Assembly (NCBI RefSeq): GCF_900456975.1
Contig: NZ_UGYM01000002.1
Span: 2,232,001 to 2,296,000 of the forward strand
Direction: 5' to 3'
DNA: 64,000 bases
From: Shewanella baltica
Lineage (GTDB): Bacteria > Pseudomonadota > Gammaproteobacteria > Enterobacterales > Shewanellaceae
Shown piece by piece: positions 1-64,000 of this stretch. The notes beneath the pieces are model-generated. The model did no database searches and was not told the DNA's origin. It saw only the letters and a list, made by a program, of their open reading frames with translations. Each line of letters starts with the position of its first letter. Within the stretch, counting starts at the first letter, position 1. A program made the translations under genes and the position numbers.

Positions 1-2226
1 GGTATTGCGGGTATGGGCGGCGCAGCGTTTCCGACTCACATCAAGCTTAATCCGGTCAGTGAAATCGATTTAGTCATCATCAACGGCGTCGAATGCGAAC
101 CTTATATCAGCGCCGATGACAGATTAATGCGTGAATACAGCCAAGATATCCTCGCAGGTATTGGCATAATTCATCGGCTATTAACGCCAAAACGCATTGT
201 TATCGCCATTGAAGACAATAAACCTGAAGCGGCCAAAGCCATGCAAGCTGCTGTCAGCCAATGCGGACTCCCAGCGGGCAGCATTCGGGTCACGGTTATC
301 CCGACAAAATACCCTTCTGGCGGTGAAAAGCAGTTAATTCAGATCATTACTGGCCGCGAAGTGCCCTCGGGCGCCATTCCCGCCAAACTCGGTATCGTGG
401 TACATAACGTCGGTACTGCCTATGCAATTCATCAAGCCGTCACTCAAGGCAAGCCTTTGGTTGAACGCGTTGTGACTGTGACAGGCAGAAATGTCGGCAA
501 ACCAGGGAACTACTGGTTACCGATAGGCACGCCCGTTGATCACGTTCTGACTGCAACTGAATTCACGCCAGAGCCTGACCAAAAGGTGATTATTGGCGGG
601 CCTATGATGGGCCATGCGTTAGCGAATATCCAAGTGCCTATTTTAAAAGGTACTAACTGTATTCTGGTGCCAAGCAGCCAAGAAATTGGTAGCACGCCCG
701 AAGAAAAAGCCTGTATCCGCTGCGGCGAATGCGCCACTGCCTGCCCTGCACTCTTGTTGCCACAACAACTCTTTTGGCACGCCAAGGCCGAAGAATACGA
801 TAAAGCCGCCAGTTACAATCTAAAGGATTGTATTGAATGCGGTTGTTGTAGTTACGTTTGCCCGAGTGATATTCCATTAGTAGAGTATTACCGCATTGCC
901 AAATCAGCACTCAAACAAGCCGCCGATGAGAAGCAGCAAGCAGAGCGCGCCAAACAGCGCTTCGATGCCCGCTTAGCGCGTCTTGAAGAAGAAAAACTGG
1001 CCCGTGAAGCTAAGGCGAAAGAGGCGTCTGAACGCCGACAAGCCAGCATGACAGGCACAGATAAAAATGCCGTCGCCGAAGCCATGGCGCGTATCGCGGC
1101 GAAAAAAGCCGCAGCGGCACAAGCTATCACTGGTGAATCAATTACCGAAGAGTCAAGCGTCACAACAACTGACACCACGGAAGTGCCAAAAGGTAAGGCC
1201 GCCGTTGCCGCCGCCATCGTCCGTGCTAAAGCGAAAAGAGCTGCGCAAGCAAATGCCGATGGCACTGACACCAATGGTGCTGAAACTGACAGTGCTAGAA
1301 CAGACAATATGGTTAATGTTGATGCAAACGACTCCATCTCAGCAACAGATGCGATAGCGCAGGAAGCGCCTTTATCCCAGAAAGACAAAGTCGCTGCGGC
1401 AATTGCGCGCGCCAAGGCCAAAAAAGCGGCTCAGCAAACCGATACCGTACCGCTTGAGCCTACTGAAACCGCTGACAGCACATCAGAGCTTAGCGCTGCA
1501 GATGATAAAAAGGCGAAAGTAGCAGCAGCCGTTGCTCGTGCCAAAGCTAAGAAAGCGGCGCAGCAAGCAGAAACCGCCGCTAGTGATATTGAAGTTAGCA
1601 ATACTGAAATTAGCGTTAGTGACGTTAATGATGCTGAAGCGATTAAGAAAGCCAAAGTAGCCGCCGCGGTTGCCCGTGCTAAAGCGAAAAAAGCCGCGCA
1701 ACAAGCTGAGACAAATACTGAAAATGGTTTAAGCCAGACCGCGACTCCAGCAGTTGATTCCACAGCTAGCGTTCATGCAGATGTGAATGCTGATGCAGAA
1801 ACCGCTGTTAATGCAGTCGCTACTGATATTGAAGTTAGCATCACTGACGTTAGCGTTAACGACGCTGAAGCGATTAAAAAGGCCAAAGTGGCGGCCGCTG
1901 TTGCTCGTGCTAAAGCGAAGAAAATAGCAGCTGCATCAGCAGAGTCTAAAACTGATGCTGAAATAGAGTCCGTTGACGAGATCCAAACTGAAGCTAACGT
2001 GACATCGCCCTCGATAGCAGCAACGCTTGAGACTGCAACAACTGAAGCTGATGCCGTTTTGCCATCGGTGGAATCTGCTGCAGAGCCCATTGAAACGGCG
2101 CCGTTATCCAGTGATGAGCTTAAAAAAGCGCAGATTGCTGCGACTATCGCCAAGGCAAAAGCCAAAAAAGCGGCACTCGCCCAAGAAGCCAACGCTTCGA
2201 GCGACTCAAGTGTGACTAATGATTAA
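1..2226 (+). CDS. rnfC: RnfC, electron transport complex subunit C (5' end outside window)
   Basis: Peripheral subunit of the Rnf/Rsx complex, which moves electrons between NADH and ferredoxin-like carriers coupled to ion flow. The frame is open from base 1 and already reads GIAGMGGAAFPTHIKL, a motif inside RnfC, so the true start lies upstream. Two four-cysteine clusters for [4Fe-4S] centres are visible: CIRCGECATACP (about 720-755) and CIECGCCSYVCP (about 829-864). After about base 960 the protein becomes a very long Ala/Lys-rich tail of about 400 residues. It carries six or seven copies of a module like KKAKVAAAVARAKAKKAAQQ separated by acidic Ser/Thr-rich linkers. Such tails occur in enterobacterial and Shewanella RnfC and vary in length. 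rnfD follows after 26 bases. Confidence 0.97.
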   Translation, partial: GIAGMGGAAFPTHIKLNPVSEIDLVIINGVECEPYISADDRLMREYSQDILAGIGIIHRLLTPKRIVIAIEDNKPEAAKAMQAAVSQCGLPAGSIRVTVIPTKYPSGGEKQLIQIITGREVPSGAIPAKLGIVVHNVGTAYAIHQAVTQGKPLVERVVTVTGRNVGKPGNYWLPIGTPVDHVLTATEFTPEPDQKVIIGGPMMGHALANIQVPILKGTNCILVPSSQEIGSTPEEKACIRCGECATACPALLLPQQLFWHAKAEEYDKAASYNLKDCIECGCCSYVCPSDIPLVEYYRIAKSALKQAADEKQQAERAKQRFDARLARLEEEKLAREAKAKEASERRQASMTGTDKNAVAEAMARIAAKKAAAAQAITGESITEESSVTTTDTTEVPKGKAAVAAAIVRAKAKRAAQANADGTDTNGAETDSARTDNMVNVDANDSISATDAIAQEAPLSQKDKVAAAIARAKAKKAAQQTDTVPLEPTETADSTSELSAADDKKAKVAAAVARAKAKKAAQQAETAASDIEVSNTEISVSDVNDAEAIKKAKVAAAVARAKAKKAAQQAETNTENGLSQTATPAVDSTASVHADVNADAETAVNAVATDIEVSITDVSVNDAEAIKKAKVAAAVARAKAKKIAAASAESKTDAEIESVDEIQTEANVTSPSIAATLETATTEADAVLPSVESAAEPIETAPLSSDELKKAQIAATIAKAKAKKAALAQEANASSDSSVTND
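1075..2190 (+). repeat. Repeated Ala/Lys-rich modules in the rnfC tail
   Basis: Imperfect in-frame repeats encode a helical KVAAAVARAKAKKAA-type module, seen near 1080, 1191, 1380, 1506, 1645, 1876 and 2122. The copies at 1506, 1645 and 1876 are nearly identical at the protein level. The linkers also repeat: the block IEVSNTEISVSD near 1590 resembles IEVSITDVSVND near 1830. This fits recent duplication inside the tail and makes the locus prone to length change. Confidence 0.85.
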
Positions 2227-2237
2227 GAACAGAATGA

Positions 2238-3302
<1,065 letters not shown>

Positions 3303-3358
3303 GGTCATGCTAAGCGATAACATCATTCTGCGGGCAACGAGAGCTTAAGGATAAAAAG

Positions 3359-3997
3359 TTGAAAAATCCGATGATTAAAAATGGTTTTTTATTGGCATTG
3401 TTTGCCTTGATTTGCACTGGGCTCGTCGCCGCTGTCAATCAACAAACCGTCGATAAAATTAAGCAGCAAGAACAGCAGGAATTAATGCGAGTGTTACATC
3501 AATTAATTCCTGATGAAATGCACGATAACGAGCTAACTGCTCAATGTACTTTGCTGCTGGATAAAGACGCATTAGGAACCGACAGCCCAATGCCCGCCTA
3601 TATAGCCACCAGTGCAGGCAAACCTGTGGCCATCGCCATTGAAGCCATCGCGCCCGATGGCTATAACGGTAATATCAAATTGATTGTGGGTATTAGCACG
3701 AAAGGCGAAGTCCTAGGCGTTCGCACCTTAGCTCACCAAGAGACACCCGGGCTCGGTGATAAAATCGATCTGCGTAAATCCAATTGGGTCTCTCAGTTTG
3801 TCGGTAAAGTATTAGGCTCGGCAGATGACAAACAATGGTTGGTTAAAAAAGACGGTGGCGATTTTGATCAATTTACTGGCGCGACTATCACCCCGCGCGC
3901 TTATGTCAAAGCAGTCAAAAACGCAGTATGGTATTTCAACAATAACCAAGCGCAAATTTTCAGTCTGCCGCTAAATTGTGAGGCCAACCATGACTAA
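3359..3997 (+). CDS. rnfG: RnfG, electron transport complex FMN-binding subunit G
   Basis: Periplasm-facing FMN protein of the Rnf complex, anchored by one N-terminal membrane helix (roughly residues 7-25). The covalent FMN motif is TGATIT near residues 174-179. I kept the TTG start because an AAGGA element lies about eight bases upstream of it, while the in-frame ATG four codons later would be too far away. The 212-residue length matches the family. The gene overlaps the start of rnfE by eight bases, so the two are probably translationally coupled. Confidence 0.95.
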
Positions 3998-4688
3998 TTA
4001 TCGCGAAATTGCTTGGCAAGGTCTGTGGAAGAATAACCCTGGCCTAGTGCAACTGTTAGGCTTGTGCCCTCTGCTTGCGGTCACAGCGACGATCACGAAC
4101 GCCCTTGGCCTTGGTCTAGCGACTATGTTGGTGCTGATTGGCTCTAACATTTTGGTGTCGCTGGTGCGCGACTATGTGCCCAAAGAAATTCGTATTCCGG
4201 TATTTGTGATGATCATCGCCGCGCTGGTGACCACAGTGCAACTGCTTATCAATGCCTATGCCTACGGTCTGTATTTATCCCTTGGGATCTTCCTGCCGTT
4301 GATTGTGACCAACTGCATCATTATCGGTCGCGCCGAAGCCTTTGCCTCGCGCAATAACGCCTTTAGCGCCGCCTTTGATGGCTTAATGATGGGACTCGGT
4401 TTTACCTTAGTGCTTACAGTACTTGGCGCAACGCGGGAAATATTAGGTCAAGGGACACTGTTTGATGGCGCCGATCAACTGCTCGGCCCGTGGGCGAAAT
4501 CCTTAACCATCCATTTATGGCAAGTCGATACTCCCTTCCTGCTTGCTATGCTGCCACCTGGCGCATTTATCGTCATGGGACTATTGATTGCACTGAAAAA
4601 CGTGATTGATAAAAAAGTGAAAGATCGCCAACCTCAAGTCGCTGCCGAGCCAAGTGTCACCCGTGCGCGCATCACTAAGGTTGGTTAG
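3990..4688 (+). CDS. rnfE: RnfE, electron transport complex membrane subunit E
   Basis: Last membrane subunit of the Rnf complex. About 232 residues with six hydrophobic segments and the conserved stretch [17 protein letters not shown] near the N-terminus. The ATG at 3990 is chosen because it starts the family's usual [12 protein letters not shown] N-terminus and overlaps the end of rnfG. The C-terminal 25 residues are basic and cytoplasmic. nth follows after a gap holding a strong hairpin, matching the rnf-nth order of gammaproteobacteria. Confidence 0.96.
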
Positions 4689-4707
4689 GCTTTCAACATA
4701 AAGGCTT

Positions 4708-4779
4708 AATTCCAGCATAGTACAGAGAATGGTGTTCAACGCTTAATGTGCGCCTAGCGCACTTAAGCGACTGGAATTA
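4708..4779 (+). terminator. Nested hairpin after the rnf operon
   Basis: The core is CGCTTAA-TGTGCGC facing GCGCACTTAAGCG (4740-4769). The arms TAATTCCAG and CTGGAATTA lie outside it. The structure is strong but has no T-run on the plus side, so it may be an mRNA-stabilising or processing element rather than a classic intrinsic terminator. Confidence 0.5.
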
Positions 4780-4925
4780 AAACATAATATATCAAAGCAT
4801 AAGCACTCAGCATAAGAACTCAAAGCATAGGAAATCAGCAGGTCTAGGTTTCAAGCTCGTTCAATCATCATTAATACCCTATTGATAATGGCTAGTTGAA
4901 CCCAATAACCGCGCAGGAATCGTAC

Positions 4926-5567
4926 ATGAATCAAGAAAAACGCATCCAGATCCTCACCCGTCTTCGCGATAACAATCCGAAACCTGAAACCGAACTCAAT
5001 TTTTCCAGTCCTTTTGAACTCTTAGTCGCAGTGACCTTATCCGCCCAAGCGACGGATGTGAGCGTCAACAAGGCAACGGACAAACTCTTTCCTGTGGCGA
5101 ACACGGCCCATAGCATTTATGCCCTTGGCGTCGATGGTTTAAAACAATACATAAAAACCATAGGCTTATATAACAACAAAGCCGTCAATGTGATTAAAGC
5201 CTGTGAGATCTTGATTGAGAAATACAATGGTGAAGTGCCTGAAAACCGTGAAGCCCTAGAGTCTCTGCCTGGCGTTGGCCGTAAAACGGCAAACGTGGTG
5301 CTCAATACTGCGTTTGGTTGGCCGACAATCGCCGTCGACACCCATATTTTCCGCCTCGCTAATCGCACTAAATTCGCGCCCGGCAAGAACGTGGTCGAAG
5401 TGGAAGATAAAATGCTGAAAGTCGTGCCTGCAGAATTTAAAGTCGATGTGCATCACTGGTTTATCTTGCACGGGCGCTACACTTGCCTCGCGCGCAAACC
5501 TCGCTGCGGCAGCTGTATCATTGAAGACTTGTGTGAATTTAAAGAAAAAATTTATCCTGAAGAGTAA
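4926..5567 (+). CDS. nth: Endonuclease III
   Basis: Bifunctional DNA glycosylase/AP lyase for oxidised pyrimidines in base excision repair. The helix-hairpin-helix LPGVGRKTANVVL carries the catalytic lysine. The catalytic aspartate is in AVDTHIFRLANR. The C-terminal iron-sulfur loop has spacing C-x6-C-x2-C-x5-C (CLARKPRCGSCIIEDLC). Length is 213 residues, as in E. coli. I start at ATG 4926 (MNQEKRIQ) because it matches the family N-terminus; an upstream in-frame start at 4896 adds ten residues not expected. It follows rnfE as in many enteric and marine gammaproteobacteria. Confidence 0.97.
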   Translation: MNQEKRIQILTRLRDNNPKPETELNFSSPFELLVAVTLSAQATDVSVNKATDKLFPVANTAHSIYALGVDGLKQYIKTIGLYNNKAVNVIKACEILIEKYNGEVPENREALESLPGVGRKTANVVLNTAFGWPTIAVDTHIFRLANRTKFAPGKNVVEVEDKMLKVVPAEFKVDVHHWFILHGRYTCLARKPRCGSCIIEDLCEFKEKIYPEE

Positions 5568-5578
5568 ACCCAAGCGAG

Positions 5579-5836
5579 TTAGCCTTGGCTTTTCTTCTCG
5601 AGCAAACTGACTAACTCTTCATATTTCGGCCCTTGCCCAAATTGCGGCAAGGCCACTGCAAAGACCACGAGTCCAAAGGCCATATAAATGGCGAACTCAT
5701 TGACCCACAAACCAGATATCGTCAGTCGAGTACCCAGCACGACTAATGCAATCACAGCTAACCGCACCTTCTGCGCCATCTGTACTTTTCGCTTAGCCGA
5801 TGCAATTAATGCTATTTCAGTTTCGCTAAACAACAT
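5579..5836 (-). CDS. Small two-helix membrane protein, function unknown
   Basis: An 85-residue protein starting MLFSETEIALIASAKR. A basic N-terminal amphipathic part is followed by two hydrophobic segments (about residues 25-42 and 50-66) and a charged tail ending LVSLLEKKSQG. The longer frame reaching 5923 would translate through the stem of a terminator, so the internal ATG at 5836 is preferred; AAGGAT lies nearby upstream. Convergent with nth. I do not recognise a family. Confidence 0.7.
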   Translation of the reverse strand: MLFSETEIALIASAKRKVQMAQKVRLAVIALVVLGTRLTISGLWVNEFAIYMAFGLVVFAVALPQFGQGPKYEELVSLLEKKSQG

Positions 5837-5882
5837 CTTCAAATCCTTGTTAAGTTTTACGTGCATTAAATCACAGACAAAC

Positions 5883-5907
5883 AAAAAGCCGCAATAGCGG
5901 CTTTTTT
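5883..5907. terminator. Intrinsic terminator
   Basis: AAAAAGCCGC-AATA-GCGGCTTTTTT is a perfect GC stem with A- and T-runs on both sides. On the minus strand it lies downstream of the 28-residue gene at 5949, separating it from the gene starting at 5836. Confidence 0.9.
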
Positions 5908-5948
5908 GCTTAACTTGGTACAAGGTTAACTGAAACTTGTATTGCTAG

Positions 5949-6035
5949 TTAAAAGATTGAAACAAAGAACGCGCTGAAAAATAAAGCAATTACAAGTGTA
6001 GTGCCTAAGGCCATTTTAAGTTCGGTGTTCATCAT
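5949..6035 (-). CDS. Tiny single-helix membrane protein
   Basis: A 28-codon frame (MMNTELKMALGTTLVIALF..., ending FVSIF) is preceded by a good ribosome binding site (AGGAG, read on the minus strand from about 6048) and followed by the terminator at 5883-5907. Nearly the whole product is one hydrophobic helix. The second ATG (6032) is an alternative start. The signals make it a credible small membrane protein; function unknown. Confidence 0.6.
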   Translation of the reverse strand: MMNTELKMALGTTLVIALFFSAFFVSIF

Positions 6036-6299
6036 TCACTCTCCTAGTTGGTATGGCCATATTATCGTCAACCCTGCGGTAAAAACCCATGTTTGTATCT
6101 GTGTTTTGTGAGCGACAGCCAATTTATCGGCAATTTTATTTTCAAAATTAGCAAAATCGTCCGTCGACAGCCAACCTTTCTCTATCCTAGCCAGTCGAAT
6201 TGGTCAAGTGCGATAAAATCCCCATAAATAACAATTGTGGTCAAACGCAGAGACATTTTTGATATACTCCTCGCCGAAATCTATTTATAGAGAGGACCT

Positions 6300-6710
6300 A
6301 TGTCGCAACTATTACACACTATGATCCGCGTCGGTAACTTAGAACGCAGTATTGCTTTTTATACTGAAGTACTCGGCATGAAACTCCTTCGCACCTCTGA
6401 AAACCCAGAATACAAATATTCTTTAGCTTTCGTAGGTTACGGTGAAGAGTCCACAGGCCAAGCCGTGGTTGAACTGACCTATAACTGGGGCACAGACAAA
6501 TACGATTTAGGCACAGGCTTTGGCCACTTAGCCATTGGCGATGAAGATATTTACGCCCGTTGTGCTGCTATTGCTGCAGCCGGTGGCAAAGTAACACGCG
6601 CCCCAGGTCCAGTCGCAGGCGGCACCACTGAGATTGCCTTTGTTGAAGATCCAGACGGTTATAAAATTGAGTTCATCCAAATGAAATCGGCGACTCAAGG
6701 TTTAGGTTAA
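6300..6710 (+). CDS. gloA: Lactoylglutathione lyase (glyoxalase I)
   Basis: Converts the hemithioacetal of methylglyoxal and glutathione to S-lactoylglutathione, the first step of methylglyoxal detoxification. The 136-residue single-domain form is the usual bacterial nickel enzyme. The four metal ligands are in place: His6, Glu58 (VVELTYNWG), His76 (FGHLAIG) and Glu124 (YKIEFIQ). The start ATG follows AGAGAGGACCT, a good ribosome binding site. It is a single-gene unit closed by a terminator. Confidence 0.97.
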
Positions 6711-6763
6711 GTCTTGCCACCTGAGCAAGAAGATTAACTGAGCAGAACAGTTCGCTAAATGAG

Positions 6764-6797
6764 AAATGCCGAATCTTGATTCGGCATTTTTGTTTTT
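6764..6797 (+). terminator. Terminator after gloA
   Basis: AAATGCCGAATC-TTG-ATTCGGCATTTTTG gives a long stem followed by T-rich sequence. Confidence 0.9.
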
Positions 6798-6868
6798 ATA
6801 ATTTATATCTTGCGTTAGGCACAAAGAAACGTAACACAAGCCAACGATTCACCGCTCGCACTATGTGT

Positions 6869-7537
6869 TTAAGCTGATTTAATCGACGTTTTATCTTGTC
6901 CACTGGTCGTCTTTTTCACGGTTTTATTCATCCCTTTGCCGCTGAGGATGCGCTTAAGCCAAGGCGTGCGCCATAGCAATAACACGCTAAAACCTAAGAT
7001 ATAAAGACTCGGCTCAATGATTTCCGATTTTACCGACCAGTAAAAATGGATTGGCGCTAATATCGCGACTAAATACACCCCATTATGCAAGGTCTGCCAA
7101 CGACGTCCCATCTTACGCATCAAGCCTTTAAACGAAGTTATCGCCAAAGCAGTGACGATAAGATAAGCCACAGCGCCGACTAAAATGTACGGCCGTTTTA
7201 CCACTTCGCTAAACAGTAATTCCCAAGCAAACAACAGATCTAAACTAAAGAATGCCAGAATATGCAAAGTGGCATAGGCGAACACATATAACCCCACCAA
7301 GCGACGAGTCTGCATTAATAGCCCTTGCTTGGTCAGCTTGGCAATCGGTGAGATCAATAAGGTCGCCGCTAAGGCATTTAACGCGCCTATACCTGTGTAG
7401 TGGATAATGTGCTGCACGGGATCGCCGCCCGCGCGGCCTAACACTACAGTGAGCACCAGGTAGACGATGGGCACTAAACCCAGCAAATGAAATAACGCTT
7501 TTAACCAAAACAAGTGCTTAGCGGTTAATCTCAACAT
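6869..7537 (-). CDS. msrQ: MsrQ, heme-binding membrane subunit of the MsrPQ methionine sulfoxide reductase
   Basis: Inner-membrane b-heme protein that passes quinol electrons to the periplasmic MsrP, which repairs oxidised methionines in envelope proteins. The 222-residue sequence has six hydrophobic segments typical of the ferric-reductase-like fold. Conserved histidines lie in HIIHYTG, LHILAFF, TLHNGVY and LAPIHFYW. The last 25 residues are basic and cytoplasmic. The gene lies 46 bases downstream of msrP on the same strand, so they form an msrP-msrQ operon. Confidence 0.95.
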   Translation of the reverse strand: MLRLTAKHLFWLKALFHLLGLVPIVYLVLTVVLGRAGGDPVQHIIHYTGIGALNALAATLLISPIAKLTKQGLLMQTRRLVGLYVFAYATLHILAFFSLDLLFAWELLFSEVVKRPYILVGAVAYLIVTALAITSFKGLMRKMGRRWQTLHNGVYLVAILAPIHFYWSVKSEIIEPSLYILGFSVLLLWRTPWLKRILSGKGMNKTVKKTTSGQDKTSIKSA

Positions 7538-7583
7538 TGTTCATCCCCGCTTAATGGCGTATTTCCAAACAGCAAACCAAGCA

Positions 7584-8618
7584 TCAATAGTTTTTCCTCA
7601 GATCCATACCGTCATAGAGGGAAGCCACAAACTCGCCGTAACCGTTGAACGGCTGGGTATCAATACGGGTTGCAGAGAATAGTCCGCCCTCGCCAATACG
7701 ACGTTCACTGGCCTGTGACCAACGTGGATGATCCACCGCCGGATTGACGTTGGCATAGAATCCATACTCGTGTGAGGCAAGCTGATTCCAACTGGTGGGC
7801 GGCTGTTTATCCATGACGCGAATTCGCACTATCGATTTAATGCTCTTAAAGCCATATTTCCACGGTACCACTAAGCGGATCGGCGCGCCGTTCTGCGGTG
7901 GCAGGGTCTTGCCGTACAAACCGACCGACATTAAGGTTAAATCGTTCATGGCTTCGGCTATCGTCAGGCCTTCAACATAGGGATAATGAATGCCACCGCC
8001 CATTAATCGACTCTTCTGCCCCGGCATTTGCTCGGGATCAAAAGCGGTTTCGAAGGCGACATACTTGCCCTTGCTAGTTACACCCACTTTTTTCAATAAT
8101 GCCGCCAGCGGGAACCCCACCCAAGGGATCACCATGGACCAAGCTTCAACGCAGCGCAGACGATAATTACGCTCCTCAAGCGGGAACATTTTAGTGAGAT
8201 CATTAAAATCTAAAGTCATGGGCCGTTCGACTTCACCTTCGATACGCAGTTGCCAAGGATCAACTTTAAAACCTTGGGCATTATTGAAGGGATCTTGCTT
8301 ATCCGTACCAAACTCATAAAAGTTATTGTGCTGTGTCACCTTATCTAACGGGGTTAACACATCGGCATCACCGTATTGTTTATTAGTTTGGAAGGTCAGT
8401 GGCGTCGTGATAAATGAGGACTTAGGCTGATCGCCAAACAGATCGAACAAGCCGGCCTGCACGTAGCCGGGCACACTGGCGCCGATAGCACCAAGCCCCA
8501 TGGCTTTCACTATCTGCCGGCGCGAGCGAAACACCGCTTCGGGCGTCACTTGGTTATCTTGCATGTGCCACTGCGCTTTTTTAAGAATACCTGGGGTAAA
8601 ACGGGAATGTTTAGCCAA
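7584..8618 (-). CDS. msrP: MsrP, periplasmic molybdoenzyme methionine sulfoxide reductase catalytic subunit
   Basis: Reduces methionine sulfoxides of periplasmic proteins using a molybdopterin cofactor. The N-terminus has a twin-arginine signal ([10 protein letters not shown], followed by [13 protein letters not shown]), showing export of the folded enzyme by Tat. The sulfite-oxidase-type domain includes the molybdenum-ligating cysteine in [15 protein letters not shown] near residue 155. Length (344) is normal. It is transcribed together with msrQ and divergently from rmuC. Confidence 0.96.
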
Positions 8619-8882
8619 TTGACACCTCTACCATCTAATGATTAACGCCACCGAGTCGCGATAAAAGCTTATCTGGCGCTCGTCTGTATCGCTCACTTCT
8701 ATGCTCACTTTAATATAGACAGGTAAAAGCCAGAAAAACTTTCCACCCGTGAATAAATTCACCTTAAACGTATAAGACTTGCTCATTCAAGCATTAAGCG
8801 CAGATATAGTTGATTAAAGGGCTTGAAGCCTATTGGGCGGCATGCGAACCTAAGCGCCAAAGCTAAAGGAGTGCTATTGATC

Positions 8883-10442
8883 ATGCCATTTTCTCAATCT
8901 TTTTCCGTCGCCGAAATCATCGGCCTTCTCGCCATTGCATTCTTAGGCCTGTTGATCGGTGCCCTGCTCAATCAAAGACTCACGCGCCAACGTTGGCAAC
9001 AACATAAAGATCAACTTGAGCAAGAGATGCGTCAAGTGAATGAAGATGCTGAATTATCCTTAGCACAACAGCAAATTTTGGTTGATGACAAAGAGGCGCA
9101 ACTGCGCCAATACCAGCAGCGCCTTGAGCTCAAAATTGAACAATTAGGTAAAGCCGAGGCCTTAGCCGAACGTGTACCCACCTTAGAGCAACAATTGAAT
9201 GACAGCCAGCGCCGTCAGTTAGAAATTCAATTGGCGCTGTCGAAATCCAATGCCATGCAGCAAACCATTCAAGCCAAGGCCGATGCCCAGCAAGAATCAC
9301 TGCAGGATAAAATCGCTAGCTTAGAATCGGCCGAAGTGCGCTTACAAACCCAATTTGAAAACCTCGCCAATCGAATCTTTGAAGAACGTAGCGAAAACTT
9401 TAAGCATCAAAATGCCAGCCAACTCGAAGGCGTGCTTGGGCCATTGAAACAACAGCTTGAAGGATTCAGACAGCAAATTCGTGAATCCTACACCCACGAA
9501 CAGTCCGAGCGCAGCGCCCTTAAACATCAACTTGAGCACCTCAGAGATCTCAATCTGAAGATGAGCCAAGATGCAATCAACCTGACCAAAGCGCTCAAGG
9601 GTGATAACAAGCAGCAAGGTAACTGGGGTGAAGTGATCCTCGATCGCGTGCTGCAGGAAAGCGGTCTACGTGAAGGCCATGAATACCATACCCAGCAAGA
9701 TCTCAAGGACGACAACGGTAAGCGCTTTAAGCCGGATGTGATTGTGCATCTGCCAGAAAATAAAGACGTGGTCATCGATGCTAAAATGTCCTTAGTCAGT
9801 TATGAGCGTTACTTCAACAGTGAAGATCCTGCCCTACGCCAACAGGCGATTAATGAGCATGTGATCTCGATTCGCAGTCACATTAAGGGCTTGAGTCAAA
9901 AGGATTATCAAAATCTGCACGGGCTTAAGAGCCTCGATTATGTGTTGATGTTTATTCCTATTGAACCGGCATTTTTACTGGCGTTAGAGCATGATCCTAG
10001 CCTAGTCAATTTTGCTCTTGAGCAGAATATCATGTTGGTAAGCCCGACGAATTTACTGGTAGCCCTGCGCACCATTAACAATATTTGGCGCTACGAATAT
10101 CAAAACCAACACGCGCAAACCATAGCAAAACAAGCGGGTCGTATTTACGACAAGTTATGTGGTTATATTGAAGACATGGAAAAACTCGGTCGTGCCTTAG
10201 ATAACGCCGAAAAAACCTATCACAGCGCCATGAACAAGCTGTCATCGGGCAAAGGTAACTTAGTGCGTCAAGCCCACTTAATGCAGCAACTCGGGGTCGA
10301 TACCAGTAAACAGCTGGATAAAATGCTGCTAGAAAAAGCACTCAATGAAGCCCAAGACGACAACGACACACAGGATGATGACGCTGAGCTAACGCTGCCG
10401 CCAACGCGCGATCCTAAGGACACAGAACTCGAACCCGCATAA
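8883..10442 (+). CDS. rmuC: RmuC family DNA recombination protein
   Basis: Predicted nuclease-fold protein known from E. coli to limit recombination at short inverted repeats. It has an N-terminal membrane helix (about residues 8-28), a long Gln/Glu-rich coiled coil (about 30-180), then the RmuC domain. In that domain KFKPDVIVHLPENKDVVIDAK contains the Asp...Asp-x-Lys pattern of the PD-(D/E)xK fold. The C-terminal tail is acidic. ATG 8883 is preceded by AAAGGAG about eleven bases away; an in-frame TTG two codons earlier (8877) has tighter spacing and is possible. Confidence 0.93.
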   Translation: MPFSQSFSVAEIIGLLAIAFLGLLIGALLNQRLTRQRWQQHKDQLEQEMRQVNEDAELSLAQQQILVDDKEAQLRQYQQRLELKIEQLGKAEALAERVPTLEQQLNDSQRRQLEIQLALSKSNAMQQTIQAKADAQQESLQDKIASLESAEVRLQTQFENLANRIFEERSENFKHQNASQLEGVLGPLKQQLEGFRQQIRESYTHEQSERSALKHQLEHLRDLNLKMSQDAINLTKALKGDNKQQGNWGEVILDRVLQESGLREGHEYHTQQDLKDDNGKRFKPDVIVHLPENKDVVIDAKMSLVSYERYFNSEDPALRQQAINEHVISIRSHIKGLSQKDYQNLHGLKSLDYVLMFIPIEPAFLLALEHDPSLVNFALEQNIMLVSPTNLLVALRTINNIWRYEYQNQHAQTIAKQAGRIYDKLCGYIEDMEKLGRALDNAEKTYHSAMNKLSSGKGNLVRQAHLMQQLGVDTSKQLDKMLLEKALNEAQDDNDTQDDDAELTLPPTRDPKDTELEPA

Positions 10443-10449
10443 TGCCCAA

Positions 10450-10530
10450 ATTGATAAACTGAGTTGATAAATTGAGTTAATACACTGATTTGATAAACAA
10501 AGTTAATAGACCTAATTGATTGATAGAGTT
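10450..10530 (+). repeat. Degenerate tandem TTGATAAA-type repeats between rmuC and slt
   Basis: The sequence TTGATAAA(C/T)TGAGT recurs in decaying form at about 10452, 10464, 10489 and 10515, giving an AT-rich array directly behind rmuC. No gene is seen in it. Confidence 0.5.
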
Positions 10531-10603
10531 GAACACTCGCCAATAACCTTGAATCGATACGGACATGTCGATTGATACCTTGATGCCCGGAGGCAAAAGC
10601 TCC

Positions 10604-12529
10604 ATGTGCAAAGCCGTGATGAATGTGGTTATATCCAGCGCAATATTGCTCGCAGGCGCCTTGAATGCCCCTTCTGCATTCGCGTTAACGCCAACGCAGA
10701 AAACCTTCCTTGAGGCCGAAAAAGCCTTAAAGAAACAAGACTATGAAGTCTATAAACCCCTACGGGCAAAATTGGGCGATTATCCGCTGGCGATTTACTT
10801 AGACCATGATATCGACATCGGCGACCTCAATGGTTTGCATGGCGCTGCGGCAAAAAATCTGATTGATAAGTATCAAACCACGCCTATGTACAACAGGTTA
10901 AGGTCTAAATACTTAAACAATGCGGGAACCCAAAAACGCTGGAGTGATTATCTTGCGATAAGCCCCGATGTCCCTACCGACATCCGCCTGCAATGTTATT
11001 ACTACGAAGCAAAACTTGCCAAGGGCGAGATAAAAACCGTCTATGCGGCGGCGCAATCACTCTGGGTCTTTGGTAGTTCACGGCCAAAAGAATGTGATCC
11101 CCTGTTCAACGCTTGGACCAAAGCGGGTAAACGCACTCAAGATGTGATCTGGGCGCGGATGATGCTGAGTTTTGAGACTGGCGAAACCAGTCTGCTGAGC
11201 TATTTATCCCAGAAAATCACCACCCATAATAACGAAGCGAAGCGCTTAGTCGCCGTCTATAAAGATCCAAACAGCCTGCGCCATACCGAAAAGTTTAAGG
11301 ATAAAAATCCGATTGTGGGTGACATAGTCGCGGCGGGATTAAAACGTCTTGCCCGCAAGGATCTCGACCAAGCGATTAATTTGTATGAACGGTATCAAAA
11401 GGCTAATCGTTTCACGCCAGCACAAGCCCAACAACTGGATAAATACTTAGTTCGCCGCATCTTAATCGAACAAGATGATAGCCATAAAAGCTATGTCGAC
11501 AATGTGCTGGCCGAGCTGAAAAGTGACGACTTATTTGAACGCCGGTTAAGATGGGCCATTCGCGATCACGACATGCGCAGCATTGCCCGTTATTTAAATT
11601 TACTGCAACCAGAAACCTTGGCTAAGGAGCGCTGGCAATATTGGCTCTATCGCACGAATGCTAAAGATGCGCCAGAAAGTGCCACTAAGGCTCTTGCGAC
11701 AATAAGCAATGAACGTAATTTTTACGGTTTTGCCGCCGCGCAGTTTTTAAATAAACCCGTCTCGCTGAATCAAAGCCCTGAGCCTATCGTCGACGCCAGC
11801 AGCCAAAAATTAACCGATGATGTGGGTTTTGTGCGCGTGCAAGAGCTAATGGCGCTGGATCGTTATTTCGATGCACGTTACGAATGGATGTCGCTGCTCA
11901 GACGCAGTGACAACACTATGCGAGCCCGTTACGGCCGTTATGCCCATGAGCAAGGCTGGTATGACTTTGGCGTCGAAGCCAGTATCCAAGGTAAGTTGTG
12001 GGATGACATTCCCTTACGCTTCCCGATGGCGCACCAAGAAGGTTTTGAGCACGCCAGTAAAAAACACAAAGTGAACATAGATGAGATTCGAGCGATCAGT
12101 CGCCGCGAGAGCGCGTTTTATCTTTATGCGACCTCAGGCGTGGGTGCCCGCGGCTTAATGCAAATTATGCCTGCGACCGCTAAAGCAACCGCCAAGAAAC
12201 ATGGCGCTAAATATAGCGATCCTAAGGATCTTTACAGCGCAGAGCTTAACCTCAATCTTGGCAGTGCTTACTATGCCCAGTTGTTAAAAGAGTTTAACCA
12301 GAACCGTATCCTCGCGACCGCCGCCTATAACGCAGGCCCGTCACGGGTGCGTCGCTGGTTGGCAAACTCGGATGGAAAACTCGATGCTATGGGCTTTATC
12401 GAAGCCATTCCCTTCACTGAGACCCGTGAATATGTGCAAGCCGTCTTCAGCTATCGATTGATTTATGAGGCGCAGGAGCAAAAAGCGCAGCCATTATTCA
12501 GCGAAGCCGAACTGAAGTTTGCTTACTAA
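10604..12529 (+). CDS. slt: Soluble lytic murein transglycosylase
   Basis: Periplasmic muramidase that cleaves glycan strands with formation of 1,6-anhydromuramic acid. The signal peptide is MCKAVMNVVISSAILLAGAL..., with likely cleavage near SAFA-LT. The long N-terminal part (about residues 25-430) is the helical superhelix of the Slt70 type. The C-terminal SLT domain holds the catalytic glutamate in ISRRESAFY, then GARGLMQIMPATA and AAYNAGPSRVRRWL. The start at 10604 is supported by GGAGG ten bases upstream and by placing the signal peptide at the very N-terminus; a longer frame from 10565 exists. Confidence 0.95.
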   Translation: MCKAVMNVVISSAILLAGALNAPSAFALTPTQKTFLEAEKALKKQDYEVYKPLRAKLGDYPLAIYLDHDIDIGDLNGLHGAAAKNLIDKYQTTPMYNRLRSKYLNNAGTQKRWSDYLAISPDVPTDIRLQCYYYEAKLAKGEIKTVYAAAQSLWVFGSSRPKECDPLFNAWTKAGKRTQDVIWARMMLSFETGETSLLSYLSQKITTHNNEAKRLVAVYKDPNSLRHTEKFKDKNPIVGDIVAAGLKRLARKDLDQAINLYERYQKANRFTPAQAQQLDKYLVRRILIEQDDSHKSYVDNVLAELKSDDLFERRLRWAIRDHDMRSIARYLNLLQPETLAKERWQYWLYRTNAKDAPESATKALATISNERNFYGFAAAQFLNKPVSLNQSPEPIVDASSQKLTDDVGFVRVQELMALDRYFDARYEWMSLLRRSDNTMRARYGRYAHEQGWYDFGVEASIQGKLWDDIPLRFPMAHQEGFEHASKKHKVNIDEIRAISRRESAFYLYATSGVGARGLMQIMPATAKATAKKHGAKYSDPKDLYSAELNLNLGSAYYAQLLKEFNQNRILATAAYNAGPSRVRRWLANSDGKLDAMGFIEAIPFTETREYVQAVFSYRLIYEAQEQKAQPLFSEAELKFAY

Positions 12530-12543
12530 CTTGCGACATAAAA

Positions 12544-12582
12544 AGGAACTCGATGCTGCTGAGCATCGAGTTCCTACTTTTC
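12544..12582 (+). terminator. Terminator after slt
   Basis: AGGAACTCGATGCT-GCT-GAGCATCGAGTTCCT is an almost perfect 14-bp stem followed by ACTTTTC. Confidence 0.88.
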
Positions 12583-12768
12583 AGCATACCCTAGGGTAAT
12601 GCTCATGCTTTAACCGCCAAAAATTCTGAATGATATTCTCTAAATTCAAATAATTAGCAAAGCGAATAATTATTCAGCAATCACGCCGTTTTATCGTAAA
12701 CTTGTTTGCACTGCGAGGCATTAAATGCGAATAATTAGTATTAATGCATTAAGACTCCCATTAGGCTC

Positions 12769-13473
12769 ATGATTAACCTTAGTTCGTTAACGCTCAGCTG
12801 CGAATACCAACCCTTTGTCGATCCCCATACGTTAGCCATCGACGGCTATGAAGCCTTAGCGCGTTTTTATCTACCTGATGGCGATGCGGTTGCACCTAAT
12901 ATCGTGTTCGAGCAATTGCATGAATCCACAGAATTACTCGCCGCCGTTGAATACCAAGCCAAAGCATTTCAACTCGCTCACGCGCCCAGCCAGCAGCGCA
13001 TTTTTATCAATGTCGATCCCCATGCTGTCGATGGGCCACATACTGCCAAGCTTATAAAGCTATTATCGCAGTACCAGCAAGTCACGGTCGAAATCATTGA
13101 AAATACCTGCATTAACGATGCCCAGCTTGCCAATCAGCTATTCAGCCAATTTAAACAAGCGAATATCCAAGTGGCGCTCGATGATATTGGCGCGCCCCAC
13201 TCCATGCTTTGTGTCGATTTGATGATGAATGTGGATTATCTCAAGTTCGATCGTCATTGGTTAACCCACATCACGCATCCCGAGGGAGTCCAGTTACTCA
13301 TAGCGCTGATTAACTTTGCCAAGCAAACCAACAAACAGTGCATTCTAGAAGGCATAGAAACCGAAGCCCACTTGGCGTTTGCGCGAGACATAGGCGTCGA
13401 CTTAGTCCAAGGCTTTCTGTTTAAATCTTGGTTTATTCGCCCCACCCGCAGTCAAGCGCTGTGTCTTGCATAG
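12769..13473 (+). CDS. EAL-domain protein, probable cyclic-di-GMP phosphodiesterase
   Basis: A stand-alone EAL domain of 234 residues with no sensory or GGDEF domain. Catalytic landmarks are largely kept: YEALARF, the metal-binding Asn in INVDPHA, Glu in VEIIENT, the DD pair in LDDIGAPHS (usually DDFGTGYSS), Lys in YLKFDRHW, Glu in LEGIETEAHL, and QGFLF. The loop-6 motif change to IGAPHS could weaken activity or dimer control, so it may be a slow enzyme or a binding protein. It stands alone between slt and the MoxR operon. Confidence 0.88.
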   Translation: MINLSSLTLSCEYQPFVDPHTLAIDGYEALARFYLPDGDAVAPNIVFEQLHESTELLAAVEYQAKAFQLAHAPSQQRIFINVDPHAVDGPHTAKLIKLLSQYQQVTVEIIENTCINDAQLANQLFSQFKQANIQVALDDIGAPHSMLCVDLMMNVDYLKFDRHWLTHITHPEGVQLLIALINFAKQTNKQCILEGIETEAHLAFARDIGVDLVQGFLFKSWFIRPTRSQALCLA

Positions 13474-13658
13474 ATCCACGCGCCGCCCTCTGACTTTGCG
13501 CCACAAGCACACGCAAGCCTAAACGTCATTCAGTCGAGTAATTGATTTCGCACTAGAAATGCTACTGGATAAGCAGGCGATGATCCGCCATAGTGGTAAA
13601 GCTTGTCTGCTTTCGCATGCACTTTCAGTTACGCTTTTAAATGTATTAGGAGTCGCCC

Positions 13659-14570
13659 GTGGCACAATCTGGGATCAGCGAATTACTACAACAACTCGAA
13701 CAAGTGTTGCTGGGCAAACCTAGGCAAATTCGGCTTGCTTTGGCCTGCATTCTCGCCCGCGGCCACCTGCTGATTGAAGATTTACCCGGCATGGGTAAAA
13801 CCAGTATTTCCCATGGCATAGCCCAAAGCTTAGGATTGAGCTATCAAAGAATTCAATTTACCAGCGACATGCTGCCCGCTGATATTCTCGGGGTGTCGAT
13901 TTTTGATAAACATCAGGCGCAATTTATCTTCCATCCAGGGCCGATTTTTAAGCAGATGATCTTGGCCGATGAAATCAACCGAGCCAGCCCTAAGACCCAA
14001 AGCGCTTTGCTTGAAGCGATGGCAGAACAACAAATCTCCGTCGATGGCATCACCCATAGATTGCCCAATCCTTTCTTTGTGATCGCGACCCAAAATCCCA
14101 CCGATCAATCCGGCACTTTTCCGCTGCCAGAATCGCAGCTCGACCGGTTTATGATGCGTCTATCTATTGGTTATCCAAGCCACGACGCCGAACTTGCGAT
14201 GCTGAAGAGCAATCATAACCACTTAACCTTAGATCAACTGCCCCAATGCTTGACACCACTGGCCTTGATGCAATTGCAAGAACAGTGCGACAAGGTCAGC
14301 GCTTCCGATGCCTTACTCAATTACATTCTGGCCTTAGTGAATTTTTCTCGCAGCCAAAGTGATAGCGTGGGTTTATCGCCCCGCGCCACCAAAGCCTTAT
14401 TGCAAGCTGCTAAGGCATGGGCTTTTTTAGCGGGTCGACATTATTTAGTCCCTGAAGATGTACAAGCGGTCTTTTGCTGCGTGGCGGAGCATAGACTCAG
14501 AACCAGTAGCCAATTACAGGGTGAAGCCTTATCCGAGCGAATTCTGGCGAGCGTTAACCCCATCATGTAG
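13659..14570 (+). CDS. MoxR family AAA+ ATPase
   Basis: Chaperone-like ATPase thought to assemble or activate complexes together with DUF58 partners. Walker A is DLPGMGKTS near residues 41-49, Walker B LADEINRAS near 105-113, and the sensor region ATQNPTDQSGTFPLPESQLDR follows. GTG is used as start, with AGGAG eight bases upstream. It leads a MoxR-DUF58-transglutaminase operon that is common in proteobacteria and is linked to envelope functions. Confidence 0.93.
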   Translation: MAQSGISELLQQLEQVLLGKPRQIRLALACILARGHLLIEDLPGMGKTSISHGIAQSLGLSYQRIQFTSDMLPADILGVSIFDKHQAQFIFHPGPIFKQMILADEINRASPKTQSALLEAMAEQQISVDGITHRLPNPFFVIATQNPTDQSGTFPLPESQLDRFMMRLSIGYPSHDAELAMLKSNHNHLTLDQLPQCLTPLALMQLQEQCDKVSASDALLNYILALVNFSRSQSDSVGLSPRATKALLQAAKAWAFLAGRHYLVPEDVQAVFCCVAEHRLRTSSQLQGEALSERILASVNPIM

Positions 14571-14669
14571 CGAGCCACTGTCATGAACAATATTGCTAAG
14601 GCATGCAGTTAATCGAGCAGTTAACCTAGGTATTAAAGCAAGCCATTCAACCATGGAAGTGATGCAGAA

Positions 14670-15767
14670 GTGAAACGACTAATACGCCCTACTTTCGTTC
14701 CGACTCTAGTACCGATTTGGCAGCGTTGGTTAGCAAGGCGTTTACCACCGAGTCCTGAAATCACCTTAAGCCATCGCAGCATTTTTATTTTGCCGAGCGG
14801 TTTTGGCTTAGTTTGGCTCGGGTTGGTTTTACTCTTATATCTATTTGGCACTAACTATCAAAATAACTTAGTCATTGGCCTTAGCATCTTACTCCTAAGC
14901 CTGTTTAATACCTGTATTCTTTACAGTTACAAAAATCTTGCTGGTCTACATTTACGCGCCATGACGCCGCCCGAAGTCTATGCGGGCGAGACCTTAACCT
15001 TTCCGGTCCTCATCAGCACCCATCACAGTGGTCATAATATCCAGCTTAACTATCCGCATAATCGCACTTATACGGTGCATAACGTCAGCACAGATGAACA
15101 GCAAGCGCTCGTGCCCTTCGAATATCATCAGCGGGGCCAAGTGTCACCGGGTCGGCTCAAAATTGAATCCTTCTATCCCTTAGGGCTGTGCCGCGCATGG
15201 TCCCATGTGGATTTGGCCATTAGTCACTTAGTCTTTGCCCAACCAATTGAAGCACAGTTGCAGCTTGAGGCTGATCATACTCAGTCGGAGCAAGATCCTC
15301 TGTTACTGGCGGGTAAACATGTGTCGGGTATCGATGAGTTTAAAGGTCTTAAACCCCATGTGCTCGGCGAGTCCCTCAAGCAAGTGGCCTGGAAACAGTG
15401 GGCACAAGGTCGCGGCATGTTGAGTAAAGAATTCCAACAGCCCCAAGGCGATCCCGTTTGGTTAAGACTCAGACCCGATGCTAAACGGCTCGAAACCCAG
15501 TTGAGTCAATTAAGCTGGCAAATCAATAAACTCACGCAACTCGAGCAGTATTTTGGCTTATATCTGCAAACACCAATGGGCGAGGATATATTGATCGCGC
15601 CCTCTATCGGTCATAACCATAGAATCGCCTGCCAGAAAGCCCTTGCCTTGTATCCACAGCTAGCGCCGTCAGCCGTTAATTCGTCGTCAGCGGCGAAGCA
15701 CTCGAATAAAACGGCGAAAACCACCAGCAAGAAACGTCATGTCCCTACTTCGGGGGAACAGGCATGA
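14670..15767 (+). CDS. DUF58 domain protein
   Basis: Membrane protein of 365 residues with two N-terminal helices (about residues 40-85) and a C-terminal DUF58 domain of the von Willebrand-like type. The family motif appears as DEFKGLKPHVLGESLKQVAW near residue 221. It sits between the MoxR ATPase and the transglutaminase, its usual place. The stop overlaps the next start (ATGA at 15764-15767), so the two are translationally coupled. The C-terminus is Ser/Lys-rich and probably disordered. Confidence 0.9.
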   Translation: MKRLIRPTFVPTLVPIWQRWLARRLPPSPEITLSHRSIFILPSGFGLVWLGLVLLLYLFGTNYQNNLVIGLSILLLSLFNTCILYSYKNLAGLHLRAMTPPEVYAGETLTFPVLISTHHSGHNIQLNYPHNRTYTVHNVSTDEQQALVPFEYHQRGQVSPGRLKIESFYPLGLCRAWSHVDLAISHLVFAQPIEAQLQLEADHTQSEQDPLLLAGKHVSGIDEFKGLKPHVLGESLKQVAWKQWAQGRGMLSKEFQQPQGDPVWLRLRPDAKRLETQLSQLSWQINKLTQLEQYFGLYLQTPMGEDILIAPSIGHNHRIACQKALALYPQLAPSAVNSSSAAKHSNKTAKTTSKKRHVPTSGEQA

Positions 15768-17989
15768 CATTAACGGCCAGCAGCACGACACCGCAAATTG
15801 GCGATAACATCAGCCGTCAGACTTTATTTTGGTTATTGATCACCAATATCGCCGTACTGAGCCCGCTATTTGATAAGACCACGCCTTGGACCTTAGGCAT
15901 TTGCGCAATTTGTTTGCTGTGGCGTGTGGGGATTTATGTCGGCAAAGTGGCAAAGCCGCCGCGTTTTTTGGTGACCAGTCTTGCGATCGGCGCCGCAACC
16001 ACACTGGCACTCGTTTCAAAGGAAATAGGCTTACTCAATGCGCTAGTGAATCTGCTGCTGTTAGGTTATGCCTTAAAATACATTGAAATGCGTAATCAAA
16101 GGGATGTGCGTGTTGTCGTCCTCGCGGGCTATTTTATTATCGCGCTGACCTTTATCGACCATCAATCCCTGCTTAATACCGCGCATTTACTCGTGGTAAC
16201 GCTGATCAACACCTGTGTGCTCGTGACCCTGTATCAAGATAAACACTCCCTAAAACACACGGCATTGCTTGGTAGTAAATTCTTGCTACAGAGTGTGCCC
16301 CTCGCGCTGCTGTTGTTTTTAGTGTTACCGCGTTTTGCGCCGCTCTGGTTAGTGCCCAACATGAAAGAAGTGCAAACGGGCTTGTCCGATAGTCTTGCCA
16401 TTGGTGATATCGGCAAGCTCACCCGTTCGACCGAACTGGCCTTTAGGGCGAGTTTTGCCAATGCAGCGCCCATTAATGCTGAGTTATATTGGCGCGCGCT
16501 GGTGATGGAAAACTATGACGGTATGACTTGGCGTCAGGAGGAAGGCATTAAAAAGCTGCAAAAAGATGCGCTGCTGTTTCCGCCCACTCGGCCAAGCCCC
16601 GCCTTGATGCTTAATAGTCCAGCTTTGAAGGTCACCAGTCCTGAAGCTATGACCAGTAATGCTGATTTAATGACCAATGATCCTGATTTAATAAAGAGCC
16701 CCGCTTCGATAGACAGCGAAGGTCAAGATACTGCAAAACAAGGCAAGCAAAACAATAAGCCAAGTATTCGTTACCAAGTGATTGCTGAGCCGAGCCACCA
16801 GCCGTGGTTATTTGGCCTTGATGTCGCCTACAGCCAAGATGATAGTGTGGTCAATATGCCCGATTATCGGCTGTTAGCGCTGCGCAATGTCGATCAGCGA
16901 ATGAGTTATCAAGTGGAGTCTTGGCCCAAGGCGAAGATGGATCTCAAGCTCTCGGCGCGGCAAAGGCAGATTAACCTAGAACTGCCGAGTAACAGTAATC
17001 CACGAACTTGGGCGCTGGCCGAGCAATTTAAGACTCAATATCCCGAGCCTAAGCCACGACTGTGGGCCATGATGCGCCACTTTAATACCGAGCCTTTTTT
17101 CTACACACTCACGCCGCCTCCCCTTGGGCAGCAGCAAGTGGATGATTTTCTATTTGAAAACAAAGCCGGATTTTGTGTGCACTATGCCGCAGCCTTCATT
17201 TTTATGGCGCGGGCCACAGGCTTACCCGCACGTATGGTCACGGGTTATCAGGGCGGTGAGTTTAATCCGCAAGCGGGTTACTACAGCGTGTATCAATATA
17301 TGGCCCACGCATGGGCAGAGGTTTGGCTCGAAGGTGAAGGTTGGGTTCGTTTCGACCCGACCGCTATGGTGGCGCCCGATCGAATCGAACAAGGATTCGA
17401 CGCCCAGTTTGATCCCGCGCTGAGTTATCTGCAGGAAAGCCCTTTTAGTAGCTTACGCTTTAAATCCATGCCTTGGCTCAATGAGTTAAGGCAACGTTTT
17501 GCCAGCATAGATTATTACTGGAGCGTGTGGGTACTGGGTTTCAATCAAGATAGGCAGAATCAAGTGCTCAGCGGCATATTAGGCGATGTGACTAACACTA
17601 AAATCGCGGTATTTATGGGGCTGTGTATCAGCCTTATCGTGCTCTATATCGCCTACAGTGCGGGGCTATTACATTTTAGCACTCAGGGCGATCCTATCAG
17701 CGCTCGCTATCAACAGGTCTGCAATCGCCTCGCCCGCCATGGTATTAAGCGTAATGACAGTGATGGACCAAACCAATTTGCGCAGCAGATTATCGAGCAA
17801 TACCAACACAGTGCACCACAGCTTTGTGCGCTGATGCACACCTTGACCCAAAGTTATGTGGCGCTGAAGTATCAAGATTTACCGGCTGATGACTATCAAG
17901 CGCATTTAACAAAATTTAAAGCGGCGGCAAAGCAACTGAATTGGTTATTGCTCAGGGCTAAGGCGAAAAAGAAGTTCACGCTAGCCTAG
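15764..17989 (+). CDS. TgpA-like membrane transglutaminase
   Basis: Inner-membrane protein of 741 residues: a hydrophobic N-terminal region with about six helices (residues 20-200), a large periplasmic domain, one C-terminal helix near residue 625 and a DUF4129-like tail. The transglutaminase triad is visible as Cys in AGFCVHYAAAF (about residue 470), His in MAHAWAEVW (about 515) and Asp in VRFDPTAM (about 530). Residues 285-330 are a Ser/Asp-rich insert with repeated LM(T/N)S(N)-like steps, probably a loop. In Pseudomonas the equivalent TgpA is essential and linked to the envelope. Confidence 0.92.
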   Translation: MTLTASSTTPQIGDNISRQTLFWLLITNIAVLSPLFDKTTPWTLGICAICLLWRVGIYVGKVAKPPRFLVTSLAIGAATTLALVSKEIGLLNALVNLLLLGYALKYIEMRNQRDVRVVVLAGYFIIALTFIDHQSLLNTAHLLVVTLINTCVLVTLYQDKHSLKHTALLGSKFLLQSVPLALLLFLVLPRFAPLWLVPNMKEVQTGLSDSLAIGDIGKLTRSTELAFRASFANAAPINAELYWRALVMENYDGMTWRQEEGIKKLQKDALLFPPTRPSPALMLNSPALKVTSPEAMTSNADLMTNDPDLIKSPASIDSEGQDTAKQGKQNNKPSIRYQVIAEPSHQPWLFGLDVAYSQDDSVVNMPDYRLLALRNVDQRMSYQVESWPKAKMDLKLSARQRQINLELPSNSNPRTWALAEQFKTQYPEPKPRLWAMMRHFNTEPFFYTLTPPPLGQQQVDDFLFENKAGFCVHYAAAFIFMARATGLPARMVTGYQGGEFNPQAGYYSVYQYMAHAWAEVWLEGEGWVRFDPTAMVAPDRIEQGFDAQFDPALSYLQESPFSSLRFKSMPWLNELRQRFASIDYYWSVWVLGFNQDRQNQVLSGILGDVTNTKIAVFMGLCISLIVLYIAYSAGLLHFSTQGDPISARYQQVCNRLARHGIKRNDSDGPNQFAQQIIEQYQHSAPQLCALMHTLTQSYVALKYQDLPADDYQAHLTKFKAAAKQLNWLLLRAKAKKKFTLA

Positions 17990-18144
17990 CATTTGTAAAC
18001 TGAGCATTTGCCGGCCAAGTGTCATCGGTTCAAGGCTCAGTAAACACCTAAAATTGCGAGTTAATTCCACAGAAGCAGCAATAGTGTTGAATCTTATAAA
18101 TCAAACACATAGAATTGTTTTACTGTCACCATGCCGAGTTGCAC

Positions 18145-21100
18145 ATGCTAAAGTTAATCCAGTCCAATCAGATGGAAGTGCTCTGCGCCCATTTAGCCGC
18201 TTACCTGACCCAACCCCTTGCTTTTGCACGTCTACTGAGTAACGAGCATATTTTGGTGCAGAGTCCCGGCATGTCGACTTGGCTGCGCCTCGAAATCGCC
18301 AAACAAAATGGGATTGCCGCCGCATTGGAATTCCCGCTGCCATCGAGCTTTACTTGGCAGTTGTGCCATGACTTATTGCCCGATGTGCCCAAAGACAACG
18401 CCTTCACTAAGGCGGCAATGACGTGGAAGCTGATGCAACTCTTGCCGCGCATGTTGCAAGATGACGCCTTTGGGCCATTGAGACACTATCTAGGTAATAC
18501 GCTAGACAACACGTCCACCATAAATACCGCCGATACGAGTGAACATCTCAACACCAGTGATATGACGGCTGACGACATTAAGCTGTACCAACTCTGTGGC
18601 CGTATCGCCGATATCTTCGACCAATACTTAGTGTATCGCCCCGATTGGATTTTAGCGTGGGAGCAAAACGAGCATCCCGAATCACTTACCAAGCCACTGA
18701 ATGAAGACCAACGCTGGCAACCTATTCTATGGCGCGCACTGATTGCCTTTAACCGCGATGAGCTTAATCAAAGCCATTACCACAGAGCCAACCTGCACAG
18801 CGACTTGATTGCCGCGCTAAATAATCCCGACACGTCACTCGCCCAATTGCCACAACGCTTATTTGTGTTTGGCATTTCCTCAATGGCGCCGCAAACCCTC
18901 GAAGTACTTTACCATCTGGCAGGTCGTATCGATGTGATCGTGCTGGGTTTAAGCCCGTGTCAACACTATTGGGGCGACATTGTTGATCCCCGTAATCGTG
19001 CCCGCATGGCGGTGCAATATGCGGGTAAACGTCAATTAGCAGAACTATGGGAAGATAAACTCGAAGTAGGCAATCCGCTGCTTGCCAATAACGGCAAGAT
19101 GGGCCGAGAATTACTCGATATGCTGCTTGAGCTCCCCGCCGAACACTGCGACTTTGGCGACGATGTGTATTGTGAGCCCTGCGACGATCCCAACTCGCCA
19201 CACAGTCATGCCAGCATGCTCCACGGGGTGCAATACGATATTTTAGAGATGCAAACCTTAGACAGAGTGCTAGGGCCTGATGCCGAGCTGTACCAAAATG
19301 TCAAGAACAGACGCCTGCTTAAGCGCGACGATGAATCCATTCGAGTCAAGAGTTGTCACAGCCCACTGCGGGAAGTCGAAACCCTGCACGATCACTTGCT
19401 TGAGTTACTCAGCAATGATGTCGACCTGACACCCAAAGACATAGTGGTGATGATGCCCGATGTCGCCGCTTACGCGCCCTACATCGATGCTGTCTTCTCG
19501 GCGAAGCAAGGTCTGCATTACATTCCCTACGCCATTGCCGACCGCGGCGCAGCGCAGGAATCACCGCTCATCAATAGCTTTTTGAATTTACTTGGGATTA
19601 ATCAAAGTCGCTTCGGTCTGACCGACATTTTGAGCATACTCGAAGTACCCGCCATTTTGCGCCGTTTCCAGCTCGATGACGATGAATTGCAACTGATCCG
19701 CCGCTGGTTAGATGAAGCGGGCGTGCGTTGGGGCCGCGATGAACAAAGCCGCCTTAAACAAGGCGTGCCAGCGTTTAAGCAAAACTCCTGGGCCTTTGGT
19801 ATTAAAAGGCTGATTTTAGGCTACGCCTTGAGTGACGATGCGCCGCTGTACCAAGACCATCTGATCGTGACTGGCATCGAAGGCCAATCGGCGCAGGCGT
19901 TAGGTAAGTTACTCAATTTTATTGAAGTACTCGATGAAACGGCGCAAATACTCGCCTTACCGCAAGTGGGCGCCCTGCGTTTGGCTGAATTAACTGAGCT
20001 ACTGGATGCCTTCTACGACACTGATGAAGACGAGCGCGAACAATTGCAGGAAATCCGCGATGCCATTGCCGCCCTAGAGCAAGAGTTACTATCGGCGGGC
20101 AAGCCATTGGATACAAACTCGTTAGATACAAGTATGTTCGAGACGCTAGCCAAACAGAGCATAAGCGGACTGAGCCTCAGTATCGAAGTGCTGCAGCAAT
20201 GGTTTAATCAACGCTTAACCGAATCTCGGGTCGGCCAGCGTTATCTTGCGGGAAGCGTGAACTTTTGTACCTTGATGCCGATGCGCTCGATCCCCTTTAA
20301 GGTCGTGTGTTTACTCGGCATGAATGATGGGGTGTATCCTAGGGTTCAGCATCCCGTCGGCTTTGATTTAATGGCACACTTTGGTGCCCGTAAAGGCGAT
20401 CGCTCCCGCCGTCTCGATGACAGATATTTGTTTTTAGAAGCCTTATTGTCGGCGCGTGAGCAACTGTATATCAGCTATATCGGTCGCAGCGAACGGGATA
20501 ACTCTGAACGTATCGCCTCTATGCTCGTCTCTGAACTGATTGAATATTGTCAGCTGTGCTATTTGCCTGAAACGCTATTGGCTCAATCGCAGAAAGTTTC
20601 AAGCCCCATAGACCCAGAAGATGCTGAAAAAGCCCTTTATAACGCGATTGTCAGCCACCAGCCGCTGCAACCCTTCGATCCTAAGTTGTATCAAGCCACA
20701 GTAAAAAGTGATGACGAAGATAGCTCAAACATAGATGGCTCAAGCATAAGCCAACATAAGTCGGGCATGGGCCAAAGTTATAGCCAGCAATGGTGTCCGC
20801 CCAATGCGGCGGCAGCGGGCACACATGCGGGCCGCTTTATCGGCGCGCAAACTCGCATCATGCTCGAAGCGGATGAGCAAGACTCAATGCCAGATACAGA
20901 GGCACAGCCCGCTTCTGTGCGCGAACAACAGCAAAGCAAGCAAGTTGATGTGTCTGCCCTGATCCGTTTCTTTCGAAATCCGGCGCAGTACTTCTTCAAC
21001 CGAACGCTTAAAGTCGACCTTAGTCTTAATATTCAGGCCGATGATAATGACGAGCCCTTTAGCTTAAATGCCCTAGAGCGCTATATGTTACAGGCCCAGT

Positions 21101-21957
21101 TACTCGACGATGCCATAGGCCAAGGTCTGACTGAGCCCGATATCGAGCTAATTAAACGCCTCAAAGCCAGCGGCAGTTTGCCGATGCAGCCCTTCGATGA
21201 TTTGCTGCTACGCCAATATCAGCACGATATTAAGCCTTTGATTGGTAGAACCTTGTTCCTCAAGGGAGAACAGGCCAGTAGTCACGCGGATATTAAACTC
21301 GTGTTTGACTTACCCATCACGGCGGGTAAATCCCAGCAAGTGTTACTGCAAGGCCGTATTGATGACATCAGCCCTAAGGGATTAGTGAATTACCGTCCCG
21401 GTAGCGCCCACGGCCGCGATGTGCTGAGGTTATACCTTCGCCACCTGTGTTTAATGGCAATGGGTCACACACATGCAAGCTATCTACTCGACATGGGGCA
21501 TTTCCACGCCTTAGCGCCAATCACTGCTGAGCGCGCCCATGCGTTACTGGCCGATTTGCTGGTGCTGTTTTATCAAGGTCAGCAATATCCACTGTGTTTT
21601 ATGCCGCGCACCTCACTGGCCTACGTCAGCTGCGAGGGTGAGCACGATGAGCGTTTGCAGCAAGCGTTACCTGAATGGCTGGATGAGCAGAGTCAATTGG
21701 GCGAAGGGAACGAGCCCCATTACCAACGCTTATTCAGTTTTCCGCGGGATTTCTCTGAGGATAGCTTTGGCGCATTAGCCGAGCGCATCTATCGCCCTAT
21801 GGTGAGTTTATATCTCAAAGATACCTTGGCTCAGCTTGAAGAATTTGCGCTAAATGATGGCATGAGCCAAGGCCAAACTCCCAATGTACAAGCGACTGAA
21901 ACACAAGCGACTGCAGCACATTTAAACCGCGATAGCGCACAGGGAGAGCAAGCATGA
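18145..21957 (+). CDS. recC: Exodeoxyribonuclease V gamma subunit RecC
   Basis: Structural and Chi-recognising subunit of RecBCD, the enzyme that processes double-strand breaks for RecA and degrades linear foreign DNA. About 1270 residues from ATG 18145 (MLKLIQSNQ), the family's usual N-terminus; an in-frame start ten codons upstream adds sequence that does not fit. Family landmarks include QSPGMSTWLRLEIA near residue 44, FGISSMAPQTLE and LLGMNDGVYPR. Residues 850-950 hold a Ser/Gln-rich insert. It overlaps recB by four bases. Confidence 0.97.
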   Translation: MLKLIQSNQMEVLCAHLAAYLTQPLAFARLLSNEHILVQSPGMSTWLRLEIAKQNGIAAALEFPLPSSFTWQLCHDLLPDVPKDNAFTKAAMTWKLMQLLPRMLQDDAFGPLRHYLGNTLDNTSTINTADTSEHLNTSDMTADDIKLYQLCGRIADIFDQYLVYRPDWILAWEQNEHPESLTKPLNEDQRWQPILWRALIAFNRDELNQSHYHRANLHSDLIAALNNPDTSLAQLPQRLFVFGISSMAPQTLEVLYHLAGRIDVIVLGLSPCQHYWGDIVDPRNRARMAVQYAGKRQLAELWEDKLEVGNPLLANNGKMGRELLDMLLELPAEHCDFGDDVYCEPCDDPNSPHSHASMLHGVQYDILEMQTLDRVLGPDAELYQNVKNRRLLKRDDESIRVKSCHSPLREVETLHDHLLELLSNDVDLTPKDIVVMMPDVAAYAPYIDAVFSAKQGLHYIPYAIADRGAAQESPLINSFLNLLGINQSRFGLTDILSILEVPAILRRFQLDDDELQLIRRWLDEAGVRWGRDEQSRLKQGVPAFKQNSWAFGIKRLILGYALSDDAPLYQDHLIVTGIEGQSAQALGKLLNFIEVLDETAQILALPQVGALRLAELTELLDAFYDTDEDEREQLQEIRDAIAALEQELLSAGKPLDTNSLDTSMFETLAKQSISGLSLSIEVLQQWFNQRLTESRVGQRYLAGSVNFCTLMPMRSIPFKVVCLLGMNDGVYPRVQHPVGFDLMAHFGARKGDRSRRLDDRYLFLEALLSAREQLYISYIGRSERDNSERIASMLVSELIEYCQLCYLPETLLAQSQKVSSPIDPEDAEKALYNAIVSHQPLQPFDPKLYQATVKSDDEDSSNIDGSSISQHKSGMGQSYSQQWCPPNAAAAGTHAGRFIGAQTRIMLEADEQDSMPDTEAQPASVREQQQSKQVDVSALIRFFRNPAQYFFNRTLKVDLSLNIQADDNDEPFSLNALERYMLQAQLLDDAIGQGLTEPDIELIKRLKASGSLPMQPFDDLLLRQYQHDIKPLIGRTLFLKGEQASSHADIKLVFDLPITAGKSQQVLLQGRIDDISPKGLVNYRPGSAHGRDVLRLYLRHLCLMAMGHTHASYLLDMGHFHALAPITAERAHALLADLLVLFYQGQQYPLCFMPRTSLAYVSCEGEHDERLQQALPEWLDEQSQLGEGNEPHYQRLFSFPRDFSEDSFGALAERIYRPMVSLYLKDTLAQLEEFALNDGMSQGQTPNVQATETQATAAHLNRDSAQGEQA

Positions 21958-24900
21958 GTGAACCGATGCAGTTAAACGCAGCAGCGTTACATTCAGCGGC
22001 GCAGGCGCTTGATCCACTCACATTGCCCTTTGGCGGTAGTCGTCTTATTGAGGCCAGCGCTGGCACAGGTAAAACCTACACCATTTCAGGTCTTTATTTA
22101 CGCTTATTGCTTGGCGATGGCATAGCAGCGCCGCTGACCTGTGAGCAAATTCTCGTAGTCACCTTCACCAATGCGGCCACCGAAGAATTACGGGATCGCA
22201 TTCGTCGCCGTATTCAAGTCGCCTTTAAGTGCTTCTTAGGGCTAACGATTGCCGATCCCTTTGTGCAGGCGTTGTATGACAACACCCCTGAGAGTGAACG
22301 CGCCATTGCTCTGCGGCGGTTCGATCTCGCCCTTAAATCCCTCGACGAGGCGGCAATTTTTACCATTCACGGTTTCTGTCAGCGAATTTTATCGGATCTC
22401 GCCTTTGAGTCTTCCTTGCTGTTCGAATCGGACTTTACCTTGGACGACAGCGAGTTTTTGCACCATGCGGTGCGGGATTTTTGGCGTGAGGCCTGTTATC
22501 CGCTGCCCGATTACTTAGCGCAAATCATTGCCAAGGAATTTGGCGAGCCCGATGGTTTAGTTAAGCAGTTGCGACCGCTCCTTGGCGCCAGTCAAGCAAA
22601 GCCCCTAAAACCCGCGCTGAAGTTTGATGCCTTGGCCCTGTCATTACGCCAAAGTTTAGAGCGCTTTAAATTAGCTTGGCCACGGGGACGCGATAGCTTA
22701 TTGGCATTGCTGCACAGTTTGCCGCTGAATGGCACCCGCTTTGGCAAGGCAACGGATAAATACCCCAAGCTCGCCGCCATGTTCGATGCGCTGGATAACT
22801 GGCTCGCCTTCGGTCATGGGTTGCCACCACAGAAAGAGTTAGAAGCCTTGTCCTTGTCGGAGTTAAAGCTCAACAAGGGCGGCGTGATCCCAAGCGTGAG
22901 CGAAGCGCCGCTGATGGATCATATGGAGCAGCTCGCCACATTGATTACCGCCATTAAACCGGCATTTTTGTATAGTGCGAAACTTGGTATAAGCGAGCGA
23001 TTTGCCCAGCAAAAGCAGCAAAAAAACGTGCTGACCCCAGATGATTTGCTCACGACATTAGCAAGCGCGCTACATGCCAATAATGAAACCTTGCCAAAAG
23101 CCGTGGCAACACGTTTCCCCGTCGCGCTTATCGATGAATTCCAAGATACCGATCCACTGCAATTTGCGATCTTCTCTGGCATCTACCAAGGCCGCTACTC
23201 GTTTGAGCAGCAAGGTGTAGATACTACAGAGAACAAGCTCAGCCTGTTGATGATTGGCGATCCTAAACAAGCCATTTATGCCTTTCGCGGCGCCGATATC
23301 CATACCTATATTGAGGCCCGTCATCATACGCAGGCCCACTATCATCTGGATACCAACTACCGCTCAAGCGCAAACATGGTCGCTGGAGTTAACCATCTGT
23401 TTAGCCAGCATAATGATCCTTTTATCAGTCAATCGATCCCCTTTGATAGCGTGAAAACGCCCAGCAGTGCCAAGGGGAAAACCCTCACTGAAAAAACAGC
23501 TAATCCTGCTGCCTTAAGACTAAGACTCTTAAGCGAAAGCGCAGAAAACGGCCTCAATAAAACCACCGCCAGACACTTGCTCGCCGAAGATGCAGCAGCG
23601 GAGATCACCCGTTTACTGACAGATGCGGCCAATGGCGAATGCCACAGCCCGAAAGGAGCTTTGATCGCTAAAGACATCGCTATCTTAGTGCGGGATCGCA
23701 ACGAAGCGGCGGTGATGAAAACCGCATTGAGTAAACGTCATATAGGCGCAGTGTTTTTAAGTCGTGACAGTGTGTTCGATACCCTTGAAGCGCGGGAAAT
23801 GGCGTTAATTTTACGATCTCTGGCGAATCCTAAGGATGAACGGGCATTGCGCAGCGCCCTAGCCACGGCATTATTGGGCTACAGCGCCGAGCAAATTCAT
23901 GCCTTCAACCAAGATGAAGAGCACAGACAGCTGTTATTAGAGCAGTTTTTTAACTTGCACCAAGTGTGGCAAAAACGCGGCATCATGCCCGCGCTATTAA
24001 GCCTTGCCAATAGCACTAAGCTGATTGACCGTTTACTGCACTCCGCTAGTACGCAAACCGATGCACAGGAGCAAGATGCCACGAATGGCGAGCGCCGTTT
24101 GACGGATTTTCGTCACCTTGCCGAGCTATTACAGCAAAAGGCGACCGAGCTTGATGGTATTAGCGCCCTGCTCAATTGGTATGAACAGCAACTGATTGAT
24201 AACACGGGAACCGATGAACAGCAGCTGCGCCTTGAGAGCGAGCAGAATCTGGTGCAGATCGTTACTATCCATAAGAGTAAGGGCCTTGAGTATCCCGTGT
24301 GCTTTGTGCCCTTTGTCAGCCTAGCCCGCGACAATCGCCGTCGCCCGACGCCTATGCTGTACCACAGAACCAACGATGCAGGTGAGCAAGAACTCGTATG
24401 GGATATCGAAGGCACGGATGAGGGTTGGGAGCGCGCCAAACAAGAAACCTTGGCCGAAGACTTGCGCTTGCTATATGTGGCGCTCACTCGGCCTGTGTAT
24501 TTGTGTTACTTGTATATCGCCAATCACAGTCGTCAGCTTAAAAATGGCCTTAAAAGTCAGCTGCATGAAACCGCCATCGGCTATCTGCTCGGCATAGGCG
24601 ACTCAGAATGTGACTTTGTCCGTATCTGCAATGCTGCGCAGCAGCTCGCCCAAGATGTGGAAGCCATAAGTATTGATAAGGTGCCCGATGACATAGACGA
24701 GCGGCCATTGCCCTCAAGCCAAGACATAGCGCAAATACTGAGCGCGAAAACCTTAACCCGCCAATACAGCACGCCGTGGCGAGTCGGCAGTTATTCAGGC
24801 CTAGTTAAAAATACCAGCCATGGTAAAGCCGCTCCGGGCGCCGATGATGAAGCATTAGGCACGCTTGAATATATGGCTGCGCAAACACTCTCTATTCCTG

Positions 24901-25775
24901 ATGAGCCAAGTCATGAGCTGCAGGATGGCATGCTCAATCGCTTTAACTTTGAGCGCGGCGCTAACGCCGGTAGTTTTATGCACTTAGTGCTAGAAGAGAT
25001 TGATTTTACGCATGCAGACAGAGACTTACCGCTGCAACTGCCTAAAGCCATGCTGAAATACGGTATCGCACCCGAGTGGCAAACGGTATTGCACACTTGG
25101 TATCTGGATGTGCTGCACGCGCCGCTTGGGCTCATGCCGACAACAATGTCATCAACAACAGTGCCAACGACAATGCCTTCAACATCGGCCTTAGAGAATC
25201 ATTCCAAGACGGCCAAACCTGAACATCCAGGACTATGCTTAGCCAAGTTATCGCCGCAGGATACCTTGGTCGAAATGGAGTTTTATTTACCCCTAAGTGA
25301 ACTTAAGGATACTGAGCTCAATGCGCTACTGCAGCAGTTTGGCTATGAATCAACACTTAAGTTTGATGATCTCAAGGGCATGCTCAAAGGCTTTATCGAT
25401 TTAACCTTTGAATACCAAGGAAAATATTATATCGCCGACTATAAGTCGAATCATTTAGGCGACAACATCAATGCCTATCATCAGAGCGCGCTGCAAAGTG
25501 CCATAACCGATCATAGGTACGATTTGCAGTACATCCTCTACTCATTGGCGCTGCACAGATATTTGAGTTTACGCCTGCCAAGTTATGACTACGACAGCCA
25601 CATCGGCGGTTGTTATTACTTGTTCTTACGGGGTATGTCGGCTCAATATCCCGGCTATGGTATTTACTACGACAAGCCGCCGAAGGCACTTATTCTCGCG
25701 CTGGATTCACTTTTTAATGACAATTTATTTCACAGCAGATTAGCTGGTGCAATCGATACAGGAGTCACGGCATGA
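21954..25775 (+). CDS. recB: Exodeoxyribonuclease V beta subunit RecB
   Basis: Helicase-nuclease subunit of RecBCD. Walker A lies at IEASAGTGKTYTISG, about residues 31-45. The UvrD-type motifs LIDEFQDTDPLQF, MIGDPKQAIYAFRG and YRSSANM follow, with IVTIHKSKGLEYPVC and LLYVALTRP later. The C-terminal nuclease core shows KGFIDLTFEY and YYIADYKSNHLG, giving the Asp...Asp-x-Lys triad. Residues about 1060-1080 hold a short Thr/Pro/Met repeat (TTMSSTTVPTTMPST), likely a flexible linker. It overlaps recC upstream and recD downstream by four bases each, so the three genes are translationally coupled. Confidence 0.97.
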   Translation: MSEPMQLNAAALHSAAQALDPLTLPFGGSRLIEASAGTGKTYTISGLYLRLLLGDGIAAPLTCEQILVVTFTNAATEELRDRIRRRIQVAFKCFLGLTIADPFVQALYDNTPESERAIALRRFDLALKSLDEAAIFTIHGFCQRILSDLAFESSLLFESDFTLDDSEFLHHAVRDFWREACYPLPDYLAQIIAKEFGEPDGLVKQLRPLLGASQAKPLKPALKFDALALSLRQSLERFKLAWPRGRDSLLALLHSLPLNGTRFGKATDKYPKLAAMFDALDNWLAFGHGLPPQKELEALSLSELKLNKGGVIPSVSEAPLMDHMEQLATLITAIKPAFLYSAKLGISERFAQQKQQKNVLTPDDLLTTLASALHANNETLPKAVATRFPVALIDEFQDTDPLQFAIFSGIYQGRYSFEQQGVDTTENKLSLLMIGDPKQAIYAFRGADIHTYIEARHHTQAHYHLDTNYRSSANMVAGVNHLFSQHNDPFISQSIPFDSVKTPSSAKGKTLTEKTANPAALRLRLLSESAENGLNKTTARHLLAEDAAAEITRLLTDAANGECHSPKGALIAKDIAILVRDRNEAAVMKTALSKRHIGAVFLSRDSVFDTLEAREMALILRSLANPKDERALRSALATALLGYSAEQIHAFNQDEEHRQLLLEQFFNLHQVWQKRGIMPALLSLANSTKLIDRLLHSASTQTDAQEQDATNGERRLTDFRHLAELLQQKATELDGISALLNWYEQQLIDNTGTDEQQLRLESEQNLVQIVTIHKSKGLEYPVCFVPFVSLARDNRRRPTPMLYHRTNDAGEQELVWDIEGTDEGWERAKQETLAEDLRLLYVALTRPVYLCYLYIANHSRQLKNGLKSQLHETAIGYLLGIGDSECDFVRICNAAQQLAQDVEAISIDKVPDDIDERPLPSSQDIAQILSAKTLTRQYSTPWRVGSYSGLVKNTSHGKAAPGADDEALGTLEYMAAQTLSIPDEPSHELQDGMLNRFNFERGANAGSFMHLVLEEIDFTHADRDLPLQLPKAMLKYGIAPEWQTVLHTWYLDVLHAPLGLMPTTMSSTTVPTTMPSTSALENHSKTAKPEHPGLCLAKLSPQDTLVEMEFYLPLSELKDTELNALLQQFGYESTLKFDDLKGMLKGFIDLTFEYQGKYYIADYKSNHLGDNINAYHQSALQSAITDHRYDLQYILYSLALHRYLSLRLPSYDYDSHIGGCYYLFLRGMSAQYPGYGIYYDKPPKALILALDSLFNDNLFHSRLAGAIDTGVTA

Positions 25776-27991
25776 TGCGCTCAACCCAAGGGCTAAATGC
25801 ACATTCACTCTCAGCCGCGAAATGGATAGACCATGGCGCAATCCAGCTTACCGCGCCGCTACCAGAGCTGTTGAAACTGTGGGAGCAGGAACGACTGCTC
25901 ACACCGCTCGACCGACATTTCGCGCTCGAGATGAGCCACTTACATCCAAGCGACAGCCAACAACCCTTGTTTATTTTGCTATGTGCGCTATTAAGCCAGC
26001 AATTATCTTCACAGCACAGCTGCCTAGTGCTCGCCCATATTGTGCCGCTTAATCCCATGGCTGAGCAAAATAGCCATTGTAAAATCAGCTTAAGCCTAGA
26101 AGCGCTCACAGAGACTTTGCAAAGCTTTGATGCCGTTGGCCAAGCGGGCAGTAACAAACCACTTATTTTTGATAATGGCAGACTCTATCTACAACGTTAT
26201 CATCAATTTGAAACCTCAGTTGCCGCTTCTTTAATCCGCCTATCAGGCAGCGTATCTAAACACTCTGAAGACGTAAGCCACCAAGAGCAAACTCAAACCG
26301 CTAAATTGAGGTCACTGTTAGATCAACTGTTCCCTGCCAATGTGAGCGATCCCCATTCACTCACTACCAATGTACTGACTAACAGTGAAGACACACAAAG
26401 CTCAGCGGCCGTTGATTGGCAAAAGGTCGCCACGGCCACAGCGCTGGGTAAAAAACTGTCGGTGATCACTGGCGGTCCAGGCACAGGCAAAACCACCACT
26501 GTAACTAAGCTTTTGTTATTGTTGCAAATGGAATCACGGCAGGAAATCCGTTTAGTCGCGCCAACGGGAAAAGCGGCGGCTCGCTTAAGCGAATCAATCA
26601 AAGCCTCAAAAGCGCGTCTGGCGAAGGAGCTCAGCGTCCATGCTGATATTATTGATGAAGCTCGCAATAGAAATAACCAAGACTTTCTAACCGCACTGGG
26701 GCGAATTCCAGAGGAGGCATCAACCTTACACAGGCTGCTCGGGGTGATCCCCAACTCGCCGCACTTTCGCCACCATCAAGGTAATCCGCTTAGGCTCGAC
26801 TTATTAATTATCGACGAAGCCTCTATGGTCGATTTGCCCATGATGTATAAGCTGCTGAGCGCACTGCCTGAGCACGCCAGTTTGATTTTACTCGGCGATC
26901 AGGATCAACTCGCCTCGGTTGAAGCCGGCGCTGTGCTCGCCGATATTTGTGCTGGCCTGAAAATGCCAGTAGCTCCCAATAACCTTGCGCAAAATAACAT
27001 AGCGTCAAACAGCCAAGCTCTGTGGCAAATGCGCTATTCCAAGGAGCAAGCCTCGCGCCTGAGTGCATTAACGGGTTTTGAGTTAACGCCCTTTATCAGC
27101 GATGCGCCTAAACTTGGCGATAGTTTGTGTATGCTGATGCACAGCCACAGATTTAAAGGCGATGCGGGGATTGGACTGCTTGCTAGCGCCGTTAATCGCG
27201 CGGATCTTCAAGGCATATTGCAAGTATGGCAACAAGGCCCTGCTGAATTGAACTGGCTAGAACACAGAATGGTCGTAAGCCAAACCCAAGCCAAAGTGAG
27301 CGAGCCGGCTAATAATGTGGGACTCAATTTACTGCTAGAGCAAGCCTGTCAGCAATATGGAGTTTATCTCAGAGCCTTGAATAACCGTGCAAGTAACAAT
27401 GATGTAAGTAATAGTGATATAGACACACGTCCAAGCACGGCTGACATCATAGAAAGCTTTAACCAGTACCGCATTTTATGCGCCATGCGCTCGGGCGATT
27501 ATGGGGTCGAAGGCATCAATCAATTTGTGACTCAAGCACTGGCCAATGCCAAGCTGATTAAACCGCTACAGGAGTTTTATCTGGGTCGGCCGATTATCAT
27601 CCAAAGCAATGACTATAACTTAGGCCTGTTTAACGGTGATATCGGATTGATTTTGCAGGATGAAGATAAACCCGAACGTTTAATGGCGCACTTTATCAAG
27701 GCCGATGGCAGTCTGTTAAAAGTCTTGCCAGCCCGTTTGCCCAGCCATGAAACCTGTTACGCCATGACAGTCCACAAAAGCCAAGGCAGCGAATTTAGCC
27801 GTGTGGCCTTGGTATTGCCGCCGAGCCCCAGCCTAGCCCAGTGGCAACTGCTGACCAAAGAGTTGGTCTACACCGCCATCACCCGCGCTAAAGTACACTT
27901 TACCTGCTTAGGCACCCAGCACGTATTCGAGCGGGCCAGTAGCCAAGCAACCCAACGCGCATCGGGTCTTGCAGACAGGCTTTGGGGTTAA
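25772..27991 (+). CDS. recD: Exodeoxyribonuclease V alpha subunit RecD
   Basis: The 5'-to-3' helicase of RecBCD. Walker A is ITGGPGTGKTTTV near residues 231-243, motif II LIIDEASMVDLPM and motif III LLGDQDQLASVEAGAVL follow. The C-terminal motifs are CYAMTVHKSQGSEFSRV and LVYTAITRAK. The 739-residue length is somewhat above E. coli RecD (about 610) because of several inserts, including one near residues 395-440 with Asn/Gln-rich sequence. The stop codon lies at the start of a pentanucleotide repeat. Confidence 0.96.
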   Translation: MMRSTQGLNAHSLSAAKWIDHGAIQLTAPLPELLKLWEQERLLTPLDRHFALEMSHLHPSDSQQPLFILLCALLSQQLSSQHSCLVLAHIVPLNPMAEQNSHCKISLSLEALTETLQSFDAVGQAGSNKPLIFDNGRLYLQRYHQFETSVAASLIRLSGSVSKHSEDVSHQEQTQTAKLRSLLDQLFPANVSDPHSLTTNVLTNSEDTQSSAAVDWQKVATATALGKKLSVITGGPGTGKTTTVTKLLLLLQMESRQEIRLVAPTGKAAARLSESIKASKARLAKELSVHADIIDEARNRNNQDFLTALGRIPEEASTLHRLLGVIPNSPHFRHHQGNPLRLDLLIIDEASMVDLPMMYKLLSALPEHASLILLGDQDQLASVEAGAVLADICAGLKMPVAPNNLAQNNIASNSQALWQMRYSKEQASRLSALTGFELTPFISDAPKLGDSLCMLMHSHRFKGDAGIGLLASAVNRADLQGILQVWQQGPAELNWLEHRMVVSQTQAKVSEPANNVGLNLLLEQACQQYGVYLRALNNRASNNDVSNSDIDTRPSTADIIESFNQYRILCAMRSGDYGVEGINQFVTQALANAKLIKPLQEFYLGRPIIIQSNDYNLGLFNGDIGLILQDEDKPERLMAHFIKADGSLLKVLPARLPSHETCYAMTVHKSQGSEFSRVALVLPPSPSLAQWQLLTKELVYTAITRAKVHFTCLGTQHVFERASSQATQRASGLADRLWG

Positions 27992-28020
27992 GTTAAGTTA
28001 AGTTAAGTTAAGTTAAGTTA
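27987..28020 (+). repeat. Pentanucleotide repeat (AGTTA)n at the recD stop
   Basis: GTTA followed by six exact AGTTA units. The first unit contains the recD stop codon (GGT TAA). The tract lies between the convergent ends of recD and the acetyltransferase remnant. Confidence 0.95.
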
Positions 28021-28027
28021 GGTTCGT

Positions 28028-28435
28028 TTAGCTCAAGACTAAGCTATAACGGAAGGAGGTTTTGGTAAACCCTATGCTTTCATAGTATTGCTGAGTGGTG
28101 ATGCGCTGGGTCGATGTGGTGAGTTCGAGTAACTGACAATTCTCTTGTCTTCCGCGCGCTTTAGCAAAATCAATGAGCTGAGTGCCTATGCCCTGACCCC
28201 GCATGTCGGCATTCACCACAATCGCCGTTATACGACAGATACGACTCAAGGCGGGGAAATAATCAAAGAACATCAAGGCCATCACAGCGACAACTTGCGG
28301 CTCACCCTGTGCATCGGGTTGCTCACATACTAATAGCTCATCACTTCGGGACTGGGGGTTATCTTGGTACTCTGTTAATGTCTGGGCTAACGCGGCGACA
28401 TGCAAAGCATAACCTAGCTGGCTAAATTTGCCCAA
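28028..28435 (-). pseudogene. GNAT acetyltransferase, 5' end removed by the Tn3-type transposon
   Basis: The body reads as a GNAT N-acetyltransferase: QLGYALHVAALAQ near the start, then VMALMFFDYFPALSRICRI, the acetyl-CoA loop MRGQGIGTQLIDFAKARG, and the end YYESIGFTKTSFRY. The family normally has about 18-20 residues (first strand and start codon) before QLGY. Here the codon for that Gln spans the outer edge of the transposon's inverted repeat. The only start left is TTG inside the repeat (28435). No matching 5' piece is seen on the other side of the transposon. It is probably inactive, unless the TTG is used. Confidence 0.82.
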
Positions 28436-28458
28436 CGCGCCAAAAATGTAAAGTTAGC
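28419..28458 (+). repeat. Left terminal inverted repeat of the Tn3-type transposon
   Basis: TGGCTAAATTTGCCCAACGC continuing to AAAATGTAAAGTTAGC. It matches the complement of 34403-34442 at 39 of 40 positions. The inner end AAAGTTAGC resembles the GTTAAG inner ends of other Tn3 repeats. Confidence 0.95.
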
Positions 28459-28467
28459 AAAACTACG

Positions 28468-29943
28468 CTACAATCCTCTTTGCTCACAGATAGGATCAGA
28501 AGCAAACCATTCTAGAAAATCATCTAAACTTGAATTTATTTCGATAGATTTTTTCATAGGATCATTCAATCGTGTCAGTACATTAGGCGTATGTAAAAGC
28601 TCTTCTTTATGTTCGCTAAGTTCGATAGCACGTAAGCAAAGTGCTTGGTATGGTTTAAATGCTTCATAGTCGAAAAAGTTATGAACAGCTCGCGCATAGG
28701 ATTTTTGTCTTCTACCCAACTTAGTTGAAAGATCATACCCAAGGATTAACATAATTTTTTCGAGCACACTTAAGCTCATATTTTTGTGGAAACCAAAGTA
28801 TAAATGGCTTAATTTTAATGCAAATTGTTCCCAACGCTTATATGAACTAGGCATGTCTGATGAGTAATATCGAATGATAGTTAGCACAGTGCTTTTTACT
28901 TGCAGTACACGTCGATAATAGTCTTCTTTAAACACAGAATGCAGCCAATCAGCATCGCTGCTCATATCGAGAGTTGGCCAGCATATCTTGGCAGCAACTA
29001 AAAATTGGCTCCAATCGCGGTATTCTTGGTTTTTGAAATGATCAATATTTGCTAAAACTCTTAACTTCCCTTGTTCAACCAAATCAGCTTTTAGTGCACG
29101 ATCTAAAGCGTAAAAGTCCCTATAAAAAGTTTCACCATCGTGATGGGTGAGTTGGTCATAGGTAACACTATATTGGCACCAATCATAATAAATCTTTTTA
29201 CCAGCTAAGCTGGGCTCCCACACTTTCGTTAATATCGTAAGCTGCTTGTTTTCGACTGATTCGGAAGCTAAAAATTTATTGAAAATGAACCAGTTCCCTC
29301 GGTTACAAAAGGCAATATCCTTCTGGACTTGTTTTACCGCAATTCTTTCTTTATCAAAAAAATCAAGGATCTGATCTTCATTCTCGGCACTTAGCCAAAT
29401 CAATGGCCATTCTTTTTCCTGATAGAAATGCTGTCGGTCAAGGATGACTTTTGGGGATTCACTACGAAGTTGGATTTCAAACGCAACATCTTTACCGAAA
29501 TAACGAGCATGGAGGTCGGGTTTTGCACGTTTGAGCTTGTCTAGGCTAAAAACAAACTGCGTATCGACATCAATCACTTCCCAATTGGGGAGGTTAATAA
29601 GCGTCTTAGCGAGTAGCTCTTTCATTTGCCAATGCTTATTTCCCTCACTTACTCCAGCGTAAATTTCCGCACGAGATTTACTATCAGATTTCCAATCGCA
29701 ATCAATCCCTTCTGGATGACTAAAGTAATATTGATGCCCGTGCCGACTATCGTCATCTCGTTTTGCATGAAGATACACCAGTTGTTTACAGTTTTGACAG
29801 ACGAAACGATGGTGTTTTATGTTGGCTTGACGTATTTCTTGTAGTTCATGCTGTTCATAGATCCAACTTAATGATTCAACCCAAATGGACTCATTACGCT
29901 CGGTATCTATAACAATAGGGATTTGGCGCTTAGTATTTTCCAT
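28468..29943 (-). CDS. CoiA-like protein with zinc finger and nuclease-like motif (transposon passenger)
   Basis: About 491 residues from ATG 29943 (MENTKRQIP). A zinc-finger-like part has Cys49-x2-Cys52, later His76 and Cys82 (FVCQNCKQLVYLH, YYFSHPEGIDCDW). The helix GNKHWQMKELLA and the segment KPDLHARYFGKDVAFEIQLR follow. Asp143 and Glu156-x-Gln158 give a PD-(D/E)xK-like core of the CoiA family (Glu-x-Gln instead of Glu-x-Lys). The last 300 residues are helical and unrecognised. CoiA proteins are known from competence, but relatives with this finger-plus-nuclease layout are scattered on mobile DNA; a defence role is inference. An in-frame ATG at 29964 touching the resolvase stop is an alternative start. 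Confidence 0.75.
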   Translation of the reverse strand: MENTKRQIPIVIDTERNESIWVESLSWIYEQHELQEIRQANIKHHRFVCQNCKQLVYLHAKRDDDSRHGHQYYFSHPEGIDCDWKSDSKSRAEIYAGVSEGNKHWQMKELLAKTLINLPNWEVIDVDTQFVFSLDKLKRAKPDLHARYFGKDVAFEIQLRSESPKVILDRQHFYQEKEWPLIWLSAENEDQILDFFDKERIAVKQVQKDIAFCNRGNWFIFNKFLASESVENKQLTILTKVWEPSLAGKKIYYDWCQYSVTYDQLTHHDGETFYRDFYALDRALKADLVEQGKLRVLANIDHFKNQEYRDWSQFLVAAKICWPTLDMSSDADWLHSVFKEDYYRRVLQVKSTVLTIIRYYSSDMPSSYKRWEQFALKLSHLYFGFHKNMSLSVLEKIMLILGYDLSTKLGRRQKSYARAVHNFFDYEAFKPYQALCLRAIELSEHKEELLHTPNVLTRLNDPMKKSIEINSSLDDFLEWFASDPICEQRGL

Positions 29944-29964
29944 AATCTCGCAGCTCTTTAACAT

Positions 29965-30543
29965 CTATCGAGTAGGGGAAACAATTGATTGTTTAACTGA
30001 ATTTATAGCCCGATAAATAGAAGCTTCTCCAAGGTGATACTCCTTGGCAAGCTGACCAATAGTGGCCCCCTCAGCTCTTTTATCATAAATCGCTTGTTTT
30101 AAGGTGTCTGTAAGTTTTACAGGCCTACCAAATTTAACTCCATTTTCATGGGCCTTTGCGATACCTTCGGCCTGTCTCTCTGTCCGCAAGTCATTTTCAA
30201 ACTCAGCAATAGCTGCCAACATATTGAACATGAGTCTCCCAGTCGAAGTGCTCGTATCGATGTTCTGATCGATAACGAGCAAATCAATACCTTCACTTTG
30301 AAAACGCGAAGCAATCTGGGCTAAGTGGACGACTGAGCGAGCAAGACGATCGAGTCGGGTTACCACTAGGGTATCCCCTTCACGTAAATAACTCATGCAA
30401 GATTGAAATTCAGACCGTTCAGCCGTCCTCCCACTGCGTTTTTCTTGATATATCTTATTGCACTCAGCTCGATGTAACTTGCCCAGTTGCACTTCTAAGC
30501 TTTGACCCGTGGAACTCACTCGAGCATAACCAACTTTGGACAT
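29965..30543 (-). CDS. tnpR: Tn3-type serine resolvase TnpR
   Basis: Site-specific recombinase that resolves cointegrates during replicative transposition. The catalytic serine is in VGYARVSSTGQSLEVQ (residue 10 or 11), with LVVTRLDRLARSV and AEFENDLRTERQAEG following. The C-terminal helix-turn-helix runs IGQLAKEYHLGEASIYRAI. Length is 192 residues. It is divergent from the antitoxin gene across the res-like region. The nuclease-like passenger follows directly downstream, so the two may be co-transcribed. Confidence 0.96.
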   Translation of the reverse strand: MSKVGYARVSSTGQSLEVQLGKLHRAECNKIYQEKRSGRTAERSEFQSCMSYLREGDTLVVTRLDRLARSVVHLAQIASRFQSEGIDLLVIDQNIDTSTSTGRLMFNMLAAIAEFENDLRTERQAEGIAKAHENGVKFGRPVKLTDTLKQAIYDKRAEGATIGQLAKEYHLGEASIYRAINSVKQSIVSPTR

Positions 30544-30712
30544 AAATTACCATATCTCTTTAAAGGTTTTGATAATGCACTTATGATAGTAGTTTTGATA
30601 GGCAATAACCAGAGCTGTCAAATAGTATACATTTTGATAAGGTGCATTTTTGACTTTTATCGCCCAACTGGTGTAAATTGAGCGAATCGAACGATTCGTT
30701 TAAAGGTGATAA
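30544..30712. promoter_or_regulatory. Probable res recombination site and divergent promoter region
   Basis: Between tnpR and the antitoxin. TTTTGATAATGCAC (30567), TTTTGATAG (30593) and ATTTTGATAAGGTGCA (30631) are spaced repeats, with TGTCAAA (30616) as an inverted copy of the core. Repeated 12-mer half-sites of this kind are what a three-subsite res region looks like. The exact subsite borders cannot be set by eye. Confidence 0.65.
30683..30698. promoter_or_regulatory. Perfect palindrome before the antitoxin gene (candidate autoregulatory operator)
   Basis: CGAATCG-AA-CGATTCG, 15 bases before the antitoxin start and overlapping where its promoter or leader should be. Phd/YefM antitoxins bind palindromes of this sort. 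Confidence 0.6.
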
Positions 30713-30973
30713 ATGAACACTCTTTCAGCCAATGAAGCAAAAATTCACTTTGGAGATTTGTTGCTCAAAGCCCAACAAGCTCCAATCCAAATTAATAAAA
30801 ATGGCAAGCCTGTGGCCGTTGTTATTTCAGCTGATGCATACCAAAGTATCGAGACACTAAAATTACATTTGCTTCAATCCAAAGCGGTGAAAGCCATGAC
30901 TGACATCAAAATGGGCAATTTGGTTGATGGTAATACCTTTTTTGATGAGCTGGCTGCAGGGCAGTATGACTAA
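30713..30973 (+). CDS. Phd/YefM-family antitoxin
   Basis: An 86-residue antitoxin: the N-terminal dimerising, DNA-binding Phd fold reads MNTLSANEAKIHFGDLLLKA, with PIQINKNGKPVAVVISADAY typical of the family. The acidic C-terminus would wrap the toxin. The start follows AAAGGTGAT. Its stop overlaps the toxin start (TAATG), so translation is coupled. It lies between res and tnpA inside the transposon, where the pair may stabilise the element. Confidence 0.93.
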   Translation: MNTLSANEAKIHFGDLLLKAQQAPIQINKNGKPVAVVISADAYQSIETLKLHLLQSKAVKAMTDIKMGNLVDGNTFFDELAAGQYD

Positions 30974-31284
30974 TGGCAGTAACTTATCATTTAACACCTG
31001 ATGCACAGTCTGATCTGATAGGCATTCACCGCTTTACGTTAGCCCAATGGGGGGCTACTCAGTCAAAGACCTATTTATCCGGACTTAAACAAACGATTCA
31101 GCTGCTGGCTGAAACACCCACCCTTGGGAAAAATAGACCCGAGGTACGCATGAATGTGTTTAGTTTTCCTTATTCAAGTCACGTCATCTATTACATCCAA
31201 CATGAGCATCAATTCGTTGTATTTGGGATCTTACATAAAAGTATGGTTCCACTTACTCATCTCGCGGAGCGGGAAACAATCTGA
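30973..31284 (+). CDS. ParE/RelE-family toxin
   Basis: A 103-residue toxin with the compact RelE/ParE fold: YHLTPDAQSDLIGIHRFTLA, LLAETPTLGKNRPEVR and FPYSSHVIYYIQ, then VVFGILHKSMVP. The sequence resembles ParE (gyrase poisons) more than ribosome-dependent RelE, but target assignment is inference. It ends 23 bases before tnpA. Confidence 0.92.
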   Translation: MAVTYHLTPDAQSDLIGIHRFTLAQWGATQSKTYLSGLKQTIQLLAETPTLGKNRPEVRMNVFSFPYSSHVIYYIQHEHQFVVFGILHKSMVPLTHLAERETI

Positions 31285-31307
31285 TGTAGTGAAATAAGAG
31301 GTTATCC

Positions 31308-34300
31308 ATGAAAAATGACGCTCGGCGGCTATCTATTTTGTCAACCGATGAAATAGATGAACTGTTTGGATTACCTCATTTCTCAGATGATGACCGTCGA
31401 TTATATTTTGACTTAAGTGCTAAAGAGCGCGAGCTATTCGACAATACCCGAACGTTTTCTGTGGCAGCCCATTTAGTATTGCAATTGGGCTATTTCAAAG
31501 CCAAACGGCAGTTTTTCAGTTATGAACAAGAATCATCAGTATTGAATGACTTGGATTATATTACCGCGCTGTACTTTCCCACCAAAACGCTTTCAAGACT
31601 GAAAAGTCCCTCGAGACCGATTAGGGCTGAACAACAACGAGCAATTCTTGATTTATTCCAGTATAAACAATGTGATAGTGAGGTAAAAGTTGATTTGGAA
31701 GATAAAGCACAGCGGGTTGCGATGTTATCGACACAACCTATCTTTATCTTTCGTGAATTAACCCAATACTTAGCACTACACCGTATTGTCATGCCCAGTT
31801 ATCGGTATATGCAAGAGATGATTGGTAGAGTGGTGGCTTATGAACGCACCCGTATTGCTCGATTACTTAGCACTTGCATGACTTCACTTATCGATCAGCA
31901 ATTGGCGGCTTTGCTTCGGGCAGAGTCTGGATTGTTTCGCGTCAGCGCATTAAAACATGAAGCTAAAGATTTCAGTTATAAAGAATTGCGACATGAAGTC
32001 GCACGGCGGCAGTTTTTCCAGCCTCTACATGAGTTTGCCAAGCAGTTCCTCATAACAGCGAGGATCTCCAATGAAAGCGGCAAGTATTATGCTTCTATGG
32101 TTAAGTTTTATACCACTTATAAACTTCAACGCATGAAAAATGAGACTGCTCAGTTATATCTGCTGTTTTTTGCTTTTCATCGGTTTCAGCAAATTAATGA
32201 CAACTTAATTGAAGCATTGCTCCATTGGGTCGATCAATATGAGAAACAGGCCAAGCGTGCCGCTGAAGAAGCAATGAATAATGCAGTTACCAATGCAGCG
32301 AAAAATTTACAAGCCGCGGGTCATGTATTGAGCCTGTTTACGGATGACACCATCACCGATGACACACCTTTTTCCGTTATTAAAGAAAGAGCCTATGCAT
32401 TGCTTGAACAAGAGAGATTCCCATTAGTTGCTGATTACTTACGCAATATTGCTTTCGACAAAACGGCATTTGAATGGTCACATTACACAAAATTATCAGC
32501 CACATTCAAACGTAACTTAAGGCAACTTTTTACTGATCTGGATTTTGCTGGACGTGTAGAAGACTCTCCTTTGCTTGAAGCTATCGCGTTTTTACAAAAC
32601 TTGTTGCGCACAGAAAAATCACCAAGGCAAACTGACCCTAGTGCATTTCCGACTGAGATTATTCCTAAAGGTTTACGCCGATATTTGTTTATTAAAGAGG
32701 GTAAAACATTTAAAACGCTAGATGTAGATCGCTATGAGTTTTTGGTCTATCGCCTACTACGCAACTCACTGGAAGCGGGTGATGTGTACGTTAAACATAG
32801 TAATGAATTTCGCCGCTTTGAAGATGACTTAATAAGCGATCTTAGATGGCAGGATAAAGAACGAGTATTGCAAGATATTGGTGCACCCATTTTATTGGCC
32901 CCTATCCAAGATACTCTGGCTGTATTTCATACTATGCTAGCAGCACGTTATAGTGCGATTAACCAACATATTTCTGATGGGGTCAACAAACATATTAAAG
33001 TGATTGGAGCTGCCGAAAAACGTCGTTGGAAGCTGCTTTATCCGAGCAGTGATGAATCCGTTAATAGCGATTTTTACAGCCAGTTACCAGGAATTGGCAT
33101 TGCGGATCTGCTGTGGTTCGTTGCGGGTAATACTGGATTTTTGAATGCATTTACCCATGTATTAGATCGTTATGTAAAGCATGAAGCTGATCCTCGTGAA
33201 ATTTTCGCCTGTATTGTTGCGATGGGAACAAACATGGGGTTAGCAAAAATGGCTGAAGTTTCAGGTCTTAGCTCAGCATCAATGGCGGGAACGTCTAGAA
33301 ATTATCTACGCTTGGAGACGTTGCGAGCGGCTAATGATGCGATTAGTAATGCAACCAGCCAGCTACCCGCATTTCATCTCTATGATATTCAGGACACACT
33401 TCATTCAAGTAGCGATGGCCAGCGGATGGAAACGCAAATTAACACCCTTAACGCTCGATATTCTCCTAAGTATTTTGGTTTACAGAAAGGTGTCAGCGCC
33501 TACACGTTGGTTGCAAATCATGTTCCTATAAATGCAAAGATTATTGGGACTCACGAACATGAAAGCCATTACGTTTTCGATTTATTGCATAACAATACCT
33601 CTGATATAAAACCAGAACGGCATTCCACTGACACCCATGGCACCAATCAGGTTAATTTTTGGATTTTGCATGCATTTGGATATCATTTTGCACCTCGTTA
33701 TCGTGATTTGCATAAGAAAATGGATACGTTAGTCGGCTCACAACATCCCAATGAGTGTGGTGACTGGCTAATAAAGCCTGCACGAAAAACCAACGATGAA
33801 TTGATTGAACGTGAATGGCCCAATATTCAACGTATCATGGCATCGCTAGCTCAAAAAGATGTTACTCAAGCCACTATTGTTCGCAAACTCACGAGCTATT
33901 CGCGTCAGAATCAGACCAAGAAAGCATTATGGGAGTTGGAAAATATATGCCGAACGCTATACATTCTCGACTTTGTCGACGATGTTGGCTTACGTCAATG
34001 TGTACAAAAAGCATTAAATCGTGGTGAAGCCTATCACCGTCTCAGGCGAGCTGTTGCATTTGTTAACGGTGGAAAATTCAGAGTAAAAACGGAAGAGGAG
34101 CAACAAATTTGGAATGAATGCTCTCGGCTCATCACCAACGCGGTCATTTACTACAACACAGTGCTGCTATCTCGTGTCTATGAACAGAAGCAAACAGTAG
34201 GAGATCAAAACGCACTGGCTCAGCTTCACAGTATTTCGCCCGTTGCATGGCAGCACATCAATATGTATGGCAATTTTGAGTTTAGTCCATCAACCTCAAA

Positions 34301-34394
34301 AATAGATATCGATGCATTGGTTGCTCGATATGCTGAACCAGAATATTGGCAACAAGCGTTGACGGAGAACGAGGATTCAAGTGAGAAATTTTAG
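31308..34394 (+). CDS. tnpA: Tn3-family transposase TnpA
   Basis: A DDE transposase of 1028 residues, slightly longer than Tn3 TnpA, that joins transposon ends to target DNA replicatively. The N-terminal DUF4158-type DNA-binding region starts RRLSILSTDEIDELFGLP. The catalytic core shows Asp about 703 in SSDGQRM, Asp about 775 in STDTHGTN and Glu about 937 in WNECSRLI, followed by NAVIYYN. No stop or frameshift is seen. The start follows AAGAGGTTATCC. The gene ends just inside the right inverted repeat. Confidence 0.97.
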   Translation: MKNDARRLSILSTDEIDELFGLPHFSDDDRRLYFDLSAKERELFDNTRTFSVAAHLVLQLGYFKAKRQFFSYEQESSVLNDLDYITALYFPTKTLSRLKSPSRPIRAEQQRAILDLFQYKQCDSEVKVDLEDKAQRVAMLSTQPIFIFRELTQYLALHRIVMPSYRYMQEMIGRVVAYERTRIARLLSTCMTSLIDQQLAALLRAESGLFRVSALKHEAKDFSYKELRHEVARRQFFQPLHEFAKQFLITARISNESGKYYASMVKFYTTYKLQRMKNETAQLYLLFFAFHRFQQINDNLIEALLHWVDQYEKQAKRAAEEAMNNAVTNAAKNLQAAGHVLSLFTDDTITDDTPFSVIKERAYALLEQERFPLVADYLRNIAFDKTAFEWSHYTKLSATFKRNLRQLFTDLDFAGRVEDSPLLEAIAFLQNLLRTEKSPRQTDPSAFPTEIIPKGLRRYLFIKEGKTFKTLDVDRYEFLVYRLLRNSLEAGDVYVKHSNEFRRFEDDLISDLRWQDKERVLQDIGAPILLAPIQDTLAVFHTMLAARYSAINQHISDGVNKHIKVIGAAEKRRWKLLYPSSDESVNSDFYSQLPGIGIADLLWFVAGNTGFLNAFTHVLDRYVKHEADPREIFACIVAMGTNMGLAKMAEVSGLSSASMAGTSRNYLRLETLRAANDAISNATSQLPAFHLYDIQDTLHSSSDGQRMETQINTLNARYSPKYFGLQKGVSAYTLVANHVPINAKIIGTHEHESHYVFDLLHNNTSDIKPERHSTDTHGTNQVNFWILHAFGYHFAPRYRDLHKKMDTLVGSQHPNECGDWLIKPARKTNDELIEREWPNIQRIMASLAQKDVTQATIVRKLTSYSRQNQTKKALWELENICRTLYILDFVDDVGLRQCVQKALNRGEAYHRLRRAVAFVNGGKFRVKTEEEQQIWNECSRLITNAVIYYNTVLLSRVYEQKQTVGDQNALAQLHSISPVAWQHINMYGNFEFSPSTSKIDIDALVARYAEPEYWQQALTENEDSSEKF

Positions 34395-34402
34395 AGCTTA
34401 AA

Positions 34403-34442
34403 GCTAACTTTACATTTTTGGCGCGTTGGGCAAGTTTAGCCA
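34403..34442 (-). repeat. Right terminal inverted repeat of the Tn3-type transposon
   Basis: GCTAACTTTACATTTTTGGC continuing to GCAAGTTTAGCCA, nine bases past the tnpA stop. There is one mismatch to the left repeat (C against T in the AAAYTTG step). Confidence 0.95.
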
Positions 34443-34518
34443 TATATCAGTTAATTGGCGGGGTGACTTCTGCTGAATTTGGCTTAGCCCCCTCAACTGC
34501 AAGTTTCAATAGAAATCA

Positions 34519-35217
34519 ATGTGCACACTAACCTGGTTGCTCACCCCTGAGGGTTATGAAGTTTTTTTTAATCGTGATGAACAAAAAACACGCCCTCAAG
34601 CAATAGCACCGACGTGGGATCCTGTTCTCAATGCCATTTATCCAATTGATCCTCAAGGAGGGGGTACATGGATAACCTTAACTCAGCGGGGAGAGGTTTT
34701 TTGCCTCCTCAATAATTACCAAGCAGCTAAGCACTCTTCTGCTGCGAGCCCAGCCTTGAGCCGAGGTTCGATCATTCCCACCATACTCAAGCTTGATGGC
34801 CCTATTTATGCGAGAGCCAAAGCTCTGTCATTAACCCGTCTAACTCCTTTTTTACTGTGTTATTTCCCTGCCCATGTGCAAGATGATAGGGATATACAAG
34901 TCGTCAGTTGGGATGGCCTAAATTTAACAACACAAACAGCGATGTCACCCATCACCTCATCCGGCGTCATGCTAAAGGAAGTTCGTCAGTGCCGACAAGA
35001 AAGCTACCAAAGGATCGATGGGCATCGGCAAGGGCACTTAACTTACCATCAGTCTCACTATGGTCATGCGTCTGCACACAGCGTATGCATGCATAGGGAA
35101 GACGCCAATACCGTCAGCCTGAGCCATATTATGGTCAACGCAGCAGCAATGCGGTTTGATTACTATGCAGGATCGCCTTGTCAAAATATGACTCCAACGG
35201 CGTTAATGCTGTCATGA
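34519..35217 (+). CDS. NRDE-family protein (TANGO2-like)
   Basis: A 232-residue protein beginning MCTLTWLLTPEGYEVFFNRDE. It contains the family-naming NRDE motif at residues 18-21 and an N-terminal Cys2, which could become a nucleophile after Met removal as in Ntn hydrolases. A second signature is GGGTWITLTQRGEVFCLLN. The biochemical role of bacterial members is not settled. The start has no strong ribosome binding site, and only 76 bases separate it from the transposon end, so its native promoter may have been lost. Confidence 0.85.
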   Translation: MCTLTWLLTPEGYEVFFNRDEQKTRPQAIAPTWDPVLNAIYPIDPQGGGTWITLTQRGEVFCLLNNYQAAKHSSAASPALSRGSIIPTILKLDGPIYARAKALSLTRLTPFLLCYFPAHVQDDRDIQVVSWDGLNLTTQTAMSPITSSGVMLKEVRQCRQESYQRIDGHRQGHLTYHQSHYGHASAHSVCMHREDANTVSLSHIMVNAAAMRFDYYAGSPCQNMTPTALMLS

Positions 35218-35249
35218 TATAACCTAAGCACACCAACGGATCAGCAATC

Positions 35250-36935
35250 TCAACTGGCACAACAGGACAGCTGTTTGATATCACAGTTGAAGGTTTGCGC
35301 ACACAGCTTAAGCCCTTCTACCATGGTCAGATACGGAAACAACTGCTCAGCGATGTCAGTTATCGTCATGCGGTTACGGATGGCGAGTGCCGCACTCTGG
35401 ATGATTTCACCGCCTTCATGGGCGAGGATCTGCGCACCAAGTAAACGCCCTGTTTCTTTTTCGGCCACCAGTTTAATAAAGCCAGCGGTTTCAAAGTTAG
35501 CCAGTGCTCTTGGTACGTTTTCCATTTGCAGTACCCTGCTGTCGGTTTTCATGTTTTGTGCTTTAGCCTGGTCCTCAGTCAATCCAACGGTCGCCACCTG
35601 TGGATCGGTAAAAATGACTGTTGGCATGGTGGTCAGATCCAAACGGGCATCTCCGCCAGTCATGTTAATTCCCGTCCGGCTACCAGCAGCGGCGGCCACA
35701 TAGACAAATTGCGGCATATTGGCGCAGTCTCCGGCTGCATAAATACCTGCAATATTGGTTTCCATCTTGTCATTGACGACTATCGCGCCATTTTTATCCG
35801 TTTCCACACCAACGGCGGCTAAATTCAGCTGCGTGATATTGGCGTTACGACCGGTGCTGATCAGCAATCGATCCGCCTTTAAGCTGCCGTCCCCTGTTTT
35901 CCACGACTGGGTTTGCAGGGTAAATTGCTTACCATCGTGTGACACCCTGCTCGCCTGAGTGTAATTAAGTACGCGAATACTTTCTTTTTCAAAACACTCA
36001 TTCAGCTTTTCGCCGAGTAGCGGCTCTTCCCTATATAACAAGGTACGGCGGGCCAATACGGTAACGTCGCTGCCCAGACGTCGATACGCCTGAGCAATCT
36101 CCAGCGCGATAACCGATGAACCAATCACAATCAGATGTTCAGGTAAGTCTTCGGCAAAGAGTGCCGTGGTAGATGTCCAATATGGCGTATCGGCAAGGCC
36201 ATCTATTGGTGGAATGGTCGGCGTAGAGCCGCTGGCAATCAGAATTTTGTCGGCGTGAACAGACTGTTGCTCGCCGTTGTTATCGGTCACGATCAGGGTG
36301 TTTGCGTCTTTGAATCTGGCCCAGCCCTTCATCAGTGTTAATACCGGATTGGTGTCCAGAATATGCTGATATTTGGCTGCGCGCAGTTCTTCTACCCGCA
36401 CCGTTTGCTGCTGCGCCAGTAGTTCTCGGCTGAGCACAGGCGCGTGGTTTTCCAGTCCGGCAAAGGGATTGTGGCGCTGCTGCTGGGCAAGCTGCGCGGC
36501 GCGGATCAAGATTTTTGACGGTACACACCCCACATTGACACAGCAGCCGCCAACGACATCGGCTCCCTCAATGATGGTGACTCTGGCACCGCGTTCGGCG
36601 GCCTTAATGGCACAAGCAAAGGCGGCAGAACCGCTGCCAATAATCACGACATGCAATTGTTCCGATTTTTCGCTATTAGGGATGGCCGTTTCATTACCAC
36701 AATCTGGTGCAACTATTTTGGCACTATAGCCGAGAACCTCAATGGCATTATTAACTTCGTCACTATTTTCAGTATCAGTTTCTATTTCAATAGTGGCACT
36801 AGCCAGCTCATAGGAAACGGTGGCCTTGCTGACGCCGTTTATGGAAGTCAGAGCATCTTGGATATGATTCGCACAGCTTGCGCAGCTCATGCCATTAATG
36901 GAGAGATTAACCTCTTTGATTAAGTTTATTGCCAT
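35250..36935 (-). CDS. merA: Mercuric reductase
   Basis: FAD/NADPH enzyme that reduces Hg(II) to volatile Hg(0) in the cytoplasm. The 561 residues start with a heavy-metal-associated domain (GMSCASCANHIQDAL, Cys17 and Cys20). The pyridine-nucleotide disulfide reductase core follows: FAD site VIIGSGSAAFACAIKAAERG and redox-active pair CVNVGCVPSK. The C-terminal vicinal cysteines that hand Hg(II) to the active site are in KQLSCCAS. It lies last in merR-merT-merP-merA, four bases after merP. Confidence 0.97.
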   Translation of the reverse strand: MAINLIKEVNLSINGMSCASCANHIQDALTSINGVSKATVSYELASATIEIETDTENSDEVNNAIEVLGYSAKIVAPDCGNETAIPNSEKSEQLHVVIIGSGSAAFACAIKAAERGARVTIIEGADVVGGCCVNVGCVPSKILIRAAQLAQQQRHNPFAGLENHAPVLSRELLAQQQTVRVEELRAAKYQHILDTNPVLTLMKGWARFKDANTLIVTDNNGEQQSVHADKILIASGSTPTIPPIDGLADTPYWTSTTALFAEDLPEHLIVIGSSVIALEIAQAYRRLGSDVTVLARRTLLYREEPLLGEKLNECFEKESIRVLNYTQASRVSHDGKQFTLQTQSWKTGDGSLKADRLLISTGRNANITQLNLAAVGVETDKNGAIVVNDKMETNIAGIYAAGDCANMPQFVYVAAAAGSRTGINMTGGDARLDLTTMPTVIFTDPQVATVGLTEDQAKAQNMKTDSRVLQMENVPRALANFETAGFIKLVAEKETGRLLGAQILAHEGGEIIQSAALAIRNRMTITDIAEQLFPYLTMVEGLKLCAQTFNCDIKQLSCCAS

Positions 36936-36939
36936 AGTC

Positions 36940-37215
36940 TTACTCCTTGATTATAGAGGGATAACCAGCATTGGTGGTCGCTTGAACCAATGCGGCGGCA
37001 TGGGTTTTATCATCGTCAAAGTTCACTACAGCTTCTTTCTGCTCATAACTCACCTCGACACTAGACACGCCATCCACCCTAGAAAGCGCTTTTTTGACAG
37101 TGATTGGGCACATGGCGCAGTTCATAGTGGGCAGGTCCAGAGTGATGGATTGAGGTTTTGCTAATAGAGTAGGACTCATCGTTAGCAGCATAAATAACAG
37201 GGCTATTATTTTCAT
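36940..37215 (-). CDS. merP: Periplasmic mercury-binding protein MerP
   Basis: Small periplasmic Hg(II) scavenger that passes mercury to MerT. The 91 residues begin with a signal peptide (MKIIALLFMLLTMSPTLLAK) and contain the metal motif TMNCAMCPITVKKAL. The start at 37215 is preceded by GGAG, and it places the signal peptide first. The longer open frame upstream reads through merT in another frame and is not used. Confidence 0.96.
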   Translation of the reverse strand: MKIIALLFMLLTMSPTLLAKPQSITLDLPTMNCAMCPITVKKALSRVDGVSSVEVSYEQKEAVVNFDDDKTHAAALVQATTNAGYPSIIKE

Positions 37216-37247
37216 AGGAAATTCTCCGTTAGTAGGTATTGACACGA

Positions 37248-37595
37248 TCAAGCGACTAAAGGGATCCAGACACTGCTGGTGACGAGGAATAGAGCGATTA
37301 ATGCTATGAGCCAGAAAATCAGCTGGCGACGTTTGCGTACAGATGGGATGGCGCAAGCCGTGCCTGGTTCGCAGACGGTTGTGGGGCGATAGAGCTTCCA
37401 GCCCGCCCAACCGAATAACACCAATACAGCGATGATGAACAACGGGCGATAGGGTTCGAGTCGAGTCAGGTTGCCAATCCAGGCACCACCGATCCCCAGT
37501 GTCAACAGGAGAAAGGGGCCGACGCAACATAGACTGGCACCTATGGCGGCGGCAATACCGCCGAACAAGGGTAGGTTATGATCATTCTTCTGCAT
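37248..37595 (-). CDS. merT: Mercuric transport protein MerT
   Basis: Inner-membrane Hg(II) importer of 115 residues with three hydrophobic segments. The first-helix cysteine pair GASLCCVGPFLL and the cytoplasmic pair VCEPGTACAIP are both present, as in classic MerT. It is the first structural gene after the mer operator. Confidence 0.96.
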   Translation of the reverse strand: MQKNDHNLPLFGGIAAAIGASLCCVGPFLLLTLGIGGAWIGNLTRLEPYRPLFIIAVLVLFGWAGWKLYRPTTVCEPGTACAIPSVRKRRQLIFWLIALIALFLVTSSVWIPLVA

Positions 37596-37628
37596 CGTTG
37601 ACTCCAGATAATCTACTTCAGTGGAGTC

Positions 37629-37660
37629 AGTTTAATTGCCGTACTAGAGTACGGAGTCAA
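37629..37660 (-). promoter_or_regulatory. MerR-controlled promoter/operator of merTPA
   Basis: On the minus strand TTGACTCCGTAC-TCTA-GTACGG gives a -35 (TTGACT) running into the classic mer dyad, followed by TTAAAC as -10 at the long 19-base spacing that MerR needs. It lies between merR and merT. Confidence 0.93.
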
Positions 37661-37666
37661 GTGATG

Positions 37667-38068
37667 TTAGCGATCTTTTTTATTTTCTGGCAACAGGGAC
37701 TCGATAATAGGGCAATGGGCTTGGCCAGCGTTGGCGGCGCATTGATTCAATAAATCGTCAAGGGCAGACTCTAAGCGAAATAAGTCATTAATTTTGCAGC
37801 GCACATTCGTCAGCTTATTTTTTGCCAATTCCTGTACTTGGTCGCAATGTTCATCACCCAAGGACAAGAGGTTTGCAATTTCTTCCAAAGTGAATCCTAA
37901 TTCTTTGGATCGCTTGATAAACGTGATCAGCTTTAAGCTAGCTTCTGGGTAGCGGCGATAACCCACGCTTGGCTTGTTAGGTTGCTCGATCAGACCACGC
38001 CGCTCGTAATAGCGAACGGTCTCAACACTGACGCCTGCCGATTTGGCAAATTGACTGATTGAATACAT
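37667..38068 (-). CDS. merR: Mercury-responsive regulator MerR
   Basis: A 133-residue MerR-type activator. The N-terminal winged helix is FAKSAGVSVETVRYYERRGL. Three Hg-binding cysteines are present: Cys in DEHCDQ (about 79) and the pair in QCAANAGQAHCPI (about 114 and 123). Unusually for a Gram-negative-type operon, merR is on the same strand as merTPA and upstream of the operator, rather than divergent. The operator begins a few bases past its stop codon. Confidence 0.96.
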   Translation of the reverse strand: MYSISQFAKSAGVSVETVRYYERRGLIEQPNKPSVGYRRYPEASLKLITFIKRSKELGFTLEEIANLLSLGDEHCDQVQELAKNKLTNVRCKINDLFRLESALDDLLNQCAANAGQAHCPIIESLLPENKKDR

Positions 38069-38173
38069 AGTTGATTTACTCTCCTAGACTGTACACAAGC
38101 ATTTGAATCAACAGACGTTGATTCAAAAACGCTTTAGCACCTAACGTAAGTATCAATGGGTAACAAACCACCG

Positions 38174-39904
38174 TTAGCCATTGTGCTTTTGTCGGTATGC
38201 GTCCGCCCCTTGTCCCAGATACAATTTCAATAATCGCTCCGGAGCCTTAGGTAAATCCACGCTTAATAATAATCCCGGTGTATCGGCAAAATTAGGGTCA
38301 ATACCGACGCAATAGAACCGAGCTCCGAGTTGGTGGTATTGCTTTACCAGTACAGGCAAACCTTTGCCATCGGGTTCAATTTGCTTAACTAATAATTCCA
38401 ACACTTCAATATCGTTAGGATGATTAGCCAAGTAATGCTGAATATCAGCAGGAACCTTTAGATCGAATGGTTTTTTAGCCTTTACCTGTGGCGATGATGT
38501 CACCAGAAATTGTTCAATTAATATTACGCTCAAAGGGGTGTATTGCTTACTCAATGACACAGTGCCGTATAAGGTTCGGTAGCGAGGGAATTTACATACA
38601 AAAGCACCAATCCCTTTGAATAGTAAAAGTAACCCATGAAAGCTCCGTTGATGACTAGCGATCACAAATGAACGGCCCATTTCAAGACATGGTTGAACTT
38701 GATTGATAAATTCGCCGCTGAAGTCGAACATACGACTTAAATACAATGGTGCAATATCACCCCGTGCCATTAAGTTATCGGTTTGGCCCATACGATAAGC
38801 CCCGATGATCGCCTTGGTTTGACTGTCATACACAAATAGATGTGTGTAAGTGTCATCGAACGCATCACCATCTTGAGGTAGACCACTGCCTTCATCAAAT
38901 AACCTAAAATTCTCTTCACGCAGGCGCCTAATCTCTTCGATAACTAATGGGCATTGTGCTCTTGATGCGTAATAGACCTCAAAATGCTTATACCGGAGCA
39001 GGTATTGCTCATGTGGTAATTGGCTTATCTCAGCCTGCAAATTTTCAGCTAATTGAGGAGATGCCAAGGGTAGTAGCACTGGAGTTTGATAAGTTGACCA
39101 TTGGTATTGATACTCTGGGGCCTGCAAATATGTCAGTAAACGGGCAATGTCAGTTGTCATTTGGACTTTCTCTAAAAAAGGGGGAAATGAAATGGGTTGA
39201 CCTAAGGTGATCTCAACGATTCGGCCTTTGCTTTTGAGCATTTCTTTGATTAGCAGTAGCATTCTGAAACGAAAGTAAATTTTCCCCATTAAATAGAACA
39301 AATTGCTATTTTGCCCCGAGATAAAGCACGGGATTATCGGGGCTTTCGTATTGGCGGCAAGCGACCCCACCATACGATTCCATTGATGATCAGTCACTTG
39401 ATCATCGCAATTGGGATAGCTAACTCGGCCAGCAGGAAAGAGTACTAAGAGCCCCCCTTTGTCCAAATGCGCCTTACAAGTCCTTAATGACTGGGCATTG
39501 CCCTTTGCTCCTGATGCTAGGGGATTAGTAAATATAAAAAAATCAGCTAATTCAGGAATAATTTTCAATGCTTGATTAGCAAGTATTTTGACATCGTTCC
39601 TGCTTGAAGATAATAAGGAAGCGATAATAACGCCTTCAATGCCACCATAAGGATGATTAGCAACGACAATCGCAGCACCACTTTGTGGAATACGCATAGG
39701 TAGATCTAACGGTGACTTAATCTCCAACTCAAAAACTTCCACGAAACGAGCTGCGAAGGCTTCTTTTGTTAATCCCTTTAATGCGGAATTCTCATACAGG
39801 CGATTTAGTTGGCTAATACCTAAAAGATGATCGAGTCCAGTTATGCATAACTTAGTCAACAAAGTGCTTTTGGGAAAAAGATTATTAAGACTCAGCTGCG
39901 GCAT
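38174..39904 (-). CDS. olsF: Bifunctional acyltransferase, probable ornithine-lipid synthase (OlsF-like)
   Basis: Two acyltransferase domains in 576 residues. The N-terminal PlsC-type domain shows VVANHPYGGIEGVIIAS (about residues 82-98) and LVLFPAGRVSY (about 153-163). The C-terminal OlsB/hemolysin-type GNAT domain begins with YEVYYASRAQ-like sequence near residue 305, then FDDTYTHLFVYD, and CLEMGRSFV later. This order matches OlsF, whose C-terminal domain N-acylates ornithine and whose N-terminal domain adds the second acyl chain. OlsF makes phosphorus-free membrane lipids. It follows a GGDEF/EAL gene by 47 bases. A plain hemolysin-like acyltransferase of other specificity is the alternative. 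Confidence 0.72.
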   Translation of the reverse strand: MPQLSLNNLFPKSTLLTKLCITGLDHLLGISQLNRLYENSALKGLTKEAFAARFVEVFELEIKSPLDLPMRIPQSGAAIVVANHPYGGIEGVIIASLLSSSRNDVKILANQALKIIPELADFFIFTNPLASGAKGNAQSLRTCKAHLDKGGLLVLFPAGRVSYPNCDDQVTDHQWNRMVGSLAANTKAPIIPCFISGQNSNLFYLMGKIYFRFRMLLLIKEMLKSKGRIVEITLGQPISFPPFLEKVQMTTDIARLLTYLQAPEYQYQWSTYQTPVLLPLASPQLAENLQAEISQLPHEQYLLRYKHFEVYYASRAQCPLVIEEIRRLREENFRLFDEGSGLPQDGDAFDDTYTHLFVYDSQTKAIIGAYRMGQTDNLMARGDIAPLYLSRMFDFSGEFINQVQPCLEMGRSFVIASHQRSFHGLLLLFKGIGAFVCKFPRYRTLYGTVSLSKQYTPLSVILIEQFLVTSSPQVKAKKPFDLKVPADIQHYLANHPNDIEVLELLVKQIEPDGKGLPVLVKQYHQLGARFYCVGIDPNFADTPGLLLSVDLPKAPERLLKLYLGQGADAYRQKHNG

Positions 39905-39951
39905 ACATCATATATCCTGTTGTAAAATTTACACATCATTCAGGTAAAGCT

Positions 39952-42234
39952 TCATATTTTAGTGGCGGACAGAGTATTCACTTTTTGGTGTAAAAATACT
40001 AAAAAATCAGCGGACTGAAGTGGCTTACTGTAGTGGTAACCTTGAATAACATCACATTGATACTGATTTAATATCTCGAGCTGCTCACTATATTCGACTC
40101 CCTCGGCAATAATTTCTAATGATAAGTTCTTCGCAAGCTGACAGATGCTCAATACTATCGATTGTGCAGAGAGATCTACATGAAGATGCTTGATAAATGA
40201 TTGATCTATCTTTAATTTGTCCACAGGAAATTGCCGTAAGTAAGCCAAGGACGAGTAACCCGTGCCAAAGTCATCAATGGCAAGTGATACGCCAATCTTC
40301 TTCAATTCATTTAGCACCTGGTGGCTAGTAATGTGATTGCCCATCATCATACCTTCGGTAATTTCAAGCTCTAATGTATGGGGCGGGATATGGTAATACG
40401 CTAACAGTTCAGCAACTTGCGTGACAAAGCCCGGTTGGATAAATTGCCTTGGAGAAATATTGACAGCCAAACAAAATGAACTATGCCCCATTGCTTGCCA
40501 TGCAGCTAAGTTTTTACAGGCTTGCTCTAAAATCCACTTTCCCAACGGCAAGATAAAACCACTCTGCTCAGCTAAGGGAATAAACTCAGCGGGCGATATG
40601 ACTCCCATATCAGAGTGCCAACGGATCAAACATTCAGCGCCAATAAGTTGCTCAGTTTTCAAGTGCATTTGAGGTTGAAATACTAGCTCAAACTCATCAC
40701 TACCAATCGCATTAACTAAACGTTTGTTTAAATCCTGCTTACGTTTGTGTAATGAGCCAAGCTGATGGTCAAAATAATTCACAGTAGGCAGTTGCTGATT
40801 ATTATCGATAGCAATTTGAGCGTGTAGCAGTAAGTCATTTGCATTTTTACTACATCGAGGATACTCAGTAACCCCAAATTGCATTGAAATCAGCATTTCG
40901 CCAAGAGGGGTATTAATCGTCTTATCAAAGTGATTTTCTATATTGGATAAGAAATTTTTTAGGCTTTCAGAGCTATTTACATCTTCGATTAACATGATAA
41001 AGCTCGCATCGGCAATATGAAATAACTCAGCCTTACCATTAAGAGATTTTTTTGTTTCAGCAAATAATATCCCAAGCTGATAAGCAACGCTGCAAATGAC
41101 GTCGGTGGCACCAGAAAGGCCAAAATCTCCGACCAATTTTGAGTAGTGAGCCACTTCAACAAGGACTAAACTGAATGATACTTGTGCTTCAAAGAGAATA
41201 TCGACACTCAAAAAAAAACTTGCTCTATTTTTTAAGCCTGATAAATCATGATGATATGCTTTGTAATGAAGATTTTTTTCAGCTACCTTTTGTTCCGTAA
41301 TATCCTGCATGTGGATATCAAAAGTATGTTGATCTTTCAGCCAGTGTATTTCATAAGTTAGAAATGCATTATTCACATGATGTTGAAAAGTTTGTACTGG
41401 CGGGACATTGTTCTTTGTCGCTTCAAGCTGTAATTTAATTTCACTGGCAAGTAGTGCCAGTGGTGTCTCGGGCAATTTTAACGTCCGAAGTAGGATGATC
41501 GTAGCCGGATTATGGTAAAGCACTTCTAACGCACTGTTTAATGTCAGTACTGGGTTAGGATTTCGCTGTGGAAACATAGCCAAACGTTCATTAGAAATGC
41601 TTAATTCAATATAATTTCTAATGTAACGGCCCAATACAATCGAAATTCCAAAGAGCCCCACACTGAAAATAATTACACTCCATGCCGTAGTGGAGAGCTG
41701 TTGTTTTGTAGCACTGTAGCCTTCCGCTACATGATGGTTCACATTAAACATCAGCATATTAAGCTGAGGGTCCATCAAGCGCCTTTGATCTGTGACCTTT
41801 TCAAGTTGCTCCCGAGCCAAATCCCAATCAATATTGCCACTAGACATGTTTAGATGAAATGCTTGGCTAAATAGCTGAATTACTTTCAATTCATTCATTA
41901 AATCGATCTGAATACTAAGATCAGTATTAACATTTCTAAGTAATTCAATTTTTTGATATAAAATCTGATTACGCGAGAGAAAATTATTGATGTAAAGCTC
42001 TGGTTTAATGGTGGCGTAGTATTCGTAGAGTATGCGTTCTTGCTCACTCAAATCCAGAGCGATGTCTCGAGCAAGACTTAAGCTTGGCAACTGCTTCTCA
42101 ACTAAAGTTGTTGCCGTTTGTTTGACATTCTCCATTCCACTATAGACAAACCATGCCAAACCAAGACCTATCATCGCTACAAGTCCGTAGAGGAAAAATG
42201 ACAGGAATTGAAGCCGTTTAACTCGATTAGCCAT
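39952..42234 (-). CDS. Membrane GGDEF/EAL protein, probable c-di-GMP phosphodiesterase
   Basis: About 760 residues: a membrane helix (FLSFFLYGLVAMIGLGLAWF), a periplasmic helical sensor of about 130 residues, a second helix (WSVIIFSVGLFGISIVLG), a PAS-like segment, then GGDEF and EAL domains. The GGDEF site is degenerate (FHIADASFIML where RxGGDEF is expected), so no cyclase activity is expected. The EAL side keeps ECLIRWH (Glu retained), AVNISPRQF, LEITEG, IDDFGTGYSSLAYL, LKIDQSF and AEGVEYSEQ, so phosphodiesterase activity is plausible. ATG 42234 is chosen because the longer frame adds an extra hydrophobic stretch. Confidence 0.88.
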   Translation of the reverse strand: MANRVKRLQFLSFFLYGLVAMIGLGLAWFVYSGMENVKQTATTLVEKQLPSLSLARDIALDLSEQERILYEYYATIKPELYINNFLSRNQILYQKIELLRNVNTDLSIQIDLMNELKVIQLFSQAFHLNMSSGNIDWDLAREQLEKVTDQRRLMDPQLNMLMFNVNHHVAEGYSATKQQLSTTAWSVIIFSVGLFGISIVLGRYIRNYIELSISNERLAMFPQRNPNPVLTLNSALEVLYHNPATIILLRTLKLPETPLALLASEIKLQLEATKNNVPPVQTFQHHVNNAFLTYEIHWLKDQHTFDIHMQDITEQKVAEKNLHYKAYHHDLSGLKNRASFFLSVDILFEAQVSFSLVLVEVAHYSKLVGDFGLSGATDVICSVAYQLGILFAETKKSLNGKAELFHIADASFIMLIEDVNSSESLKNFLSNIENHFDKTINTPLGEMLISMQFGVTEYPRCSKNANDLLLHAQIAIDNNQQLPTVNYFDHQLGSLHKRKQDLNKRLVNAIGSDEFELVFQPQMHLKTEQLIGAECLIRWHSDMGVISPAEFIPLAEQSGFILPLGKWILEQACKNLAAWQAMGHSSFCLAVNISPRQFIQPGFVTQVAELLAYYHIPPHTLELEITEGMMMGNHITSHQVLNELKKIGVSLAIDDFGTGYSSLAYLRQFPVDKLKIDQSFIKHLHVDLSAQSIVLSICQLAKNLSLEIIAEGVEYSEQLEILNQYQCDVIQGYHYSKPLQSADFLVFLHQKVNTLSATKI

Positions 42235-42399
42235 ATTAAAATCCATGTAAAAATTAGTGGCAGCAATCACGATGGAAAGTGTAGCGAATACCAGTAGCAA
42301 TCTTGCCCATAGTCACATTAAATGACTAATATGGGACTGGCTCTAATAAATCAAAACATACAACTAACTTAACGTAATTCAATAACGTGGAAATCCGCC

Positions 42400-42840
42400 A
42401 TGCCGTCGATAGAAAAAACGCTTTTGCAACAGCTTCAAACTAATCTACTTGCAATAATCAGTCTCATCGTCGCTCTGAGTAGTCTTAGCTACAACACTTG
42501 GCGTAATGAACAAACCGAAGCAAATCGAAATCAAAGAACCGCTGCTTTTGAGATGATCCACAAACTCAACGAATTACAAGAGATAACATTCTATTTGCAT
42601 TACGATAAAGACATCAATAATAAAGGAAATCCTCGAAGAGGTTGGATTACACTTCTAACAATCAAAGATTTAGCTCAGATCATGCAAGATCCCATTCCCG
42701 AACAAGCCAAAAATCTTGGTTTCGCTTGGCAAGAAAGCTGGGAATCTCTCGAGAACGACAAATTAAGCTTAGACCGTGTAACTAACGAAATTGACTTACT
42801 CCGCCACACCTCACTAAACGTCTTAGCTACGCTAAAGTAG
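42400..42840 (+). CDS. Membrane-anchored helical protein, function unknown
   Basis: 146 residues with one N-terminal membrane helix (NLLAIISLIVALSSLSY) and a soluble helical part rich in Asn, Glu and Lys. The pattern of a helix followed by YNTWRNEQTEANRNQRTAAF is seen in several uncharacterised proteobacterial proteins. No catalytic motif is visible. It is divergent from the GGDEF/EAL gene and convergent with the small gene at 42858. Confidence 0.7.
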   Translation: MPSIEKTLLQQLQTNLLAIISLIVALSSLSYNTWRNEQTEANRNQRTAAFEMIHKLNELQEITFYLHYDKDINNKGNPRRGWITLLTIKDLAQIMQDPIPEQAKNLGFAWQESWESLENDKLSLDRVTNEIDLLRHTSLNVLATLK

Positions 42841-42857
42841 AGCCATCCCTTCGGATA

Positions 42858-43103
42858 TTAAGCTACAAAATAGCGGTTTAAAAAGCGAGTCAGTATCTTC
42901 CATAAGGGAATATCTTTTTTAATATTTTTTTTAACATCGCGATTAAGCCCAAGACGTTGCTCACGAATAGTTCGACGCTCATCAGCACGATTTGCTACCT
43001 CAGCAAATGAATGCCGTTGCTCAAGTGTCATGCTTGCCATAAAGCTGCGAAAAGGGATCTTTGGTGGCATAGCCGCCGAATTGGTCTTTGGTGTACTACA
43101 CAT
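42858..43103 (-). CDS. Small basic hypothetical protein
   Basis: An 81-residue Arg/Lys-rich protein (ADERRTIREQRLGLN, ending TRFLNRYFVA). The start is backed by AGGAG eight bases upstream on the minus strand. No family recognised. Confidence 0.55.
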   Translation of the reverse strand: MCSTPKTNSAAMPPKIPFRSFMASMTLEQRHSFAEVANRADERRTIREQRLGLNRDVKKNIKKDIPLWKILTRFLNRYFVA

Positions 43104-43444
43104 AATTTTTCACTCCTAGTCGTGAACTCTTTAGTTAGTTATTAAGACCTCTCTCAAAAGGAAAACCTTTCACATTAATAACACACTTATTGATAATATG
43201 AGGTTAAACCTCATCTAAAATGTTGAAATAAAAGCTAATACTTTCTATTGAATTCTTCGAAAAAAAATAATCATGATGACGATAGCACTATACTCATTGA
43301 ATCTATTCAAAGAATTGATATTGAACAGTCGTTCAGTTGCCTATAGAATCATAGCACAAAGTTTATAAAACACTATAAACTCAATAAGTAAGTGCACTAG
43401 CAGCGCTCATATCACAGCGAGCGAACTATTCAGCGGAATTTGAT
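43104..43444. other. AT-rich intergenic region, no gene seen
   Basis: 341 bases between divergent genes, with long A/T runs near 43240-43340. It presumably carries the promoters of both neighbours. No convincing sigma-70 pair or autoregulated ECF box could be fixed by eye. Confidence 0.5.
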
Positions 43445-43954
43445 ATGCAAAATGATCACCTCAAACTGCGCACTATCCGTTATCAAAAATTGGTCACCTT
43501 ATACCATGCAGATCTGTTTCGCTTTGCTTATTGGTTGAGTAAAGACAAAAATGCAGCAGAAGAGATCATCCAAGAATCCTATTTGAGGGCTTGGAAATAT
43601 CTCGATAAGCAACTTGACAAAAATGCAGAAAAATCATGGTTGCTTACTATCGTTAGAAGAGAAAATGCACGTTACTTCAGTAGGAAAACATTAGATATTG
43701 ACGATGTAGAGCAGAATGACTTAGTTGATACAAGTTCTCACTCAGTAGAGCAAAATGCAGAATATGAAAATATCAGGAACCAAATCGCACTTCTCGCGCC
43801 AGAGTACAGGGAGCCTTTAATCATGCAAGTATTATTAGGGTTTAGTAGTGACGAAATTGCTGTTCAACTGATGTTAACAACCAATACCGTAAACACACGA
43901 TTATTTCGAGCTCGGGAGCAACTCAAACGCTGCCTTATTAATACAGTAAACTAA
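43445..43954 (+). CDS. ECF-type RNA polymerase sigma factor
   Basis: 169 residues. Region 2 reads YHADLFRFAYWLSKDKNAAEEIIQ, with the core-binding EIIQESYLRAWKYL. Region 4 reads LLAPEYREPLIMQVLLGFSS with helix-turn-helix DEIAVQLMLTTNTVNTRLFRA. ECF factors usually sit next to an anti-sigma gene; here none follows, and nearly 900 bases to the next gene have no substantial reading frame. It may therefore be constitutively active, silent or controlled elsewhere. Confidence 0.93.
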   Translation: MQNDHLKLRTIRYQKLVTLYHADLFRFAYWLSKDKNAAEEIIQESYLRAWKYLDKQLDKNAEKSWLLTIVRRENARYFSRKTLDIDDVEQNDLVDTSSHSVEQNAEYENIRNQIALLAPEYREPLIMQVLLGFSSDEIAVQLMLTTNTVNTRLFRAREQLKRCLINTVN

Positions 43955-44294
43955 ATATCGCTACAGCTTTAAAACTCACTATTTTGTGAGTAATTAGCGC
44001 ATAAAAAAGTTAAATTGATAATAAGAAAAATTTTAATATAATACATCTTCAATGTTAGATTCCCAGCGTTTGCTTTCCAAAGAGCAGAGGAAAGACCACA
44101 GCATCATATTCTTAACAACTCCCATATATGACTGTGTACTGGTCAACCAAACAATGTAAACCTTGGTAAATGTGTCAAATAAAAGTGATAAGGCAAGCAG
44201 CCTTATCTACAGTAATATTACATATAGTGCGTTTCACGTAGCTAAGCCTTCGTATTAAAAAGCATATAAAATATCGATTCTGCTGCCGGTTCGT

Positions 44295-44348
44295 GATTTT
44301 TTCGGTGGGTAATCACCGCGTTCTTTGCGGTGTTATCCACAAAAAATC
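44295..44348. repeat. Long imperfect hairpin
   Basis: GATTTTTTCGGTGGGTAATC continues to ACCGC, then a 7-base loop, then GCGGTGTTATCCAC and AAAAAATC. The arms pair over about 22 bases with a few bulges. Function unknown. Confidence 0.8.
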
Positions 44349-44539
44349 AGGGTTCGGTGGCGAGTGGCTTTTCGCTTGAAATGGTAATGAGTGATGGAAA
44401 ACCGGTAAATAATTTCTGACAGCCGCTTTTGTTGCATAAATCTGGTCAATACCCACAGATTATTGACCACTTGTTGCAGAATACTTGGTAATCTCATGGC
44501 AACTGTCTAGATCCACGGTGAACAACTCCTAGACAGCCA

Positions 44540-44555
44540 GCCCCCGCAAGGGGGC
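44540..44555. terminator. GC-rich stem with GCAA loop
   Basis: GCCCCC-GCAA-GGGGGC, followed only by GTTCCATCTTTA. It is stable as RNA but lacks a proper T-run, so terminator function is uncertain. Confidence 0.4.
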
Positions 44556-44795
44556 GTTCCATCTTTATAAACGCCAAGAGACGCAAATGACTATTAAGTG
44601 TAGCAGCTTGCACACATAATCCCTTCGGCGCGATTACATCCGCCAAACTGGGCTCACATTAATTGATAATAAGCGGTGCCGCCGACTCACATTAATTGCC
44701 AATGGGCGCAGATTAACTAACAACGGGCTTGCATTCATCTTGGCTGCTTTAGAATCTAAACAGAATCCATAATATTGTAGTTTTCAGCTAACACA

Positions 44796-44822
44796 TGAAT
44801 CAGACTAGGCAAGTCAGATTCA
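44796..44822. repeat. Dispersed palindrome, copy 1
   Basis: TGAATCAGACTAGGCAAGTC followed by AGATTCA. It shares its first 20 bases with copy 5 at 49839. See findings for the family. Confidence 0.8.
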
Positions 44823-44837
44823 CCGCACGGGTAAGGT

Positions 44838-45408
44838 TTATAGCATTAATTCAAATGGTCTCAGCTTTGAAACAAAAACCGGTAACCTTTGCTTTTGTAA
44901 GCAATTTAAAAACTCTGATGCTGTCATCGGGGGATTCTTTAAGCTACGTCTTTGCTGTTGAGCAGCTTTGATACAAGTGCTTGGATCTAACTCAAACATA
45001 TCGCACAAAAACTCATCTGGATGGATAGCTGATAGTTCAAGTATATTGAGCTCTGATGCAGGAAAATCTTTAAGATTAAACGTTATGATGGCCTCTGCGT
45101 GCCCTTTTAAAGCCGCAGCAACCACATGCCTATCATTCATATCAGGAAGTGTTAATCCTTTAATTAACGGCTCATACCCTTCGATAAGGCAATCAGGTAC
45201 ATTTTGATTAATCAGTTGTTTCGTGTGTTCTAACATTACTTCTGCGATGCGTGGATTATTCAACAATACATTACGCATCCATTCATCATGAATCTGCTCA
45301 GTCCAGCGAGCCCTAAATAAGCCCGCATTGGCTAAAAACATCAAATAACTACGAAAGTGGTGCGGGATACATGACAAACGCATCAAAAACAACAGTATAC
45401 GAAGCCAT
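44838..45408 (-). pseudogene. PIN-domain toxin with a single-base frameshift
   Basis: The start ATG at 45408 overlaps the antitoxin stop (TAATG) and reads MASYTVVFDAFVMYPAPL, the expected N-terminus of this PIN family with the first catalytic Asp. The frame then stops within two codons. In the next frame the protein continues RSYLMFLANAGLFRARWTEQ... to the end at 44838, exactly where the family would continue. Removing one A from the AAA run at 45354-45356 (plus strand) restores one frame of about 189 residues. The toxin is therefore probably inactive, or this is a sequencing error. Confidence 0.85.
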
Positions 45409-45857
45409 TAGTAACCCATACCCAATTCCTGATCTAATCTGGAAAGCTCATCAAGTGTTGACAAACGCTGGATTTCCAGTTGCTGCTTATATTTTATCAC
45501 CGCAGAAAATGGCACTTTTCTTCGATTACCGACTCGAGTAAATGGTATTTCACGTGAATCTAATAACTTGATAAATGTTGGCCGTGACATATTCAAAAAG
45601 TCAGCACCTTGTTGCGTGGTCATTTCGGCATGGATGGGGGTGATATTAACAGAATTACCCTGTCCCAATTGCGTCAACACTTCAATCATCATTTTCAATA
45701 CACTAGAAGGTAAAGTGACATCATGCGATTGACCTTGCTTATCAATTACACTTATTTGTTGAGCCTCACCGTTACTTTCAATAACAGCAGATAACTCCTG
45801 GCTGCCCAACCGAGCCATTGCGATTTCTTCGGCGTTCGGCAAAGTAGTCATGTTCAT
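45408..45857 (-). CDS. Antitoxin with excisionase-type helix-turn-helix
   Basis: 149 residues. A C-terminal helix-turn-helix of the excisionase/MerR-like class reads MTTQQGADFLNMSRPTFIKL, followed by the wing IPFTRVGNRRKVPFSAV. The N-terminal half carries a small strand-rich part (SVIDKQGQSHDVTLP-like). The gene precedes the PIN toxin and is coupled by a TAATG overlap, which is the normal order for this pair. Upstream, AATATTCGAA/TTCGAAATATTCGC repeats near 45905-45945 may be its operator. Confidence 0.85.
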   Translation of the reverse strand: MNMTTLPNAEEIAMARLGSQELSAVIESNGEAQQISVIDKQGQSHDVTLPSSVLKMMIEVLTQLGQGNSVNITPIHAEMTTQQGADFLNMSRPTFIKLLDSREIPFTRVGNRRKVPFSAVIKYKQQLEIQRLSTLDELSRLDQELGMGY

Positions 45858-45902
45858 AATTCATCTCTCAAATATTGGAAAAATTTGTTTCAACCTACAT
45901 TA

Positions 45903-45947
45903 TCCGCAATATTCGAAAAAAATCAACATTCGAAATATTCGCAACTG
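45903..45947. promoter_or_regulatory. Candidate antitoxin operator
   Basis: GCAATATTCGAAAA and ATTCGAAATATTCGC lie about 20 bases apart, both containing TTCGAA/ATATTCG, just upstream of the antitoxin. This is the usual place for autoregulation of such modules. Confidence 0.4.
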
Positions 45948-45967
45948 CACAGGATAGCTACTACAGT

Positions 45968-45994
45968 TGAATCAATCTTGTGTAGAGTGATTCA
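45968..45994. repeat. Dispersed palindrome, copy 2
   Basis: TGAATCAATCTTGTGTAGAG followed by TGATTCA. It is upstream of the orphan serine recombinase gene. Confidence 0.8.
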
Positions 45995-46125
45995 CTGACT
46001 CACTTAGGGTATACCCCAAGAAAACTAGCTACATCCCATTGCCAATTGGTTCGCCATATATTGATTTTAAACCCTACTCGCACTAGCATCGTAAACCACA
46101 TCCTAAAAACACCAAATGAGGCATA

Positions 46126-46755
46126 ATGTTTATTCGGGCCTACCTGCGCGCATCAACAGATGAACAAGATGCCAATCGAGCCAGAAATGAGTTGGTTCAG
46201 TTTTCAGAAAGTAAAAATGTTCGCATAGCCAGTTTTTATACTGAGACGCAATCAGGGGCGAAAATTGAACGGCCTGAGCTTGGGCGCTTAATCATGGACT
46301 CTCACCCTGGCGATGTTTTACTCATAGAAAAAGTCGATAGATTGTCTCGCCTCCCCTTCGAGCAATGGAAGGTCCTAAAAAGTAAATTGGTAAACGCCAA
46401 TATTCATATTGTGGTCGTTGACCAGCCAATGACACATGGGATCTTAAGTGGCACAGAAGAACATACCATGATCGCAAAGGTACTGACTGAGTTCATGATT
46501 GATTTAGCCGCGGCCATGGCCAGAGATGATTACGAGACAAGAAGAAAGCGACAAGCACAAGGCATCGAAAAGGCCAAAACCTTAGGCAAATACCTTGGGC
46601 GTCAGCCTAACCATGGATTGAGGCAAAATATTCGGTTACTACTCGATGAAGGGAAAAGCTGGTCACAAGTGCAGAGTCTGCTTAAATGCAGTCGTTCTAC
46701 CATTGCCAAGGCAGCTAAATTGAATGAGCTAAAAACCGATGAATCAATTCTCTAA
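46126..46755 (+). CDS. Serine recombinase of the resolvase/invertase class
   Basis: A 209-residue small serine recombinase, distinct from the Tn3 resolvase at 29965. The catalytic Ser is in AYLRASTDEQDANRA, with LLIEKVDRLSRLPFEQW and the long helix FMIDLAAAMARDDYETRRKR following. The C-terminal helix-turn-helix is WSQVQSLLKCSRSTIAKAA. It has no transposase neighbour. Palindrome copies 2 and 3 lie on either side, and copy 4 just beyond, so they are candidate recombination or crossover sites. Confidence 0.93.
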   Translation: MFIRAYLRASTDEQDANRARNELVQFSESKNVRIASFYTETQSGAKIERPELGRLIMDSHPGDVLLIEKVDRLSRLPFEQWKVLKSKLVNANIHIVVVDQPMTHGILSGTEEHTMIAKVLTEFMIDLAAAMARDDYETRRKRQAQGIEKAKTLGKYLGRQPNHGLRQNIRLLLDEGKSWSQVQSLLKCSRSTIAKAAKLNELKTDESIL

Positions 46756-46767
46756 AGATTTGATTCA
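46740..46767. repeat. Dispersed palindrome, copy 3, overlapping the recombinase stop
   Basis: TGAATCAATTCTCTAAAGAT followed by TTGATTCA. The arms are the last codons of the recombinase and the bases just after its stop. Confidence 0.75.
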
Positions 46768-46784
46768 TTCTAAGGCAAAAAAAA

Positions 46785-46810
46785 GCCCCGTTGGAAGGAA
46801 GATACGGGGC
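46785..46810 (-). terminator. Terminator downstream of uspA
   Basis: GCCCCGT...ACGGGGC with eight A on the plus-strand left side, which is a T-run on the minus strand. It is oriented to end transcripts from the universal stress gene. Confidence 0.85.
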
Positions 46811-46836
46811 GAAATGGGTCTGTTTTGAGGTCAGCG

Positions 46837-46863
46837 TGAATCAGTCTGGTACAGAGTGATTCA
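46837..46863. repeat. Dispersed palindrome, copy 4
   Basis: TGAATCAGTCTGGTACAGAG followed by TGATTCA. It continues with CAGGCTCATTTTTAGACAAAG, which resembles the sequence after copy 6. Confidence 0.8.
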
Positions 46864-46961
46864 CAGGCTCATTTTTAGACAAAGCCAAGTTAAAGCTATG
46901 GCTCTAACTTGGCGCATTCAGATTTGAAAAAATAAGCTTAACTCGATACAGTCAACTTCGC

Positions 46962-47816
46962 TTAGCGAAGTAATAACAAGGGAACATGACTTTTACTGAT
47001 CATCCTAGTGGTATTGCTCCCGACAAAAAACTCCCTAATCCGCGAGTGCCCATAGGCCCCCATCACCATAAGATCAATTTGATGTTCAGCTTGATAGCTT
47101 GCGAGTGCCGCTTGCACCTCTCCTTGGCAAACAGCGGTAATTACATTAAAGTTTGCTCCATGAAGAGCATCTGCAACTAATCCTAATTCAGCCGTAGCCA
47201 GTGTTTGATTGTCTGACACCATGACAACATGACACTCAAGTCCTCTTAGTAACGGACTACTGGCAACGCAATTTAGCGCGGTTTTAGCCGTTGGACTGCC
47301 ATCATAGGCGATCATAAATCGCTTTGGCGTTTGAAATTCAGCCATCACCACTAAAATAGGTTGTTTCAGCGTGCGAATGACACTTTCAAGGTGGCTGCCA
47401 ATAGCCTGTGCTTGATCTTGATGTTGTTCACCTTGACGCCCCATCACAACCAATCTGGCTTTACACTCTTGCTCTAACAAAGTTTCAACCAAGTCGCCAT
47501 GGCGCTGCAAGGTTTCAATCTCAATTGCTGGTGCGGAATCAATAAGACGAGTTCGCGCATCTTGCAACAGATATTTGCCCTGCTCAAGCGCCAATTTACT
47601 TCGACGAGCCTCAAGTTCTACCATCTCATTAAGCAAGTGTTCTCGCGTACCTAGGCCAATATTTCCCGACAGATTTGATTCTGTTGGATAAGTTGATTTA
47701 TCCAATACATGCAATAATGTCACTGGCGCATCAAGTTGATTTGCAGCCCAGCGACTAGCATCACATACGGCAAGTGTCGCTTTTGAACCGTCAATACAGG
47801 CAATCACATTTGTCAT
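46962..47816 (-). CDS. Tandem universal stress protein (UspA family)
   Basis: 284 residues with two Usp domains. The first begins VIACIDGSKATLAVCDASRW and carries LVVMGRQGEQ. The second begins RFMIAYDGSPTAKTALNC and ends with the nucleotide-binding loop LMVMGAYGHSRIREFFVGSNT. It lies 33 bases downstream of the SulP transporter on the same strand; SulP-Usp pairs are common and hint at stress-linked regulation of anion uptake. Confidence 0.95.
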   Translation of the reverse strand: MTNVIACIDGSKATLAVCDASRWAANQLDAPVTLLHVLDKSTYPTESNLSGNIGLGTREHLLNEMVELEARRSKLALEQGKYLLQDARTRLIDSAPAIEIETLQRHGDLVETLLEQECKARLVVMGRQGEQHQDQAQAIGSHLESVIRTLKQPILVVMAEFQTPKRFMIAYDGSPTAKTALNCVASSPLLRGLECHVVMVSDNQTLATAELGLVADALHGANFNVITAVCQGEVQAALASYQAEHQIDLMVMGAYGHSRIREFFVGSNTTRMISKSHVPLLLLR

Positions 47817-47849
47817 CGTTATTTTCCTTTTTACTGTGTTGCTAGAGAA

Positions 47850-49340
47850 TTAGTGACCAGACATCATTTTTTCGATTTCTTCTGGCTTATCATGCACCCC
47901 AAATTTATCGACTATGGTGGCACTGGCTTCATTTAGGCCAATCAACTCGACCTCAGTCCCCTCACGGCGGAATTTAATCACTACCTTGTCGAGGGCCGAT
48001 ACCGCGGTAATATCCCAAAAATGCGCTTGAGATAAGTCGATAGTCACTTTATCAACCACTTCCCTAAAATCGAATGAATTACTGAACTTATCTGCCGAGG
48101 CAAAAAAGACTTGCCCAATAACCTGATAATGGCGACCAGTGTCGGCAGCCGTCGTTGCACTCTTAACCACCATAAAACGGCCCACTTTATTAGCAAAGAA
48201 CAGAGATGCGAGTAACACCCCTACAAATACCCCCATTGCTAAGTTATGAGTAGCGACCACCACAGCAACGGTCGCCACCATCACAAGATTGGTCGACATT
48301 GGGTGATGCTTAAGGTTACGTATGGAATCCCAAGAGAAAGTACCGATAGACACCATGATCATCACGGCAACCAGTGCCGCCATAGGAATAAGCTTTAACC
48401 ACTCACCTAAAAACACCACCATCACAAGTAAAAAAACACCCGCAGCGAAAGCTGATAAACGTCCTCTGCCACCCGATTTAATGTTGATGATTGACTGACC
48501 AATCATGGCACAACCTGCCATACCGCCCATTAACCCCGCGCCGATATTGGCAATACCTTGGCCCTTACACTCGCGGTTCTTATCGCTTTGGGTATCGGTT
48601 AAGTCATCGACTATGGTGGCGGTCATCATAGATTCCAGCAAACCCACCACGGCAAGGCCGGCCGAGTATGGGAAGATGATCACCAGAGTTTCAAGGGTCA
48701 ATGGTACTTCAGGCCAGAGGAAAATAGGCAAAGTATCAGGCAGTTGTCCCATGTCGCCGACAGTACGAATATCTAACCCCATATAAACCGCAAACAGCGT
48801 TAATCCGACAATACACACGAGAGGCGAAGGTAAGGATTTACCAATCACAGGGATGAGTGGGAATAAGTAGATAATGCCAAGACCTGCAATCGTCATCGCA
48901 TATACGTGCCAAGTCACATTGGTCAGCTCGGGCAACTGGGCCATAAAGATCAGAATCGCCAGCGCATTCACAAAGCCTGTCACCACAGAGCGGGAGACGA
49001 AACGCATCAAGCTACCGAGTTTTAAGTAACCCGCAGCAATTTGCAGTACACCGGTTAATAGGGTCGCCGCAAGTAAATACTCGAGGCCGTGTTCCTTCAC
49101 TAAGGTCACCATCAACAGCGCCATAGCACCCGTTGCGGCAGAGATCATGCCAGGACGACCACCTGTAAACGCGATAACCACAGCGATACAGAATGAAGCA
49201 TACAGGCCGACCTTAGGATCGACACCTGCAATAATAGAAAAGGCAATAGCCTCAGGGATTAACGCCAGCGCTACTACAATACCGGCTAACAGATCTCCAC
49301 GTATATTGGAGAACCACTCTTTTTTCATGGTTTGTATCAT
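47850..49340 (-). CDS. SulP-family anion transporter with STAS domain
   Basis: About 496 residues: ten or more hydrophobic segments and a C-terminal STAS domain ([20 protein letters not shown]). The SulP signature region includes [20 protein letters not shown], and [20 protein letters not shown] in the middle. Substrates in this family include sulfate, bicarbonate and other anions. With a Usp partner, bicarbonate or sulfate is plausible, but the sequence does not settle it. Starts at 49349 (GTG), 49340 (ATG) and 49328 (ATG) are possible; AGAG spacing favours 49340. Confidence 0.92.
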
Positions 49341-49349
49341 GTTACTCAC

Positions 49350-49975
49350 TCTGATTGAAATTTAATCATATATCCCAATAGCCTATGCCAACGCTTGACA
49401 GAAATGTCAGCGCATCGCCAATAAGGTTTTATGCGTCAAGGTGACGAAATGCAATTGGGATTATGGGGTACAGCAAAACAACTACCGAGATGGTAGCCAC
49501 TATGAACGGATCATAACGATCCAAGCAGGAAGGGTTGAACTAATGCGGCTTAAAGCTCATCACCAATAAATAACCTTGTTAGTATGAGTAAACTCAGATT
49601 TGAAGAAATTGAATACTGTTGCGCACTCGGAGATAAACATGCTCAACCGTAGACATTTGCTAATAGCGTCCAAAGTATAAAGATTTTTTGATCAAAATCA
49701 AAGTAAGTGACCGGAAATGAGTATTGGAAGTGAACAAACTTTAAGGACTGATCTGACGGTGCCGCATTACGAAAATTTGGTCAACTTGATCGTGCTATGT
49801 TATCGAGCACACTGCTCTACTTACAAAATTTGGATCAGTGAATCAGACTAGGCAAGTCTGATTCATTGAACACTCTGTCTTAGAGTTATTCACTGGCACT
49901 ATTCGAGATAAACCGACCATTTGAAAATATAATGGTTAACGCTCGCTGTCAGATAGCAAATCCTATCTAGGATTG
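49350..49975. other. Intergenic region with a palindrome copy and a possible transposase scrap
   Basis: No gene is seen over 626 bases. Near 49730-49840 the frame TLRTDLTVPHYENLVNL weakly recalls the N-terminal part of IS5-type transposases, but it ends quickly. Palindrome copy 5 lies at 49839. Confidence 0.4.
49839..49898. repeat. Dispersed palindrome, copy 5, with an extra half
   Basis: TGAATCAGACTAGGCAAGTC followed by TGATTCA, then a second related block (AACACTCTGTCTTAGAGTTA, TTCACTGG). It appears to be a compound of two family members. Confidence 0.75.
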
Positions 49976-50272
49976 TTAGCAATTTTTACTATTAAACGCC
50001 TCGAGTAGCTCAGCTAAACCACAACCCATACAATTCTCCGGCATAACCCAAGTTTCTGTGTCTGAATAATAAATAGCATAAGTTGATGGAAGAGATTCGA
50101 CGGTTATGGGCAATGCGAAAGAAGAATCTTCCTCAGGCCGTTCCGTATATACAACTTTCCAAGCTACGATGGGGTTCAGGTCTATTTCCGTGACGGCATT
50201 GTTATCTTCAAAAATAGGTTCAGCTACGTACGCAGGGCGATGATTCGGAACGATTACTACCATTTCTTTCAT
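49976..50272 (-). CDS. Hypothetical protein with C-terminal CMGCG
   Basis: A 98-residue acidic protein beginning MKEMVVIVPNHRPAYVAEP and ending NCMGCGLAELLEAFNSKNC. The start follows AGGGAAAT at good spacing. The Cys-x2-Cys could be a metal or redox site. I do not recognise the family. It lies downstream of the WYL regulator on the same strand. Confidence 0.65.
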   Translation of the reverse strand: MKEMVVIVPNHRPAYVAEPIFEDNNAVTEIDLNPIVAWKVVYTERPEEDSSFALPITVESLPSTYAIYYSDTETWVMPENCMGCGLAELLEAFNSKNC

Positions 50273-50419
50273 GATTATTTCCCTTTTTTGGACAATGTAA
50301 GGTCAACTAGATTGCAACGCCCTCGAGAGGGCGAAATTATGAGCGTTTTAGGTGCATGTGGCTTACTATGTTTTTAATCATTTCCTTCGATACCAACCAC
50401 CCCTGAATAGAATTGTGAC

Positions 50420-51364
50420 CTATTTGGTACCTTTAAACACATTCTCCATACAATGTAAGTGTTCTAGAGTTTTTCTGTTCTTTAACAGAAACTTATAATG
50501 GTTTTGAAGAGTGTATGAATGAGTATTGTCTGCTTCAGTGCTAACATCAATCCTCCAATATTTCGCAATGAAATAAAACAGAACTGCTTTTACATTTATG
50601 ATCAATTCATCACTGTCATCATCTATGCCAAATTCAATTCGAGTAGCTGCTTTATTTGATTCACTGAGTGTCGGATGCAATTCTAAATGAATAGGAGTGG
50701 TAATATGCCAATCAGCATCTTTTTCCAATCTTTCATGTATATCAGCAACTAAAGCAGACTCCTCGACAGACTGTAGGCGAGCAAAGTCAAAACACTTAAA
50801 TTCATTAGCGCCAGCGATATCGCCACGATGGTAAGCCCGAAACATCCAGGACATTCCATCAAAAAAAATAGCTGTTGGAAAAAGAATTCTAGGCGCATGG
50901 TTCGAGCTAGAGCCAGAACGATAACAACAGATAACACCCGAATTATTACAAATTGCTCTGGAAATTTTACTTACTAATGTTACATCAAGTTTTTTTGGGG
51001 ACACTCCTATTCTCTCGTATGGGACTATAGGACTATCTTGTAACTTGTTTTTATTAAATCCATTACCAAGCATCCCGAGTGCAGTTTCGGAATCGAGTTC
51101 AACAAGGGGTTCAAAGCATTCAACGTTGATAACGTTTTTCCCAGCTTTACGATCATAAAACACATTTTTTGATCGATGCTCTCTATATTTACCTACTAGG
51201 TTTGAGACCGCGGCATCTTTTAACCCAAAAAATGCTGTTAAATCTGAACGACTAAAACTCCCCTTAAATTGAAGCAGAAAGTCGATGTATGCCAATCTCT
51301 CTGCAACTTGAATCCCCTCTTTCTCCACTATGTGGCTAAATTTATATATATTTTTCAAGAGCAT
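50420..51364 (-). CDS. CapW/BrxR-like WYL-domain transcription regulator
   Basis: About 314 residues. The N-terminal winged helix reads ERLAYIDFLLQFKGSFSRSD and LTAFFGLKDAAVSNLVGKYR, then NVFYDRKAGKNVI, closely matching the pattern of CapW/BrxR regulators. The WYL-type domain follows (VICCYRSGSSSNHAPRILFP, then MSWMFRAYHRG, with the core WYL as WMF, and EFKCFDFARLQSV), and a C-terminal extension. CapW and BrxR repress phage-defence operons such as CBASS and BREX. Here no such operon remains; only small genes are adjacent. Start choice is uncertain among GTG 51376, ATG 51364 and TTG 51358. Confidence 0.8.
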   Translation of the reverse strand: MLLKNIYKFSHIVEKEGIQVAERLAYIDFLLQFKGSFSRSDLTAFFGLKDAAVSNLVGKYREHRSKNVFYDRKAGKNVINVECFEPLVELDSETALGMLGNGFNKNKLQDSPIVPYERIGVSPKKLDVTLVSKISRAICNNSGVICCYRSGSSSNHAPRILFPTAIFFDGMSWMFRAYHRGDIAGANEFKCFDFARLQSVEESALVADIHERLEKDADWHITTPIHLELHPTLSESNKAATRIEFGIDDDSDELIINVKAVLFYFIAKYWRIDVSTEADNTHSYTLQNHYKFLLKNRKTLEHLHCMENVFKGTK

Positions 51365-51490
51365 TTCTCCAAGCACTTAAGAATTATCTTCATCAATCAT
51401 ACCGACAAAATACCTCATCGCAAAGACACTATCAACAGCCCCCAAAAACACTTGATCTAGCTGCCAAGTATGATTATTATACGTGGTAGG

Positions 51491-51532
51491 TCGCATTTTA
51501 ATCAATAGCACTATATGCAGGTATGAATGCGA
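51491..51532. promoter_or_regulatory. Spaced inverted repeat between the WYL regulator and the 57-codon gene
   Basis: TCGCATT at 51491 and AATGCGA at 51526 face each other across 28 bases in the divergent intergenic region. This is a candidate operator for the WYL regulator. Confidence 0.45.
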
Positions 51533-51577
51533 TCAAAAACACTAAATGTAGATATTGATTTGTAATGGAGGTGCCAT

Positions 51578-51751
51578 ATGGCTACTAATGGAACATCGGG
51601 TGATAACCGTCGTCATGGAGCGGTGCGAAATAGATCTCAAACTCAAACTCCAAGCGGACATTGGGTTAAGCGAGATTCAGAGACGGGGCAGTTCATTGAT
51701 GTGAAGACATCTGACAAAACACCATTTAAAGGTGTTAGAAAAGAAAAATAG
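51578..51751 (+). CDS. Small basic protein of 57 residues
   Basis: Starts MATNGTSGDNRRHGAVRNRS and contains GHWVKRDSETGQFIDVK and TPFKGVRKEK. The ribosome binding site GGAGG is well placed, and a terminator hairpin follows at once. The Gly/Arg-rich start and the VKRDSETGQF segment look like a conserved small-protein family common in bacteria, but its role is unknown to me. It is divergent from the WYL regulator. Confidence 0.8.
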   Translation: MATNGTSGDNRRHGAVRNRSQTQTPSGHWVKRDSETGQFIDVKTSDKTPFKGVRKEK

Positions 51752-51776
51752 GCAATAGAAAATCTATTGCCTATCT
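51750..51776 (+). terminator. Terminator after the 57-codon gene
   Basis: AGGCAATAG-AAAAT-CTATTGCCT, followed by ATCTTCG. The stem begins inside the stop codon. Confidence 0.75.
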
Positions 51777-51778
51777 TC

Positions 51779-51923
51779 GTGAAACGTGAAATCAAGTATT
51801 TACTAGATACTGATTTTTGGGCATTAAGTTGGAGGGCTCACGCCTCAAAGTTATGCCATTACATCCAGCCAGATGTCTTAAAAGCATAACTATTGTCGTT
51901 TCACATTACAAGAGCACCCTCCC
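51779..51923 (+). ncRNA. Nested stem structure before a 32-codon ORF (putative structured RNA)
   Basis: Four nested complementary pairs: GTGAAACG (about 51780) with CGTTTCAC (about 51897), GGAGGGCTC (51831) with GAGCACCCTCC (51912), AGTTATGC (51849) with GCATAACT (51884), and ACATC (51861) with GATGT (51872). The first pair crosses the second, so they would be alternative or pseudoknotted folds. It lies upstream of a well-signalled tiny ORF, so it could be a leader, riboswitch-like element or sRNA. Confidence 0.5.
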
Positions 51924-51945
51924 TAATTGATTAGGAGGACTAAGC

Positions 51946-52044
51946 ATGAATAAGCAAAAATCAGTTCATGTGACGACCTATCCACGCTATCGCTATGGGC
52001 GCTGGGAGCAAGTCTGCTCTCACTGGCGCTCAATGCCATCGTAG
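51946..52044 (+). CDS. Tiny ORF of 32 residues
   Basis: Starts MNKQKSVHVTTYPRYRYGRW and ends with CSHWRSMPS. The ribosome binding site TTAGGAGGACTAAGC is close to ideal, making a real peptide likely despite its size. It is rich in Tyr, Arg and Trp. Function unknown; it may be a regulated or leader peptide of the upstream structure. Confidence 0.6.
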   Translation: MNKQKSVHVTTYPRYRYGRWEQVCSHWRSMPS

Positions 52045-52260
52045 GTAGAACTGTTATGGGAAACGGTGCCAGACCTGATTGGCACCTTTACTCACAAAAA
52101 TGCCACCACACAATTTTTTTCGGCAGCAACTATTCGTATCAATACATACGGTTCTTATAAAGCTTAAAATTATTCTTATTTGCTACATCGATAAGTCTTT
52201 CATAAACCTTATTATAATCGTCCATCGTTCTGATTTGTGACCACTGCGAAAGTGTACTGG

Positions 52261-53151
52261 TCAACCCAAACTGGACACTTTTAGTTGAGAATTTTCAAAC
52301 TCTACAGGTGACAGAGCGTCATTAGCAGAATGAAGCCGCTCCAAGTTGTAATATTTCATGTAAGCCGTCACATCTTGCTTCATAAACTCCCTTGTTGGTT
52401 GATTAACTTTAAAAATCCAATCGTGTTTCAAGCTACCAAAGAAACGCTCAACAACGGCATTATCCCAACACGCACCCACATCACCCATGCTGGCTCGGAT
52501 ACCATAGCTCGATAGCAGCCTACCGAATTGCTTACTGGTATATTGCGAGCCTCGGTCACTGTGAAATACCAACCCTCTGGCCGGTTGGCGCAGGTTGTAG
52601 GCTTTTATTAATGCCTTGGATATCAAATCTGTGGTCATGCGTTTGTCTATGTGCCATCCCACAATCCGGCGTGAATATAAATCCATCACCACAGCTAAGT
52701 ACATCCAGCCTTCACCCGTCTTTAAATAGGTCACGTCACTCGCCCAGACCTGATTAGCCGATACTGGATTAAAGTTCATGTTTAACAGGTTATCAGCCAC
52801 TGCATCTGAGTGTTTTCGCTGTGTCGTCACCTTGTAAGCACATCGCTGGGTTACTTTGAGTCGAAGGCGGTGCATAATTTTACGAACGAGATAGCGACCA
52901 ACCTGGTAGCCTTCCTTGCGCAATTTCTTCACCATTTCACGATTCCCTAAGCTGCCTCGACTTTGCTTAAATAGCTGTCGAACAAGGCGATAAAGCTTCA
53001 GTGTTTCAAGGCTTATCACGTTTGCAGGGCGTTTATGCCAATCGTAATAGCCTGACTTACTGACACTCATTACTCGACATAACAGTGCTATGGGGAATAG
53101 GTGAGATTGCAGTTTGATGAAACGAAATCTTACTTCATTTCTCTCGCAAAG
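52261..53151 (-). CDS. IS3-family OrfB transposase (made by programmed frameshift)
   Basis: DDE integrase-type catalytic part. Motifs are NQVWASDVTYL (first Asp), GLVFHSDRGSQYTS (second Asp) and WDNAVVERFFGSLK (Glu). The first ATG in frame is at 53070, but the frame is open further upstream and encodes NEVRFRFIKLQSHLFPIALL, which joins OrfA near 53145 as in other IS3 elements. OrfAB fusion by ribosomal frameshift is expected. Confidence 0.88.
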   Translation of the reverse strand, partial: LCERNEVRFRFIKLQSHLFPIALLCRVMSVSKSGYYDWHKRPANVISLETLKLYRLVRQLFKQSRGSLGNREMVKKLRKEGYQVGRYLVRKIMHRLRLKVTQRCAYKVTTQRKHSDAVADNLLNMNFNPVSANQVWASDVTYLKTGEGWMYLAVVMDLYSRRIVGWHIDKRMTTDLISKALIKAYNLRQPARGLVFHSDRGSQYTSKQFGRLLSSYGIRASMGDVGACWDNAVVERFFGSLKHDWIFKVNQPTREFMKQDVTAYMKYYNLERLHSANDALSPVEFENSQLKVSSLG

Positions 53152-53438
53152 AAGGCGCTTGCCTCGGCGTGCCCCTTGGGTATTTTTAGAATTTCTTTCT
53201 CCATGCGTAATTCTTTGTTTTCTCTACGCAATCGCTTTAGCTCATCACGCTCAGACTCTTCTAAGGTGATACCTTGTTGCAGGGCTTGGTGTTTTTCCTT
53301 CCAGTTGTAAAGCAGGCTCGTGCTAACTCCAAGAGACTTTGCCGCATCGGCAACGCTATAACCTTGCTCTAGCACCATCAAGACTGCTTCATCTTTAAAT
53401 GCCTGCGGATAACTCTTATGTGATTTTTTCAGACTCAT
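53130..53438 (-). CDS. IS3-family OrfA
   Basis: 102 residues: helix-turn-helix HKSYPQAFKDEAVLMVLEQG and SVADAAKSLGVSTSLLYNWK, then a leucine zipper ELKRLRRENKELRMEKEILK. The short IPKGHAEA insert before SAFFAREMK is unusual compared with the common KKASAFF form. Confidence 0.92.
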   Translation of the reverse strand: MSLKKSHKSYPQAFKDEAVLMVLEQGYSVADAAKSLGVSTSLLYNWKEKHQALQQGITLEESERDELKRLRRENKELRMEKEILKIPKGHAEASAFFAREMK

Positions 53439-53639
53439 ATAGACCTCTTAATTTATTGACCATACTGTCTCAAAATTAAGTGTCCGATGGGATTAGACCA
53501 GAACAATAGACGCCCTTTTTCATCCATAAAGGTAAATCTTTTTTCTCTGTTTCAGCTTCTTTTTCAAAAAGCTTTTTCTTAATCCTTTGACCCGTCCTAA
53601 ATAGCGTTGACACTTTTCAAACTCATTTTGGAGAGTGTA

Positions 53640-54032
53640 ATGACTTCAACAATTAAACGAACTCAACGTGATTATTCCCTCGCTTTTAAATTGGCCGTTG
53701 TCGACCAAGTGGAAAAAGGCGAGCTGACTTATAAGCAGGCCCAAGACAAGTACGGTATTCAAGGTTGTTCCACCGTGTTAGTTTGGCTTCGCAAACATGG
53801 AAAACTGGATTGGTCCCAAGGAACACCATCTACATCAATGCGAGGACATTTAATGACTGAGCCCACCACACTCACTCCCGAGCAAAAGATAAAAGCACTC
53901 GAAGCCGAACTTGAAGATACCCGCATGAAAGCCGCGTTCTTCGAAGCCATTGTCGAAAAACTTAGAACTGACTACGGGATTTCTGTCGTAAAAAAGCCAC
54001 GAGCGAAACGCTCCAGGAAAAAACGGCCATAG
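53640..54032 (+). CDS. IS3-family OrfA of IS 2
   Basis: 130 residues from ATG 53640 (MTSTIKRTQRDYSLAFKLAV) with GGAG upstream. Helix-turn-helix EKGELTYKQAQDKYGIQGCS, then a coiled coil EQKIKALEAELEDTRMKAAF. It ends in a basic run of Arg and Lys, where AAAAAAC provides a slippery site. Confidence 0.93.
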   Translation: MTSTIKRTQRDYSLAFKLAVVDQVEKGELTYKQAQDKYGIQGCSTVLVWLRKHGKLDWSQGTPSTSMRGHLMTEPTTLTPEQKIKALEAELEDTRMKAAFFEAIVEKLRTDYGISVVKKPRAKRSRKKRP

Positions 54033-54856
54033 GTTATCGCGTCACCCAATGCTGTCGCTACCTCGGGATTAGCCGTCAGGCGTATTATCAGCAATGTCAG
54101 CGGCAAAAAGTATCAGAGCAGAGGGAGCAACACGTGTTGCAAACGGTGCAATATGAACGGTTATTTCAACCACGAATAGGTACACGCAAGTTGCAGTATT
54201 TACTGAATAAATCACATCAAATAGTGATTGGGCGAGACCGGTTATTTAGCAGCCTCAGAGCGCATCGTTTGTTGGTCGCACCTAAACGGGCGTACCACAA
54301 AACGACTCACAGTCATCATCGATTTAGGTGTCATCCCAACTTGCTTAAGCCCAGTGAGCAACAAGTGGACATCACTCGCTCAGAGCAAGTCTGGGTGGCT
54401 GATATTACCTATCTGCCACTGCAAAATAATGAAGCCTACTTAAGCCTGGTGACCGATGCCTGGTCACGAAAAATCGTGGGCTATCATGTTGATGATAATC
54501 TCAAAACAGATGGTGTGCTAACAGCGTACAAACAGGCACTGAGGCAGCGGCAAGACAAAGATAAACCGCTGATACACCACTCAGATCGAGGAATACAATA
54601 CTGCTCAAACGCTTATCAAGCGGTTCACACACATCATGGTGTGACATGCTCAATGACAGACGGATATGACTGCTATCAAAATGCATTAGCAGAACGCGTA
54701 AATGGCATATTGAAGCAGGAGTTTTTAACACATAAGCCAGCAACGCTGCAGGAGGCGCGACAGATGGTGGCAGAAGCGGTCGCCATATATAATCAACGAC
54801 GGCCACATTTGGCCTTAAAATATAAAACGCCCGATGAGGTTCATCAGGCGTTTTAG
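54018..54856 (+). CDS. IS3-family OrfB transposase of IS 2 (made by -1 frameshift)
   Basis: The OrfB frame is open back to the slippery A-AAA-AAC near 54018, giving TAIGYRVTQCCRYLGISRQA, the family's N-terminus. Without frameshifting the first start is TTG at 54134. Catalytic motifs: QVWVADITYLPLQNNEAYLS, IHHSDRGIQYCS and NALAERVNGILKQEF, with YNQRRPHLALKYKTPDEVH at the end. All DDE residues are present, so it is probably active. Confidence 0.9.
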
Positions 54857-55259
54857 GTAGAAATAAGTGTCAACTTATTTCAGGACGAGACACTTCCTAA
54901 AATTTCAAAACAAAGTACAACAAAAACTACAAACATTGCTGTTAGAACAAAAAATGAGTAATTAACAGCTTCCAGTGTCGCCGCCCGAATGTAGCACCCA
55001 TTGACAAAATCAATGAGTACACCAAGCGTGGATGCTGTTAACCAATCCCATAAAAATGGAGCTCCACCCAAAATAGCAGAAGCAATAATTGAACTGACTG
55101 AACCATAAAATATGGCAGAGGCCTTAGGACTTGTTTCAATTTTCTTAAACATAATATAACCAAGTTAAGACACAGACAAAAATAATGCGTTTAAAATCAA
55201 TCAAATAAACTAATTTAAAACCATTTTACTCCAAGGTATAAATTTGTATTGCAAAATTA

Positions 55260-55547
55260 TCAGCGCCCCCTAAAAAAGGCGCTTGGCAGATAAAACAATG
55301 AAAATAAAACAGTATAAACAACAGCATATAATGCACTGTGCGGTTTTTTTGAAGCGTAATATTTACAATATCCCCAATAGCCTAGCGTCGTAAAACTAAA
55401 CGAAACGGAGGCCGCCACAAGATAGTTTACCGATAAGGCTACATCTGATTCCTGAATCGCAAGCCAGGCAAAACCCAGCATACAAGATGAGATAATCACA
55501 CACGGCAACACATGGGCCCAAAACGCATTAGACCTTTCTCTATTCAT
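55260..55547 (-). CDS. Small hydrophobic membrane protein, function unknown
   Basis: About 95 residues from ATG 55547 (MNRERSNAFWAHVLPCVIIS), preceded by GGGAGAG at good spacing. Three membrane helices fill most of the length, ending YLPSAFFRGR. It lies just upstream of the IS-split gene on the same strand. The two may once have formed an operon. Confidence 0.65.
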   Translation of the reverse strand: MNRERSNAFWAHVLPCVIISSCMLGFAWLAIQESDVALSVNYLVAASVSFSFTTLGYWGYCKYYASKKPHSALYAVVYTVLFSLFYLPSAFFRGR

Positions 55548-55562
55548 CAGTAACTCTCCCAT

Positions 55563-55779
55563 TAATGTAAATACGCCACATATCGCAATGAATTATCAAG
55601 CAATCGTGGCTTTATCGCAGTGTAATAATATCGAGTAAGACATGGCTAGAAGAAAATGCTGTTAAACAACTTGGTTTTGAAACTAAATCAAATTCAGTTT
55701 GGCGATAAGCCCAGCATGGCAATTTAACTCCAACCCATGTAATGTAGTTTAATGTATACATTGTATTTTGAGGTTTACT
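55563..55779. other. Short gene-free stretch with a gene remnant
   Basis: In plus frame 3, SSKTWLEENAVKQLGFETKS followed by NSVWR and a stop (ending about 55708) looks like the end of a lost protein; no start or upstream part remains. The rest is the promoter area of the antitoxin at 55780. Confidence 0.4.
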
Positions 55780-56019
55780 ATGAGTGTCATGTCAGTACGC
55801 TTATCCGATGAAATAGAGCAAAAGCTGGTACAGCTATCTCAGTCAACCGGTAGAACAAAATCTTGGTTAGCCAATCAAGCGATCCAGGATTATTTAGATC
55901 GAGAAGCTTGGCAGATTGCTGAAATTCAAGCTGCGCTACGCGAAGCCGATGCCGGCGATTTCGTGCCTGAAAACGAAATGAATGCCAAGTTTAAAGGTTG
56001 GGGGATCAATGCAGGTTAG
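55780..56019 (+). CDS. Ribbon-helix-helix antitoxin
   Basis: About 79 residues from ATG 55780 (MSVMSVRLSDEIEQKLVQLS), the classic CopG/ParD ribbon-helix-helix start, then TGRTKSWLANQAIQDYLDRE. The C-terminus (AALREADAGDFVPENEMNAK) is the toxin-binding tail. The TATACATTGTATTTTGAGG leader may hold the promoter. It overlaps the toxin by eleven bases. Confidence 0.93.
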   Translation: MSVMSVRLSDEIEQKLVQLSQSTGRTKSWLANQAIQDYLDREAWQIAEIQAALREADAGDFVPENEMNAKFKGWGINAG

Positions 56020-56293
56020 GTGGCTGCGCAAAGCCGCGCAAAATCTTGAAGATGCCTATGATTACCTTGCCAAAGACAACCCCAAGGTCGCCCAAGCATT
56101 TGTGCAAGACGTTTATCGATTAGTAAACTTATTGACGACTCAGCCCGCTATGGGCCGTGCAGGGCGCGTGGCCGGTACTCGGGAACTAGTGGTGCAGGAT
56201 TACCCGTTTATCATCCCGTACAGGGTACACCAAGATGAGATCCATATCCTTCGCGTGTTCCACACAAAATTGCGCTTACCTAGTCACTGGTGA
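56009..56293 (+). CDS. ParE/RelE-family toxin
   Basis: 94 residues: MQVRWLRKAAQNLEDAYDYL, TTQPAMGRAGRVAGTRELVV, then YPFIIPYRVHQDEIHILRVF and HTKLRLP. This is a typical RelE/ParE toxin, with the Arg-rich GRAGRVAGTREL segment and terminal HT. It is co-translated with the RHH antitoxin. It is independent of the pair in the Tn3-type element and of the PIN pair, making three modules in 28 kb. Confidence 0.95.
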   Translation: MQVRWLRKAAQNLEDAYDYLAKDNPKVAQAFVQDVYRLVNLLTTQPAMGRAGRVAGTRELVVQDYPFIIPYRVHQDEIHILRVFHTKLRLPSHW

Positions 56294-56383
56294 TAAATCA
56301 TCTTGATAAAGTAACATAATCAAAATATTTTACTGTTAATTACACGAAACTTAGGCCCTTTGCTCGGCTTGATTGAGTAAGGG

Positions 56384-56482
56384 CTATTCCTTAAACCCTT
56401 TGTATAAGACCACTCCGGATGCGATAACTAAACCGAGTGTCACGAACATGATTAAGATAGACCATAGTTGTAGCTCACTCAT
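56384..56482 (-). CDS. Tiny single-helix membrane protein of 32 residues
   Basis: MSELQLWSILIMFVTLGLVI with ASGVVLYKGFKE to the end: one membrane helix with a basic tail. GCAGAGGTATATT gives an AGAGG binding site. Gene signals are good for so short a frame; function unknown. Confidence 0.6.
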   Translation of the reverse strand: MSELQLWSILIMFVTLGLVIASGVVLYKGFKE

Positions 56483-56645
56483 AATATACCTCTGCTCAGT
56501 TTATGTTCTTCCGCGCTGTTAATGTTATCAATCACCCCCATGAAGGAGCAATGTAAATACCGTTACGATCCGGCAGAAATAGCTTATCTAAAAGGGTAAT
56601 GTTGCGACTCATAAATGACCGTTACTGCTGAAATAACGCTCACAC

Positions 56646-56735
56646 TTTTTTGCATTGCAAATTTATCTCTCGAAAATAATGCTAAAAAACGGCAAATAAG
56701 GCCCACCTTCAGCCCTTATTTTTTTGCATTGCAAA
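56646..56735. promoter_or_regulatory. Paired TTTTGCATTGCAAA palindromes
   Basis: Two identical 16-base words at 56646-56661 and 56720-56735, each with the inverted core TTTGCATTGCAAA. The centre spacing of 74 bases is close to seven DNA turns. They look like twin operators, yet no gene of substance is directly downstream. Confidence 0.5.
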
Positions 56736-57187
56736 AATCCATTGCGTTTAACGCACCTGTTTCATGGTGTTGCACTATGCAACACTGCCTTAGAACGGCA
56801 TGGTTTTAAAGCTAATATTTTGCTTATTATCATCGAGCGAGCGTAGATAAACCGACTCGGATTCCTGCCAATTTTTATAATGGCTATTTAGGTAAGCGGT
56901 ATCATCCAAGTGGGTGATAAGAGCCTTAATCGGGGTGAACTTGGATATCGAAAATTATTGTACGGTAGGGTTTCTGATGTAGCCTCTCTCATTTGGGTGT
57001 AGTCCAATGACATAAGGCATTACAGCATGTAATCATATTAATGCGTTAACTTAAATGCGACAGCCTTTATGCGACAACTTAAAAACGATAAGCAGCTTAG
57101 ACAATCAATAGGTTAGATCTATGAACTGAACAAATTTTGCTCTTAACGTACAATCATTTTCGATATCCAAACTGCCCCCTGATTCGT

Positions 57188-57214
57188 TGAATCAGTCTAT
57201 AAAGTTATGATTCA
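57188..57214. repeat. Dispersed palindrome, copy 6
   Basis: TGAATCAGTCTATAAAGTTA followed by TGATTCA, then CTATTTCTCGGACAAAGC, similar to the sequence after copy 4. It is about 350 bases before the core gene block resumes. Confidence 0.75.
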
Positions 57215-57562
57215 TCAACTATTTCTCGGACAAAGCGAGCTGAGTTTGCACCAGATTATATTCACTTATGATAAAAAAGTAATGAAAAACTCGAACAGAC
57301 AAAAGGTTTCAATATGCAGGTATGTCAATAAGCATCGGTTTATTGGCGAATAGCGATTCGTATAGAAATATCAATTTGTCGTGCATTTAGCTCTACTTTT
57401 TTATCATGATGTAAAGGAATAGAAGTATAGATACCTAGACGCCTATATGCCCAAATGATCTAGTATTCTTGTTTGATATATCAAATAGTTATTAATTCGT
57501 TATCCATTACCTTATAAAGGCATAGAATCCGATTCAAATCATGCGTTGAATTGGAGTCATTG

Positions 57563-58567
57563 ATGGAACAATTACCGATATTGAATTTAAGCGATTGGCA
57601 TGCGGGTGGGCAAAGTCGTCACGCCTTCATTACTAAACTTGCCGATGCAGCTAGAAGGATAGGTTTTTTCTATTTAACTGGCCATGGCATTGAGCTTGCT
57701 AGACAGCAGCAAGTACTTCAGTTAGCGGCTGATTTCTTTGCGCTGCCCGTCGAAGATAAACTTGCGGTGAAAATGGCTAATACACCGCATTTTCGTGGTT
57801 ATACCCGTTTGCAAGGTGAATTAACCTTAGGGAAACCGGATTTGCGGGAACAGTTTGATATCATGCAAGAAGAAGTGGCTAACCCTCAGCAGTCAGATGT
57901 GCCTATATGGTGGCAGCTACAGGGACCTAATCAATGGCCGTCACAATTACCACAGATGAAATCGACTTTATTGGCATGGCAACAGGATTTAGCGGATATC
58001 AGTGTCACTCTTTTGAAAGCTTTTGCTGTTGCGCTAGAGCAACCTGAAAGCGCCTTTGATGCCACGATTGAAGCGGGTCCTTATCAGCATATGAAGCTTA
58101 TTCGCTATCCCAGCGCGGATGGACAGACTTCAGGCCAAGGCGTAGGGGCACATAAAGATCCTGGCTATTTGACCTTAGTGCTGCAAGATAAGCAATCCGG
58201 TTTAGAGGTTCAGACTGACAACGGTTGGTTAAGCATACCGCCATTAGAAGATGCCTTTGTGGTGAATATAGGTGAATTACTTGAGTTGGCTTCTAATGGG
58301 TATTTAAAGGCAACCAACCATAGGGTGACGAGCCCGCCTGCTGGGGTCGAGCGCTACTCGTGCGCCTTTTTTATGGCGGCGCAGTTGAATGCGACAGTCC
58401 CTTTGTTACCTTTGCCAAAGCATCTGGCGAACCAAGCTCAAGGACCGGCAAGCGATCCATTAAATCCACTCTTCCACCAAGTGGGCCAGAACGTATTAAA
58501 AGGACGTTTACGCTCTCATCCCGACGTTGCTCAAGCGCATTACGCCTCATTCGCTCATGCCATTTAA
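57563..58567 (+). CDS. 2-oxoglutarate/Fe(II)-dependent oxygenase (isopenicillin N synthase-like)
   Basis: About 334 residues. The DIOX_N part covers residues 1-100, with GFFYLTGHGIELARQQQVLQ. The double-stranded beta-helix follows: iron ligands His and Asp in GAHKDPGYLTLVLQD, His in KATNHRVTSPP, and the Arg before YSCAFF, binding 2-oxoglutarate. The ATG at 57563 has GGAG upstream. It is 18 bases before the PLP enzyme gene, so the two form an operon, suggesting oxidation of a sulfur amino acid or related compound. Confidence 0.9.
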   Translation: MEQLPILNLSDWHAGGQSRHAFITKLADAARRIGFFYLTGHGIELARQQQVLQLAADFFALPVEDKLAVKMANTPHFRGYTRLQGELTLGKPDLREQFDIMQEEVANPQQSDVPIWWQLQGPNQWPSQLPQMKSTLLAWQQDLADISVTLLKAFAVALEQPESAFDATIEAGPYQHMKLIRYPSADGQTSGQGVGAHKDPGYLTLVLQDKQSGLEVQTDNGWLSIPPLEDAFVVNIGELLELASNGYLKATNHRVTSPPAGVERYSCAFFMAAQLNATVPLLPLPKHLANQAQGPASDPLNPLFHQVGQNVLKGRLRSHPDVAQAHYASFAHAI

Positions 58568-58585
58568 TGGTTATTAGGATCTATT

Positions 58586-59746
58586 ATGCAATTTAAAACT
58601 AAAGTACTTCACACTCATTATGCAGCTGATAACTCGACGGGCGCGCTTACAACACCTATCTATCAAAGTAGCACCTTCGCCTACGGTAGTGCCGAGGATG
58701 GTCGAGCCCGTTTTGCAGGTGAGCAACCGGGCTTTATCTACAGTCGCATGGCGAATCCGACAGTGCAGGCGCTTGAATATCAATTAGCACAACTGGAAGG
58801 GGCTGATGAAGCACTCGTCGTTGCGAGTGGGATGGCGGCAATCAGCAGTATTTTCTATGCCTTAGCGAGTCAGGGTGATGAAATCGCATTTATCGACCCC
58901 GTATACGGTGGCACTGCGGCATTTTTAATCCAAACATTAACCCGCGCGGGTATTACTGTGCGCCGTTATCAAGACGATGATCATTTATTGGCAGAGATTA
59001 CCGCCGAAACAAAAATTATTTTATTTGAGCCCATCACCAATCCGACCTTAAAAGTCAGTGACTACCGTAAGGTTAAGCTTGCCGCTGAAAAAGTGGGCGC
59101 TATAACCATTTGTGATAATACTTTTTTAACGCCGTATTTATTCAAACCGCTGGAACATGGCATAGATATCGTGATGCACAGTGCCACTAAGTATTTAAGT
59201 GGCCATGGTGATTTAATCGCAGGTGTTGTCGCTGGACCTAAGGCATTAATGCAACCTATTCGCACTATAGCGCTTAAACATATCGGCGCTGCGATTGGGC
59301 CACAGGAAGCCTATTTATTACAGCGAGGCTTACGTACCTTAGCACTTAGAATGGATGCTCATCTTGCGGGCGCGGCTAAGGTCGCCGCTTTTCTTGCAAC
59401 CCATCCGAGCGTTGCAAAAGTTTATTACCCAGGGCTAGCAGATGATCAAGGTCATCAAGTTCTGAGTGAAACCATCAACGCCTTTGGCGGTATGGTGAGT
59501 ATTGAGCTCGAAGGCGGTTTTAATCGAGCGGCGCAGTTTTTAGATCATTTGAACTTGTTTACTCAAGCGGTCAGTTTAGGTGACTTAGAAAGCCTTGCCT
59601 GTCACCCAGCCAGCACCACCCATGCCGCTATGGATGCCGCGAGTCGGCTAGCTTCAGGGGTGAATGACAACCTGATTAGATTGAGCATTGGTGTGGAAGA
59701 TCCTCAAGATTTGATTGCCGATCTTGAGCAAGCCTTAGTGTTTTAA
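58586..59746 (+). CDS. PLP-dependent trans-sulfuration enzyme (methionine gamma-lyase/cystathionine synthase-like)
   Basis: 386 residues of the Cys/Met metabolism PLP family. The PLP lysine is in MHSATKYLSGHGDLIAG near residue 203. Also seen are GFIYSRMANPTVQALE (active-site Tyr and Arg) and ICDNTFLTPYL (Asp holding the PLP nitrogen). A methionine gamma-lyase would usually have Cys in the loop that here reads VYGGTAAFL, so exact specificity is open: gamma-lyase, cystathionine gamma-synthase or O-acylhomoserine sulfhydrylase. Downstream of the oxygenase and next to a sulfate importer. Confidence 0.9.
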   Translation: MQFKTKVLHTHYAADNSTGALTTPIYQSSTFAYGSAEDGRARFAGEQPGFIYSRMANPTVQALEYQLAQLEGADEALVVASGMAAISSIFYALASQGDEIAFIDPVYGGTAAFLIQTLTRAGITVRRYQDDDHLLAEITAETKIILFEPITNPTLKVSDYRKVKLAAEKVGAITICDNTFLTPYLFKPLEHGIDIVMHSATKYLSGHGDLIAGVVAGPKALMQPIRTIALKHIGAAIGPQEAYLLQRGLRTLALRMDAHLAGAAKVAAFLATHPSVAKVYYPGLADDQGHQVLSETINAFGGMVSIELEGGFNRAAQFLDHLNLFTQAVSLGDLESLACHPASTTHAAMDAASRLASGVNDNLIRLSIGVEDPQDLIADLEQALVF

Positions 59747-59792
59747 GGTAGTGCACTAATAGGATACAACGCTCAATACATGAACAACTTCA

Positions 59793-59823
59793 GTTGAACA
59801 CTTAAAAAGTGTTCAACTTTTTA
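59793..59823. terminator. Bidirectional terminator
   Basis: GTTGAACACTT-AAAA-AGTGTTCAAC-TTTTT, between the convergent PLP-enzyme and cysA genes. Confidence 0.9.
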
Positions 59824-59843
59824 ATCGCATCCAGTATTACCCG

Positions 59844-60908
59844 TTAAATACCTTCCCCTAAAAAGACTTTGGTATAGCGCGGCTGGATCCAAGCGCTATC
59901 ACCTTTGTTTATGCCAAGCTGTTTAAATTGCACTTTAGATAATTCAACATGGATCAGTTGGTTATCTAGCTCAGTTAGGACTTCTAATCTCACTGCTGGG
60001 CCAACGATGGTCACTAAGTCTAAACTGACTTTAAGGGCATTTTCAGTTGGCTGTGTCAGTACCTCGATTTCGTGTGGGCGCACATAGGCTAAGCCTTGTT
60101 GCTCTTCGCTAATAGTGTGCTCTGGTGAGGAAATGTGGATATTGCCTATAGTGCTATGCCCTTGTTTTACCCGGGCATGAAATAGGTTCACATTGCCAAG
60201 AAACTCGTACACAAAAGGATTGCTTGGATTGTCATAGACTTCTTCTGGCGTACCTTGCTGCTCGATACGACCTTGATTCATCACCACGATTTTGTCTGCA
60301 ACTTCGAGTGCTTCTTCCTGATCATGGGTCACAAATACGGTAGTGACATTAATCTCATCGTGTAAGCGTCTTAACCAGCGGCGTAATTCTGCGCGGACTT
60401 TAGCATCGAGTGCGCCAAAGGGTTCGTCTAACAGCAATACCTTAGGTTCGACCGCAAGTGCGCGGGCGAGAGCGATACGTTGTCTTTGTCCGCCAGAGAG
60501 TTGCGATGGGTAGCGATTGGCGGTCCAATCTAATTGGACGAGTTTGAGTAATGAATGCACCTTATCGGCAATGTCTGCCTTACTCGGGCGTGTCTTTCGT
60601 GGTCTGACTGTGAGTCCATAGGCGACATTTTCGAATACAGTCATATGTTTAAATAGGGCGTAATGTTGGAATACAAAACCGACACCGCGTTCACTCACAT
60701 GCTGAGTGGTGATGTCTTCGCCATTAAATCTGACTATGCCACTGTCGGCCTGTTCGAGTCCTGCAATAATCCTGAGTAAGGTCGTTTTGCCAGAGCCCGA
60801 TGGGCCTAAAAGGGCCGTCAGCTCTCCGGTTTTGATCTCTAAATTGACTGAGTCTACAGCGATAAAATCACTAAAACGCTTATTAACTTGCTGAATGTGT
60901 ATGCTCAT
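59844..60908 (-). CDS. cysA: Sulfate/thiosulfate ABC transporter ATP-binding protein CysA
   Basis: Energises sulfate/thiosulfate import. 354 residues: Walker [15 protein letters not shown]-loop [12 protein letters not shown], signature [17 protein letters not shown], Walker [15 protein letters not shown], switch His [10 protein letters not shown]. The C-terminal TOBE-type part continues from about residue 240. It is the last gene of the cysP-cysT-cysW-cysA unit, 27 bases after cysW. Confidence 0.97.
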
Positions 60909-60935
60909 AATGGGCGATTCCTATGGACGTTGCGT

Positions 60936-61787
60936 TTAGTTAATTTGATGTTTGCGCTCATCTTTCCACTCAACAATGCTTTTCAGCACAATAGTGACCA
61001 GTGCTAGTCCTGTGAGTAGGGACGACACGGCAAACGCGGCCGTAAACATGTATTCGTTATAAAGCACTTCTATGTGTAGCGGCATAGTATTGGTCTCACC
61101 GCGAATGCGTCCAGAGACCACTGCTACCGCCCCAAACTCGCCCATAGCGCGGGCATTACACAGGATCACGCCGTAGAGTAAGCCCCACTTAATGTTCGGC
61201 AGTGTGACGTACCAAAAGGTCTTTAAACCACTGGCGCCTAAGGTGAGTGAGGCCTCTTCTTCATCTTTGCCCTGTTGCTGCATTAGTGGGATGAGTTCAC
61301 GGGCAATAAAGGGTAAAGTGCCGAACATGATGACAATGACTATGCCCGGAACGGCAAAAATCACTTTTAAATCATGGGCAGCAAGCCAAGGCCCAAACCA
61401 GCCTTGGGCACCGAAGAGGATCACAAAAATCAGCCCGACCACGACGGGTGAAATGGCGAAGGGCATATCGATTATCGAGATCAGTATGGTTTTGCCTCTA
61501 AACTCAAATTTAGCAATGGCCCAAGCGATGGCGACACCAAAAATAGCATTGGTGGGCACAACAATAATTAACACTAACAAGGTGAGGCGAATGGAAGCGA
61601 GCGCATCGGGGTCGGTCACGGCTTGCCACCAGACCTTGAGACCCGCTTCGAAGGCGCCGTAGAGCACAACCGCTAATGGCAAAACCAGAAACAGTGCGAG
61701 AAAGCTTAATGCGATCCCGATTAAACTCCACTTTATCCAAGGTGCCTCAGTGGTAGCGTGATGATTTACAGTCGATATTTGGCCCAT
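60936..61787 (-). CDS. cysW: Sulfate/thiosulfate ABC transporter permease CysW
   Basis: Inner-membrane permease of 283 residues with six helices. The EAA loop that contacts CysA is DEEEASLTLGASGLKTFWYV, followed by AMGEFGAVAVVSGRIRG, the mark of CysW. Its start lies four bases beyond the cysT stop, so they are coupled. Confidence 0.96.
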   Translation of the reverse strand: MGQISTVNHHATTEAPWIKWSLIGIALSFLALFLVLPLAVVLYGAFEAGLKVWWQAVTDPDALASIRLTLLVLIIVVPTNAIFGVAIAWAIAKFEFRGKTILISIIDMPFAISPVVVGLIFVILFGAQGWFGPWLAAHDLKVIFAVPGIVIVIMFGTLPFIARELIPLMQQQGKDEEEASLTLGASGLKTFWYVTLPNIKWGLLYGVILCNARAMGEFGAVAVVSGRIRGETNTMPLHIEVLYNEYMFTAAFAVSSLLTGLALVTIVLKSIVEWKDERKHQIN

Positions 61788-61791
61788 AGAC

Positions 61792-62616
61792 TTAACCTCT
61801 TTTACTCGCCCACCACTGTAGGCTATTAATTAATAACAATAAGAGGAAAGCTGCTGCGAGCATGACTACGCCGATAGCCGCAGCGCCGTTATAGTCATAT
61901 TGCTCAGCTTTGGACACTATCAGTAGCGGAGTAATTTCGGTACGATAGGGCAAATTACCCGAGATAAAAATGACGGAACCATATTCGCCCACTGCACGTG
62001 CAAAGGCTAAGGCGTAACCCGTTAATAATGCAGGTAATACCGCAGGTAGGATCACTCTTCTTATGGTGGTTAATCGATTAGCACCGAGGGATGCAGATGC
62101 TTCTTCCAGTTCTTTAGAAAAATCAGCCAAAACCGGTTGTACTGTTCGTACGACAAAGGGCAATCCAATGTAAGTTAAGGCGATCACAACACCAATTTGA
62201 CTGTAGGCGACTTTAATACCCCATAAGTGTAAATATTGACCTACCCACCCGGTAGTCGAATAAAGCGTTACGAGCGCGATACCTGCGACAGCCGTCGGTA
62301 AGGCAAAAGGCAGATCGACTAAAGCATCGACGACTTTTTTACCCCAAAATTGATAACGTACTAACACCCAAGCGACGAGAGTCCCAAAAATGGCATTAAT
62401 GCTGGCGCTAATAAAAGACGCCGTAAATGACAGCTTGTATGAGGCTACAACCTGAGGATGACTAATGGCGACCCAAAAGTCAGCCCAACTCATTTGCAGC
62501 GTAAACAGAACCAATCCGGCTACAGGAATAAGAAATAGCAAACTTAAATATAAAACTGAGAAGCCTAAGGTAATACCAAATCCAGGTAGCACAGATTTTA
62601 TGACAACCTTGCTCAT
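61792..62616 (-). CDS. cysT: Sulfate/thiosulfate ABC transporter permease CysT (CysU)
   Basis: Partner permease, about 274 residues from ATG 62616 (MSKVVIKSVLPGFGITLGFS). The EAA loop is LEEASASLGANRLTTIRRV, followed by FARAVGEYGSVIFISGNLP, typical for CysT. A longer frame to 62649 begins with a charged stretch not expected in the family. Confidence 0.95.
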   Translation of the reverse strand: MSKVVIKSVLPGFGITLGFSVLYLSLLFLIPVAGLVLFTLQMSWADFWVAISHPQVVASYKLSFTASFISASINAIFGTLVAWVLVRYQFWGKKVVDALVDLPFALPTAVAGIALVTLYSTTGWVGQYLHLWGIKVAYSQIGVVIALTYIGLPFVVRTVQPVLADFSKELEEASASLGANRLTTIRRVILPAVLPALLTGYALAFARAVGEYGSVIFISGNLPYRTEITPLLIVSKAEQYDYNGAAAIGVVMLAAAFLLLLLINSLQWWASKRG

Positions 62617-62684
62617 ATCATTATTCCGTCGCGAGATAAGTGAAACCAATGGGCAGTTTCGTATTAATGAAACCGCATAAAAGA

Positions 62685-63698
62685 TTACTTGCTAATCTTG
62701 GTTAAAATAGAATCGAATTGACCACCATCATTAAAATGAGTTTTTTGTGCTTTGTTCCAGCCACCAAAAACCTCATCAATGGTAAAGAGCGTCAGTTGTG
62801 GAAACTTATCTTTGTATTGCAACGCAATGTCTGGGTTTGTCGGGCGATAAAAGTGTTTTGCAGCTAGGTGCTGTGCTTCATCAGTATAGAGGTGTGCTAG
62901 GTAAGCTTCTGCTAACTTACGTGTCCCTTTGCGATCGACATTTTTATCTACCACTGTCACTGGTGGCTCAGCAAGAATGCTGACACTTGGAACAATGATT
63001 TCAAATTCACCTTTTCCTAATTGCTCAACAGATAATATGGCTTCATTTTCCCAAGCGATGAACACATCGCCAATGCTACGCTGTACAAAGGTATTGGTTG
63101 CACCACGGGCGCCTGAGTCCAGCACAGGTACGTTTTTATAAATCTGAGTGACAAACTCTAACGCTTTTTCTTCTGAGCCGTATTGCTTCAGTGCATAACC
63201 CCAAGCGGCGAGATAGTTCCAGCGCGCCCCGCCTGAAGTCTTAGGATTTGGAGTAATGACTTCTATACCTTCACGAACTAAGTCATTCCAATCATGGATA
63301 TTTTTGGGATTTCCCTTGCGAACCAATAACACTATGGTCGAGGTATAGGGCGAGCTATTGTGTGGCAGGCGACTTTGCCAATTTTCAGGAATTAAATCCG
63401 CTTTTTGCCTTAATGCATCAACGTCATAGGCCAGTGCCAGAGTGACAACATCCGCTTCTAATCCATCGATAACTGAGCGAGCTTGCGAGCCTGAACCACC
63501 GTGAGATTGACGTATGGTTGGGGCTTTATGGCCCTGTTTTTGCCAATATTGGCTAAAGAGTTGGTTATATTCCCGATAGAATTCACGGGTTGGATCATAG
63601 GAAACATTCAATAGCGTATCTTCAGCGAGTGCGAGAAAACTAGCCGAAGCCAAAACTAAGGTGAGTGTTGCTTTTTGTAGGTGAGATAAAATATTCAT
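62685..63698 (-). CDS. cysP: Sulfate/thiosulfate-binding periplasmic protein
   Basis: Periplasmic receptor of the importer. Signal peptide [20 protein letters not shown] with cleavage near LALA-ED. The family signatures [18 protein letters not shown] and [19 protein letters not shown] with [13 protein letters not shown] are clear; [16 protein letters not shown] and [14 protein letters not shown] follow. Sbp and CysP cannot be told apart by eye. It is the first gene of the transport operon. Confidence 0.95.
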
Positions 63699-63787
63699 AC
63701 CGAAATCCTCATATTATTTAATAAGGCTTCCGGTGGACCGGTCAGCGATGTGGTCTAACTGTGTTGATTGTGTGGTAAATTTCGTTT

Positions 63788-63961
63788 TTATTTCGACGGT
63801 GTAACTTGGTCTAAACGAATTTTTTCTTTCTTTTCTAATTGCACTAATTTCCCATGGTGAAAGGTTAATTCCACTGTCCCAAACTCAATTCTACCCAGTA
63901 GTTTTTCTAAACTATTGACGAGCACGGGGATCACGGTTTGTAGATCTTCTTTGGTTGCCAT
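63788..63961 (-). CDS. DUF2292 (YezD-like) small protein
   Basis: 57 residues from ATG 63961 (MATKEDLQTVIPVLVNSLEK), preceded by GAGGA. The segment GTVELTFHHGKLVQLEKKEK is the family's core. DUF2292 genes often precede sulfate transport genes, as here with cysP 90 bases downstream; role unproven. Confidence 0.88.
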   Translation of the reverse strand: MATKEDLQTVIPVLVNSLEKLLGRIEFGTVELTFHHGKLVQLEKKEKIRLDQVTPSK

Positions 63962-64000
63962 ATAAGTCCTCATGTAAGTGGTTTTTGACAACGTAATTGG

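Follow-up and report, generated by a model that had tools for sequence, protein, structure and literature searches.

A Tn3-family transposon of Shewanella carrying a CoiA-related DUF6035 gene as its passenger

Genes and boundaries of the element

The window (the whole stretch of DNA analysed, 64,000 nucleotides) contains a transposon inserted at a chromosomal acetyltransferase gene, with the following genes and features.

28028..28419, minus strand: GNAT acetyltransferase gene of the chromosome, interrupted close to its 5' end by a 57-kb block
28415..28419, no strand: left partner of the 5-bp target duplication TAGCT
28420..28458, plus strand: left terminal inverted repeat (IRL), 39 bp
28468..29943, minus strand: DUF6035 passenger gene, 491 aa, with CoiA-like finger, PD-(D/E)xK-like core and C-terminal half
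29965..30543, minus strand: tnpR, serine resolvase, 192 aa
30544..30712, no strand: res-like intergenic region
30713..30973, plus strand: Phd/YefM-type antitoxin
30973..31284, plus strand: ParE-type toxin
31308..34394, plus strand: tnpA, Tn3-family transposase, 1028 aa
34403..34441, minus strand: right terminal inverted repeat (IRR), 39 bp
G000:C2:2317487-2317491, outside the window: right partner of TAGCT, directly after the second copy of the transposon

By its sequence, the element falls into the TnSpu1/TnAbapMCR4.3 type of Tn3-family transposons. An earlier note on this DNA had described a Tn3-family unit with terminal repeats, tnpA, tnpR and a Phd/ParE pair, and all of these were found. 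The tnpA product matches Tn3-type transposases (DDE_Tnp_Tn3, PF01526, E 1.2e-139; NF033527, 765.8 bits for a cut-off of 500), tnpR matches Resolvase (E 1.2e-42), and the toxin-antitoxin genes match Phd (E 5.9e-14) and ParE (E 3.9e-16). The pair had been taken for the element's own; it is present, but nothing in it is peculiar to this element, since the accessible text of PMC7157771 gives Phd/YefM with ParE as the usual pair in the transposition module of TnSpu1/TnAbapMCR4.3-type elements.

The inverted ends as initially reported (28419-28458 and 34403-34442) are 40 nt long and 98% complementary. Relatives with clear 5-bp duplications begin at GGC (OS195 plasmid, ATAAT; SulP-type element L002, AACTT), and the second copy in this genome has another base at the outermost position (28419/34442). 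We therefore excluded this base and place the transposon at 28420-34441 (6022 bp). The ends and their single mismatch stand, at 38 of 39 identical positions, whereas their length falls from 40 to 39 bp. Repeats of 38-40 bp and 5-bp duplications, as in the two relatives and in TAGCT here, are those of the Tn3 family.

The window copy by itself lacks its own 5-bp target duplication. It is one end of a larger structure, which the first reading had missed: at a distance of 45 kb there is another copy in inverted orientation, and the two together bound a block of 57,067 bp in the GNAT gene, with 5-bp duplications. The GNAT gene is uninterrupted in two relatives. The 5-bp duplication and this empty site show that the block was inserted in the chromosome. 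The two inverted copies probably brought it in as one unit, via both IRL ends.

The res-like region includes a palindrome (30618-30637) which is probably the crossover core of a putative res, since some related elements or records switch partner between 30620 and 30637. Control of the passenger by the resolvase promoter had been suggested, but no promoter or terminator signal rose above chance.

A DUF6035 protein related to CoiA

The passenger open reading frame spans 28468-29964, with a likely start at 29943 that matches the OS195 homologue P0001. Its product belongs to DUF6035 (PF19500; 50.2 bits for a curated Pfam cut-off of 22.6). As the only large open reading frame between tnpR and IRL, the gene by its sequence fills the slot that the transposon has there. 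It had been placed directly behind tnpR on the same strand, and this proved correct: 21 nt separate the tnpR stop from the passenger ATG. Given this gap, the two genes are probably co-transcribed from the res region. Five passenger copies (one of them covering only 750 nt), each compared with every other, gave 10 dN/dS values, all between 0.11 and 0.25, which show purifying selection on the gene.

The Cys-x2-Cys finger and the core of Asp143 and Glu156-x-Gln158 proposed for this protein of about 490 residues are present, the core exactly as claimed. In the numbering of the 491-aa protein, the finger and core comprise Cys49-x2-Cys52, His76, Cys82, Asp143 and Glu156-x-Gln158. We compared 19 DUF6035 proteins, including those of the window and of OS117; they are mostly from Proteobacteria, with Pontibacter from Bacteroidota. 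All 19 are identical at C49, C52, H76, C82, P142, D143, E156, R170, Y174 and W183; position 127 is D or E in all of them, and Q158 is found in 18. These residues follow the PD-(D/E)xK pattern (acid ... D ... E-x-K/Q).

The CoiA_nuc profile (PF06054) matches all 25 aligned sequences, i.e. the window protein and 24 homologues, at E<=0.1 (best 2e-7). Alignment of the 25-sequence passenger set with the CoiA set by hhalign gave E 6e-4 over 113 columns across finger and core, at a probability of only 29%. The window protein scores 17.8 bits, under the curated CoiA_nuc cut-off of 20.3, while 3 of the 5 further DUF6035 proteins that were scanned lie above it (e.g. Pontibacter, 32.3). Hence, in terms of profiles, it is related to CoiA yet not filed as CoiA. 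Sequence searches of the PDB returned no relative of the window protein, and none of CoiA. The suggestion of a CoiA-related nuclease-like passenger is thus upheld by the shared residues and CoiA_nuc matches, whereas the PDB search yielded no relative to back the fold. On the basis of profiles and conserved residues, the passenger most likely encodes a zinc-finger protein with a PD-(D/E)xK nuclease domain related to CoiA.

Exchange of passengers in a known backbone

The transposon backbone is already known. Its tnpR-toxin-antitoxin region is 96.4% identical to NZ_CP033872, and gene order and near-identical module agree with the TnSpu1/TnAbapMCR4.3 type, TnAbapMCR4.3 having been compared by sequence and TnSpu1 by description. 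We also considered ISSod9/TnSod9 as the backbone and rejected it because the toxin-antitoxin pair of TnSod9 is HEPN/MNT in the accessible text of PMC7157771.

Passengers differ among copies of this backbone. Among the matches listed (20 of 280), 18 of 20 plasmid records have a SulP transporter in place of DUF6035, a slot position verified in L002, L003 and L084, and another copy carries mcr-4.3. A search for the same passenger in other Tn3-family elements, as the earlier note had advised, gave further copies behind a matching tnpR in OS195, Shewanella PS-2 and S. glacialipiscicola, but all in one Tn3 lineage in the collections searched. The gene is full-length in the window genome (two copies), OS195 and PS-2, shortened by an apparent IS3-type element in S. 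glacialipiscicola, and reduced to fragments on plasmids of A. salmonicida and MR-1.

OS117 has a close homologue with neither tnpR nor tnpA alongside. The value of this homologue as a clean donor is weakened by an IR-like 25-mer (4 mismatches) that lies behind it and may mark it as a decayed copy of the transposon. The SulP element and the window element have in common a run of 36 bases comprising the tnpR end, the DUF6035 leader, the start codon and the first codons, which favours a replacement of DUF6035 by SulP unless OS117 derives from the transposon. Sequence comparison shows that passenger arms are exchanged at the tnpR/IRL junctions in this lineage. They are probably also exchanged at res, as published for other Tn3 members, the evidence here being breakpoints only.

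Genomic context of DUF6035 homologues

DUF6035 homologues occur on plasmids, and one sits in an integrative element with an integrase close by, in line with the expectation that they travel on mobile DNA. Defence-named neighbours were present at 6 of 9 counted plasmid loci, compared with 1 of 9 control stretches taken at a distance of half a record. These counts come from product names read by eye and not blind, over 15-20 kb near DUF6035 and 14 kb in controls; two of the six positive loci (Agrobacterium and Rhizobium Kim5) have identical neighbours, and the OS195 neighbourhood is the surroundings of the transposon landing site. The commoner named neighbours are Abi, SIR2, UvrD/AAA (Gabija-like) and ABC-3C genes. 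SbcCD genes are found at two Sphingomonadales plasmid loci, one of them with a WYL-domain gene. In the plasmid loci viewed, the only annotated competence gene directly beside DUF6035 is a small CoiA-family gene in OS195, just outside the transposon.

At 11 genome loci (20 hand-chosen neighbours), defence matches were strong at 2, weaker at 3 and absent at 6. One genome has GajB directly upstream of DUF6035 (1.9e-220), another has SIR2 with one gene between (9.6e-265), and genome control stretches also contain defence genes, e.g. ThsB and HmaC. The proposed clustering with defence genes is therefore visible on plasmids but strong at few genome loci. PADLOC matched 242 models by 113 open reading frames at 12 DUF6035 loci and 46 models by 101 in 9 control stretches (inputs trimmed by distance from 178 and 135; loci G076, G768 and G363 had no control stretch), and we drew no test from these counts, which are of models, not genes, and involve redundant models. 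A Pfam scan of the 113 near frames revealed a BsuBI/PstI restriction enzyme and a HerA-type helicase, and also conjugation and ordinary metabolic genes.

Among 50,697 phage records, none matched the passenger. In viral contigs, the single-protein query gave no confirmed match, the alignment query gave one distant match (25% identity), and there was no exact match to the transposon end.

Possible roles of the passenger

We give roughly even weight to the proposal that this is a Tn3 unit with a probable nuclease against mobile genetic elements as swappable passenger. The nuclease would attack foreign DNA such as that of phages or rival plasmids, and thereby repay the transposon for being kept; we infer this role from the genes next to related passengers and from the purifying selection. 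An unlikely extension is that DUF6035 is a widespread and so far undescribed class of such nucleases, wired here behind tnpR as a self-timed weapon, expressed while no resolvase occupies res. This would occur when the element enters a new cell or transposes, and the weapon would hit resident or rival DNA.

The kinship with CoiA also fits a protein that processes DNA during uptake, conjugation or recombination, which would act as CoiA does in competence, handle incoming single strands and favour establishment of the element. Homologues on conjugative plasmids and near the integrase agree with this, as do the SbcCD neighbours, which could mean DNA repair. We consider it somewhat unlikely, since the named neighbours are more often of the Abi, SIR2, Gabija-like and ABC-3C kinds, annotated competence genes do not directly adjoin DUF6035 in the plasmid loci viewed (bar OS195), and the CoiA set lacks the long C-terminal half. 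Likely membership of the tnpR operon and the lack of any other large frame before IRL would suit an accessory of transposition, e.g. one cutting cointegrates or competing copies. That the backbone carries SulP or mcr-4.3 instead, and that the OS117 homologue has neither tnpR nor tnpA, makes such a role very unlikely.

The truncated copies in S. glacialipiscicola, MR-1 and A. salmonicida are what a neutral hitch-hiker, trapped by chance and drifting, would leave; this is quite unlikely in view of the full-length copies and disfavoured by the selection seen between copies. It is just as improbable that the fold call is wrong and the conserved residues form part of some other metal-binding or structural domain: the hhalign probability and the score under the CoiA_nuc cut-off allow for it, but the profile matches all 25 sequences, and finger, D ... 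E-x-Q core and R/Y/W pattern align with CoiA in order.

If the anti-mobile-element reading is true, a nuclease in a swappable slot means that a common Tn3 lineage also moves defence-type genes, and DUF6035 becomes a candidate family for an anti-phage role. Among 5.39 million papers we found almost nothing on DUF6035 beyond a passing mention in one of them, and no description of it as a passenger in Tn3 elements; the passengers named in the accessible text of PMC7157771 are for the most part genes for resistance, metals, virulence and catabolism.

Comparison with known systems

Like the window protein, the CoiA family (PF06054/PF25164) has a Cys/His finger followed by a D ... E-x-Q ... R ... 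Y ... W core. The CoiA set is 210-343 aa long, compared with about 490 aa here, where a long C-terminal half outside any assigned domain is added and the protein has its own Pfam family. As for known anti-phage systems, none of the PADLOC models hits the window protein at E<=1. A CoiA-domain protein is among the validated E. coli anti-phage systems in the accessible text of Vassallo et al. 2022 (PMC9519451), and the passenger is likened to it by description only, through the CoiA-type domain.

TnSod9, from the MR-1 megaplasmid, is likewise a Shewanella Tn3 element with a toxin-antitoxin pair, but it belongs to the Tn21 subgroup and has HEPN/MNT instead of Phd/ParE, as far as the accessible texts go (PMC7157771, PMC13367494; the pair from the former). 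Beyond residues NSVK, the tnpR C-terminus of the window element differs from that of the related copy in MR-1. TnSpu1 (CP017991.1) and TnAbapMCR4.3 (CP033872), placed in the Tn3000 subgroup in the accessible text of PMC7157771, have the same order as the window element there (tnpR leftward; antitoxin, toxin and tnpA rightward), with ParE and Phd/YefM. Passengers vary among members of this type as they do in the window lineage: TnAbapMCR4.3 carries mcr-4.3, and the window element DUF6035.

Boundaries and genes of the transposon

The inverted ends had been placed at 28419-28458 and 34403-34442 in the earlier note. These ends are real, but comparison with relatives shows that the outermost base lies outside the element. 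The 5-bp flanks found directly outside GGC...GCC are ATAAT in the copy on the OS195 plasmid and AACTT in the SulP-type copy (L002). Because these duplications stand just outside GGC...GCC, we set the limits of the element accordingly:

28420-34441: Tn3-family element, 6022 bp, with 39-bp ends identical at 38 of 39 positions
28468-29943, minus strand: passenger gene, if it starts at the same ATG as the OS195 homologue

The assignments of tnpA, tnpR, Phd, and ParE were borne out by Pfam, and that of tnpA by NCBIfam too. The stop of tnpR and the passenger are separated by 21 nt, and the two genes would be co-transcribed. OS195 has a tetratricopeptide-repeat gene between tnpA and the right end (L001:13087-13962) that the window copy lacks, and Shewanella LC6 has one directly behind tnpA (L078:9383-10258). 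This position is perhaps a second passenger slot.

The passenger protein and its family

The passenger matches DUF6035 with 50.2 bits (Pfam cut-off 22.6). It had been proposed to have a CoiA-like nuclease fold, and its N-terminal finger and core do resemble CoiA: CoiA_nuc is matched at E<=0.1 by all 25 sequences of the close alignment (the window protein and 24 homologues; best 2e-7), but the window protein itself falls under the family cut-off. An alignment of CoiA sequences (38 used of 115, i.e., a small CoiA-family query from OS195 and its 114 matches) matched the DUF6035 profile over the finger and core with an E of 6e-4, at an hhalign probability of only 29%. Our comparison covered 19 DUF6035 proteins encoded on plasmids or in genomes, including those of the window and of plasmid OS117, having omitted beforehand the near-identical copies of OS195, PS-2, and S. 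glacialipiscicola, a short piece (G076), a broken match (G705), and G363, which has the genus and frame length of G317. The four metal-ligand candidates and P142, D143, E156, R170, Y174, and W183 are identical in all 19, and Q158 is kept in 18. These motifs point to a nuclease fold. The C-terminal half of the window protein received no domain assignment; DUF7829 exceeds its cut-off in this half of one relative (Rhizobium Kim5). No solved structure was related to the passenger by sequence. The dN/dS ranges from 0.11 to 0.25 in all 10 pairwise comparisons among five copies, and these copies are under selection.

The family is sparse. Counting the window's own genome, DUF6035 was found at E<=0.001 in 4 of 99 relatives, at the level of the class in 5 of 369 genomes (4 of them above the cut-off), and at the level of the phylum in 6 of 398 (5 of them above it). 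A close-family profile matched 5 of 394 genomes of the order at E<=1e-10. Full copies in the Tn3 slot occur in the window genome (two), OS195, and Shewanella PS-2. The gene in the slot of S. glacialipiscicola is broken by an apparent IS3-type element, and plasmids of A. salmonicida and MR-1 carry fragments in theirs. Outside the slot, a gene with 93.5% identity occurs on the OS117 plasmid, unaccompanied by tnpR or tnpA; its neighbours there are Abi and super-infection exclusion genes, and an IR-like 25-mer follows it. The homologue in genome G397 adjoins a tyrosine integrase near guaA (as read from the ORFs).

Gene neighbourhoods and putative function

We viewed 12 of the 21 matching plasmid records, by eye and not blind, and left out of the count three with gene fragments only. 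Defence-named neighbours were present at 6 of the remaining 9 loci: ABC-3C with TrlF, Abi with SieB, AbiJ with an AAA ATPase and UvrD (twice), SIR2, and AbiEii. Two further loci have SbcCD, counted as repair, and the Variovorax locus has none. Of nine control stretches of 14 kb, taken around half a record away, one contained a gene of this kind, for a type I RM subunit at the margin of the stretch; TA and Fic genes and isolated genes for helicases or ATPases were disregarded. For genomes, the count is based on 20 selected neighbours from 11 loci: two loci gave strong defence matches (in L057, GajB immediately upstream; in L058, SIR2 separated by one gene), three gave weaker ones (RT, RmrA-like, mads-like), and six gave none. 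Hence, the association of DUF6035 with defence genes is frequent but far from universal. At L057 (3743-9132), a UvrD-type GajB (1.9e-220), preceded by a large same-strand ORF, is directly followed by DUF6035 in an operon-like arrangement; this suggests that a role of DUF6035 as a Gabija add-on in some hosts is worth testing. A small separate CoiA-family gene (L001 14515-15147) lies just outside the DUF6035 transposon of OS195, in the region with ABC-3C and TrlF.

The passenger is most likely a nuclease directed against mobile genetic elements; the protein would cleave DNA and have a role in defence. The rival explanations are that it processes DNA during uptake, that it is an accessory of transposition, or that it simply hitch-hikes on the transposon. 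Vassallo et al. 2022 (PMC9519451) count a protein with a CoiA domain among the anti-phage systems of E. coli. This analogy makes the anti-MGE reading plausible but is not a homology test. Neither the function of DUF6035 nor this Tn3 passenger was found described in the open-licence literature of PubMed Central.

A 57-kb block bounded by two copies

A second, inverted copy of the element lies at G000:C2:2311464-2317486, on the same contig, with one base difference in 6022. The block is flanked by a duplication, with one TAGCT preceding copy 1 and the other following copy 2; when the flanks are joined, they form one GNAT frame. This empty site is matched gap-free across the junction in the relatives G029 and G002 (87% and 81%); among the other genomes of the 60 searched (own included), one has a 30-base match only and 56 have none. 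Given the TAGCT flanks and the uninterrupted site in two relatives, the 57,067-bp unit most likely came in as one piece, presumably through the two IRL ends.

The block contains a lone left-type end (G000:C2:2297157-2297220, or 65157-65220 in window coordinates). This end and the inner end of copy 2 (2311464) enclose 14.2 kb, with AATTT at either margin. Six S. baltica plasmids match the ParA/ParB stretch of this part at 97.7-98.1% identity, and the 14.2 kb look like what remains of a plasmid into which the transposon had inserted. The stretch at 57500-63700 has no plasmid match above 172 bases. A near relative of G002 is its probable source, since it is 96-97% identical to that genome, whereas its first 2248 bases recur elsewhere in the window genome at 86% identity. 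Its genes read as an oxygenase, a Met/Cys lyase, and a sulfate ABC transporter. What reads from the ORFs as a mercury-resistance-like set (MerA-, MerP-, MerT-, and MerR-like, 35250-38068) adjoins the transposon inside the block.

Backbone relatives and exchange of passengers

The tnpR-TA region is ~94-98% identical in the long plasmid matches listed, and the whole element reaches ~97% identity in the best 20 of 280 records. Under the match, 18 of these 20 have a SulP/sulfate transporter, one has DUF6035 (OS195), and one has no annotation. The SulP gene lies between tnpR and the left end in the three records where its position was checked (L002, L003, L084), and mcr-4.3 occupies the slot in pAb-MCR4.3. 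The architecture and boundaries of the element are established, as is the variation of its slot.

Sequence common to the window element and the SulP type comprises the end of IRL and all of the element from position 1516 onward; the latter stretch runs through tnpR and reaches the leader, ATG, and first codons of DUF6035. Owing to a single-base difference, tnpR encodes 192 aa in the window element vs 206 aa in the SulP type; the tnpR of MR-1 diverges after NSVK. The simplest reading, with the order of events unproven, is that a SulP cassette replaced most of the DUF6035 gene in a DUF6035-bearing ancestor. The 57-kb block also contains genes for a SulP transporter (46962-49349) and a universal stress protein (46126-46755), which show 86% identity to the passenger pair in the related transposon and adjoin what reads as a resolvase-like gene; another passenger arm may have left them behind or arisen from them. 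Pieces of the tnpR 3' end (~117-132 bp, 90-93% identical) occur on plasmids of Lelliottia, Enterobacter, E. coli, and Hafnia, mostly of 11-14 kb, and may represent a miniature element from the lineage of the window transposon.

The stretch shared on the tnpR side stops at 30637 in six of the plasmid records listed, one of which lacks tnpA beside it. On the TA side, the shared stretch starts at 30620 in one listed record; the breakpoints of other records are located elsewhere. Positions 30618-30637 form a palindrome, and together these observations would fit exchange at res, which Lima-Mendez et al. 2020 (PMC7157771) report for other members. They describe the same gene order and TA pair in TnSpu1 and TnAbapMCR4.3, whose passengers are not the same. 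As these two transposons are presented there, the window element matches them exactly in gene order and TA pair.
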